Below, in pieces: positions 1 through 64,000 of a stretch of DNA of 64,000 nucleotides (positions within the stretch are counted from its first letter, which is position 1; every line of letters starts with the position of its first letter). The notes below the pieces were generated by a model that had not been told where the DNA came from, made no database searches, and worked only from the letters and a program-made list of their open reading frames with translations. The DNA comes from Chrysomallon squamiferum (taxonomy: Eukaryota; Mollusca; Gastropoda; Neomphalida; Peltospiridae). Location of the stretch: positions 712,873 to 776,872 of the forward strand of contig CM022665.1 of NCBI GenBank assembly GCA_012295275.1. Reading direction: 5' to 3'. Position numbers and translations under genes: made by a program.

Positions 1-3000
1 AGCTCACTGCCTCATTTACGAAGTATAAGTAATTTCAGATACTTCTAATATCGTTGCAGATGCAGGCGTCGTCTCCAGTCACATCAGCTTTCAGGTATTA
101 TTTGCTTTTCTTCACATTTAGTTTTCTTCAACAGAAACTGTACGAGACAATTTCCTGATATGTTATTTCTAAACGTTCTGGTATTTGTTTCGTGCTCGTG
201 ACGTAAAACAAAACTAGCACTAGCAAAAGCTGGAGGTTTATCGAATAGACAGCTACGCTTCCGAAACATCGCCGTCGCAAGTAGACGACGAAATGACGAA
301 AAGTTACGCATTACGTACATTAAGAGAAAGACATCATCAATTACTTTGCTTGTATTTGGTTGTGCTGGCGTTTCACGTTCTGCTAGCACTAGCAAATGCT
401 GGGAGAAATATCGGATGAGCTTTACTTCACAACTCTTCTACGCGCATCTTTCGAAACGTAATCGCAGGCATATTTTTTCTCAGTATTCGCCACGTGCTTG
501 TGTGTAAACTGAGCTAGCACTAGCAAATGCTGGGAGGTAATCCTGCGGTGATTCTTCGCGTTTTTGGGACATCCGACCATCTGGTTGAAAGCCTTTCCTT
601 TTTAGCTAAATTATGCTCAAACCGCTACCAGATCACAGAAGACACCACTCAAATTTATTTACGACCATCACGTCCTTAATACTTTGCTAGTATTTCTTGG
701 TGCTGGCGTTTCACGTCTTGTTAGCACTAGCAAATGCTGGGAGAGTATAGTACGAAATGCACTTCAACAACGATACCTTTTGAGCGAAGTAATGCTGTTT
801 CCGCAAACAGATCACAAAAGCAGTCAGATTTATTTAGGACGACTACATCGTTAGCACTCTGCTAGCATTTCTTTGTGCTGGTGTGTCACAAAGTACTAGC
901 ACTAGCAAATGCTGGGAGAGTATAGTACGAAATGCACTTCAACAACGATACGTAAACTGCACGGCCATCATTTCGTTCGTAATCCGTTTTTTTTTTCTTT
1001 AAAAGCGCTTGGTAATTTGAATTTTCGACGTCGAAATTTCTAATTAGTCCAATTAAGTAAACAATGCTTGATGTTTCAACCAAGTGATAACTAGCGGTTG
1101 TCAATGAGTCAATTCAAAATTCATTCACTCTCACTGTCAGCTCACTGCCTCATTTACGAAGTATAAGTAATTTCAGATACTTCTAATATCGTTGCAGATG
1201 CAGGCGTCGTCTCCAGTCACATCAGCTTTCAGGTATTATTTGCTTTTCTTCACATTTAGTTTTCTTCAACAGAAACTGTACGAGACAATTTCCTGATATG
1301 TTATTTCTAAACGTTCTGGTATTTGTTTCGTGCTCGTGACGTAAAACACAACTAGCACTAGCAAATGCTGGAGGTTTATCGAATAGACAGCTACGCTTCC
1401 GAAACATCGCCGTCGCAAGTAGACGACGAAATGACGAAAACTTACGCATTACGTACATTAAGAAAAGACATCATCAGTACTTTGCTTGTATTTGGTTGTG
1501 CTGGCGTTTCACGTTCTGCTAGCACTAGCAAATGCTGGGAGAGTATCGGATGAGCTTTACTTCACAACTCTTCTACGCGCATCTTTCGAAACGTAATCGC
1601 AGGCATATTTTTTCTCAGTATTCGCCACGTGCTTGTGTGTAAACTGAGCTAGCACTAGCAAATGCTGGGAGGTAATCCTGCGGTGATTCTTCGCGTTTTT
1701 GGGACATCCGACCATCTGGTTGAAAGCCTTTCCTTTTTAGCTAAATTATGCTCAAACCGCTACCAGATCACAGAAGACACCACTCAAATTTATTTACGAC
1801 CATCACGTCCTTAATACTTTGCTAGTATTTCTTGGTGCTGGCGTTTCACGTCTTGTTAGCACTAGCAAATGCTGGGAGAGTATAGTACGAAATGCACTTC
1901 AACAACGATACCTTTTGAGCGAAGTAATGCTGTTTCCGCAAACAGATCACAAAAAAGCAGTCAGATTTATTTAGGACGACTACATCGTTAGCACTCTGCT
2001 AGCATTTCTTTGTGCTGGTGTGTCACAAAGTACTAGCACTAGCAAATGCTGGGAGAGTATAGTACGAAATGCACTTCAACAACGATACGTAAACTGCACG
2101 GCCATCATTTCGTTCGTAATCCGTTTTTTTTTTTTTTCTTTAAAAGCGCTTGGTAATTTGAATTTTCGACGTCGAAATTTCTAATTAGTCAATTAAGTAA
2201 ACAATGCTTGATGTTTCAACCAAGTGATAACTAGCGGTTGTCAATGAGTCAATTCAAAATTCATTCACTCTCACTGTCAGCTCACTGCCTCATTTACGAA
2301 GTATAAGTAATTTCAGATACTTCTAATATCGTTGCAGATGCAGGCGTCGTCTCCAGTCACATCAGCTTTCAGGTATTATTTGCTTTTCTTCACATTTAGT
2401 TTTCTTCAACAGAAACTGTACGAGACAATTTCCTGATATGTTATTTCTAAACGTTCTGGTATTTGTTTCGTGCTCGTGACGTAAAAAACACAACTAGCAC
2501 TAGCAAATGCTGGAGGTTTATCGAATAGACAGCTACGCTTCCGAAACATCGCCGTCGCAAGTAGACGACGAAATGACGAAAACTTACGCATTACGTACAT
2601 TAAGAGAAAACACATCATCAATTACTTTGCTTGTATTTGGTTGTGCTGGCGTTTCACGTTCTGCTAGCACTAGCAAATGCTGGGAGAAATATCGGATGAG
2701 CTTTACTTCACAACTCTTCTACGCGCATCTTTCGAAACGTAATCGCAGGCATATTTTTTCTCAGTATTCGCCACGTGCTTGTGTGTAAACTGAGCTAGCA
2801 CTAGCAAATGCTGGGAGGTAATCCTGCGGTGATTCTTCGCGTTTTTTGGGACATCCGACCATCTGGTTGAAAGCCTTTCCTTTTTAGCTAAATTATGCTC
2901 AAACCGCTACCAGATCACAGAAGACACCACTCAAATTTATTTACGACCATCACGTCCTTAATACTTTGCTAGTATTTCTTGGTGCTGGCGTTTCACGTCT

Positions 3001-4991
3001 TGTTAGCACTAGCAAATGCTGGGAGAGTATAGTACGAAATGCACTTCAACAACGATACCTTTTGAGCGAAGTAATGCTGTTTCCGCAAACAGATCACAAA
3101 AGCAGTCAGATTTATTTAGGACGACTACATCGTTAGCACTCTGCTAGCATTTCTTTGTGCTGGTGTGTCACAAAGTACTAGCACTAGCAAATGCTGGGAG
3201 AGTATAGTACGAAATGCACTTCAACAACGATACGTAAACTGCACGGCCATCATTTCGTTCGTAATCCGTTTTTTTTTTTCTTTAAAAGCGCTTGGTAATT
3301 TGAATTTTCGACGTCGAAATTTCTAATTAGTCCAATTAAGTAAACAATGCTTGATGTTTCAACCAAGTGATAACTAGCGGTTGTCAATGAGTCAATTCAA
3401 AATTCATTCACTCTCACTGTCAGCTCACTGCCTCATTTACGAAGTATAAGTAATTTCAGATACTTCTAATATCGTTGCAGATGCAGGCGTCGTCTCCAGT
3501 CACATCAGCTTTCAGGTATTATTTGCTTTTCTTCACATTTAGTTTTCTTCAACAGAAACTGTACGAGACAATTTCCTGATATGTTATTTCTAAACGTTCT
3601 GGTATTTGTTTCGTGCTCGTGACGTAAAACACAACTAGCACTAGCAAATGCTGGAGGTTTATCGAATAGACAGCTACGCTTCCGAAACATCGCCGTCGCA
3701 AGTAGACGACGAAATGACGAAAACTTACGCATTACGTACATTAAGAGAAAGACATCATCAGTACTTTGCTTGTATTTGGTTGTGCTGGCGTTTCACGTTC
3801 TGCTAGCACTAGCAAATGCTGGGAGAGTATCGGATGAGCTTTACTTCACAACTCTTCTACGCGCATCTTTCGAAACGTAATCGCAGGCATATTTTTTCTC
3901 AGTATTCGCCACGTGCTTGTGTGTAAACTGAGCTAGCACTAGCAAATGCTGGGAGGTAATCCTGCGGTGATTCTTCGCGTTTTTGGGACATCCGACCATC
4001 TGGTTGAAAGCCTTTCCTTTTTAGCTAAATTATGCTCAAACCGCTACCAGATCACAGAAGACACCACTCAAATTTATTTACGACCATCACGTCCTTAATA
4101 CTTTGCTAGTATTTCTTGGTGCTGGCGTTTCACGTCTTGTTAGCACTAGCAAATGCTGGGAGAGTATAGTACGAAATGCACTTCAACAACGATACCTTTT
4201 GAGCGAAGTAATGCTGTTTCCGCAAACAGATCACAAAAGCAGTCAGATTTATTTAGGACGACTACATCGTTAGCACTCTGCTAGCATTTCTTTGTGCTGG
4301 TGTGTCACAAAGTACTAGCACTAGCAAATGCTGGGAGAGTATAGTACGAAATGCACTTCAACAACGATACGTAAACTGCACGGCCATCATTTCGTTCGTA
4401 ATCCGTTTTTTTTTCTTTAAAAGCGCTTGGTAATTTGAATTTTCGACGTCGAAATTTCTAATTAGTCCAATTAAGTAAACAATGCTTGATGTTTCAACCA
4501 AGTGATAACTAGCGGTTGTCAATGAGTCAATTCAAAATTCATTCACTCTCACTGTCAGCTCACTGCCTCATTTACGAAGTATAAGTAATTTCAGATACTT
4601 CTAATATCGTTGCAGATGCAGGCGTCGTCTCCAGTCACATCAGCTTTCAGGTATTATTTGCTTTTCTTCACATTTAGTTTTCTTCAACAGAAACTGTACG
4701 AGACAATTTCCTGATATGTTATTTCTAAACGTTCTGGTATTTGTTTCGTGCTCGTGACGTAAAACACAACTAGCACTAGCAAATGCTGGAGGTTTATCGA
4801 ATAGACAGCTACGCTTCCGAAACATCGCCGTCGCAAGTAGACGACGAAATGACGAAAACTTACGCATTACGTACATTAAGAGAAAGACATCATCAGTACT
4901 TTGCTTGTATTTGGTTGTGCTGGCGTTTCACGTTCTGCTAGCACTAGCAAATGCTGGGAGAGTATCGGATGAGCTTTACTTCACAACTCTT
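1..4991. repeat. Tandem macrosatellite, ~1.14-kb unit, 4.4 copies
   Basis: Units begin at 1, 1139, 2279, 3422 and 4557, giving periods of 1138, 1140, 1143 and 1135 bp. They are almost identical; differences are mainly homopolymer length (the T-run before CTTTAAAAGCGC) and a few short indels. Each full unit holds five copies of an inner module centred on AGCACTAGCAAATGCTGG. In unit 1 these lie at 216-233, 385-402, 516-533, 723-740 and 898-915, so the unit is itself a diverged higher-order repeat. The short minus-strand reading frame recurring in each unit changes length between copies by frameshift and shows no domain, so I do not call it a gene. The array runs into the N gap, so its true copy number is unknown. 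Confidence 0.95.
723..740. repeat. Representative inner module of the macrosatellite
   Basis: This is copy four of five in unit 1. Upstream lies TTTGCTAGT (about 682-690), the reverse complement of ACTAGCAAA inside the module, so the ~60-bp block can fold as a 9-bp stem. Copy five (898-915) has its own stem, CTTTGTG (about 871) with CACAAAG (about 887). The inverted arms make the module resemble a hairpin-forming satellite or a mobile-element terminus. No protein or RNA family is recognised. Confidence 0.7.
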
Positions 4992-5191
4992 NNNNNNNNN
5001 NNNNNNNNNNNNNNNNNNNNNNNNNNNNNNNNNNNNNNNNNNNNNNNNNNNNNNNNNNNNNNNNNNNNNNNNNNNNNNNNNNNNNNNNNNNNNNNNNNNN
5101 NNNNNNNNNNNNNNNNNNNNNNNNNNNNNNNNNNNNNNNNNNNNNNNNNNNNNNNNNNNNNNNNNNNNNNNNNNNNNNNNNNNNNNNNNNN
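4992..5191. other. Assembly gap of exactly 200 N
   Basis: Two hundred consecutive N lie inside the fifth macrosatellite unit. Sequence to the right (from 5192) does not continue the unit, so the gap hides the array's right boundary. The round length suggests a scaffolding placeholder rather than a measured distance. Confidence 0.99.
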
Positions 5192-5548
5192 AAATTAGGC
5201 AAACATTTTGACAGTCAACATTCCGAGCTATGGTGAGTCAACTTAGCTGGGAGGAAAACGCAAAGGAAAGCAAGAACTGCCATTATCTGTACATGCCAGC
5301 TGTTAAATGTAGATCAACAAGGTATAGTGCAGAGCCAAACATATAACAGTGTTAAAGAAAAGAGTTGGTTATTTTATGAGAAAACAAACAGAAGTGTTAA
5401 TGACACTTTGAAGAAAGTTAAACAATAGATATGTTAAAACTCTTGTTGTATGGCTCAAGTAAACACTTCGAGAGGATTTTTTTGATTTTTTAAATGCAGA
5501 TATATCTTAAAACACTGTAAGTTACCCAGTGTAATGTGTGTGTGTGTG

Positions 5549-5598
<50 letters not shown>

Positions 5599-5786
5599 AC
5601 TTGATGATCAGGTTTCTTATGGTAACAGAAATTTAATTTTATGTGTTTGTGAATTTTTTTTTATATTTAACAAAAACAAGATTAAAATAAAATAAAAATA
5701 GTAATTATAGTTTAGTGCACCATTCAGTATGGATAAACACAAACAAAAACATAGAGACATATATATAAAATTACACAATCATGTGT

Positions 5787-5825
<39 letters not shown>

Positions 5826-6780
5826 AAAAATAAAGTATAAAAGAAGTAATAAATACCTTGATTTACTCAAATAAGAAACACCCTGATTTATTAAACCATA
5901 TAAACACCCTGATTTACTAAAAACATAAAACACCCTAATTTCTTAGAAACTGACTGATATACTAAAAACAAGAAACACCCCTTTGTACTAAAAACAGGAA
6001 ACACCCTGATGTACTCAAAACAACAAACACCATGATATATTAAAACCAGGAACACCCTGATCTACTAAAAACAAGAAACATTGTGATTTACTAAAAGCAG
6101 AAACATCCTGATAAACTAAAAACTAGAAACACCCTGATGTACTAAAAACAGGAAACACCATGATGTGCTAAAAAGTAGAAACTCTGATATACTAAAACTA
6201 GAAACACCCATAAAGAGGAATGGATGAAAAGGTGGGTTTTTTTAAATTTTTCACCCCCTTTTGTAGCAGCACATTGTTAATAAAAAAGAAATAATGGAAC
6301 AAAAAAAAATATATGAATATTAAAAATAAAATGTAAAAGTATTGTTTTATATATTAACAAAGTGATATTTTTTCATATTTTTTTTTTTAAAGAACAAAAT
6401 TTGTTTCTCTGTATTGTTTAAAATAATAAAATATGAACTGTATACTATAAAAATGGAAACTATAAAAAATAATTTTTGTTATCATAAACTGTCAGTATCC
6501 TACATGCACTGTATCTAAATAATAAAATAAATAATATATAAAATAAAAACCAAGCTTCAAATCAAGCTTATAAAAGAGGAAAAAATGAAAATAAAAGGAA
6601 CAAAAATGATTAAAACTAAAAGAAGAAAATGAAAGAAAAGAAAATGAAATTTTTAATTTCATATAAAATTTGCTCAAAGGCAGCAATTAAAATAAAAAAG
6701 AAAGAAACAAATAAAAATTTTAAAAAAAATATAAAAAAGAAGCAAAAAAGAAACACAAGAATGAAATCATTAATGAAATA
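5192..6780. other. AT-rich noncoding stretch with CA/TG repeats
   Basis: No gene is seen here. A (TG)n run at about 5534-5549 is followed directly by (CA)n at 5551-5594, which forms an inverted repeat. A second (CA)n lies at about 5788-5823. A ~30-bp minisatellite occupies 5855-6210 (separate entry). The rest is A-rich, with short apparent reading frames made of Lys/Asn/Ile or Phe/Tyr runs that are typical of composition, not coding. Confidence 0.8.
5855..6210. repeat. Minisatellite, ~30-bp unit GAAACACCCTGAT-TACTAAAAACA
   Basis: About twelve degenerate copies of a unit reading roughly GAAACACCCTGAT(T/G)TA then CTAAAAACA follow one another. Substitutions are scattered and unit length varies by a few bases, so this is an old, uncorrected minisatellite. 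It contains no open frame of note. Confidence 0.85.
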
Positions 6781-6937
6781 AATTTACAGGTTCTGACAAG
6801 AAAACCTAGTAGGGATGTCATAAAGAATAGAAAAAAAAAAAGTAAAGTTAATACAAGAACAAAATAATTAATTAAATAAACTTACAGACCATAATCAGAA
6901 AACCCAGGCAAGGGATTTCATACACGTTAATTACTTA

Positions 6938-6970
6938 ACAGTCACAGATAAACTGATTGCGAGCAAGATG
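6938..6970 (-). pseudogene. LRR C-terminal cap relic, copy 1
   Basis: The minus strand reads HLARNQFICDC and then a stop. The pattern N-x-F-x-C-x-C matches the start of an LRR C-terminal flanking domain, where the paired cysteines cap the solenoid. The surrounding ~100 bp is duplicated at 7110-7139. No acceptor or donor can be trusted here. Confidence 0.6.
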
Positions 6971-7109
6971 TCTGTAACAATTTTTTTTTTAAAATGCCAC
7001 CTTCAGTAACATCATAATACACTTTTATAGTATCTGCTAGTAGGGAAGGGATGTTATAAAGATTTTTTTTTTAAATGTGTAGAGGAATGATTTAATATTA
7101 TACATTTTT

Positions 7110-7139
7110 ATAGTCACAGATAAACAGATTGCGAGCATG
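7110..7139 (-). pseudogene. LRR C-terminal cap relic, copy 2
   Basis: The minus strand reads HARNLFICDY, aligning with copy 1 (HLARNQFICDC) and sharing the flanking sequence CACAGATAAAC. The second cap cysteine has become Tyr. Both copies lie in a ~170-bp direct duplication covering about 6938-7210. Confidence 0.55.
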
Positions 7140-7870
7140 AAATCTGTGAAAAAAAAACATGTCACTTTAAATGATGTCTTAATACACATCTTTAGTATCT
7201 ATGTGTAGTAAAGTAGTAATTTAATATACTATTACTGGTAATGATTAAATATTATATGATTGTGTGGTACTAACAATAACACAAATAAACAATAAAACAT
7301 TTGTAAATTCCCATTAAAAAGTATCAACACATTTACCTCAAAAACAATAAATTATTAATAATAATAATAAGAAGAAGAAATAATTAACTAAATAAATAAA
7401 CAAATAAAATAAATAATAATATTTTTTTAAAGGTGTCTGACAAAAAAATACCATACAATACTTCATAAAAAACATATTTCAAAACCTCAAATAAATAGAT
7501 TTTATATACACATAAATTATAGATACAGATATAGATCTAGATATAGACAGATAGCTACATAGATTACAAATGTACTTATTAATATGAAGATTACTCTCCA
7601 TGTGTGTTAATTAAACATGACTGAGTGATCTCGGGGAAAATCAGACTTCTAGAATCTTCATTATAAGTGATCAGTGAATGAAGAGATGATTCACAAGTGG
7701 AAGTTCTGTCTTCAAACTACAACTTTTACCTGTTTTGTACATGGATAATGTGTGCCTGTGTGTGTCTGTGTGTGTGCACACAAAGACAGACAGACAAATA
7801 TAGATATGTATTAGAAATCAGATGACTATTATCATCATCATTATTGTTTCAAAATATTAACAATACTTAC

Positions 7871-7933
7871 AGTGTCAAGATGTTAGTAAATTAGCCATTA
7901 ACCAATGACTAGATCTTGTTATCATGCAGAGAA
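7871..7933 (-). pseudogene. LRR relic exon with in-frame stops
   Basis: On the minus strand an ATTTCAG acceptor precedes a frame reading LHDNKI-stop-SLVNG-stop-FTNILTL, ending at a GTAAG donor. L-x-D-N-K-I and the closing hydrophobic L-x-L fit an LRR, and the piece aligns with the relic at 9258-9325 (VLYDNKFSNLLPG). Two stop codons and a length of 63 bp instead of 72 show decay. Confidence 0.6.
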
Positions 7934-8330
7934 CTGAAATAATTAAAATAGAGATGTTTACACATTTATCTATATATATATGTTTAACAAAATCAGAATA
8001 TTTTGATTGTGTATCTTTTATATAAAAAACAATGATGACTGAAGAAATACACATCCAGTAAAAACTATTTTGAATTCTAAACTCAGGACATTTTTATTTC
8101 TTTCTTTCTTTTTTTTTTTTTGTTTATAATAAATTATGGAATTCAATTAATATTAATTTAATATCCAAGTATTTCTAATTTTTATTGCAATAATTAGCAA
8201 AAATTAGAAAAAAAGAAAGAAAGAAAAATAGAAATATGTATCAAATTTTCTTTGTTTTTGTCTGTTTCTGTTTGTGTGTACATCTGTGTATGTGAGGCTA
8301 TGTGTATATTTTTGCATGTGTATATATATA

Positions 8331-8331
<1 letters not shown>

Positions 8332-8370
<39 letters not shown>
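8332..8370. repeat. (GT)n microsatellite
   Basis: About 20 uninterrupted GT dinucleotides preceded by short TA and TG tracts. It explains the Val/Cys-rich and Thr/His-rich apparent reading frames around it. Confidence 0.95.
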
Positions 8371-8371
<1 letters not shown>

Positions 8372-8571
8372 CATGCTTTGGAAGGACATAACATTTCTCT
8401 ATGTACTTCCAAATCAGTGTACATGTCAACACAGACATATGATGACCTAATAAATCTACAGCATCTCATTTTTCACAACTTGAAATTATTATTATTATTA
8501 TATAGTATTTTAATGAATGTAAACTCTATTAGCTGACATTGTAACACAAACATCACTGTATGTCTACTTAC

Positions 8572-8643
8572 AACAAGTTTAAGTTATGCAGATCTTTGAA
8601 AGCATTGACATGAACACATGCAATTTTAATTGCATTGAGTAGG
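8572..8643 (-). pseudogene. LRR relic exon, 72 bp, still open
   Basis: An ATTTCAG acceptor and a GTAAGT donor frame a 72-bp exon in phase 2 that reads LLNAIKIACVHVNAFKDL and then HNLNL. This is one 24-residue LRR (x-L-x-x-N-x-I-x-x-x-x-x-x-A-F-x-x-L-x-x-L) with no stop. It is the best preserved repeat of the dead receptor. The Asn and Leu positions are slightly shifted from consensus. Confidence 0.7.
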
Positions 8644-8824
8644 CTGAAATAAAAAACATTTTATTTGAACAATAAGTTATGCATAAATGACAATGTGCTT
8701 CCATTATGAATTAATCATTGCTAAAATTGTTACTTTAATTCACCCTCTTTTCTGTAACACCTGTAGAGAAAGATATTTTTGTAAATAAGAAATAAAATGT
8801 AAACAAAATTACTCCAAAATTGCT

Positions 8825-8965
8825 AATTTCAATATCAATAATAATTATTATATTGACATAGTTCAATATTAATAATAATTATTATATTGACTTATTTCAA
8901 TATTAATTATTATTACATGTATAATCATGTTCACTTATTTATATCTTAATAATTATTAAGTACTA
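8825..8965. repeat. AT-rich palindromic short tandem repeat
   Basis: Two to three units of CAATAT-AATAATAATTATTATATTGAC follow one another. The core AATAATAATTATTATT is self-complementary, so each unit can extrude a hairpin. Confidence 0.6.
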
Positions 8966-9257
8966 CCATATTGACTTATTTCATTATTAATAAATATTAG
9001 GTTACAATCATATCAACAACTTGTATAAAAACATGAAAACAAAAAAATCAAAACCTGAAAAGAAACTTGCTGATTAAAAGCTGCAAGAGTTGTTTTTTTT
9101 TAAATCAGTCACCACAAACAGAAAGTCAACAAAACTTTTAATTAAAAAAATCTATTTAAAAATAAAATAGCAAAGGACATGACAGTGTTTAGAAAACAAA
9201 AAAAGAAAGGATAAATTCAGTATGTAGTTGTGTATGCTGCACAACAACGATGCTTAC

Positions 9258-9325
9258 AGCAGTTGTAAAGATGTGAGTTGAGAAGACCTGGTAGAAGGTT
9301 GGAAAACTTGTTATCATAGAGAACT
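9258..9325 (-). pseudogene. LRR relic exon
   Basis: A TTTTTAG acceptor and a GTAAGC donor bracket 68 bp reading VLYDNKFSNLLPGLLNSHLYNC. Y-D-N-K-F-S-N-L-L-P-G-L fits the LRR motif N-x-F/I-x-x-L-P-x-G-L. The length is four short of 72, so the frame would be broken on splicing. Confidence 0.6.
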
Positions 9326-9540
9326 CTAAAAATAAACACAGGTAGGTCAGTAAATACATGTTAGATAAGTAATAAATAATTAAAGATATTAAGTGATAAA
9401 CTAAATAATAAATAATTAAAGGCATGAAAAGATAATGTAAATAACAGAATAGATATTTAGATAACTAAGTGCATTTTACATTAATAATAATAATTAAAAG
9501 CTTTAATAAAATAAGTATTTCAGGGCCAATCATTTTATTT

Positions 9541-9840
9541 AATACATTTTTAGAATTCTGTAGACAAACATTTTAATATCTGTATTTTATTTATATTATT
9601 TGAAAATTCTGTAAACAAATATTTTAATATCTGGATTTTATTTATTAAACTTTCAGAATTTTGCATACATTTTAATATCTATATTTTATTATTAAACTTT
9701 GAGAATTCTGCAAAAATACATTTCATTATCTGTATTTTATTTATTAAACTTTCAGAATTTTGCAAACATTTTTATATGTGTATTTTATTATTAAACTTTG
9801 AGAAGTCTGGAAACAAACATTTTAGTATCTGTATTTAATC
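9541..9840. repeat. Tandem ~52-bp AT-rich repeat, about six copies
   Basis: Units of the type AGAATTCTG-AAACA-TTTTAATATCTGTATTTTATT-ATTAAACTTT repeat about six times with point changes. They lie in an intron-like interval of the dead LRR gene. No coding content. Confidence 0.75.
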
Positions 9841-9948
9841 AGGTTTTCAAGTAAATGACACTCTTAAATGTATGCATACATTTCCTGTAACACTAGCTTT
9901 TACTAAATAAGAAGGGAAGTTTAAATAAATAAATAGGTTATCACTTAC

Positions 9949-10020
9949 AAAGTCCTCAATGAATGCAGACCTGAGAAGGCATCCGATGCAATAATCAGTA
10001 TCCGATTGTTACTCAGGTTA
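9949..10020 (-). pseudogene. LRR relic exon, 72 bp, acceptor lost
   Basis: The minus strand reads NLSNNRILIIASDAFSGL and then HSLRTL, a textbook 24-residue LRR (L-S-N-N-R-I, then D-A-F-S-G-L, then S-L-R-T-L), ending in a GTAAGT donor in phase 2. The acceptor position reads TTTCACAT, with no AG where the 8.57-kb exon has TTTCAG. This exon could therefore not be spliced normally. Confidence 0.72.
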
Positions 10021-10759
10021 ATGTGAAATGCACAAAAATAAATAAATAAATAAAAAATTACAGTATGAGAAATCTAAACACCCTGTCTTTATAATCAAAC
10101 AACAAAATGCATTTCATTTATCAAAATTAAATCAGTGCAGAATGTACTCATTCAAAAGAGAGAGGTACAATCAGTTACTGTAAAATGATAACGAAACTTG
10201 AGAAAATACATTAAAGGTCGTATTTAGTAGATATAAATGTTAAAAGCAAATTGATCACGTGTTATTTGAATGATTGCATTGATACCTACATTATAATGCT
10301 TGATACCACTTTTAGAACAGAAAACTAAAAACAAAATTAGTTAAAAATTAATGTTTCGCTCTTTTTCCTTAAAAAAAAATAAAAAATGAAAAAAGCATTC
10401 ATTTTCTAAAACCTGTACTATTATGCATGCAAACAATGATTTTCCTATTTTTATTTTAAAAAGTTCATTGGTTCATACTGCTTTTAACAACCATTCTTGA
10501 AAAGGAACGACTGGAATCTGATACGCTGAATGTATTATTTTATTTTATTTTTATTTTTATTTTTTTTTTTTTGTTTATTAAATTTTCAGAATAGAATAAA
10601 CAGATATTATAAATTTGATTTTCCTGAAAGGCATCTACTGAGCTACCGAACAATATGTCCGATGCGGAATAATATATAACAAACATCATATTTATTAAAT
10701 AAATTGCATTATATATCTGAAATTTTATTTTTGCTATAGTTCTGAAACCCATATACTTT

Positions 10760-11640
10760 ATTTTATAATAAAAATGAATATATTTTATACCTTAGAAGTA
10801 TAAACAATTATTGAAATTGCGAACTATTTGTTTGAAAGAACTGACGTGCGATAAACTGTTCGCTGGAGTTTCTGTTCGCGGATTTCACAGCGGCTGGAAT
10901 TGTTCGCTGCCTTTATTTCAGATGTTGGCAAATTAAGGTAAGCAAACTTATCGAGCTATAAGCAAACCTTTTACATGAAATAAATATTTGCGATAAAATT
11001 ATTAATAGTGGCTACTGTGTTATAACTTGTAGAAAAAGAGGTCACCCAAATAATATTTTTGGGGCGATTAACCCATAATTATTTTTAACATCCCAGTCGC
11101 CTTAAACGGAAATTTGGAAACCTGGCGACTGGCTATTTCAAATCCTGCATATTATCTGTTAAGAAATCTGTTTTGTAATATAAATTGTTATTTTATAACT
11201 GTTTAAATATTTCAGTCAGAACATGTAACTAATTACATCTTTTGATAACTTTTAATATTTTATGACATTAGCTGTTACATATTTCTTCATAATGCTGAGA
11301 TGATACAATTTTAAATTTGTAATTTTCATATTTCATTTTAACTGTAGCAAGTTTTTAAATGTAACTCTATGTTACACGGTATACTGGTATTCAACTGAGT
11401 CGTTTCCATGTTTTATTTTTCAGGTTTAATCATTAATATTTCACAGCTGTTAAATGTTTCCTTTTAATGTTCATCTACATTATGTTTCATATTTTATACT
11501 ATGTGTTTGTGTTTTTTATTTATATATATATATATATCTCAGTTTAAACATCTCAGTTTTTTCTGTGTTCAGTATTTCAGAAACTGACTGTTGTTGCTGA
11601 AAGTGGAAATCTTTCTTCAACAGTTTTATTTTTATTTGCT
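10760..11640. other. Noncoding interval between LRR and collagen relics
   Basis: No gene is seen. A short GC-richer patch at about 10845-10930 repeats TGTTCGC three times and could be a remnant of an upstream exon or promoter; this is a guess. A perfect 9-bp inverted repeat lies at 11093-11132 (separate entry). The rest is AT-rich. Confidence 0.6.
11093..11132. repeat. Perfect 9-bp inverted repeat
   Basis: CCAGTCGCC at 11093-11101 is repeated as GGCGACTGG at 11124-11132 with a 22-bp loop. Its GC content is well above the local background. It may be a MITE end or a chance hairpin. Confidence 0.7.
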
Positions 11641-11785
11641 GCTGGTGATATGATGTCACCTGTATTTAAACTGAACCATCATTCATGGCCATCCTGCTGA
11701 TAATGGTTTTCCAGGAACTCCTGGTGTTCCAGGTAGAAAATCATTTCCAGGTGAAAAATATAACCATGTTTCCCTGGACAGTGAG
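11640..11785 (+). pseudogene. Collagen IV relic: Gly-X-Y block 1
   Basis: One frame reads HGHPADNGFPGTPGVPGRK then SFPGEK before a GTAAGT donor at 11786. G-F-P, G-T-P, G-V-P and G-R-K are consecutive collagen triplets, after which glycines become Ser and Tyr. The preceding bases in another frame read GDMMSPVFK, which looks like G-D-M-G-S-P-G-F-K with two glycines lost, so a frameshift divides the block. Confidence 0.75.
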
Positions 11786-12736
11786 GTAAGTGTGTCATAT
11801 ATATAAATAAACAAGAAATCAGAACTGACAGAAATTGTATACCATAATCAGTTTTCTAATGATACTACTAATACTATTAGTTTGCAGCATTTACCAAACT
11901 GTAACATGTTTTATATACAAAAGTAGCAATATCCTTTAAAATATTAAACAAAATTTCTATTTATTTTTTCACTTTTAAACAAAATGTTATTTTATTGTTT
12001 CAGTTTTAAACAGGAGAACCAGATATGTATTAAACGGTTATTGCTTTTGATGTTTTATTATTTTAATTTTTTAATGGTAATCTTGAAATAAACCCTACAA
12101 AAATTTTATTTAAAAAGAATAAGGAATGTTACATTGAAAGGGATAAAAATAAAAGTTTTTGATTATTTAAATATGTGTTTCGAACATTTCTATATCCCAA
12201 GAAGTGACACTGGAACTTTATTAATAGTTCTAATCTTGATCACTATTTGATGATGTGTTACTTGGTAACAGTGAAAAGAAAATACATTTAAACCATTTTT
12301 ATTTATAAACTTTCAGGTTCTAAATTATATTTCATGGTCTGTGTTTTCAGAATAAAGCTGAACAACATATTTGTTTTTAAAATGTTTGTAATAATTACAA
12401 TCGCCTAGGTTTATTTATACTTTTTGCCATGAAGCATTGTTTTGAAAGTAAACAAAAATGTAGGAAAGAAGTATATGTATGAATTGAATGTGAATATTAG
12501 AATCAGTTGTGTACCATCTGCAGTTGTGTGTCAAGGTTTGAAAACTGACATTATTATTATTTATTTTTTAAACTGTAAAAAAACCTAACAGTTACTGAAT
12601 ACAAGTCTGGTTTAAGAGACAACTTTAACATCTTTTAATCTAGACAAGCAGCATGTCTTGTACAAGTAATTAATATTATAAAAATACCCAGTTAATTAAT
12701 ACCTGAATAATAAAATTGTATTTCTGTCTGTTACAG

Positions 12737-12831
12737 ATTATGACAGTTTTTCAGGTAAAAAAGGTGAAGCTGGTTACCCCGGAGAACTTGGTATCCATGG
12801 ACAGGATGTTTGTGTCATGGGCAGGATTTGG
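12737..12831 (+). pseudogene. Collagen IV relic: Gly-X-Y block 2
   Basis: After a TTACAG acceptor the frame reads DYDSFSGKKGEAGYPGELG and then IHGQDV. Five regular Gly triplets (G-K-K, G-E-A, G-Y-P, G-E-L, G-I-H) are followed by loss of periodicity before a GTAATT sequence. No stop codon interrupts it. Confidence 0.75.
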
Positions 12832-13621
12832 GTAATTGAGCTATCTTAATTTATTAAACTTATGACTTAGTTTCATGTTCTAATGTTATCAAAACTGAAG
12901 GTTGAAATAGAAGCATTTATTATTTTTTTTTTAGTATCTGATATAAAAAAATTAAATAAAATAAAAAAATGTTTTCTTTAAACTCATTTAAAGCACAAGA
13001 TTATAAGTATGTTACAAAAAAAATTGGTTCCAATATACCAGAAAATGTTCTGTTTCATTGGTTAGAGCCTTAAGAATCTAAAAACATGAGACCCAAAATT
13101 GACATTTTTTTAAATATCTTGGAAAATTGAAGGAGTTATGGCAATTTCAGATGCTGAAAAATGTACCAATTTGCTTATATTTTTATTAAAAAAATCATTC
13201 ACCTGCTAAGCCTACTTGGATGACTTTGTAAGGCAAATTTTAAACTTTTTTCACAAGAATATTGGAGATGCTTATGGTTAATTACTTAATAGAAATTAAA
13301 TTTTCAAAAGCAAGGATACATAGAAATGTTTACAGAACATCATCAAAAAAGATTTATGCTCAGAAATCTATTTATAGGCTGTCAGCAGGCCATTTTCTGA
13401 TGGTCCTGTCCCCATCTGCTGCTACTATAGAACAGTATTAGCAGTGATATTGGAATAGCTGAGATAGCAGAAAGTGTGTAATTGTAACATTGCATCAGTA
13501 TATTTTAAAATTTTTAGTTTTTCTCAGGATACACATTTATTGAATGAGAAAATGGTTTAGGTATTACAAACAAACAGAAAGACTATTCTAACTAACAGTA
13601 AAAAAATAAACATTACACTGC

Positions 13622-13803
13622 AGGTAGTGCTGTGAGCTGTTTGAGAAGATTTACAAACATGTTTTTATGTTCTGCAACATCAACAATGTGTGCATCACAG
13701 AATGATTAAAGTTACAGACAGTGTTGATGATGATGATGATGATGAATCCAGTGAAAGGTGAACAGATAGGCAGCCATTAGCAGTTTGTGAATCTCCAGAC
13801 CCT
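13622..13803 (+). pseudogene. Collagen IV relic: end of first NC1 half
   Basis: One frame reads GSAVSCLRRFTNMF, matching the NC1 segment G-T-A-G-S-C-L-R-K-F. At 13673-13693 a different frame reads exactly CNINNVC, the NC1 signature, and the first frame then resumes as ASQND. Near 13770-13800 the text PLAVCESPD matches the NC1 piece C-A-V-C-E-A-P. Internal frameshifts, a stop after ASQND and an inserted (GAT)n run show decay. Confidence 0.8.
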
Positions 13804-14245
13804 GTAAGTCCTCCCTTGTACTCCCTTTTTATAACTGATTAATATTTAATAATGAATATTCATATTTGATTTCCATTGTTTTAGATAGGCAACTGTGACT
13901 ACGATATGATATTTTTAACATTTAGAAGTATTCAGTATATAATCATTATTTATTTGTGAATACATTTTCAGTGTAAGATTTCTTATTACAATCATAAATT
14001 TGAATTTTTGGTAATGTTTATTAATTTAATACTTACTGATAGGAATTAATTTTTAATTTTTAGTTAACATTCAGTATTTATTGATATGATTTAAATATTT
14101 ATATTTGCACATTATGCAATATGTTTTTAAATATGGTATTTAAAATTAAAATACGGATTTTTTTTTTTTTTTTTTTTTTTACAAATATTAGTATTGTAAA
14201 GTTGTAATTATTACTTCCCTTACTTTGAGATTTTTTCTCTCGCAG

Positions 14246-14332
14246 GTTTTAGCTGTACACAGTCAGACATTGCTGAATCCAGAGTGTTCACTGGTCTGGT
14301 GCAGATTATGGACTGGCAACAGTTTTGCCATG
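14246..14332 (+). pseudogene. Collagen IV relic: start of second NC1 half
   Basis: A CTCTCGCAG acceptor and a GTAAGT donor bracket 87 bp reading VLAVHSQTLLNPECSLVWC and then RLWTGNSFAM. This matches the beginning of the second NC1 repeat, where V-x-A-V-H-S-Q-T and L-W-x-G-x-S-F-x-M are conserved. The block is open throughout. The next expected exon (continuing after S-F-x-M) was not found downstream. Confidence 0.85.
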
Positions 14333-16312
14333 GTAAGTTTGAAATAAGTTGGTTTACTGCTAAAAAGGTTTAAGTTTGTAACTTCAACTTTGAAATTCAT
14401 TCCAGTTTTGATTTTATTGAAAACCGAGAACTAATATGTTTGTTACAATTTGTATTTATTTAATGTAACCGATGGTTTATTCAGGGTCATTAGTGTTGTT
14501 GCCATAAACCTGGGTCAGTTTGTCCTCTTTGGAAATGCCAGTCTTACAATACTTTTTATATTTAATCTTTCTGTGTCAATGGCTATCTTTTTTTAAGTTC
14601 TTTGATTCCTTGGATTAAAGTATTTATAAAACTGGAGAGGTTTTTAGGTTGTGTTGTCTTTTGTTGTTTTTTTTTCCTTTGTAACTTTATGATTATATAT
14701 CTGCAATTTACTCCTCAATTTTAATTTCAAGTCAGGCTATTAATTATCACTCAATATTAAATAAAAAATAAATAAAAAATAATGTAGCTTTCGTTATAAA
14801 ACAAGAACTCACACGCATACTAAAACACACACTCACTCAAGGCCAACTATTTAACTTTCAGTTATCTTTTAAATGTAAGAAAAAGTAAGTGTAAATTAAT
14901 ATATTCAAATAATAAACAAACAAACAAACTAATAAATAAATATTAAAAATAATAATATTTTAACAGACTACAAAATTCAATAATCTGATAATTATTTAAA
15001 AATTTGTTTTTAATATTTATAGAAGCTGAATTAATATATTTCAATAATATTATATATTGGGGGATAGGGAGGGTAGAGAGGGGTTAGAAATAAAATAATA
15101 ATCATGACTGAGGAACAAGCAAACAAGACAGGGTTTCAAATGGTTTAAATTAATTTCATGTTGGAGAAGCTAATCTGTTTCCCCATTAAAATATTTCCAT
15201 GTTATTACTGAATTTGTTATTATTCTTAATATTTTAATTCTTTTTTTCATCTGTAGGAACTTAGAAGTTAGGCAAATGAATTTCTTCATTTTTAAAAAAA
15301 AATTTGGATGTCCCTGGAAACCCTCTTTAGTCTTTTCAAAGATGTCACAGAAAGATCTCTGGCCTCATTAATGGAAATGTTGGTGGATTTCCTAGAAATG
15401 TTGTCATGGTGTTTGTAATTCTGCAGCAAAATTAATTATAGTTCCCTGCATTACCTCTCTTTGAGGGAATGATATATCATTTAATCAGGAATTAAAGTTT
15501 TAATGTTTTAATTAAAAATAATTTAAAATTTTTTATTTTACTATAATTTTGAACAATGTAAATAAAATGATATAAAAGCTTATGACTTAAAATCATGATT
15601 AAAAATTACCTTGTAAAATTACTGAATGCTTTCATTATGTTGTTTTAATAACCATACAAATGCAAACTTGTCTTCAGTGAATGAACTGTTTTATACTGAT
15701 GCAGTATTTCGCTCTAGAAGCAAAATCAAAGAACCTATCATGTATTAATATTGTTATCAATATAATATTTTTTCTTTTTTCTTTTCTTTAATCTTTAATT
15801 TATAATTTTTTTTTTTTTTTTTTTATGAATTGATAAATTGTAAATTATTTCAAGATTATGAATATCTTGTGCAGGTAGTTGTTCCATATCTGACAGGTAC
15901 AATCTCCATGGTGACCAGACAGGTGAACTAAGAAAAAAGGGAGGTAATTCATCAGGTCACACTGTGGCATGTGTGAAGAGTCAGTGAAATGAAACATTGG
16001 TTTTACACTCTTCATGCAGAAGTCCATGGCATCATGTACACTTGTTTACATGCTGCTTCCAAACAAAACTCTAGGCACATATGTCTCAGTCTTTCAACTG
16101 TTGAAGATTGAAGCAGAAAGAAACTTCAACCTGAAACCACAGATTATCCACACTTAATACATTTTTTATTTTTGTTTTTGTTAATTTCTTTTTTAATTTA
16201 ATAATATAAATATTTACACAAAATATATAATAAATAAACAGGGCATTATTTATGTATTTTTTTAAGTATTATTTTAATTTTTGGCTACATTTTAATAAAA
16301 CTCCTTTTTTGG
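14333..16312. other. Noncoding AT-rich interval
   Basis: I see no supported gene. A poly-T run is at about 15808-15824. At 15300-15420 a frame contains GLINGNVGGFPRN, faintly collagen-like but stop-interrupted. At 15845-16140 there is a base-balanced patch with no recognised domain on either strand; it may belong to the MULE element that follows. Confidence 0.55.
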
Positions 16313-17340
16313 TTTAAGTTGTAGAGTTCATAACAGAGATGCTACTGTGCACAGTCATTGTACCAAAGGTATGGAAACTGAAGTGAAGCAGTGTCTATCT
16401 ACAATTCAGCAGAGATCTGCAACTTCTCAAGATACACCGTGACTTTTGATTCAGCAACAGCAAGCTGTTGCTCAACTTCCAAAATATACATCCATTGAAA
16501 GAATGATTGAGAGGAAAAGGAAGTTGGATGGTGAACCTGTGCCGATTCCAAGAACTGTCAGTGAAATTAACATTCCAGAAATGCTGAAAAAAAAAAAAAA
16601 ACTATGAGAGGAGACAAATTTCTGCTACATGACTCTGGTGCACATGACCCTGAAAGATTCTTCATCTTTGGAACACAAAAAAAATCTAGGAATACTTGGC
16701 TACTAATGGTGACTGGTTTGCTGATGGAACTTTCAAAATTGCATCTTGTTGCTTCTGTCAGTTAACAACAATTTGTACAAAGAAAAGTGGGACTGTGTTA
16801 CCAGTGCTGTACATCTTCCTCCAAGGAAAACACAGGCCGTGTATAGAAGAGCTTTTGAAGCTATTTATGCAATGAAAGAAAATATGCAACCAACTTCTGT
16901 CACGTGTGATTTTGAGAAGGCTTTTCACAACGCAGTGCAAGAGGTGTTTTGTCTACAAGTTCATCTTGCTGGGTTCTTATTTCTTTTGGGCCAGTGTATT
17001 TGGAGAAAAATTCAGAGAGAGAATCTGCTTGAAGCCTATCGTGATAATGAGCAGGTACGTCTTAAGTGTAAGAAGCTGAGGCCTTAGCCTTTTGTACCTG
17101 CTGAAAACATTATTCAAGTCTTTGAAACCATTCAGGATGACATTCCGGATAACATGACCGGTCTGTTCAACTATTTTGAAGACACTTTGATTGGTCAACC
17201 AGGCAGACGAGGACAGAGAAGTGATCTGGTGTTTGTTTTCACTCTTTGGTTCATCCATGACAGAGTTGTACAAGGACTACCTAGTACAAACTACTTGATG
17301 GAGGGCTGGCATAGAGCACTTCAGGGTACTGTTGGTATAT
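16313..17340 (+). pseudogene. MULE-type transposase with FLYWCH zinc-finger end, broken
   Basis: A frame near 16325 reads CRVHNRDATVHSHCTKG, the closing His/Cys part of a FLYWCH-like finger. Near 16700-16830 WFADGTFKIAS and then VLPVLYIFLQGK match the first catalytic-Asp region of MULE transposases. A frame change follows, then YRRAFEAIYAMK, SVTCDFEKAFHNAVQEVF (second Asp) and, after a stop at 17085, LFNYFEDTLIGQPGRRG and GLPSTNYLMEGWHRALQ (Glu region). The usual F-H-L-G-Q motif is F-L-L-G-Q, so its His is lost. Stops, an A-run insertion near 16588 and at least two frameshifts make it non-functional. Such elements move DNA by cut-and-paste. Target-site duplications and inverted repeats were not identified. 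Confidence 0.85.
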
Positions 17341-17354
17341 ACATCCTGTCTGTC

Positions 17355-17545
17355 TGTTTACAGGATATTATACAGAATCAGTTGCTGTTATTGTGCAACC
17401 ATTGGTTTTAAGGACAATGTACAGGAAAGTCCAAAGATTACAAATTAACCGCTGTTTAATAGCAAGAGTATTCGAAGAAAATACCTGTAACAAAAATAAA
17501 GTTCAATTTAATTTTACTGTAATAAAAATAATACTGTTTAACATA
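17355..17545 (+). other. Exon-like block of the old array (GTTGGTTTTATGGACAATG type), first copy
   Basis: This block recurs at about 18745, 21125, 22632 and 25925. Several copies keep the frame LVLWTMYRKIQRFQID then RCLIARVFKEN with conservative changes (for example RRLKRRVFKEN near 18800), often after TTCCTGTCAG, which resembles an acceptor. The 22.6- and 25.9-kb copies have stops. It may be the relic of a repeated coding exon; no family is recognised. Confidence 0.4.
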
Positions 17546-19190
17546 TTTTATACGTGGCATATTAGTCTATTGAATATAACATAGTTGAATCTATTACAAA
17601 TATTAATATTTGTGTATCAGAAAATCTCTGTAGATTTATGAAGAATGAGTTAAAAGTAATAAAACTGTTTATTCAAATCTGAGTTGGTCTCAGTAAGTCA
17701 CAAGACGTAGGAAGTTACTATACGAGAAAGTATTGTGTAAACAATGTACCTAGATAACTTTTACTAGAATAAAATATAGTGTGTTCAAGAAAATTAATTA
17801 TAATTAAAACAGCAGAAACAACAACGCAACAAAGAAACACGCAAGCAAACAAACAAACTAATAAATAAATAAAATAAAAAATGGTTATAGCCTATGAGAT
17901 TATTTCTTGAAGGTTACAAGTTTATAGAACTTTGTAAACGCAGTTTGAGTCACGTGATCGTTACGACACAGAGACAACTCGTACATTTTGTTGTCTATTT
18001 CTAATGTAACAAAGGATCAGAGCTGTTCATTACAGAAATAATGTTACTAGGAATTTAGTTAAGTTCATAAAAAATTTAATGTTTAAACAATGTACCTAGT
18101 TGCAAAGTTAATAATATTTAGTTAACATTACTAGAATAAAATATAATCTATTGAACAAATTATAAATAAATAAATAAATAACCCGATTTGTGTCAACACC
18201 CTTCCTCAGTACTGTTTTTAATGATAGAAATGTATCGAGTAAGTTTTAAGACAAATATCAAATATTTTTAGATCTATGCCGCTAATATAGAATATTTGTG
18301 TGTGGTTTCTTTCTTTTGCAAACGAAACTTCTATTTTTAAAACGGACTAAAATGTTACCTGTAATGTTTGAGAAAAGAGTACATAATGTTATGAGAAAAT
18401 CAAACGAAATATCGATGTGTTTGAACTGTTCTTTACAGAAATAATGTGATTAGGAATTTAGATAATATTACAGACATTTTAGTAACAGTTGTTCATCTAG
18501 TAATCATATATTTTGTCACGGAATATTCTGATATATTTATCAAACATATTAAACCGATTTTAACTTTACTTACTTGTTTAAATTTGTGTAAGTTTCATAG
18601 CAACTAGCAAAGCTTTTCTGTTATTTTTTCTAAGTGCAGGTAACACAACGTAAACAGTTCAGAGTCTAATCAAGTGGACGCTGTGTATTGAGAATATTAT
18701 GCAGAATCAGTTATTGTGCTACCATTTAGATCAGTTTTATTCGTGTCAGAGTTGGTTTTATGGACAATGTTCAAGAAAATCCAAAAATTCCATGTTGACC
18801 GCCGTTTAAAACGAAGAGTATTCAAAGAAAATGAAATAGAAAGCTGTAATAGAAATAAAGTTCAATGTAATCTTACTCTGATGAAAATATATGTTATATT
18901 TTTACATCGCTATTTTTTATACGTGGCAAATTAATCCATTGAGTATAATGTACATGAAAATATTAAAAATATTTATGTTTCTCTATCAGAAAATCTTTCT
19001 AGATTTATCAAGAGTGAGTTAAAAGTAATCAAAAAATGGAATTATATTATAATAACAACATTTAGAAACTCAGCAAAATATAAATAAATAAATAAATAAG
19101 ATAATATTTGCTCCTAGATTGAGGTTTTCCTTAGCAAAGGTTCAATGGAAAGTCGCCATGTTTATGTTTCTTTGTACGCGTAAGTTGAGT

Positions 19191-19196
19191 CACGTG
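19191..19196. promoter_or_regulatory. E-box (CACGTG) within a conserved repeat block
   Basis: CACGTG occurs in GAGTCACGTGATCGTTACGA here and in the matching blocks at 17951, 21550 and 31043, each time ~70-80 bp before the exon-like block. CACGTG is the binding site of bHLH factors. Conservation relative to flanks in an old array hints at former promoter function, but common descent alone could explain it. Confidence 0.35.
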
Positions 19197-19277
19197 ATCG
19201 TTACGAGCTAATGACGACCCGGATACGTTTTGTTGTCTGTTGTTAATATATCTATGAGTTCGAGCTGTTCTTTACAG

Positions 19278-19300
19278 AAATAATGTAATTAAGAATTTAG
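19278..19300 (+). other. 23-bp micro-exon-like block of the old array (best-preserved example)
   Basis: TGTTCTTTACAG (acceptor-like), 23 bp beginning AAATAATG and ending TTTAG, then GTAAGT (donor-like). The same arrangement occurs at 31121-31143 and, with mutated splice dinucleotides, in about ten other units. A CACGTG-containing block lies ~80 bp upstream. This could be the relic of a repeated first exon with a start codon (ATG at base 6 of the block), but no transcript evidence exists here. Confidence 0.4.
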
Positions 19301-22300
19301 GTAAGTTGATAAACATTTTAATAACAGTTTTCTATATCTAGTAATTTATGTCCGTAAATAAATATTTATGTCTGTAGTTATATCTGTACTTTTTAAATGT
19401 ATGAAACTGATTTTCACATTACTTACTTGTTTACATTGTGTAAGTGTTCACAGCTAATAGAAAATTTTTCTCGTCGACTTTTATTCGTCTCAAACATTGA
19501 CGTAACAAACACGTAGACTTTGAATTTAGCTAAAGAGTTTAATAACATGATCAGTCTTTGAAATAATAATTACGTTTTAACACATTTTATTATATTCAGA
19601 TAGTAGAGAAAACTATCTTGTATTCTCTTTGTTACAAACGACAACCAGACGGTCGCAAACAAAGAACCATTTCTGTCCCTAGACTATTTGAATATTGTTT
19701 TTGATAATAGTTAGGAGTTTATAGACTAAGTGCTAAAATTAATATTTAAAATTATTAGATTTATGTTGCTAACATTATAAAATATTTCCGTGTTATTTTT
19801 TCTTTTCTGAAACCGAAACTTGTAAATTGCCTAACACAGCTAATAAGGAAGCTTTTTCTAGGCGAGACAGTCGTTATCGATTACGTTGAAAGACACTTCG
19901 GAAACGTAAGTTTTGTTGTCTTTTTTAAATATGTCAATGTGTCTGAGTTGTTCTTTATAGAAATAATGTTATTAGGAATTTAGATAAGTTTAGAGACGTT
20001 TAAATAACAGTTTTTCTATTCAGATATTCATGACTTTATATATAATATTTTTTAAAACATATGAAACCGATTTTAACTTTACTTCCTTGTTTTACGTTGT
20101 GTAAATTTTCAACTAATAATAATATAAAAAAAAGTTTAAAACAAGACCAGTATTTTAACACATTAAATTTTAACTATCTTCAGATAATACAGAAAACGGA
20201 ATTTTTTTGTATTTGTTAGGAGCGACAACGAAAAGGTCATAAATATTGACCTGTTTGTGTCGCCCACTTTTTGAGCATCGTTTTTAATAATAGTTAGGAG
20301 TGTATAGAGTAAGTGTTAAGACAAATATTTAAAATTATTACCTTTTTGTTACTAATATTATAAAATATTTATTTATTTTTTGTAATACAGAAACCTCTGA
20401 TATACCTGACAAGATTTAAATTAAAAATGTAGAAAACGTTTGGTAATTTTTACTTTCATCTTATTTTTTATTTTATTTTTTATTAAGAATATATATATAT
20501 ATATAAAATACATGTCTTATTTGATTTTTTAATTAAATTTTATTTAATTAGTTATTTTATTTAGTTTTGTTTATTTATATGAATTATATTTTTTATACTA
20601 AAACATGCATTTTTTTAAATTTAAATAACAACTAAGTACTTCATGTACATGACAAACGTTCTTTTATATTATTTTCCTATATGCGTGAATAAAATGTACC
20701 CAGATTTGAATAAACATTTCTAAGTCATTTTATTATGATATTTTTTCTGCTTGGCGGTGTGAAAAGTTGCTGTTAGACACAGTATGAACACTTAACAGTT
20801 TCGCAGTTGGACTCTGTATATTCAGAATATTATGTAGAATCTGTCGTTGTTGTTGTGATAACATTTAGATCATGATGCATTCGAGAAAATCGTCAAATTC
20901 TTCTGGCATCTTACAATTTAAATATGTCTTTTCTTTTATTTATTTATCAGAGGGTATCGTTGAAACTTTACACCAGTTTTCATAGTGCGGTAACAAAAGG
21001 TGCTGTTACACACAATATAAACAGTTTACTGTTTTGGAAGTCGGCTCTGTGTATTATAATATTATACAGAGTCAGTTATTGTCAGTGTGCTACCAGTTAG
21101 ATCAGTTCTATTTATGTCAGAGTTGGTTTTGTGGACAATGTACAGGAAGATCCAAACATTCCAAATTGACCGCTGTTTAATAGCAAAAGTATTCAAAGAA
21201 AATAAACTGAGTTGGTCTTAATAAGGCATAAGACAAAGGAAGTTACTATAAGAGAAAGTTTGTGTAAACAATATACCTAGTTGTAATATGAATAATATTT
21301 AGTTAACTTTTACTAGAATAAAATATAATGTCTTCAACAGATTATAAATAAATCAATAAACATGGAAACAAATTAATCAAAAACTAAATAAATAAATAAA
21401 TAAGTGAAGATATGTTAAGTTAAATTAAATTAAATTAAATTAAATTAAACTAAATTAAATTATGTTTGTTGCCTAGATTATGATATTTTCTTACTAGCGG
21501 TTCAAAGTCGCCAAGTTTGTTTATATCACTTTGTACACGTAATTTCAGTCACGTGATCGCTACGACATAGAAACGACCCACACACATAGAAACGACCCAT
21601 CTAATGAATCGAGGTGTCTGAGCTGTTCTTTACGGAAATAATTTGATTCGGAATTTAGGTAAGTTTACAAAAACTTTAATAACAGTTTTATGTATCTAGT
21701 AAGTTATGATATTATTCTCAATAGCAGTTAGATTTCTGGAATGTTAACAAGTTTATTTATATCACTTTTGTACACGTAGTTTGAAAACGTGATCGTTACG
21801 AGGTCGAGAAAACCCGTATACATTGTGTTATCTATTTTTAATATATCGAAGAGTTTGAGCTGTTCTTTATAGAAACAATGTTACTAGGAATTTAAGTAAG
21901 TTTACAAAACTTTTAATAACAGTTTTCTGTATCTAGTAATTTATGCCTGTAAATATATATTTATTTCGGTAGATAGATTTATGTTTTTTGGTGATGTATG
22001 AAATTGATTTTTTATGTTGTGTACATGTTCACAGCTAATAACGAAGCTTTTCTCGTCGATTTTATTCGATTCAATGAGTGACGTAAAACATTCGATTGTA
22101 TAGGTAATAGGCACGTAGAACTTGGATTTAGTTAAGAGTTTAATAACATGACCTGTGTTTGAAATAATAATTGGGTTTTAACATATATTATATATTCAGA
22201 TAATTTGTTACAAACGGCACCAGAAGGTCATAAATGTTGACCCGTTTCTGTCCCTACACTTTTGAATATCATTTGTTTATAGCGTAAATGCTAAAACAAA

Positions 22301-23000
22301 TATTTAATATTATTAGATTTATGTTGCTAACTTTTTAAAATATTTCCGTGTTATTTCTTTCGTTTCTGAAACAGAAACTTATATTTATGACGAAAATATT
22401 TCCTGTAACGTTCGAGAACATAGTACATACTTATACGAGAAATTTAAATTATTAGAATTATATATGTAATGGTTTATTATAATTTATAGACATGTACATT
22501 TTATGTATATTTTATTTATGGGACACAATACAAACAGTTTAATGCTTTGCAACTGGGCTCTATATATTCAGACTATCATACATAATCTGTTCTTGTTATT
22601 GTTCTACCATTTAGATCAGTTTTATTCCTGTCGCGGTTGGTATTATGTATAATATATAAGAAAATCCGAAGATTTAATCGCTGTTGAATAGCAAGTGTAT
22701 TTAAAGAAAAGAAACTGCAATTCTGTAATATAAATATAGATAAGTGTATTTACTGTAATGAAAGTAACATATTATTATATTTTATACGTTTCAAATTAGT
22801 CCACTGAGTATAAAATACATGAAAATATCACAAATATTTATATTTGTCTGTCAAAAAACCTTTCTACATTTATGAAGAGAAAGTTAAAGTAATACAAATA
22901 TAAGTAATATTATAATAAGAACTTTCATTAAGGCAAAAAAAAGTTCACCATTTAAACAATAAAGCTGGTTGTAGTACAATTAATATTTAGTTAAGTAGAA

Positions 23001-23039
<39 letters not shown>

Positions 23040-23739
23040 GTAAGTTAATAAATAAAATTCCTTAAATAAATAATGAAATGAAATATAGAAACAAAGAAAT
23101 AAATTAAAATAAATGTTTGTTGTCTAGAGTATCAAATTTTTCTGATGAATAATATTTAGTTAACTTTTACTAGAACAAAATAGAATGTTTTCAAAAAAAA
23201 TAAAATAAATAAATAAATAAAAAAGTAATAAAATGAAAAATGGTTGTAGCCTAAGTTATGAGATTATTCTAAACAGCAGTTAGATTTCTGGAATGTTACC
23301 AAGTTGATTTTGTACACGTAAATTGAGACACGTAATCATTACGAGGTCGAGACAACCCGTACACGTTTTATTTTCTGTTTTTAATATATCGAAGAGTTTG
23401 AGCTGTTCTTTATAGAAATAATGTTACTAGGAATTTAAGTAAGTTTACAAAAAAAAAAATATTAACAGTTTTCTCTATCTAGTTATTTATGTCTATAAAT
23501 ATACATTTATCTCTGCAGAGATATTTAAACTTTTTAAATGTATGACACTAATTTAACATTACTTCCTTGTTTACGTTGTATAAAATTTCTCAGCTATTAA
23601 CGAAATTTTTCTCGTCCATTTTGCTGGATTCAGTGAGTCATGTAAAACATACTTAGACATTGGATTTAGTTACAGAGTTTAATAACATGACCAGTATTTG
23701 AAATAATAATTACGTTTTAACATATTAAACTTCTATGAC

Positions 23740-24350
23740 AGAGATACTGATCTTAATGAAAATAGAAGATGTCACGGTATGTTATTAGAAAAGTGTAGGT
23801 TTACCAAAAAAACATTAGACACATCGCATAGCCCAAAATCGGAATATCACAAAAAAATTTGAAGATAGAAATATTGAAGAATTTTACGTCCCAGAAAATG
23901 ATATTTTAAATGAGTTCGTGTCAACAGAATTAAAATTTACAAAAATCTTATTTCATTTTATTCACAAATCTGAAGGACTGAGTTGCGTTCTAAGTGAAAC
24001 AACAAGAAACACAGAACGTGCAACTGTAGGTATATTGTAGATTTATTTCATTGTACTTGATTTATTTATCTCGTTAGTTAGTTTTCTTTTCTTCGTCTTC
24101 TTCTTTTTTCTTATGCTGTATTTTTCTTTACTATTGTTTTCGTTATTATTATTATTATTATTGTGTTGTTGTTACTGTTATATTATTGATGCTGTCATTT
24201 CCTAGTATTATTATTGTTATTATTACTGTTATTGTTGTTGATGTTATTGCAGTTATTATTGTTAGATTCATAAAAGGATGTAAAGAGTCAAGTTATTTTT
24301 ATGAAAGTCTACAAACCATTTGTTTCAAAAGTTAGGTGAAGCAAAGTATG
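23740..24350 (+). pseudogene. Decayed fragment of the IAP locus inside the old array
   Basis: Bases 23880-24060 align with 48930-49115 of the IAP gene. TTTACGTCCCAGAAA matches TTTACATCCCACAAA, ATTTCATTTTATTCA matches ATTTCATTTTGTTCA, and GAAACAACAAGAAACACA is shared exactly. The exon end is shared too: AACGTGCAACTG here against AACGTGCAGCTG, followed by GGTATATTGTAG. Further on, AAGTCTACAAACCATTTGTTTC (24265) matches AAGTCTACAAAATATTTGTTTC (49545). It thus carries the intron and exon encoding the [11 protein letters not shown] segment plus downstream intron, but no RING. The exon frame is damaged (AGTTGCGTTCTAAG replaces the coding start). Confidence 0.8.
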
Positions 24351-24352
24351 CA

Positions 24353-24388
<36 letters not shown>

Positions 24389-24432
24389 ATTACACAGACA
24401 CACACACACTCACACACACACACACACACACA
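24353..24432. repeat. (TTA)n followed by (CA)n
   Basis: Simple repeats at the end of the IAP-derived fragment. The IAP gene itself carries a (TTA)n run at the corresponding intron position (49421-49484), so the tract is probably inherited with the duplicate. Confidence 0.8.
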
Positions 24433-24544
24433 ATCAAAAATACGTCTAAACTTATTAGTTTTACGTTGTTAACTTTATAAAATATTTCCGTGTACGTCTT
24501 TTCTTTTGTGAAACTGAAACCTCTGTTATTTGTGACAAGGTTAA

Positions 24545-24770
24545 AAATGCAGTAAAAGGCACACCTACAAAAACACGCCGATAAAAGCGGGCCAACATAA
24601 TAGCTGTGTCAGTGCGCCGTTAGTACGTACAGGTCAAACTTTTGATCAAACTTTAATCCTGACACAAAAGGAATCTGTGATAGGTTTTGACAGTATAGTG
24701 AACCACTGTCAAAACTGTTATTTGTGATCATGAAGTTTAAAATAAAAGCACGCCTTCATAAGAATCTCGA
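24545..24770. other. Base-balanced insert with a perfect 11-bp hairpin
   Basis: This stretch is unlike its AT-rich surroundings (for example CACGCCGATAAAAGCGGGCC) and is absent from the other units of the old array. GTTTTGACAGT at 24684-24694 and ACTGTCAAAAC at 24705-24715 form a perfect 11-bp stem with a 10-base loop. It could be a small non-autonomous transposon or a fragment of one; no family was recognised. Confidence 0.45.
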
Positions 24771-24798
24771 CATGACTGCACAGCCTTTTTTTGTATAC

Positions 24799-24837
<39 letters not shown>

Positions 24838-27800
24838 GCAGTTTATAACTTTACTTTTTTGTTTAACATTGTTAACATTTTCACAGCTAATAATGAAGCT
24901 TTTCTCGTCGATTTTATTAAATTCATTGGCTCATGTGAAACATGCATAGACCTTGGATTTAGTTTTAAGAAAGGTTTAATATTAAAACTAGTATTTTAAA
25001 TAATGATTACGTTTTATCCTGTTTTACTATATTCATGTAATAGAGAAAAATGATTTTCTTTTTTTGTATTTGTTACGAGCGACAACGAGAAGGTCACAAA
25101 GATTTGTGTCTATTCTTTAATATGGTTCTAAATAACTGTTAGACGTGTACAGAGTAAGTAAGTGTTAAGACAAATATTTAAAATTATTAGATTTATGTTG
25201 CTAACATTATAAAGTATTTGTTTGTTCTTTCTCTCCTTCCTTTGGGAAACTGTTAAAAAGCAATAACTGTTTTTAGAATTGAAGACCTACTATTCCTGAT
25301 TATTTTCAGTTAAAAATGTCAATGGACATTTTTTTTAAATAATTTTTACTACTACTACTATTATTATTTACTTATTTATTTATTTATTTTATTATTATTA
25401 TTATTATTTATAAAAACAGGATATCTTCATCAGTTTGTTACACAAACTCAAAACTTAGATGCCTAGGTCATGGACTATACTGATTTTAATGAAGTTACCA
25501 AATATCCAAGTGAAAGAAAAATGATTTCATAAATTCTCTGAAAATGATAGGGATTTCAGAAAACTCCTTGTTTCTGAATTTTACAGTAAAATATACAAGA
25601 CAAATCAGTTAGCTAAGAATAAAATGTAAAAACAAACTAATAAACAAACAAACAAACAAACAAAAAGAAAAGACAAGAAAATATACCTACGAATATGTCG
25701 AAATTCTACTGGTATCTTATAATTTAGAAATAATTTTTATTTATTTATTTATGAGAGCGTATCAGTAAACTTTTGCACCAGTTTTCACAGGGCGATAACA
25801 AAAGTTACTGTTAGACACAAAATGAAAAGTTTACAGTTTTGCAAGTCGACTCTGTATATTCAGAATATTATACAGAATCAGTTTTTGTTATGTGCCACCA
25901 TTTAGATCAGTTTTATTCCTGTCAGAGTTGGTTTTATGTATAATATATAGGAAAAATCCAAAGATTCCAAATTGACCGCTGTTTAATAACAAGAATATTC
26001 AAAAAAAATAAAATATAGAATACTCTAATATTAATAAATATTAGTGTATTTGTACTGTAATGAAAGAAATATATTTTAATATTATTATTTTAGTCTACTG
26101 AGTACATGAAAATATTATAAATGTTTGTATCTGTCTATCAGAAAATATTTCTAGATTTATGAAGAGTAAGTTAAAGTAATAAAAATGGAACTAATATAAA
26201 AATAACAACATTTAGAAATTGTTTATTCAAATCTTAGTTGGTCTTATTAAGGCATAAGGCATAGGAAGTTGTTATATGGGAAAGTTTGTCGTGTAAACAA
26301 TGTACCTAGTAATATTTTGTTTACTTTTACTATAAGAAAAAAATGCATTTTATTCAACAAACTGTAAATAAATAAAATAAAATAAAACACATCAATAAAT
26401 AAATGAAATGAAATATATAAACAAAGAAACAAATAAAAAATGAAAAGATTTGTGGCTAAGATTATGAGCAGTTCAATGGTTTGCTAAGTTTATTTATATC
26501 GTTACGACGTAGTGACCATCCATAAATATTTTGTTGTCAGTTTTTAATTCACCGATGAACTTGAGCTGTTCTTTACAGAAATAATTTCATCTGGAATTTT
26601 TAGAAGTTTATGAACATTTTAGTAACAGTTTTCTATATTTGGTAATTTATGTCTGTAAATATACATTTATGTCTGTAGATATATTTATATTTTTTAAATG
26701 TATGAAACTGGTTTCAACATTACTTCCTTGTTTACACTGTGTACATTTTCACAGCTAATAACGATTTAATTTAGACCTTCGATTTAATTTAGTGAAAAGA
26801 GTTTAATAACATGACCAGTGTTTGAAATATTTATTAACATATTTCATTATATTCAGATAAAAGAGAAAACAACCGTTTTTTTTGTATTTATTATAAACGA
26901 CAACCAAAAGGTCGCAAATACTGAAGTATCTCATTATCACCCTTCTTCAGTATCGTGTATAGAGTGAGTGTTCAGACAAACATTTAAAATTGTCAGCTTT
27001 ATTTTGATATCATTGGGAAATATTTCCGTGTTCTTTTTTTCTTTTTTTTCTGAAACCGAAACCTCTATTTTTACGACTAAAATATTTCCGGTCACGTTCG
27101 AGAAAAATCAAAGGGAAAAATCGATGTGTTTATCAGTGTGTTTGAGCTGTCATTTACATAAGTCATCTGATTAGGAATTTAGGTAAGTTAATAAACATTT
27201 TAATGTTTTCTTCATCCAGTAAAGAGATATTAATGAAACTAATTTTAATTTTTCTTCCAAGTTTCATAGCACATATCGAAGCTTTTCTAGTCGATTTCAT
27301 TCAGTACAAACACGTATGTAAAAAGCACATTGGATTTACTTGAAGGAGATGAATAACAGGACCAATATATGAAATAAAAATTACACATTTGACTACCTTC
27401 AAATCGACATTCTTTTGTATTTGTTAGGAGCGACAACGAAAAGGTCACAAATATTGACCCGTTTGTGTCGCCCACTTCTTGAATATTTTTCTCGGTAACT
27501 TAGGAGTGTATAGAGTAAGTACTAAGACAAATATTTAAAATATTTAGCTTTTTGTTACTAACATTATAAAATATTTCCGTGTTACTCTTTTCTTTTGTGA
27601 AACTGAAACCTGTATTATGCCTAACAAGATTTAAGTTAACAGTGTAGAAAGCATTTGATAATTTTTTTAAATTAAATTTTATTTAATTAATTATTTTATC
27701 TAGTTTTGTTTATATGTATCTTTCTAAATAAATTATATTTTATTCTACAAAAAAATGCTCATATTTTATTTAAATTAGTAAGTTATGAGATTATTCTCAA

Positions 27801-28563
27801 TAGCAGTTAGATTTCTGGAATGTTAACAAGTTTATTTATATCACTTTTGTACACGTAATTTGAAAACGTGATCGTTACGAGGTCGAGACAACCCGTATAC
27901 ATTGCGTTGTGTATGTTTTAATATATCGAAGAGTTTGAGCTGGCCTTTACAGAAACAATGTTACTAGGAATTTAAGTAAGTTTACACAAATTTTAACAAC
28001 AGTTTTCTGTATCTAGTCATTTATGTGTATAAATATATATTTAATTGTGCAGAGATATTTATTCTTTTTAAATGTATGAAACTGATTTTAATATTACTTC
28101 CTTGTTTACGTTGTGTAAATTTCCACCGCTAATAACGAAAATTTTCTCGTCCATTTTGTTCGATCCAGTGAGTCACGTAAAAGATGCGTAGACACTGGAT
28201 TTAATTTTAAAAGGTTCAATAATAAGCCAGTATTTTTACACATTAAATTGTTGCTATCGTCAGATAAGAGAGAAAACGAACTTCTTTTCTAATAGAATAA
28301 GTCTAACACAAATATATAAAATGATTAGCTTTGTGTTTCTTTGTTTTTTTGTGGGTTTTTTTGTGAAACTCAAACGTTTGCGGACGAAAATATTTTCTGG
28401 AACGTTTGAGAACAGTGCATATAATTATTTACTACTCAGTGTAATGTTAACTTTGCACTGCAGCATAATGTTTGCAAATAATTAAATCCGACTTATTAAA
28501 AATGTATTCTAATTTAGGATTATGACTGCACATTGACAATAGAATATATTGTACTCTGCAAAA

Positions 28564-28600
<37 letters not shown>

Positions 28601-30337
28601 ATATATAATAAATAAAAGTGCACAAAAAATAAATGAAATAAAACACATAAAGGAAAAAATACATAAACATATAAACAAAATATACACATAAAGCAACAAC
28701 GAAACAAATAAAAGAAAAGAAAAGAAAATGAAATAAAACATAAAAGAACAAACAAATAAATAAATAATATAAAATAAAACAAAATAAAATAAAATAAAAA
28801 ATGGTGATAGCCTAAGTTATGATATTATTCTCAATAGTAGTTAGATTGTTACCAAGTTTATTTGAGTCCCGTGATCATTATAATGTAGAGATAACCAGTA
28901 AATGTTGTGTTGTCTGTTTCTAATATATCAAAGGGTTTCAGCTGTTCTTTTCAGAAATAATTCGATTAAGAATTAAGTAAGTTTATATTAAAAAAATAAT
29001 AACAGTTTTCTGTATCTAGCAATTTATGTGTGTAAATATATATTTATATATGTAGAAATATGTATATCTTTTAAATGTAGGAAACTGATTTTATCTTTAT
29101 TTCCTTGTTTACATTGTGTACATTTTCACAGCTAATAACGAAATTTTTCTTGTCGAATTTGTTCGATTCAATGAATTACGTAAAGCATGCGTAGACACTG
29201 GATTTAGTTACAAAATAATAATAATAAAAGTTTAAAACAAGACGAGTATTTTAACACAATAAATTTATATTATACTCAGATAATATAAAGAAAACAACTT
29301 ATATGATTAACTGATAATTTATTCTAGGTAAAACTGCTTATATTTTACTTAAATTACAACTAAGTACATAATTTTCATGGGAAACTTTCTTGTAGATAAT
29401 TTTTCTATATGTTTCAATAAAACGTATCCAGATTTGAACACAAATTTTCTAAGTATTTTTATTTGATATTTTTCTACTGGGCGGTAACAAAAGTTGCTGT
29501 TAGACACAAAATGAACAGATTGCGGTTTTGCAATCAGCTCAGTGTATTCAGAATATCAGATAAAATAAATTATTATAAAATAACTTCTATTTTTGCAACG
29601 GACTAAACTATTTCCTGTAATCTTTGATAACAGAGAACATAATTTCTCGTGAAAATCAAACGAAATATCGATGTGTTTGAGGTGTTCTTTACAGAAATAA
29701 TGTGATTAGGAATCTATACAGACATTTCAATAACAGTTTCCTTCATCCAGTAATCATATATTTATGTCTGTAAATATTCTGATACTTTTGCAAATATATT
29801 AAACCGATTTTAACTTTATACCCTTTCACCATTGTTTAACTTTGTGTACGTTTCATATTAACTAGAGAATCTTTTATTCAATACCAAAACTCACGTAAAA
29901 AGCATACTGGATTTAGTTGAAATAGATGAAAAACAGGATCAGTGTGTGAAATAAGAATGACATTTTATCACATTTTACTATCTTCAGACAGTAAAGAAAC
30001 TGACCTTCTTTCGTAGTTTTTACGAGCGACGACGAAAAGGTCACAAATATTGATCCGTTTTTGTCACCACTCTTCTTCAGCATCGTTTAGAATAATAGTT
30101 AGAAGTGTACAGAGTAAGTGTTAAGATAAATATTTAAAAATATTAGCTTTTAGTTGCTAACATTAACATTTCCGTGTACTTCTTTTCTTTTGTGAAACTG
30201 AAACTTCGATTATAACCTAAAAGATTTAAGTTAAAAATGTAAAAAACATTTGGTCATTTATTTTATCAACAACAGATAAAAAAACAACCAAAAAAAACCC
30301 CTAAATAAATAAAGAAATATATAAAGAAATAAATAAT

Positions 30338-30376
<39 letters not shown>

Positions 30377-32109
30377 TAATAATAATAATAATAATAAATG
30401 TATACGTCTTATTTTATTTTAACTTTTTTTTTATTTCGTTATTTTTATTGTTTTTATTATTTCTTTTTCCCCTCAAATTGAATGCTGTTTGATTGCAAGA
30501 GTATTAAAAGAAAAAAACCATAATAGTTGTAATATAAATAAAGATTTGTGTATTTGTCTGGTAAGAAAACTAATATATTTTAATATTATTATATTTTACA
30601 CATTAATCCACTGAGTATAACGTACATGAAAATGTTACAAATATTTATGTTTCAGAAAAGATTTCTAGATTTATGAAGAGTGAGTTAAAGTAATAAACAT
30701 AAAATTAATATTATAATAACAACATGTAAATGTGTATTCAAATCCGAGTTGATCTTATTAAGGCAGAAAATATAACAAGATACTATACGAAAAAGGTTTG
30801 CCGTGTAAATAACTTTTACTAGAATAAAATACAATGTATTCAACAGATTATAAATAAATAAATAAATAAATAAATAAATTAAAAAATAAAATGATATATA
30901 ATGAATTAAAACATATAAATAAACAAATAAAATAATAATAAAAAGACGATGTGGCCTGACTTATGAGATTATTCACAATAGCAGTTCATTTTCTAGAAGG
31001 TTGCCAAGTTTATTTATAGAACTTTGTACACGCACTTTGAGTCACGTGATCGCTGCGACGTAGATACGACCCATTACGTTTTGTTGTCTATTTGTAAAGT
31101 GTCTGTGCTGTTCTTTACAGAAATAATTTCATTACGAATATAGGTAAGTGTATAAACAATTTAATAACAGTTTCCTGTTTTACCATATCCAGATAACAGA
31201 AGAATAAGAAAAAAAAAAAACATTCTTTTATATTTGTTACGAGACACAAAGAAAAGGTTACAAATACTGACCCGTTTATGTCGCCCACTTTTTGAATATT
31301 TTTCTAAATAATTGCTAGGAGGGCACAGAGTAAGTGTGAAGAGAAATATAGTAAAAGTATGTCTTACAGTTTTATTAATTCAGCAGTCACATGTGGATGT
31401 AGCTGCTTAATGTCAGCACTGAATATCGCCTTTGAATAGTTTATATTTATGACAAACTTCATTTACATCAATAATAATATACAAACTTTCAATACAGCTT
31501 TGTAGTTTAAAATTTAGGAGAACACACAGTCAGACTACACTAGAATTAAGTTTAATTTATTTTACGACATTGCAACCAGAGATGTCATGATGACATACAG
31601 TAAACACACTGATAATTCTTACCTGCATGATTTACGACCAATATATTTATCCAAGTATGTAATAATTAACATATATAAATTGCTGTTACTTTACTTTCAC
31701 GACTGAAAGTATGAGTTGATTTTTCTGTTTTGATTTTACTTATTAAAATACGACTACGTATGAGTAGTTACAAAATAGGTTATGGACAAAGTTCTGAAAA
31801 ACGCTTAGAAGTATATTATTCTTATAAAATTGTTTTCTCACCTTTTCTTTCAAACATTTAGTTATCTGTCACTAACAACACGAAGACTTTTAAAAACAGC
31901 AGTTTTAACAGTCTCTTATACGGTTGTATTCATTGTCTTCTCAACAAATGTTTATCAGTTTGTCAAAGTGAAAACTTGAAGTAAACAAAGAAAATCGACC
32001 AAAATATATTTGAGCATTCGTATTAGTTTTAGTGATTTATATTACTGAAAAGTAGTAAATAAATTTTACTGGCATATAAAGGCATTGGTAATACTTGACA
32101 ATACTAGAA

Positions 32110-32191
32110 ATGTTTATCTTTACTTATGTGATTGAAACTACATCTCTAGGACTTCAATCTGCAGTGAAATTTCTCAAGGACAGCAAAGCAG
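32110..32191 (+). CDS. Candidate ATG exon of cassette 1
   Basis: ATG with A at -3 opens a frame reading MFIFTYVIETTSLGLQSAV then KFLKDSKA, ending at CAG|GTGGGC in phase 1. It can join in frame to the 213-bp exon that follows. Copies 2-8 carry Glu for Lys (FLEDSK). An in-frame stop lies upstream, so ATG is the natural start. A shorter 42-bp form using CTCTAG as acceptor (start 32150) would also be phase 1 on both sides. No signal peptide is convincing and no family is recognised. Real use is inference from splice signals and phase. Confidence 0.35.
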
Positions 32192-32653
32192 GTGGGCTTC
32201 AGATTCGTAATTATTTCCTAAATTTCTTTTACAGTTGTCAAGAATCAACGTAGTTTCTGGTAAACGGGAGTTACTTTGATATTTTAAGCTAAACCTTCAA
32301 TTTTTACTTGCATCGGCATTCAAAGAGTATTTAATTAATTACTAATACCAGTAATACATATTTTTAGTATTAGTCTTTGGTTTATACTTTCTGTGTTTGA
32401 CTAACCGAAACTTCTACTTCAAACAAGCGACTAAAATATTTCCTCGAAAGCAAGATAACAGTGTATTTAATTATTTTGCACAGGATTAATTCATATGAAA
32501 GGACTCCGTTGTCTCCTTGAGGAATTAAGTAACCTTGTCAGTGACTTTCTCCGGTAAAGAAAGAAAGACAAGTCATATACATTTGTATTAATATATTTTA
32601 TATTTTATCAAATTTAAGATATCAAACAGAACATTTGTGAAAAATACTTACAG

Positions 32654-32866
32654 CTATAAAATGTCAGTTGTATAATGTTACAGTGGTAAAGAGTCTTCCT
32701 GGACATAGGGTTACCCACAATCGACTGATGTCAAGTATAAAATGTTTTTATCAATTTCGTATTACAGAACAAAAAGATCAACTGAGTGAAATGGCAGTAT
32801 CAAACTATGTCATCAACCTGTACAACACTGCAGCACCACTACAATTTACAGACTTCATTTTTTCAG
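32654..32866 (+). CDS. Candidate 71-codon module exon, cassette 1 (A type)
   Basis: The exon lies between TACTTACAG and TTTTCAG|GTAAAT. It is 213 bp, enters and leaves in phase 1 and has no stop. Residues include AIKCQLYNVTVVK, SLPGHRVTHNRLMSSIKCF, YQFRITEQKDQLSEMAVSN and PLQFTDFIFS. There are two cysteines and one N-glycosylation sequon (N-V-T). Because it is symmetric, any number of copies could be joined in frame, or one chosen, and the last could be joined to the phase-1 membrane-anchor exon at 43487. I recognise no domain family. Alternative: an untranscribed repeat that happens to be open. The excess of amino-acid-changing differences in copies 7-8 favours coding. Confidence 0.5.
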
Positions 32867-33521
32867 GTAAATTTGTTAGTTTAAAGATTTCTCAGCTGTA
32901 ATGAAAAACACAACATTTTGCTACGTAAGTCCTGATTCATAAACTGAATGATATCAGATCAAACTGATAGTTCAGTAAATTCAGCAGTAATTAACATTTT
33001 AGCAAGAACATAACTGCATAATTCGTGCTTTGGAACGATGTCTCACTTCAGAATTTTTAATTCTCTATTTGGTTTACAAGTGATCTCTGCTACTTTAAAT
33101 GTTTCTTAACTATACACACATAATATTAAATTTATAGGAAATGTATATCTTACAGTTTTATTAATTCAGCAGTGAAATGTAGATGTAGCTGCTTAATGTA
33201 AGCATTGAATATCGCCTTTGAATTCGTGATAGTTATGATAATCTTCATTTACATCAATAATAATATACGAACTTTCAATAAAGCTTTGTAGATAAAAATT
33301 TACAAGAATTCAAACAGCAGTTTTAAAAGTCTCATATACGGTTGCATTCATTGTCTTCTCAACAAATCAGTCTGTCAAAGTTAAAACGTGGAGTAAACAA
33401 AGAAAATCGACCAAAATATATTTGAGCATTCGTATTAGTTTTAGTGATTTATATTACTGAAAAGTTATAAATAAATTTTACTGGCATATAAAGGCATTGG
33501 TAATACTTGACAATACTAGAA

Positions 33522-33603
33522 ATGTTTATCTTTACTTATGTGATTGAAACTACATCTCTAGGACTTCAATCTGCAGTGAAATTTCTCGAGGACAGCAAAG
33601 CAG
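33522..33603 (+). CDS. Candidate ATG exon of cassette 2
   Basis: Same as cassette 1 except Lys to Glu (FLEDSK). It ends in CAG|GTGGGC in phase 1. Equivalent exons lie at 34934, 36345, 37757, 39169, 40574 and 41986, all 82 bp. Confidence 0.35.
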
Positions 33604-34065
33604 GTGGGCTTCAGATTCGTAATTATTTCCTAAATTTCTTTTACAGTTGTCAAGAATCAACGTAGTTTCTGGTAAACGGGAGTTACTTTGATATTTTAAG
33701 CTAAACCTTCAATTTTTACTTGCATCGGCATTCAAAGAGTATTTAATTAATTACTAATACCAGTAATACATATTTTTAGTATTAGTCTTTGGTTTATACT
33801 TTCTGTGTTTGACTAACCGAAACTTCTACTTCAAACAAGCGACTAAAATATTTCCTCGAAAGCAAGATAACAGTGTATTTAATTATTTTGCACAGGATTA
33901 ATTCATATGAAAGGACTCCGTTGTCTCCTTGAGGAATTAAGTAACCTTGTCAGTGACTTTCTCCGGTAAAGAAAGAAAGACAAGTCATATACATTTGTAT
34001 TAATATATTTTATATTTTATCAAATTTAAGATATCAAACAGAACATTTGTGAAAAATACTTACAG

Positions 34066-34278
34066 CTATAAAATGTCAGTTGTATAATGTTACAGTGGTA
34101 AAGAGTCTTCCTGGACATAGGGTTACCCACAATCGACTGATGTCAAGTATAAAATGTTTTTATCAATTTCGTATTACAGAACAAAAAGATCAACTGAGTG
34201 AAATGGCAGTATCAAACTATGTCATCAACCTGTACAACACTGCAGCACCACTACAATTTACAGACTTCATTTTTTCAG
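34066..34278 (+). CDS. Candidate module exon, cassette 2 (A type)
   Basis: Encodes the same 71 residues as cassette 1, with the same TACTTACAG acceptor and CAG|GTAAAT donor, phase 1 to phase 1. Confidence 0.5.
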
Positions 34279-35477
34279 GTAAATTTGTTAGTTTAAAGAT
34301 TTCTCAGCTGTAATGAAAAACACAACATTTTGCTACGTAAGTCCTGATTCATAAACTGAATGATATCAGATCAAACTGATAGTTCAGTAAATTCAGCAGT
34401 AATTAACATTTTAGCAAGAACATAACTGCATAATTCGTGCTTTGGAACGATGTCTCACTTCAGAATTTTTAATTCTCTATTTGGTTTACAAGTGATCTCT
34501 GCTACTTTAAATGTTTCTTAACTATACACACATAATATTAAATTTATAGGAAATGTATATCTTACAGTTTTATTAATTCAGCAGTGAAATGTAGATGTAG
34601 CTGCTTAATGTAAGCATTGAATATCGCCTTTGAATTCGTGATAGTTATGATAATCTTCATTTACATCAATAATAATATACGAACTTTCAATAAAGCTTTG
34701 TAGATAAAAATTTACAAGAATTCAAACAGCAGTTTTAAAAGTCTCATATACGGTTGCATTCATTGTCTTCTCAACAAATCAGTCTGTCAAAGTTAAAACG
34801 TGGAGTAAACAAAGAAAATCGACCAAAATATATTTGAGCATTCGTATTAGTTTTAGTGATTTATATTACTGAAAAGTTATAAATAAATTTTACTGGCATA
34901 TAAAGGCATTGGTAATACTTGACAATACTAGAAATGTTTATCTTTACTTATGTGATTGAAACTACATCTCTAGGACTTCAATCTGCAGTGAAATTTCTCG
35001 AGGACAGCAAAGCAGGTGGGCTTCAGATTCGTAATTATTTCCTAAATTTCTTTTACAGTTGTCAAGAATCAACGTAGTTTCTGGTAAACGGGAGTTACTT
35101 TGATATTTTAAGCTAAACCTTCAATTTTTACTTGCATCGGCATTCAAAGAGTATTTAATTAATTACTAATACCAGTAATACATATTTTTAGTATTAGTCT
35201 TTGGTTTATACTTTCTGTGTTTGACTAACCGAAACTTCTACTTCAAACAAGCGACTAAAATATTTCCTCGAAAGCAAGATAACAGTGTATTTAATTATTT
35301 TGCACAGGATTAATTCATATGAAAGGACTCCGTTGTCTCCTTGAGGAATTAAGTAACCTTGTCAGTGACTTTCTCCGGTAAAGAAAGAAAGACAAGTCAT
35401 ATACATTTGTATTAATATATTTTATATTTTATCAAATTTAAGATATCAAACAGAACATTTGTGAAAAATACTTACAG

Positions 35478-35690
35478 CTATAAAATGTCAGTTGTATAAT
35501 GTTACAGTGGTAAAGAGTCTTCCTGGACATAGGGTTACCCACAATCGACTGATGTCAAGTATAAAATGTTTTTATCAATTTCGTATTACAGAACAAAAAG
35601 ATCAACTGAGTGAAATGGCAGTATCAAACTATGTCATCAACCTGTACAACACTGCAGCACCACTACAATTTACAGACTTCATTTTTTCAG
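35478..35690 (+). CDS. Candidate module exon, cassette 3 (A type)
   Basis: Identical in protein to cassette 1. Splice signals and phase are conserved. Confidence 0.5.
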
Positions 35691-36888
35691 GTAAATTTGT
35701 TAGTTTAAAGATTTCTCAGCTGTAATGAAAAACACAACATTTTGCTACGTAAGTCCTGATTCATAAACTGAATGATATCAGATCAAACTGATAGTTCAGT
35801 AAATTCAGCAGTAATTAACATTTTAGCAAGAACATAACTGCATAATTCGTGCTTTGGAACGATGTCTCACTTCAGAATTTTTAATTCTCTATTTGGTTTA
35901 CAAGTGATCTCTGCTACTTTAAATGTTTCTTAACTATACACACATAATATTAAATTTATAGGAAATGTATATCTTACAGTTTTATTAATTCAGCAGTGAA
36001 ATGTAGATGTAGCTGCTTAATGTAAGCATTGAATATCGCCTTTGAATTCGTGATAGTTATGATAATCTTCATTTACATCAATAATAATATACGAACTTTC
36101 AATAAAGCTTTGTAGATAAAATTTACAAGAATTCAAACAGCAGTTTTAAAAGTCTCATATACGGTTGCATTCATTGTCTTCTCAACAAATCAGTCTGTCA
36201 AAGTTAAAACGTGGAGTAAACAAAGAAAATCGACCAAAATATATTTGAGCATTCGTATTAGTTTTAGTGATTTATATTACTGAAAAGTTATAAATAAATT
36301 TTACTGGCATATAAAGGCATTGGTAATACTTGACAATACTAGAAATGTTTATCTTTACTTATGTGATTGAAACTACATCTCTAGGACTTCAATCTGCAGT
36401 GAAATTTCTCGAGGACAGCAAAGCAGGTGGGCTTCAGATTCGTAATTATTTCCTAAATTTCTTTTACAGTTGTCAAGAATCAACGTAGTTTCTGGTAAAC
36501 GGGAGTTACTTTGATATTTTAAGCTAAACCTTCAATTTTTACTTGCATCGGCATTCAAAGAGTATTTAATTAATTACTAATACCAGTAATACATATTTTT
36601 AGTATTAGTCTTTGGTTTATACTTTCTGTGTTTGACTAACCGAAACTTCTACTTCAAACAAGCGACTAAAATATTTCCTCGAAAGCAAGATAACAGTGTA
36701 TTTAATTATTTTGCACAGGATTAATTCATATGAAAGGACTCCGTTGTCTCCTTGAGGAATTAAGTAACCTTGTCAGTGACTTTCTCCGGTAAAGAAAGAA
36801 AGACAAGTCATATAAATTTGTATTAATATATTTTATATTTTATCAAATTTAAGATATCAAACAGAACATTTGTGGAAAATACTAACAG

Positions 36889-37101
36889 CTATAAAATGTC
36901 AGTTGTATAATGTTACAGTGGTAAAGAGTCTTCCTGGACACAGGGTTACCCACAATCGACTGATGTCAAGTATAAAATGTTTTTATCAATTTCGTATTAC
37001 AGAACAAAAAGATCAACTGAGTGAAATGGCAGTATCAAACTATGTCATCAACCTGTACAACACTGCAGCACCACTACAATTTACAGACTTCATTTTTTCA
37101 G
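36889..37101 (+). CDS. Candidate module exon, cassette 4 (A-type protein, B-type flanks)
   Basis: Encodes the same protein as cassettes 1-3, but the acceptor flank is GGAAAATACTAACAG and the text carries GGACACAGGG instead of GGACATAGGG (synonymous). Downstream ATACACAACATTTTGTTCCG is shared only with cassette 6. Confidence 0.5.
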
Positions 37102-38300
37102 GTAAATTTGTTAGTTTAAAGATTTCTCAGCTGTAATGAAAATACACAACATTTTGTTCCGTAATTCCTGATTCATAAACTGAATGATATCAGATCAAAC
37201 TGATAGTTCAGTAAATTCAGCAGTAATTAACATTTTAGCAAGAACATAACTGCATAATTCGTGCTTTGGAACGATGTCTCACTTCAGAATTTTAATTCTC
37301 TATTTGGTTTACAAGTGATCTCTGCTACTTTAAATGTTTCTTAACTATACACACATAATATTAAATTTATAGGAAATGTATATCTTACAGTTTTATTAAT
37401 TCAGCAGTGAAATGTAGATGTAGCTGCTTAATGTAAGCATTGAATATCGCCTTTGAATTCGTGATAGTTATGATAATCTTCATTTACATCAATAATAATA
37501 TACGAACTTTCAATAAAGCTTTGTAGATAAAAATTTACAAGAATTCAAACAGCAGTTTTAAAAGTCTCATATACGGTTGCATTCATTGTCTTCTCAACAA
37601 ATCAGTCTGTCAAAGTTAAAACGTGGAGTAAACAAAGAAAATCGACCAAAATGTATTTGAGCATTCGTATTAGTTTTAGTGATTTATATTACTGAAAAGT
37701 TATAAATAAATTTTACTGGCATATAAAGGCATTGGTAATACTTGACAATACTAGAAATGTTTATCTTTACTTATGTGATTGAAACTACATCTCTAGGACT
37801 TCAATCTGCAGTGAAATTTCTCGAGGACAGCAAAGCAGGTGGGCTTCAGATTCGTAATTATTTCCTAAATTTCTTTTACAGTTGTCAAGAATCAACGTAG
37901 TTTCTGGTAAACGGGAGTTACTTTGATATTTTAAGCTAAACCTTCAATTTTTACTTGCATCGGCATTCAAAGAGTATTTAATTAATTACTAATACCAGTA
38001 ATACATATTTTTAGTATTAGTCTTTGGTTTATACTTTCTGTGTTTGACTAACCGAAACTTCTACTTCAAACAAGCGACTAAAATATTTCCTCGAAAGCAA
38101 GATAACAGTGTATTTAATTATTTTGCACAGGATTAATTCATATGAAAGGACTCCGTTGTCTCCTTGAGGAATTAAGTAACCTTGTCAGTGACTTTCTCCG
38201 GTAAAGAAAGAAAGACAAGTCATATACATTTGTATTAATATATTTTATATTTTATCAAATTTAAGATATCAAACAGAACATTTGTGAAAAATACTTACAG

Positions 38301-38513
38301 CTATAAAATGTCAGTTGTATAATGTTACAGTGGTAAAGAGTCTTCCTGGACATAGGGTTACCCACAATCGACTGATGTCAAGTATAAAATGTTTTTATCA
38401 ATTTCGTATTACAGAACAAAAAGATCAACTGAGTGAAATGGCAGTATCAAACTATGTCATCAACCTGTACAACACTGCAGCACCACTACAATTTACAGAC
38501 TTCATTTTTTCAG
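38301..38513 (+). CDS. Candidate module exon, cassette 5 (A type)
   Basis: Returns to the A-type flanks of cassettes 1-3, giving the alternating order A, B, A, B for cassettes 3-6. Protein identical to cassette 1. Confidence 0.5.
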
Positions 38514-39712
38514 GTAAATTTGTTAGTTTAAAGATTTCTCAGCTGTAATGAAAAACACAACATTTTGCTACGTAAGTCCTGATTCATAAACTGAATGATA
38601 TCAGATCAAACTGATAGTTCAGTAAATTCAGCAGTAATTAACATTTTAGCAAGAACATAACTGCATAATTCGTGCTTTGGAACGATGTCTCACTTCAGAA
38701 TTTTTAATTCTCTATTTGGTTTACAAGTGATCTCTGCTACTTTAAATGTTTCTTAACTATACACACATAATATTAAATTTATAGGAAATGTATATCTTAC
38801 AGTTTTATTAATTCAGCAGTGAAATGTAGATGTAGCTGCTTAATGTAAGCATTGAATATCGCCTTTGAATTCGTGATAGTTATGATAATCTTCATTTACA
38901 TCAATAATAATATACGAACTTTCAATAAAGCTTTGTAGATAAAAATTTACAAGAATTCAAACAGCAGTTTTAAAAGTCTCATATACGGTTGCATTCATTG
39001 TCTTCTCAACAAATCAGTCTGTCAAAGTTAAAACGTGGAGTAAACAAAGAAAATCGACCAAAATGTATTTGAGCATTCGTATTAGTTTTAGTGATTTATA
39101 TTACTGAAAAGTTATAAATAAATTTTACTGGCATATAAAGGCATTGGTAATACTTGACAATACTAGAAATGTTTATCTTTACTTATGTGATTGAAACTAC
39201 ATCTCTAGGACTTCAATCTGCAGTGAAATTTCTCGAGGACAGCAAAGCAGGTGGGCTTCAGATTCGTAATTATTTCCTAAATTTCTTTTACAGTTGTCAA
39301 GAATCAACGTAGTTTCTGGTAAACGGGTGTTACTTTGATATTTTAAGCTAAACCTTCAATTTTTACTTGCATCGGCATTCAAAGAGTATTTAATTAATTA
39401 CTAATACCAGTAATACATATTTTTAGTATTAGTCTTTGGTTTATACTTTCTGTGTTTGACTAACCGAAACTTCTACTTCAAACAAGCGACTAAAATATTT
39501 CCTCGAAAGCAAGATAACAGTGTATTTAATTATTTTGCACAGGATTAATTCATATGAAAGGACTCCGTTGTCTCCTTGAGGAATTAAGTAACCTTGTCAG
39601 TGACTTTCTCCGGTAAAGAAAGAAAGACAAGTCATATAAATTTGTATTAATATATTTTATATTTTATCAAATTTAAGATATCAAACAGAACATTTGTGGA
39701 GAATACTAACAG

Positions 39713-39925
39713 CTATAAAATGTCAGTTGTATAATGTTACAGTGGTAAAGAGTCTTCCTGGACACAGGGTTACCCACAATCGACTGATGTCAAGTATAAA
39801 ATGTTTTTATCAATTTCGTATTACAGAACAAAAAGATCAACTGAGTGAAATGGCAGTATCAAACTATGTCATCAACCTGTACAACACTGCAGCACCACTA
39901 CAATTTACAGACTTCATTTTTTCAG
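39713..39925 (+). CDS. Candidate module exon, cassette 6 (A-type protein, B-type flanks)
   Basis: Flanks as in cassette 4, including TTTTGTTCCG downstream. Protein as cassette 1. Confidence 0.5.
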
Positions 39926-41117
39926 GTAAATTTGTTAGTTTAAAGATTTCTCAGCTGTAATGAAAATACACAACATTTTGTTCCGTAATTCCTGATTCAT
40001 AAACTGAATGATATCAGATCAAACTGATAGTTCAGTAAATTCAGCAGTAATTAACATTTTAGCAAGAACATAACTGCATAATTCGTGCTTTGGAACGATG
40101 TCTCACTTCAGAATTTTTAATTCTCTATTTGGTTTACAAGTGATCTCTGCTACTTTAAATGTTTCTTAACTATACACACATAATATTAAATTTATAGGAA
40201 ATGTATATCTTACAGTTTTATTAATTCAGCAGTGAAATGTAGATGTAGCTGCTTAATGTAAGCATTGAATATCGCCTTTGAATTCGTGATAGTTATGATA
40301 ATCTTCATTTACATCAATAATAATATACGAACTTTCAATAAAGCTAAAAATTTACAAGAATTCAAACAGCAGTTTTAAAAGTCTCATATACGGTTGCATT
40401 CATTGTCTTCTCAACAAATCAGTCTGTCAAAGTTAAAACGTGGAGTAAACAAAGAAAATCGACCAAAATGTATTTGAGCATTCGTATTAGTTTTAGTGAT
40501 TTATATTACTGAAAAGTTATAAATAAATTTTACTGGCATATAAAGGCATTGGTAATACTTGACAATACTAGAAATGTTTATCTTTACTTATGTGATTGAA
40601 ACTACATCTCTAGGACTTCAATCTGCAGTGAAATTTCTCGAGGACAGCAAAGCAGGTGGGCTTCAGATTCGTAATTATTTCCTAAATTTCTTTTACAGTT
40701 GTCAAGAATCAACGTAGTTTCTGGTAAACAGGTGTTACTTTGATATTTTAAGCTAAACCTTCAATTTTTACTTGCATCGGCATTCAAAGAGTATTTAATT
40801 AATTACTAATACCAGTAATACATATTTTTAGTATTAGTCTTTGGTTTATACTTTCTGTGTTTGACTAACCGAAACTTCTACTTCAAACAAGCGACTAAAA
40901 TATTTCCTCGAAAGCAAGATAACAGTGTATTTAATTATTTTGCACAGGATTAATTCATATGAAAGGACTCCGTTGTCTCCTTGAGGAATTAAGTAACCTT
41001 GTCAGTGACTTTCTCCGGTAAAGAAAGAAAGACAAGTCATATAAATTTGTATTAATATATTTTATATTTTATCAAATTTAAGATATCAAACAGAACATTT
41101 GTGGAGAATACTAACAG

Positions 41118-41330
41118 CTATAAAATGTCAGTTGTATAATGTTACAGTGGTAAAGAGTCTTCCTGGACACAGGGTTACCCACAATCGACTGATGTCAAGT
41201 ATAAAATGGTTATACCAATTTCATAATACAGTACAAAGAGATCAACTGAGTGAAATGGCAGTATCAAACAATGACATCAACCTGCACCCCACTGGAGCAC
41301 CACTACAATTTACAGACTTCATTTTTTCAG
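41118..41330 (+). CDS. Candidate module exon, cassette 7 (diversified)
   Basis: Same splice signals and phase, but 13 substitutions against cassette 6 lie between about 41209 and 41303. Changes are C-W, F-L, R-H, I-N, E-V, K-R, Y-N, V-D, Y-H, N-P (two bases) and A-G, with one synonymous change (TAT to TAC). The central text becomes WLYQFHNTVQRDQLSE and NNDINLHPTGAP. One of the two cysteines is lost. The rest of the unit remains almost identical to its neighbours. Confidence 0.55.
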
Positions 41331-42528
41331 GTAAATTTGTTAGTTTAAAGATTTCTCAGCTGTAATGAAAAACACAACATTTTGCTACGTAAGTCCTGAT
41401 TCATAAACTGAATGATATCAGATCAAACTGATAGTTCAGTAAATTCAGCAGTAATTAACATTTTAGCAAGAACATAACTGCATAATTCGTGCTTTGGAAC
41501 GATGTCTCACTTCAGAATTTTTAATTCTCTATTTGGTTTACAAGTGATCTCTGCTACTTTAAATGTTTCTTAACTATACACACATAATATTAAATTTATA
41601 GGAAATGTATATCTTACAGTTTTATTAATTCAGCAGTGAAATGTAGATGTAGCTGCTTAATGTAAGCATTGAATATCGCCTTTGAATTCGTGATAGTTAT
41701 GATAATCTTCATTTACATCAATAATAATATACGAACTTTCAATAAAGCTTTGTAGATAAAAATTTACAAGAATTCAAACAGCAGTTTTAAAAGTCTCATA
41801 TACGGTTGCATTCATTGTCTTCTCAACAAATCAGTCTGTCAAAGTTAAAACGTGGAGTAAACAAAGAAAATCGACCAAAATGTATTTGAGCATTCGTATT
41901 AGTTTTAGTGATTTATATTACTGAAAAGTTATAAATAAATTTTACTGGCATATAAAGGCATTGGTAATACTTGACAATACTAGAAATGTTTATCTTTACT
42001 TATGTGATTGAAACTACATCTCTAGGACTTCAATCTGCAGTGAAATTTCTCGAGGACAGCAAAGCAGGTGGGCTTCAGATTCGTAATTATTTCCTAAATT
42101 TCTTTTACAGTTGTCAAGAATCAACGTAGTTTCTGGTAAACGGGTGTTACTTTGATATTTTAAGCTAAACCTTCAATTTTTACTTGCATCGGCATTCAAA
42201 GAGTATTTAATTAATTACTAATACCAGTAATACATATTTTAGTATTAGTCTTTGGTTTATACTTTCTGTGTTTGACTAACCGAAACTTCTACTTCAAACA
42301 AGCGACTAAAATATTTCCTCGAAAGCAAGATAACAGTGTATTTAATTATTTTGCACAGGATTAATTCATATGAAAGGACTCCGTTGTCTCCTTGAGGAAT
42401 TAAGTAACCTTGTCAGTGACTTTCTCCGGTAAAGAAAGAAAGACAAGTCATATAAATTTGTATTAATATATTTTATATTTTATCAAATTTAAGATATCAA
42501 ACAGAACATTTGTGGAGAATACTAACAG

Positions 42529-42741
42529 CTATAAAATGTCAGTTGTATAATGTTACAGTGGTAAAGAGTCTTCCTGGACACAGGGTTACCCACAATCGAC
42601 TGATGTCAAGTATAAAATGGTTATACCAATTTCATAATACAGTACAAAGAGATCAACTGAGTGAAATGGCAGTATCAAACAATGACATCAACCTGCACCC
42701 CACTGGAGCACCACTACAATTTACAGACTTCATTTTTTCAG
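42529..42741 (+). CDS. Candidate module exon, cassette 8 (diversified), nearest the IAP gene
   Basis: Protein identical to cassette 7. As the last cassette it is the one that would splice directly to the membrane-anchor exon at 43487: its final TCA G joins AC CTA to give Ser-Asp-Leu, keeping the frame. The sequence after it diverges from other units, marking the array's old right edge. Confidence 0.55.
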
Positions 42742-43486
42742 GTAAATTTGTTAGTTTAAAGATTTCTCAGCTGTAATGAAAAACACAACATTTTGCTACG
42801 TAAGTCCTAATTCATAAACTGAATGATATCAGATCAAACTCTTAGTTCAGTAAATTCAGCAGGAATTAAGCTTTTAACAAGAACATAACTGTCTATTTCG
42901 TGCTTTGGAACGATGTCTCACTTGAGGATTTTTAATTCTCTATTTGGTTTTCAAGTGATCTCTGCTACTTTAAATGTTTCTTAACTATTCACACATAATA
43001 TTAAATTTAAAGAATGCTTAAATACAGGGTCTCAATTTCCATTTTAATGTTGCATTTGACTATGATAGCCAATCTCTGCTTCTAAAAGGAGTTCGGCCAT
43101 AAAATATTCATATTTTGTAATCTTGCATTAGGTCAAAGGACCCTACCACGTGTATCTTTTAATAAAGAAACAAACATCAACATCTATAACGTATTTAACT
43201 AGTGCACATGTATCAACGAATTTAGTAACAGTGGAATGCTGTAAGTTTGATTATTCTGACCTGTCTCAAAATATGTCAAAAACAGTAATCTCAGAACTTC
43301 ATTAATGTCCTGGTTTCGTTGTCAGAACGTTTGTCTGTCTGTGACTGTGTGCATTTTTCTAATCTGAATAACTATCACATGAGAAAATAAGATGAAAACA
43401 TAATAATTTTCTTATAATCGTAAACTGATGTCAATTCTTAAATTTTAAATACATTTTTTTTTATTTAATTTTTTCTGAAATAACAG

Positions 43487-43573
43487 ACCTAGTGATGGAA
43501 GTGAAAGACTTGATCTCTGCAATACTGATTATTTGTTATGCATTGTACAGATTTCTTATGACGATTAAACCAG
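43487..43573 (+). CDS. Candidate membrane-anchor exon upstream of IAP exon
   Basis: Acceptor AAATAACAG, then 87 bp, then CCAG|GTATGT; phase 1 on both sides. It reads LVMEVKDLISAILIICYAL and then YRFLMTIKP. The stretch LISAILIICYALYRFL is hydrophobic and followed by Arg and Lys, as in a single membrane helix with its C-terminal side in the cytosol. It joins in frame with the 213-bp modules before it and the IAP exon after it (G plus TT gives Val, then Met-Glu-Lys-Arg). The helix is short, so a buried amphipathic helix is possible. If the IAP instead starts at its own ATG, this exon would be unused or 5' UTR. Confidence 0.5.
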
Positions 43574-43582
43574 GTATGTTTT

Positions 43583-43754
43583 ATTATTATTATTATTATT
43601 ATTATTATAATGTTTTAAATTTAACAATATTGAAAAGATCATAACAGATCACAGGAAGACGTTAAATGTTTTATTACTGGATTAAAGCTTGTTAGTTTAA
43701 TTTCCTACTTTAGGTAGCACGCTATTTTTTATTTTGTTTTATTATTATTATTAC

Positions 43755-43814
<60 letters not shown>

Positions 43815-43873
43815 GTTTATTATTCTTATTCTTCTTATTATTATTATTTTTATTATTATTATTATTATTATTT
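43583..43873. repeat. (TTA)n tracts in the intron before the IAP exon
   Basis: Short (TTA)n at about 43583-43608 and a long one at about 43739-43873. They produce a spurious poly-Tyr reading frame. No regulatory site is evident. Confidence 0.9.
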
Positions 43874-44060
43874 TGTTTATAAGAACCCAATTTTGATATT
43901 CCCACTTTACAGCAATATATTAGGGGATTTACAATTTAGTATTTTACAATTAAATATTTATTTATTTATTTATTTATTTACTGTTAAAGTTTTGTTGAAT
44001 GAACTGTGTTTAGCGAATTTGTTTTAATTCGTAAGTACTGTTTCTGATATTTATCTGCAG

Positions 44061-47000
44061 TTATGGAAAAACGATCACTAAGAAATGATGAGAACAAACT
44101 GAGAAGCGATGATAGAGAACAGATCAAATATACTGAGACAGAACAGTTGAGAAGTGATGAGACGGGACAGTTAAGAAGTGATGAGAGAGAACAGCTGAGA
44201 AGTGATGAGAGAGAACAGCTGAGAAGTTATGAGTCAGTACAGCTGAGAAGTGAAGAGAGAGAACAGCTGAGAAGTGATGAGACAGAACAGCTGAGAAGTG
44301 ATGAGAGAGAACAGCTGAGAAGTTATGAGTCAGTACAGCTGAGAAGTGATGAGAGAGAACAGCTGAGAAGTGATGAGACAGAACAGTGGAGAAGTGATGA
44401 GACAGAACAGTTGAGAAGTGGTGAGACAGAACAACTGAAAAGTGATGAGACGGAACAGTTGAGAAGTGATGAGAGAGAACAGTTGAGAAGTGATGAGACG
44501 GAACAGTTGAGAAGTGATGAGAGAGAACAGTTGAGAAGTGATGAGACGGAACAGTTGAGAAGTGATGAGAGAGAACAGTTGAGAAGTGATGAGACGGAAC
44601 AGTTGAGAAGTGATGAGACGGAACAGTTGAGAAGTGATGAGACGGAACAGTTGAGAAGTGATCAGACGGAACAGTTGAGAAGTCATGAGACGGGACAGTT
44701 GAGAAGTGATGAGAGAGAACAGTTGAGAAGTGATGAGACGGAACAGTTGAGAAGTGATCAGACGGAACAGTTGAGAAGTGATCAGACGGGACAGTTGAGA
44801 AGTGATGAGAGAGAACAGTTGAGAAGTGATGAGACGGAACAGTGGAGAAGTGATGAGACAGAACAGTTGAGAAGTGGTGAGACAGAAGAACTGAAAAGTG
44901 ATGAGACAGAACAGTTGACAAATGAAGAGAGAGGACAGCTGAGAAGTGATGATACAGAACAATTGAGAAGTGATGATACATTAAAGTTGAGAAGTGATGA
45001 TACAGAACAATTGAGAAGTGATGAGACGGAACAGTTGAGAAGTGATCAGACGGAACAGTTGAGAAGTGATCAGACGGAACAGTTGAGAAGTGATGAGACG
45101 GGACAGTTAAGAAGTGATGAGAGAGAACAGTTGAGAAGTGATCAGACAGAACAGTTGAGTGAAGAGACAGAACAGCTGAGAAGTGAAGAGACAAAACAGT
45201 TGAGAAGTGATGAGACAGAACAGTTGAGTGAAGAGACAGAACAGCTGAGAAGTAACGAGACAGAACAGTTGAGTGAAGAGACAGAACAGCTGAGTGAAGA
45301 GACAGAACAGCTTAGAATTGATGAGAGAGAAGAGTTGAGAAGTGATGAGACAGAACAGTTGAGTGAAGAGACAGAACAGGTGAGAAGTGAAGAGACGGAA
45401 CAGTTGAGAAGTGATGAGAGAGAACAGTTGAGAAGTGATGAGACGGAACAGTTGAGAAGTGATGAGAGAGAACAGCTGAGAAGTGATGAGACGGGACAGT
45501 TAAGAAGTGATGAGAGAGAACAGTTGAGAAGTGATGAGACAGAACAGTTGAGAAGTGATGAGACAGAACAGCTGAGAAGTGATGAGAGAGAACAGCTGAG
45601 AAGTTATGAGTCAGTACAGCTGAGAAGTGATGAGAGAGAACAGCTGAGAAGTGATGAGACAGAACAGTGGAGAAGTGATGAGACAGAACAGTTGAGAAGT
45701 GATGAGACAGAACAACTGAAAAGTGATGAGACGGAACAGTTGAGAAGTGATGAGAGAGAACAGTTGAGAAGTGATGAGACGGAACAGTTGAGAAGTGATG
45801 AGAGAGAACAGTTGAGAAGTGATGAGACGGAACAGTTGAGAAGTGATGAGAGAGAACAGTTGAGAAGTGATGAGACGGAACAGTCGAGAAGTGATGAGAC
45901 GGAACAGTTGAGAAGTGATGAGACGGAACAGTTGAGAAGTGATCAGACGGAACAGTTGAGAAGTGATGAGACGGGACAGTTGAGAAGTGATGAGAGGGAA
46001 CAGTTGAGAAGTGATGAGACGGAACAGTTGAGAAGTGATGAGACGGAACAGTTGAGAAGTGATCAGACGGAACAGTTGAGAAGTGATCAGACGGAACAGT
46101 TGAGAAGTGATGAGACAGAACAGTTGAGAAGTGATGAGACAGAACAGCTGAGAAGTGATGAGACAGAACAGTGGAGAAGTGATGAGACAGAACAGTGGAG
46201 AAGTGATGAGACAGAACAGCTGAGAAGTGGTGAGACAGAAGAACTGAAAAGTGATCAGACAGAACAGTTGACAAATGAAGAGAGAGGACAGCTGAGAAGT
46301 GATGATACAGAACAATTGAGAAGTGATGATACATTACAGTTGAGAAGTGATGATACAGAACAGTTGAGAAGTGATGAGAGAGAACAGTTGAGAAGTGAAG
46401 AGAGAGAACAGTTGAGAAGTGATGATACAGAACAGTTGAGAAGTGATGAGAGAGAACAGTTGAGAAGTGAAGAGAGAGAACAGTTGATAAGTGATGATAC
46501 AGAACAGTTGAGAAGTGATGAGAGAGAACAGCTGAGAAGTGATGAGACAGGACAGTTGAGAAGTGAAGAGAGAGAACAGTTGAGAAGTGATGATACAGAA
46601 CAGTTGAGAAGTGATGAGAGAGAACAGTTGAGAAGTGAAGAGAGAGAACAGTTGAGAAGTGACGAGAGAGAACAGTTGACAAATGATGAATTAGGAACAG
46701 AACCTTCAGACACTGTCAGGTACAGGAGGGAGTGGGACCGATATGCGTCTTACTTACGATTTCCTCTAACCTCAGCCTGGCCAAGTCGTCTTGCAACTGC
46801 TGGATTCTACTACACTGGGACTGGTGATCGCGTTGTGTGCTTCAGCTGTGGTCAGAGCTATGATCACTGGAGACCTGCAGGTAATCCAGTGGAAATTCAC
46901 AGACAAATCTCACCAAGCTGCAGATTTGTCCTGGGAGAGGAAGAAAATGAGCCGATTCTGGTAAGTGAGAACGATGAGCAGAGACTACAAGAAATCCTGG

Positions 47001-48661
47001 GCAGATTATCTGTACCAGTATTGAGATCTTCTGCTATTCAAAGTGAAACACTTCGTAATCGGAACGAGTCTGAATGTTCAGTTAGTGACAATGAACTGTT
47101 TGGAGTCTCTGAAACATCTACTGTTAATATCAGTGATATGGCTACAAATACTGTTTCACTTCCTGATAATGCTACAGTTCCTTCTTTTACTGGTCAGAGT
47201 TATGTCAGTGGTGATGCTGTTGCTTCTAATGATTCTCATCAAAGTTCTTCACAGCTCAGTCTCAGTAATTTACCAATCCTTCAGCTGTCCGGTTTTCTGT
47301 CTGGAAGCTCCTCTACATCAGCCCCGACATTGCATGCACCACGTCACAGCGACTACGGCGACGTACAACGACGTTTTTCGTCTTTTGAACACCGATGGCC
47401 ACATCCTGACAACCAATCTCCGAGAGAACTGGCAGAAGCCGGTTTCTTCTTCTCTGGTTAGTGTTAATGCTACTTAACATTTTAATGACAATGTTAATTT
47501 CAATGGTAACTTAAGACCTTGACATTTTAATTCACTGGAATTTTGGGACATTTTAATAGTCATTTGAAATCTTTGATATTTTAATAATTATTTCTAAACC
47601 TTTGACATTTTTATAGTCACTTGATGTCTTCGACATTTCAGTAGATATTTAAAATGTTTGATATTTTAATAATCATATACAATCTTTGATATTTAAATAG
47701 TGAAATTAAATTTTCAGAATTCAACCTTTATTGCGAATTTGGACGTTTTGGTAGACATTTGAATACTTCAGTATTTTAATAATCATTTGACGTTTTTGAC
47801 AGTTAAATAATCATGTGAAGATCTTGAATGTTTAACAGTATTTTGAAATTCTTTGATATTTTTAATTCTTACAGCATGAAATACATTTAAGAAGCAAACG
47901 AAATATCATACAAAAAACAAAAACATAAAAGAAACCAAATAATGTAATGAAATGAAATAAAATAAAATAAATAAATAAATAAATTTAGGTACATATGAAT
48001 ATTTGTCTGTCTTTCAGACAGATGAAAAACGAAAAAAAATATTAAGAACTAAAAGATGAAACAGAAAATAAAGTCACACAAACATAATTTCTTTGGTGTA
48101 CAATTTTATTTTGTTGTTATTTTATATTACAATTTCAAATTTCACTCAAGCTAATTTTCATATTTTATTAATGAAAATACTGTGTGTGTACGAGTGTGTG
48201 GATTGTCAGATGAAATGTATACAGTTATGAACAAGAACATTCATGTATATACAGGTAATTCACGTGATAGTACGTCCTGCTTTTACTGTGGCGGAGGACT
48301 TAGAAATTGGATGCAGGGAGATAACCCTTACGTGGAACACGCCAGATGGTTTCCACAATGCGATTTCATCAGACAGGTGAAGGGAGTCAGTTTTGTTGAT
48401 TTGGTTCAAGAAATGAATGAAAATGAAGTGGAGGTAACTAGCTGAAATGTTTAGCTTTACCATGAAATTATTAAACGTTTGTATAAATATATGTAGTTGT
48501 GTTTACACTAGGAATTCACCAATTTCTTAAATTTAATTTACATTTTCTAATCTTTTCTCTCCCTGTTTATTACTGTTTTTATTGTTTACATTTATTTATT
48601 TATTCACTGATTTATTTATTTATTTATTTAAATTAGTTTAAAATTTTTATTATATTATCTT

Positions 48662-48725
<64 letters not shown>

Positions 48726-49419
48726 AAAATATGTCATCAATGTTTTAAAATTATTTTAGATTGACTATAACCAAGTGATGGATATTTTAGATGATTGTCG
48801 ACCTACTTTTGAACGTCTTGGAATTAAAACACGTCAAGGTAAGTTTTAACTTTAACAAAATTCTAGATTTACGAACAAGATTCTATAGATTGCACAATGT
48901 CACAAATTAATGTCAAGATAAAAGTATTTAATAGTTTACATCCCACAAAGTATCATTTTAAATGAGATCACGTCAGTAGAATTAATATTATAAATATTTT
49001 ATTTCATTTTGTTCATATAGTTGATGAATTCATTGTATCTGAAGGAAGGAGTGATGAATTTATCGAAACAACAAGAAACACAAAACGTGCAGCTGAAGGT
49101 ATATTGTAGTTTTATTTGACTACATTTTATTTATTTATTTGTTTGTTTGTTTGTTTGTTTGTTTATTTATTTGTTGTTTATTTATTTGTTTGTTTATTGC
49201 TATTATTTGTATATCTGTTATTGTTGTTTTACTGTAATTATTATTAATGTTCTTATTATTGCTGTATTTGTTCTTGTTATTAGTTGTTATGATTATGATT
49301 ATTAATAATACTAATATTACATTTTATTCATTTATTTTTTAATTATTATTTATCTATTTATTTATTTATCACTGGTGTAGTTGTTATTGTTTTTGTCACT
49401 GATGTTACTTGTAATGAAA

Positions 49420-49485
<66 letters not shown>

Positions 49486-49874
49486 GATACATGATATATT
49501 TAAGAAACAAAGAAATACAGAAAACCTTTTGGTATATTTACGATAAAGTCTACAAAATATTTGTTTCAAAGGTTATGTGTAACAAAGTATACGTTATTTT
49601 ATTTATTTTAAACTGTTCTTTGTTATAAAATACACACATTACTTAACGTATAAGAAGTATATTATCTTTATTACGTCCTCTCTGATATTTAACAGATTTC
49701 TTGCTGGATGACAATGAGGAACTCAGCTGCAAAGTTTGTCTTGAAAACAAGGTCAGAATGGTTTTCCTGCCCTGCGGTCATCTTTGTTGCTGTGAAGATT
49801 GTACGTCCAGACTGCGAATATGTCCACTTTGTAGAGAGATAATCCAAGCCACTGTGCGAGCTTTCTTGTGTTAA
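44061..49874 (+). CDS. Inhibitor-of-apoptosis protein, BIR-BIR-RING, with giant octapeptide N-terminus
   Basis: Exons 44061-47456, 48255-48433, 48760-48838, 49021-49098 and 49696-49874 (stop) join in phases 1, 0, 1, 1. From ATG 44063 they give 1302 residues. Residues ~6-876 are ~108 octapeptides. BIR1 (~884-961) has CFSC, then 16 residues to His and 6 to Cys, in the text [15 protein letters not shown]2 (~1096-1191) spans the first intron and has [27 protein letters not shown] Ser-rich linker lies between them. The C-terminal RING (1255-1292) has [15 protein letters not shown] and CPLC, ending ATVRAFLC. IAPs bind caspases or signalling adaptors through BIR domains and ubiquitinate through the RING. 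No clear UBA domain is seen. Typical IAPs are 300-650 residues, so the N-terminal half is exceptional. The 5' end may extend upstream through phase-1 exons. Confidence 0.93.
44078..46690 (+). repeat. Coding 24-bp tandem repeat (octapeptide LRSDETEQ type, ~108 copies)
   Basis: The unit TTGAGAAGTGATGAGACGGAACAG and variants encode L-R-S-D-E-(T/R)-E-Q, with occasional G-Q, W-R-S, D-D-T and S-Y-E-S-V-Q variants and seven-residue forms (LSEETEQ, 45150-45380). Reading stays open throughout, so indels have been multiples of three. The protein is strongly charged, with one Leu per eight residues; a single long helix or an extended acidic rod is plausible. Blocks are duplicated at higher order: LRSYESVQ occurs near 44217, 44313 and 45595, and GETEELKSD near 44876 and 46226, implying a shift of ~1.3 kb. 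All antisense frames here are open only because a 24-bp unit without stops is repeated. Confidence 0.97.
46714..46945 (+). other. BIR1 domain coding segment
   Basis: Begins [16 protein letters not shown] and ends SPSCRFVLG. Zinc ligands are the two Cys of CFSC, His of EIHRQ and Cys of SPSC, with canonical spacing (C-x2-C-x16-H-x6-C). The variant W-R-P-A-G-N-P replaces the usual W-x-x-G-D-x-P. A perfect donor-like CTG|GTAAGT just after the domain (46960) is read through as coding sequence because the downstream frame continues sensibly. Confidence 0.93.
47350..48375 (+). other. BIR2 domain coding segment, split by an intron
   Basis: The first part ([17 protein letters not shown] to AEAGFFFSG) ends at TCTG|GTTAGT (47456). 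The second part resumes at 48255 after ATACAG with [14 protein letters not shown]. Ligands C-x2-C-x16-H-x6-C are intact, and the text [15 protein letters not shown] is strongly conserved, as in the distal BIR of many molluscan IAPs. The intron position within the BIR is conserved in type. Confidence 0.93.
47457..48254 (+). other. IAP intron 1
   Basis: Contains about eight degenerate copies of a ~45-bp unit (GACATTTTAATAGTCATTTGAAATCTTT type, 47520-47850), a tandem minisatellite, then AT-rich DNA. The short ORF at 48182 is exon 2 plus upstream intron read through. Confidence 0.6.
48434..49695 (+). other. IAP introns 2-4 with simple repeats and two short exons
   Basis: (TTA)n lies at 48668-48721 and 49421-49484. 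Exon 3 (48760-48838, [18 protein letters not shown]) and exon 4 (49021-49098, [11 protein letters not shown]) lie between. The region around exon 4 is the part duplicated at 23.9 kb. Confidence 0.8.
49696..49874 (+). other. RING finger coding exon and stop codon
   Basis: The exon begins after ATTTAACAG with [15 protein letters not shown]. The ligands CKVC, PCGH, CCC-x2-C and CPLC make a C3HC4-type IAP RING that binds E2 enzymes. The final residues TVRAFLC match the usual IAP ending T-V-R-x-F-L-S, with Ser replaced by Cys. Confidence 0.95.
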
Positions 49875-52549
49875 TCTGTTTCTGTCCTTTTTTATTATAA
49901 TGTAGTTTTCTTTTCTTTTCTTTTTTTTTAATGTGAGAATGTGATGAATTTTTATTTACTACTACTATTACTATCAGTACGTCGATGACAGTTAACAGAA
50001 ATAGACAATTTATATATTCCTGTACTGTCACAAGGAGAAAGTTTGTATATTAAGTTATAAACAATAAATATAAACCAAGACTGGTTAAAACCTACCAGTG
50101 TCACAATTAACAGAAACATTACAATTTATAATCCAATCTGAAAAGGAGTTTAATATGTAATAAACATATCGTGTTTTTTATTACTCGAAGACGACTTGGT
50201 GGGTGTCGAAATCTGTTCTCTGTGTTTGAACAAAATGTCTTGCTTTGTTGATTTGTTATAAGGTGAATTTGCATTTCCCCTAGAACCGTCCTTTGTCGCT
50301 TGAGATAAAACTGCGTTGCTGAACTTGTAGAATAATAAGTTTCAGTTTTTAATGGTGTTAATAATAAAGCTGATGTCTTTATCTCTCTTTCGGAGGAAAG
50401 GGGTGGGTTCGTGTGAATAATATGCAATGAAGTTGATTCTGTGCTTGTTTTTAATTTATTTGAAGCTATTTGTATAGTTGGCGCGCGCGAGGGTTGTCCT
50501 CACCAGACTGGAACTACTCTTTCAAGCTGCGTGACGTTCATTCACTTGCCGCATTATTTACGTGTCGAGTCGCCACAATTGTGTATCGTCAGTTTTCAAT
50601 TTTAATTTTCAAATGTTTATTTTCCTAATTATTTACGTATTTAGATGTCTTGGTACCTAAAAAACCTGAAAAATCCAGAAAACCGGAATATCCAGAAATC
50701 CGGAATGCCTCCGGATAATTGGTCCGGTACCTATACACGTGCAGTTGTCGCCGTTCTCTGCCAACGCCTGTACAGAAACAGTTCAGTTACGTTAGAAATA
50801 GGACTTGGTGTTATAATATATTGATTCAGAAAAGCATAAAATTATTTATTTATATATTTATTTATTTATTTATTCATATATATCTGATAAACAATTAAAT
50901 TTGAATTGTACGAAATCTGGCAAGGTGTTTAAAGTTCCGTTCATAGTCATATACTATTCTGCCTTTGACAAGACTGAAGTGTTTGTTATTATTCTTGTAC
51001 TTCAGAAAGCATAAATCTGTTATCTTTCAGAAATCAGCGAATTTATCAACAACGGAAACAACAATACTTGAAAATAAAGTTTCGTTGATAAATTATTTTT
51101 TATTTTTTTTATTTTTTATTTTTTTTTATTTTTTTATTTTTAATATTTTTGTTAATAATTTAATGTTTTTTATTTTTATTTTTTATTTTTTTTATTTATT
51201 TTTTTTTTTTTTTTTTTTTTTTTTTTGGTATCCTGGACTACAATATACCGCGGAATCCAGAGATGAAACAATGTCGTTCTGAAATTCATATATAATTAAA
51301 TTCACCCAAAAACACCCACAACAAACTAGTTCGATCATTGTTTTTCTGACTTCAGATATTTTGTATGTTTATATTCTTTAAACGGGACAAAATCTTGTAT
51401 ACTGATCAAAAAATTTATGTTCCGATAAATACAATCGTTTTAGGTTTAGAATTTTAACTTAGGCCGTTTAGAACTAATTAGAAGACCATATTTACTAAAA
51501 TATTTATATTACAATGAATTACATAACTGAGTTTTAATGTAATGAATATTTTAATTCACATGAATCCAAAACTAACACTTTTTGTTATTATTATTTTTTA
51601 AATGTGAGGCTATTTTCTTCGAAAAACAAGACTGATAAAAAGGAAGTTATTTAACTGAGGAAAACAAAGTTCTGATATTTGAAACTAAGTTCAGTTTACA
51701 GATGTTTGTTATTAAAATGTATCTGAATGGCCACCATACATTTATGTGGTAACGATAATAAAGAAAAATCACTTTAAATATACAAAATAAATACAAACAA
51801 GACAGACAAGGAAAAAATAAAAATAAAATAAAATAAAATAAACACTCTAATAATTACAATATAAATAACAAAACTGAGAACACTGAGTTAAAATTAACTA
51901 TATTTAATTTTATTAAACTATACATATGATATGCTACAAATTTATAAAAAAAAAAAAAATTTTTTTTTTTTCAAATCAAGCGCTGACAGCTTTTAAAGAA
52001 CCTTTTCCTTTATAAAACAACAGTAGAATGTTTCTTCTCTAGGGCTAGTTTTAGTTAATAAGGATATTTTTGAGAAGTCCTCTCTTTTCCTTATAAAGTG
52101 AATATAGATCCACCAAAAACAGCGCGCACTGCTGCCAGTTTTCAACGAGTCCTCACTTTTCCTAATAAAATGAGTACAGTTTCTCTGTTGTATAAATATT
52201 GTAAACAATTATTTGTTTTAATGGCTGCAGTCCCACCGGTTTTCCTGTAAGTTTTACCATTGAGATGTATTCCTTTACGTTTTATGTAAAGTTTAGGTAG
52301 CATCTTTATATTATGAAAATTATAAAACCTTGTTCCTCGAATAAACAACGTTCTCAACGGCCTAATGACAAAGGAATTCAGCTGCCTTTTATATACCTTG
52401 TCGTTACCACAGCGTGACGTAAACAATAGCTTATTTAATCTGTTTTCGTGAATATGGAAAAATCGTATTAAATCATTTAGAAATATTTCAATAAATAATC
52501 CTGAATATTCTTTCACACGACACGATAGATCAATTAATACATTAATTAA
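49875..52549. other. Intergenic interval, IAP 3' side to lectin-like gene 3' side
   Basis: The IAP 3' UTR is followed by noncoding DNA. A GC-richer patch at 50475-50590 includes GGCGCGCGCG. At 50640-50730 a short repetitive text (CCGGAAT, AATCCAGA, GGTACC) forms imperfect inverted repeats. A T-rich run covers 51088-51228. A motif like TCCTC-CTTTTCCTTATAAA-GAAT recurs about three times in 52000-52175. An open minus-strand frame (52142-52549) lies in frame after the stop of the lectin-like gene (see findings). Confidence 0.6.
50063..50068 (+). terminator. Polyadenylation signal AATAAA of the IAP gene
   Basis: First AATAAA after the stop codon, 189 bp downstream, followed by a TG-containing stretch. 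Plausible poly(A) signal; the cleavage site is not defined. Confidence 0.5.
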
Positions 52550-55541
<2,992 letters not shown>

Positions 55542-55845
55542 TTTCTATTTCCTCTAAATTATTTCACACAACTGCATCAAGAAAACAACAATAAGTCCAC
55601 GACTTTGGTCCTCCGTCTAGTCTAGATGTGATTTTTCATCATATGTTTGGTATTATGAGAAAAGAGAAGGGGAAAAATTTCATGATTTATCAAAAACGGA
55701 AACACTTAAATTTAATCAGTGAATGAGATGACCGCATACTGGTTTTCGTAGATAAATTTATCTCTGAGAGGAAAACATATCTGGTAATTCTCAGTAAACC
55801 CAGTCAGTGTTAGAGCTGGAAAACAAATTTTAGGATGAAATAATA

Positions 55846-55878
<33 letters not shown>

Positions 55879-55879
55879 C

Positions 55880-55973
<94 letters not shown>

Positions 55974-55991
55974 GTAGATAGACAGATAGAT
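55846..55991. repeat. (GATA)n microsatellite
   Basis: Roughly 35 GATA units with rare GACA and GGTA interruptions, between the lectin-like gene and the next minus-strand gene. Confidence 0.98.
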
Positions 55992-56261
55992 ACCCATGGA
56001 CAAAGGAAACACTGTAAATTTGAAATTATAGAAGAAAAAAATAGAACACAAGTCGAAACTCAGTGTAAAACACATAGTCCAAATGTAAAAACAGTGTTTG
56101 CATAAAAAGGAAACTATTCCATGAGAATTCGCGAAATAGGAAACCACAACCGCAACTGCACATTTAACTAGCATATGAAAACTGTTTACACGGCTTGTAA
56201 GAAAATAACACGAGAGAAATGCCACAAATTACACTGTTTTAAAATTGCTTTTAAAAATGAA

Positions 56262-56267
56262 TTTATT
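56262..56267 (-). terminator. Possible poly(A) signal of the 56.6-58.3 kb gene
   Basis: AATAAA on the minus strand, about 380 bp after the stop codon at 56645. Plausible but not unique in AT-rich DNA. Confidence 0.3.
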
Positions 56268-56595
56268 GAATGTAGCTGGATGTAGAAAAATGCTATACAT
56301 GTAGGAATAATTTTCTCTAATTTACACTTTATCTAATTCGTGCATACAAAAAAAAAAAAAAAAAAAAAAAAAAAAGAAATTAAAAAGAAAGAAAGAAAAA
56401 AAAGCATTCATTAAAAATAAAAATATTCAGAACATTTACAGTTGAAAGCACATTATGTTGAACGTTATCGTGATTTAATGTTTTTACATTTCCTTTCTCT
56501 TTCATTAAAGTTCACATTGATAGTTTCATAAAACTGAAAAAATCAATCCAACAACAACCAAAACCAAAACAAGACACAACAGCAACACATTTTTA

Positions 56596-56629
<34 letters not shown>

Positions 56630-56644
56630 GACAATGTTTTTGAT

Positions 56645-58383
56645 TTAACAACCTTTTTCTTCCCTTCCGGCACTGCGATCGTCTTCATTTACATTGTCGC
56701 CGTCGTCTACACTGAGAACCGATGCTACAGAAGCTGCAGGTATTTTGATTACATTGGGATCCTCCTTAACAATTTCATGATCTTCTTCCTCTTCTTCTTC
56801 GCTCTGGTCCCAAATTACAGGATTGCCAAGCTCGTCTAATGGTATTGGTGGTGTAGCGACTGGAGCTTCTACAGCATCGTCTGAGTATGGCCCTGAGGTG
56901 AGATCTGGCTGGTCAGATGATTTCAGAGAATCTTCAGGAACTCGACTGCACACGCTCTTTCTGGATGCAACCTGAGTATCTTGTTGCTCATCCATATCCG
57001 AGGCTCTAGGCCTTGTAGACGATATGGGAGTTCCAACGATATCTAGATCAATGTTCCGCTGGTCGTTCGGTGTTTTCATGTCTAAGGATATCTCCGATCT
57101 TTTCCTGGATGTGTTTGTTTTTCTTGGTTCTGGTGGTATGTTGCTGTCGCTAACAGTCTGAACAAGGTGAGCGTCAACATCATAATACATAGACGCAGCT
57201 GTGTTGTTCCTGGCAAACATTCCACTGGCTTGTGTTCCGGAAGACTTTCCCGGTAGTTTTGATTTAAGTGACTGGATTTCAACATACCGCTTTGTAAGTC
57301 TCTGCCGAATTCTGGTCTCTGAACTGAGCAACAGCGGGCGGTGTTACGCACGGCGTTCTGACTTTAGTGGTTGAAAATGGCCTGTATCTTCCGCCTTCTG
57401 CTTTCAGTGGCCTTTCAATTGTTTTTGCCTTTTTCGAATCGTGATTTCTCATCAGTCGAATACACTGCTTAACTTGAGAGAACAGACACCCGTCCTCTCC
57501 TTTCAGTCTGTTTCGCTGATCTCTTGTTGAAATATGTCTCACTTCTAACAGTGGCTTCTTCAAATCGGTCTCTGAAATTGGCTGGAATGATACGGGTCTG
57601 AAAGGCCGACATTTTCTGACGTTATGAAATCCTGTGTTTTCTTTCATAAGTCCTGAGCTGACGCTACCTGCGTTCATTCGCTTGTCGGTCGAGGTTGGAG
57701 TATGCATGCGCTTCGATGGATTGGATTCTCCTACAGACCACGGTCGCGATGAAGATATTCTTGGCAAGTTGCTGTTCTTGTTATACCTAAGTGGTCTCTC
57801 GTCAGGACAGTATTTGTAAATGTAACAGGGATCCCTGACATCGTTCTTTAGTTTTCTTAATCCGTTGACGTCATCCCAATGGTATGGTTTCAGTCTTGTT
57901 AACATATCCACCGCGTGAATACTGTCAGTAGACTTTTGTTCCAGTCCTAGGTCGCTATTCTGTTTGTGCTTTCTAAGTGATAAAATTTTTGGCGTAGGTC
58001 CTCTTCCGTCGTCAATAAACCCGATCTTGTTCGCTGATTCTTTCACGTCCTCTGACTGGAAAAGAGATCCAAACTGCTGCAGTTCTGCGAGGGGAGGTGC
58101 TCGGACGCCAGTGGGGTACACAGCGGCAGACAGAAAGAAATCTGATGGATTCGTTGCATCCCGACCAAATGGATCAATCTTTCGTCTTGGTGTGATTTGT
58201 TGAAATGTTATACGATTTTCCTGATGTTTTTGATCGTCTCCTTCTGGGTATACCAATTTTCCTTCTATTGGTATTGTTATTTTAAGAATACCGCGTGTTG
58301 TCATTCTTATCAGTTGTCGGTTAAGTTTTCTTTCCTACATTCTTAATTCAAATATTTTTCAGGCGGTCGGAAATGGTCTGCTC
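56645..58383 (-). CDS. Unrecognised ~550-residue polar protein gene, one frameshift
   Basis: ATG at 58304 (MTTRGILKITIPIEGK) opens 341 codons that stop at 57279. A second frame, shifted by one base, continues from about 57331 (LLSSETRIRQRLTKRYVE) to a stop at 56645. Both halves have non-repetitive, Arg/Lys/Ser/Pro-rich coding character, and the second ends with an acidic run (DQSEEEEEEDHEIV). The overlap (57279-57345) offers no credible intron: the only GT-AG pair is 24 bp. A single indel, real or from sequencing, is therefore the simplest explanation. An acceptor-like CTTTTCAG at 58384-58391 suggests a 5' UTR exon starts at 58383. No domain is recognised; the composition fits a disordered, possibly cytoskeletal or nuclear protein, but that is a guess. 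Confidence 0.65.
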
Positions 58384-59940
58384 CTGAAAAGAAATGTAAA
58401 TTAGATAGATATTATTATTGTTATTACCACTACTACTACTACTACTACTACTAATATTATTTCTACTACTATTACTAGTACTGTTATTATTGTATTTATT
58501 ATTATTATTATTAGAAAATTCTAATCAGCCTGTATTTTATTTGTTCAGTCTAAAACGGAGCGGTAGTAGGTGGAATTGTCATCTCATTTTATCAGTATGC
58601 AAAAGCTGCAATATGTATTGATTGACTTTCTTTATTTAATTGATGCTGACTTAATTCAAACAACTGTATTTATTAGAGGCTGAACTAAATATTAATAACA
58701 TTTTCTAAAAAGCGTTTAAAACAAGTACTTCTGCTTTTTATCTATGGTTTCTCAACTGAATCAAATTTGCATAAAATGTTCTGATAAAGCAGATCAGAAC
58801 ATTTTTAATTAGTTTTCTAGTGAAAGAGTAATCATTAGTGAATCCAAGTGAGACTTCTTTCTTAATGAAACATAATCAGCTGGATCAGTAACTGATTCGT
58901 CTAGTTTCTTGTTAAATAATGTGTATTATTTATTTCTTTATTAAGATTCACAAAAGATGTAAACAGTAGGTGTTTGTTTTTGTTGTTGTTGTTTAAACAT
59001 CAGATGAATATCAGTAAGTATGTGCAGATAGTTTCCGCGGTACACGAACACACAGTAAAGATTTATCGATTTATTACGACATGCTTGTAACCAGAAAATG
59101 TTTGAATCGTTATTTGAGACGACCGTGTACTGTGTTTTTAAAACAGATTTTTATGTTTCAAGCACACAGTTGGTTACATAACTGATTCATACAAAACGCA
59201 AAACAGTGATATTGTAAATGCTAACAATATTTTGAATCACAATCTAATCAGGCAGTGTCTTTAGTTAATTCATAACAAATTTAATGACCAAATAATTCAG
59301 CACACTATTTATTTCATACAGCAGAGATCTTTTTTCAGTGACTTCAGCTGGACTTGTAAGTATGATATGATTGTGGAATTAGTCCGCTGTTTTCTGTGAT
59401 AGCTAACCGTACGTTAAAGAACGTGTTGCTGATCAACCAAAAGTGTAGCAGATCGAGAGGCGGGAGCGAATTTTTTTCATTACTTCTTAAGTCCTTAGCC
59501 TGCTTCTTAAACTATTTCAGTGTCTTTCTTTCACGAATATTTATCACTAATTTCTTATGTTTTTCGTCATTTTCGTCTAAACGTTAACGTATTCTTAACA
59601 AGAGGGGAACTCAGGTTTAAAAAGAGGGGTGGGTCTGTATTAAATACAACTTTGAAGACGAAATGTTAGTTTGATTATAAAGAAAAATAAAAGAGGACGA
59701 ACCCGGTGTAATCACATTCACAGTAAGCATCAAGTGAAAATGTTTGTACAAACTGAAAATACATATCGTTTATATCGGTATAGCATAATCAATGCAAAAT
59801 TAATTTCACACCAAACAAATGTAATTCCCATACTGTTTGTATCTCAACTTCTCTTTAAGTGTAATTATCTATGTATGGGTATATGTGAGTGTGTGTGTGT
59901 GTATGCGCGTGCGTGTGAATGTGTGTGTGTGTTTGTGAGA
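58384..59940. other. Noncoding interval upstream of the minus-strand gene
   Basis: (ACT)n and (TTA)n tracts lie at 58420-58513. Otherwise AT-rich sequence with no supported exon; it may include the 5' UTR intron and promoter of the minus-strand gene. A TG/GA-rich tract lies at 59885-59960. Confidence 0.55.
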
Positions 59941-61015
59941 GAGAGATAGAGAGAGAGAGTTATTAATTAAGCGAATAATTTTATAAAATGCCGACATTCT
60001 ATTTTACAATTATCAGTTCTTCTCAAGTATTCATTCCAAATTTGCTTATGTTAATCAAAATGTCTTTGTTGCGAAATGTTTTTAATTCTTTAAATACTAG
60101 GTTACTCTTGTCGCAAGATTAAACGTAAACCAGTAGCAACTGATTATTAATTTGAACATTCAACTTTTACACTGAATGAATGCGTGTAAACTGATGCGAA
60201 CCTGTTTTTGTACGTCGAATAATAATACAATGCACACTTTATTTACGTTCTGTTAATGAATATAAAAGCTTTTCGAGTTAAAATTAATACGAATATAATA
60301 TTGATTTTAAAAATCGGTTCCCTTGAATGTATTATGATAAGGTTTTTTTACTATTTCATTAAAACTTACTCACATAAAAATTAAAATTGTTGTTAACTCA
60401 TCTGTTTTAACAGAAAATAGTAACCTTTAAGATTCGAGTCAAACAGTTCAGATACATTTACATAGTTAAAATATTAGCAGTATATTCCTTTAAGACAGTC
60501 AACGCTGTTTTCACTTACCATGTATTAATGAATACCAAAACTTGCTGGATTCAAATCAAAACATTTGCGATATAATCTGCACAAATACACTTGTAGTATT
60601 AACATCCAGCTGGACTGGTACTTCTTAACTTGAGCCGGCACAATCTTGGTTTCAGAAGATTAGCAGTAAGCCGCGGCTTCGAGAAATTCTATTGGAGCGT
60701 TAAGTAAAATGAGAGGTTGTGTGAATGTGTTTGATGGGTGCCTAACAGTTTGTAAAAGGAATATGTAATTGTTATGCTAGCAGAGAAAGAAAAAGAAAGG
60801 AAAACGGTCTGAAGAGGTGACGGTATGTGGTGAATTTCTGATAATAAAACAGGAGTAAGTAATTAAGTCAGTGCGTAAGTAAAATTAATGAAAATAACAC
60901 AAATAATAATTATAGTAACAATAATAATAATAAAAAGAAGACGATAATGATGAACAAAAGCTGCAGTTGCAGCAGCAGCAACAACAACAACAACAATAAA
61001 TAACAATAATAATAA

Positions 61016-61058
<43 letters not shown>

Positions 61059-63235
61059 AATAGGAACAGCAATAACATCAAAACCAAAAGAATTAATTGG
61101 TTGGTTTCAAATATTTACACCTTCACTTCAGATTCTCTCTCTTGGACAAAACATTTAAGATTCCACATTGTCTGCCCTGCAGAGACATGCTTGAACATTC
61201 AGCGGAGATAAACAAGCCCACCCTTAGAACATTCTGTTGTTTACCTGTTAATGCTCGTTTATAATGTAATCGGATGTGTGCCGGTAGATGTAACTCAAAT
61301 TATTAAACTGGGCTGTGGTTAGAGTCAATGAACAAAAAGTTAGGATTAAATGGTAACTGTTTAGAAGTTAAAGATTAATTTATATATAAATAATAAAAAA
61401 ATTAATAATAATAAATAAATTTAAAAATAATAATAAAAATAGTATAACAAAAAAATAATCATCTGAAATTTTGTGGTTTTTACTTATTTTCATTTATTTA
61501 TTTATTGTACAAAACTGACAATATTTTTAACTTCTCATATTTTATAGCCACTCTCGCCATCTATCGATTATTTTTAATGATTTTTTTCAGTTCAATTCTG
61601 CTTTCCCCCCACTAATCTCAGTCGCTGTGCAGTTTATACTCAACAGTTAAACGTCAGAAAAAAGTCAAGTGCTATCTTCACATGTGTCATTTTAAGCTGT
61701 TTAAGCTTTGTGTCAAATCTTGGGTTTTCTTTCTTTCTTTCTTTTCTTTTTCATTTTACTCTTTTTTCTTTAAACTTTATTTCATTTCATTCCATTTTAT
61801 TTATTTATTTATTTTATTAGCAATGAAATATATTTTGTTTTCTTATTTTTTTATTTTAAGTAGGTACCATTATATATAATTGAATAATTGTCCTACTTAA
61901 AAAAGTAATAATAACAATTAATACATTTTAAAATTAATAATGATAAAAAATAAATTAATTAATGAACAAATAAACCCTAAAACAAAAACAAATTATTGCT
62001 GTCTCAGATATGATGTATATTTTACTGGATTATTTACGTAACTTTTTGAGCTATTTCCAATTCCAGCCAGATTTTCACCATACATCACTTTATACGTATT
62101 TGACAAAGTTCAGAAACAAGATCTTTTTCTGTTAATCTGTAAGAGTACCTTGAGTAGCGACTTTCTTCTTTCATATCATTATTATTACAGAAACGTAAAA
62201 CTGACCCCTATAATAAGGTAAAAATAAAAATATAAAACTGTATTGAGGATCCACTGAATGTTCATTTATATATATATATAGTTAAAAAAAAAGAATAATA
62301 ATAATAAAAAAGTTAAGTTAATAAGTAAAGTAAATAAGTAAGTAAGTAAATAAATATTATAGTGTATGTTCCCTAGATCGAGGGCTCAGTAAAGCTTTGA
62401 AAAACATTTGAAATGGCAGAGACTTATAGATTTGGCTGTGCATTAATATATAAAATTTCCAGTTGACACGTTACGCTGATTTTATGCTTGAATGATAAGC
62501 CTTGGTTATCGAGAGTTTTTAACAGCCAATTATTTCGGGTGATTATTTTTGGCACGTCGATCAAGTTCACAAACATGTAGCGGGGAATATTTGGTAAAAA
62601 AAAAAAAAAAAAAAAAAAAATGATTTAATCTTGTCTACAGAAAAAATAAATAAACAAAGAAATAATTAAAGAACAGACATAATAATAATAATAATAATAA
62701 TAGTATTTTTTATTATTTAGTTGTATTTGTAATTATTTGTTAGAAATAATAAACTTTAAGTTTAAATGGTCGCCCAACATTCTTTAAGCATTTTTTGTTT
62801 ATTTATTATTTGCAACTCAAAAATATGAACAACACATACCATTTATTCTACTACTTCTGCTAATACTACTATCTCTACTACTACTACTACTAACTACTGT
62901 TATTATTGTTGTTGTTGTTGCTGTTGTTGTTGTTGTTGTTACTGTTGTTAGTGTGTCCATGTAATCGAAGTATAAAAATTACTTTGTGGGAAGGAATCGA
63001 CATGCAACCCATACAGATTACATAATACAGAAAAACTGCTGTGAGATCCACGAAAAATCCATAATGTTCTGAGTTTACATCTATCTTTGTTTAGCGTCGT
63101 CTCAAATGCACTCAGGTTAGTTCAGTACAAACCATTTATCTCACCACATACTTTCCAAGATTTATTGATTGCCGTTTAAAACATTTGAGAATATTTTTAT
63201 TGCCTACGAACCTCTCTCTCTCTAGATATGTATAG

Positions 63236-63280
63236 AAAGTAGCATTATTTATATATATATATATATATTGCTACTTTCGT
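63236..63280. repeat. Inverted repeat around a (TA)n core
   Basis: GAAAGTAGCA and TGCTACTTTC flank ATTATTTATATA...; ten-base arms with a TA-rich loop, so the site can extrude a cruciform. Probably structural rather than functional. Confidence 0.6.
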
Positions 63281-63326
63281 ATCGTTGTCTCGTCAGGCAA
63301 ATACACATGCCTAGAAAGAGACAGAG

Positions 63327-63439
<113 letters not shown>

Positions 63440-64000
63440 AACACAAACATCTTATTATATAAATAATATAATTTATTTTTTAAATTTTAAGATAAAATAT
63501 TTCTTAGCCATTATTCCCTTTGACCTGATATGCTGCTGTTCGATAACAACACTGAAATATGTTATATCTTTACAACATCGACATATGCTAGGCCGCGATA
63601 TAAACATTACCCGGCTGACCAGTTCACCAAAAAACTTTCCGTCGCTAAAACCACCACTTGGAATGTTTCTTTGTTAACTTGTATTTAATAAACCTGCCGT
63701 AACAAAACAATTCTTAACAGTATTTGAGTTACCACCGTGTACGGAACATTAAATCACACTCGTAAAGGTTTAGATTAAAGAAAGGTATTTTTCTTGATGA
63801 AAATATAAAACAAATTATAATCGCATCAGTTTGAGCCATGGATTCAGGAACAGGTGTGGGTTACAGTCCACACCATCATAAACAACCCAGTTTTTAACGA
63901 GTCTAGGATTATTTTTTTTTCGTTTAAAAAAAACTTATTTTATCTTTAAAATTAAATTCAATAGATTGATGGTGCCACCATTTTTCTGAAAATTTGGTTC

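Follow-up and report, generated by a model that had tools for sequence, protein, structure and literature searches.

The window analysed here, 64,000 nucleotides of contig CM022665.1 from Chrysomallon squamiferum, contains a real array of eight near-identical cassette units upstream of a predicted IAP gene (Table 1). A CAG/GTAAAT donor follows directly after the last position of each cassette exon, with a donor-to-donor spacing of 1405–1412 bp, and the units are 97.7–100% identical to unit 2, implying that the expansion is recent; units 2 and 3 show no difference across 1412 bp, and unit 1, which is shorter than the others, is 98.4% identical to unit 2 across 973 bp. Ahead of each of the eight donors one frame stays open for 213 bp, while an open phase-1 frame of at least 213 nt before the donor arose in 4 of 2000 dinucleotide shuffles.

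Table 1. Features of the array and of the predicted IAP gene (positions within the window).
Feature	Position	Strand	Basis
Older decayed array of E1-/E2-like repeats (5' exon + promoter-like units)	17912..30210	+	profile search, alignments
Proximal E1 (donor after 31143), region of a predicted 5' noncoding exon	31000..31178	+	donor score 10.2
Proximal E2, predicted 5' noncoding exon	31193..31329	+	acceptor 8.3, donor 6.5; conserved with E1
Cassette array: eight near-identical units of ~1.41 kb + flanking remnants	31347..43012	+	donors, unit alignments
Predicted cassette exon 1, type A, 99 bp, ATG at 32791	32768..32866	+	donor, acceptor score, sister exons
Predicted cassette exon 2, type A	34180..34278	+	donor, acceptor score, sister exons
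Predicted cassette exon 3, type A	35592..35690	+	donor, acceptor score, sister exons
Predicted cassette exon 4, type A	37003..37101	+	donor, acceptor score, sister exons
Predicted cassette exon 5, type A	38415..38513	+	donor, acceptor score, sister exons
Predicted cassette exon 6, type A	39827..39925	+	donor, acceptor score, sister exons
Predicted cassette exon 7, type B	41232..41330	+	donor, A/B comparison, acceptor score, sister exons
Predicted cassette exon 8, type B, ATG at 42666	42643..42741	+	A/B comparison, acceptor score, sister exons
Predicted membrane-anchor exon, 87 bp, phase 1-1	43487..43573	+	hydrophobic stretch; intact sister exon C1:161021
Large IAP exon with ~107 octad repeats, the first BIR and the beginning of the second	44061..47456	+	frame, Pfam
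IAP exon: remainder of second BIR	48255..48433	+	frame, Pfam
IAP exon	48760..48838	+	read-through chain
IAP exon	49021..49098	+	read-through chain
IAP exon: RING finger + stop codon	49696..49875	+	frame, Pfam

IAP (BIRC) proteins carry one or more BIR domains and, in many members, a C-terminal RING, and they block caspases or ubiquitinate partners. The BIR-BIR-RING effector that an earlier note on this DNA had placed downstream of the array is confirmed by two stretches matching Pfam BIR (PF00653; 143.2 bits against a cut-off of 22.9) and one matching RING (PF13920; 48.9 bits against 27), and the phase-1 joins it proposed for the anchor exon and the large IAP exon are likewise borne out, the chain reading open through to the RING. 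The anchor exon has a mean hydropathy of 2.1 over 17 residues; a phase-1-symmetric hydrophobic exon this good occurred in 2 of 2000 intron shuffles at loose settings and in 1 of 2000 at strict ones. Among IAP homologues (the best 120 of 765 matches), 11 have a hydrophobic stretch (hydropathy at least 1.6) before the first BIR, and the closest IAP among the matches listed, from Gigantopelta aegis (43%), has no anchor. At the five loci inspected the membrane exon is intact in two and absent or altered in three (at 227 kb its frame is open, with acceptor and hydrophobic stretch lost), for which reason the idea that membrane receptors are the norm in this family was rejected.

Immediately before the array lies the proximal E1–E2 stretch, which is 91–93% identical in four sister loci, other E1-/E2-like matches being at 69–85%. 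A profile search from 17912 to 31360 gave 13 E1 and 12 E2 matches, of which the last pair is the proximal one. In the older array the donors are variably intact in alignments; conservation of the E1 donor there is not above that of its surroundings (47 of 150 windows as high), and E2 exceeds its surroundings modestly (17 of 244 windows as high for the donor, 12 of 244 for the acceptor).

Sister cassettes occur on the same contig, coordinates on which are prefixed C1; four of the 33 matches of one contig search (C1:72015, 96055, 267390 and 294442) lie outside the analysed DNA. Within that DNA there are 46 matches to the donor flank, 28 of them with the acceptor motif at no more than two mismatches (the eight of the window and 20 others), the remaining 18 being units without a recognisable exon. 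The AG, the GT and an open phase-1 frame are kept in 17 of the 20 sister copies and broken in three; C1:242338 (113 bp), one of the 17, was counted as open from its ATG. Of all 28 cassettes, 25 are open over the full exon, with lengths of 69, 78, 81, 84, 99, 108, 114 and 126 bp, all multiples of three; exons in the sister arrays thus range from 69 to 126 bp, those of the window being 99 bp. Cassettes of the start type, whose predicted peptide opens with MAVSN, are 93% identical over their first 39 nt and 54% thereafter, as judged from six of eight start-like sequences (window types A and B included); the sister loci C1:114k and 198k each have a single start-type cassette, and behind it variable cassettes that lack the conserved start. 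Parts of the order E1–E2, cassettes, short phase-1 exon, octads and BIR are seen again at sister loci; at C1:394k the frame from the anchor-exon acceptor runs for 719 codons, through the octads into the second BIR, and at the 800 kb locus a phase-1 IAP exon start was looked for and none was found.

These sister copies bear directly on where the exon begins. The earlier note had taken the 213-bp open block, entered by a good acceptor, as the exon, giving a 71-residue module, and had suggested that either many such modules might be included or one of eight chosen. The eight units, their donors and the open stretch all stand, but the acceptor of the block is poor: its splice-site score is 0.0–1.0, a value matched by roughly one in three of the 3808 AG sites. 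In units 1–6 a stronger acceptor (6.6; 173 of the 3808 AG sites are as good) is found 99 bp upstream of the donor, and units 7 and 8, which are of type B, have a weaker form of it (1.8). What decides the matter is that every one of the 20 sister exons has a phase-1 stop 13–94 nt upstream of the conserved acceptor, reading open across the 213-bp block being confined to the window's eight units (0 of 20 sister copies). For this reason the block is rejected; the predicted window exon is 99 bp, or 33 codons, and the module has 33 residues. Nor would a choice of one of eight yield eight different peptides, as the eight blocks exist in three DNA versions that encode two peptides only. Between units 6 and 8 there are 13 substitutions, confined to 87 bp, and one indel; eight of the substitutions fall in the exon and five in the intron end, the pattern that gene conversion would give. 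The window cassettes are of the start type, and since each carries its own conserved start codon the cassette is probably the first coding exon. Protein database searches (two) with the cassette peptides found no resembling protein, and a PDB search gave no match.

The same upstream stops dispose of a longer frame of three exons per unit (in unit 8, X1 41986–42067, X2 42359–42428 and X3 42584–42741), which was ruled out because all 20 sister copies interrupt it. Of 2000 shuffles none produced this frame when site scores were strict and 9 did when they were loose (with X3 fixed, 16 and 199 of 2000 respectively), and the low shuffle P proved misleading. In protocadherin/UGT1A-type genes a promoter stands before each variable exon; such a per-unit promoter was looked for, and TATAAAG does occur in every window unit, 35 bp before an ATG at which the three-exon frame starts. 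Together with the three-exon frame reaching the donor, this motif might suggest that each unit is a separate small gene, complete with promoter and ends and having no part in the IAP mRNA. We consider this very improbable and have set the independent short gene aside: its frame would need an exon start before the true acceptor, where the sister stops lie, and the conserved donor and phase-1 end demand a downstream exon.

Evidence that the cassette is coding comes from its divergence. Between pairs of distinct types in the C1:185–198k array the exon differs by 29–38% and the flanks (~1,670 bases) by 1.8–3.7%, so that in this best sister array the exon difference is about ten times that of flanking DNA. 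Four chosen pairs, pooled, show 65 nonsynonymous and 3 synonymous changes (pN 0.250, pS 0.044, binomial P 0.00016), with pN/pS of 0.6 and 0.7 in the other two frames. For the seven 78-bp types the bootstrap interval for pN−pS is 0.119 to 0.335 in the coding frame (0.078 to 0.284 when the copy with a lost donor is removed) and spans zero in the other frames. Because nonsynonymous change exceeds synonymous change in the phase-1 frame only, the cassette is a predicted coding exon under diversifying selection; this, and the recurrence of parts of the order at sister loci, strengthens the earlier proposal that a phase-1 cassette exon belongs to an IAP gene. Between loci the contrast is one-sided: when 112078 or 113441 is compared with the 186–197k copies, the downstream flank (0.325–0.329) is nearly as divergent as the exon (0.35–0.49), the upstream flank being at 0.04–0.05, or at 0.55 against the short unit of 197488. 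Venom toxin exons also diverge faster than their introns, with a nonsynonymous excess, and the cassettes resemble them in both respects; unlike those toxins, which are secreted and encoded by separate genes, they lie in tandem upstream of an effector that is intracellular.

It might be argued instead that the fast change reflects relaxed constraint or imported sequence, the array being a decaying repeat. Three of the 20 sister copies are indeed broken, the A/B patch does extend into the intron, and one downstream IAP looks broken in the present assembly: in the nearest IAP downstream of the C1:185–198k array (at C1:154–161k) the frame of the octads meets a stop at C1:159416 and that of the BIR (159001–157642) is offset by one relative to it, so that this IAP, beneath the array of greatest diversity, may be a dead gene or contain a mis-sequenced repeat. 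Even so, an excess limited to the nonsynonymous sites of one frame, the keeping of triplet lengths and within-array flanks at 2–4% make decay an extremely improbable account.

As to how the cassettes are used, we would put at about even chances a model in which they are spliced in upstream of the IAP as N-terminal coding exons, a variable number being included in series, as in human LPA kringle IV-2; we infer the splicing to the IAP, the number of cassettes per mRNA and the function from the DNA. The conserved noncoding exons E1 and E2 would lead into the cassette exons, and a start-type cassette (all eight are such in the window gene) would supply the conserved ATG along with a ~25-residue variable peptide. 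Phase-1 symmetry would allow any number of cassettes to fit in frame. Next would come the predicted membrane anchor, a different short exon or, with neither, the octads, and after these BIR-BIR-RING. Serial inclusion is preferred because an acceptor and a donor accompany each intact cassette and no feature was seen that would exclude a neighbour.

In coding repeats of the LPA kind all copies enter the mRNA, and copy number differs between individuals; in Dscam-type exclusive exons exactly one variant does. Kringle IV type 2 is described in PMC4378929 as tandem 5.5-kb units each with two exons coding a kringle, of few sequence types and with 98–100% identity among the copies' first exons. The window array is like it in having tandem, near-identical, multi-kilobase, exon-bearing units of few sequence types, with an in-phase exon, and unlike it in that each unit has a single 99-bp exon, of a hypervariable family, ahead of an IAP. 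Dscam (PMC1397879) has variant exons in tandem arrays within one gene; tandem variant exons of equal phase are present here too, but they encode 23–42 residues and show amino-acid change against conserved flanks.

Choice of a single cassette per mRNA, Dscam fashion, giving mutually exclusive N-terminal peptides rather than strings of modules, seems unlikely. The cassettes do share phase and splice motifs, the C1:185–198k array offers several clearly different peptides, and each start-type cassette has its own ATG, so one would be enough; against this, none of the features analysed enforces exclusion, and in the window gene a choice between identical neighbours such as units 2 and 3 would be pointless. 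Less probable again is that the cassettes are exons of which the first or last copy alone is used, the others being passengers of unequal crossing-over. The near-identity of the window units along introns and exon alike, the decayed exon-less units in sister arrays and the broken appearance of the IAP at C1:154–161k would all fit, whereas the several divergent but intact exons of the C1:185–198k array, with conserved splice sites, would not.

Molluscs have many IAP genes (PMC8917759, PMC7831173), with alternative splicing (PMC8917759) and tandem duplication and domain shuffling (PMC7831173) reported in passages of these papers; the word 'transmembrane' is absent from their main texts, and those passages hold no variable 5' exon array. 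A literature search found no IAP with such an exon array. What would be new is an IAP gene with an exon array; tandem exon arrays themselves are known, from Dscam and LPA.

The cassettes would be likely to give a cell-death regulator fast-changing N-terminal binding peptides, and pathogens or symbionts, engaged in an arms race with the host, would be the likely drivers of that change. It is possible, although we would not call it probable, that the vent-snail IAP cluster is a variable recognition system, in which hypervariable exons under diversifying selection, joined in any number, would provide fast-changing N-terminal sensor peptides on a cell-death E3 ligase (membrane-anchored or soluble according to the gene), coupling recognition of a microbe or symbiont directly to whether the host cell lives or dies. 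Molluscs are rich in IAP genes; here one fast-evolving part is a tiny, tandem-amplified N-terminal exon which, if translated as predicted, hints at what these proteins recognise and would represent diversity generated by exon arrays in a protein that belongs to none of the known receptor families. The setting is an animal group whose relatives house bacteria inside cells, and if the arrays splice in the manner proposed they would furnish a death-control protein with exchangeable front ends.

Judged from the DNA, the cassettes (short phase-1 exons in tandem units of ~1.41 kb) are a coding, hypervariable exon family, arrayed ahead of predicted IAP genes to which they would be spliced; the earlier note holds in part, and the case for its central point is stronger than sequence alone could have told its reader. 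The eight tandem units that it described are all present in the window, with eight donors spaced by 1405-1412 bp and an open frame before each, and are 97.7-100% identical to unit 2. Its 213-bp phase-1 block stands as an open frame in all eight units but not as an exon boundary, where the acceptor scores 0.0-1.0 by splice-site matrix, as against 6.6 (units 1-6) and 1.8 (units 7-8) for a site lying 99 bp 5' of the donor. The predicted peptides are MAVSNYVINLYNTAAPLQFTDFIFS in six of the eight units and MAVSNNDINLHPTGAPLQFTDFIFS in two, all eight being of the start type, i.e. containing a conserved ATG. Units 6 and 8 differ solely by one indel and an 87-bp patch with 13 substitutions (five of them just 5' of the exon), a pattern such as a conversion tract would give.

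Features of the window (window positions)
Feature	Position	Remarks
Separate tandem repeat	600-5200	unit ~1.14 kb; assembly gap (N) near 4980-5190
MULE transposase-like fragment	16725-17084	near left edge of E1/E2 array; E 0.00056, below Pfam cut-off
Decayed copy of IAP intron-exon stretch (48896-49603)	23843-24362	~70%; within upstream repeat array
Proximal E1, predicted 5' noncoding exon	31000..31178	
Proximal E2, predicted 5' noncoding exon	31193..31329	
Older stretch, left end of cassette array	31347-31522	88%
Patch differing between units 6 and 8	34157-34243	and equivalents
Remnant, right end of cassette array	42742-43012	94.5%
Predicted membrane-anchor exon	43487-43573	87 bp
Large IAP exon	from 44061	
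Octad spacer (8-residue repeats)	44134-46689	~107 tandem 24-bp repeats; some 850 residues 5' of first BIR
Predicted IAP exons after large exon	48255-48433, 48760-48838, 49021-49098, 49696-49875	frame continuous to stop

The exon boundary is best defined by the sister arrays elsewhere on the same contig (CM022665.1, hereafter C1), in which the cassette flanks are conserved and the exon is not. Within the window and the C1 regions examined, 28 of 46 matches to the donor flank also show the acceptor motif AATTTCATATTACAG, allowing two mismatches at most: eight inside the window and 20 outside it. Most of the remaining 18 fall in decayed units of 1.34-1.40 kb. Such cassette-related tandem units, in which the donors have decayed and no cassette exon can be recognised, occupy C1:98808-111095 and 177660-183157. 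Both splice dinucleotides (AG and GT) and a phase-1 frame without stops are kept in 17 of the 20 sister copies (242338 being read from its ATG). The three that fail are 183727, which is open but lacks its donor; 225145, which also lacks its donor; and 223229, which has lost its acceptor and is out of frame. Whole open exons measure 69, 78, 81, 84, 99, 108, 114 or 126 bp, and that of 242338 is 113 bp. A phase-1 stop lies 13-94 nt 5' of the acceptor in all 20 sister copies, while all eight window copies are open across the 213-bp block; these stops exclude both the 213-bp exon and a model with a three-exon frame within each unit.

The cassette that comes first after the proximal E1-E2 pair opens, in five loci (C1:114139, 197794, 223229 and 794740, and the window), with a conserved stretch ending in ATGGCATTATCAAAC or near it. 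Across six start-type sequences, including the window's types A (units 1-6) and B (units 7-8) and leaving aside C1:389841 and 242338 (related ATGGGA form), identity is 93% in the first 39 nt and 54% in the remainder. In 242338 a phase-1 reading from the acceptor meets a stop, and the frame from its ATG ends in phase 1, as a start-codon exon would allow. Later cassettes of the sister arrays have no conserved methionine.

Divergence is concentrated in the exon. An alignment of seven full units from the minus-strand array at C1:185-198k shows that units of distinct exon type differ at 29-38% of exon positions as against 1.8-3.7% of ~1,670 non-exon sites, and that exons of like type differ by 0-8%. 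Four pairs picked as deep splits (192192/188686, 112078/183727, 755614/752798 and 197794/114139) give pooled counts of 65 nonsynonymous and 3 synonymous differences, bearing in mind that within-array pairs are partly dependent and that one pair contains the donor-less copy 183727; in the two alternative frames the same pairs give pN/pS of 0.6 and 0.7. For all seven 78-bp types pN is 0.363 and pS 0.135, the bootstrap interval of the difference being 0.119 to 0.335, or 0.078 to 0.284 without 183727. On these counts the cassette exons appear to be under diversifying selection. Between loci the downstream flank differs by 0.31-0.34, about as much as the exon, and the upstream flank by only 0.04-0.05 (112-113k copies versus 186-196k copies); the upstream flank of the short unit of 197488 does not match (0.52-0.55).

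The connection to the IAP gene through the anchor exon, as the note proposed it, would be in frame: a single frame leads from the last cassette through the anchor exon and the large exon into four further predicted exons and a stop. The 429-residue IAP body contains two BIR stretches and a RING, and the best match to it in the database, at 43% identity, comes from the vent snail Gigantopelta aegis and is XIAP-like. The predicted membrane-anchor exon exceeds chance, being equalled in 2 of 2000 shuffles; in the anchor form the variable peptide would, by the positive-inside rule, sit outside the cytosol. The word "transmembrane" is absent, on a word search, from the main texts of PMC8917759 and PMC7831173.

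At sister loci this region varies. The anchor exon is intact, with few changes, at C1:161021; at 227 kb its acceptor AG has become TG, leaving an open 78-bp remainder without a hydrophobic stretch; at 394 kb its acceptor is followed directly by octads, in phase 1, with 719 codons open into the second BIR. The place of the anchor exon could be taken at 800 kb by a non-hydrophobic exon of 60 or 51 bp, but no site was found there at which the IAP exon could begin in phase 1. The 161-kb gene, which of the IAPs lies closest downstream of the array with the greatest diversity (C1:185-198k), has ACG in place of ATG at the start of its IAP exon, so that translation probably starts upstream; but its octad frame runs into a stop at C1:159416 and the BIR frame is out by one, so the gene may be defective or its sequence in error.

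A genome search gave 33 matches to the 213-bp block, every one within C1:72 kb-805 kb, and a search with the IAP body gave at least 15 RING exons, one of them partial, from C1:33.9 kb to 810.6 kb; the matches listed also include further clusters around 21.5 Mb and 49.2 Mb. At C1:49163705-49207730 BIR-exon matches recur every ~1.58 kb, forming another tandem IAP-exon array. Parts of the window's order are repeated at sister loci on either strand, the regions compared excluding E1-E2 at 389 kb and the IAP end at 98-118 kb; C1:222-229k has a complete E1-E2-to-BIR run, although neither its first cassette nor its anchor exon retains an acceptor. Four sister loci match the proximal E1-E2 stretch at 91-93% identity (over 361, 290, 361 and 366 aligned positions), and the remaining E1- or E2-like matches reach 69-85%; search matches starting at query position 344-349 are part of the cassette unit. 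In the window GAAACNGAAAC has seven matches (0.22 expected), six of them among the repeats that precede the gene (18000-31100), and CACGTGATC has 19 with at most one mismatch (6.1 expected), eight within the array of cassettes and another eight in E1 repeats, as if these were copies of one promoter.

Because the cassettes share one phase and each has its own splice sites, any number could be joined, and serial inclusion is tentatively favoured, by analogy with human LPA KIV-2 (PMC4378929), a model for serial reading of such arrays; Dscam (PMC1397879) is the precedent for choice of a single exon. In the open-licence literature, as far as titles and abstract openings go, no variable exon array came to light in an IAP. 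In Gigantopelta, according to PMC7895826, IAPs are among the expanded gene families and are classed as immune. The selection on the exon suggests that the cassettes may serve in recognition or evasion.
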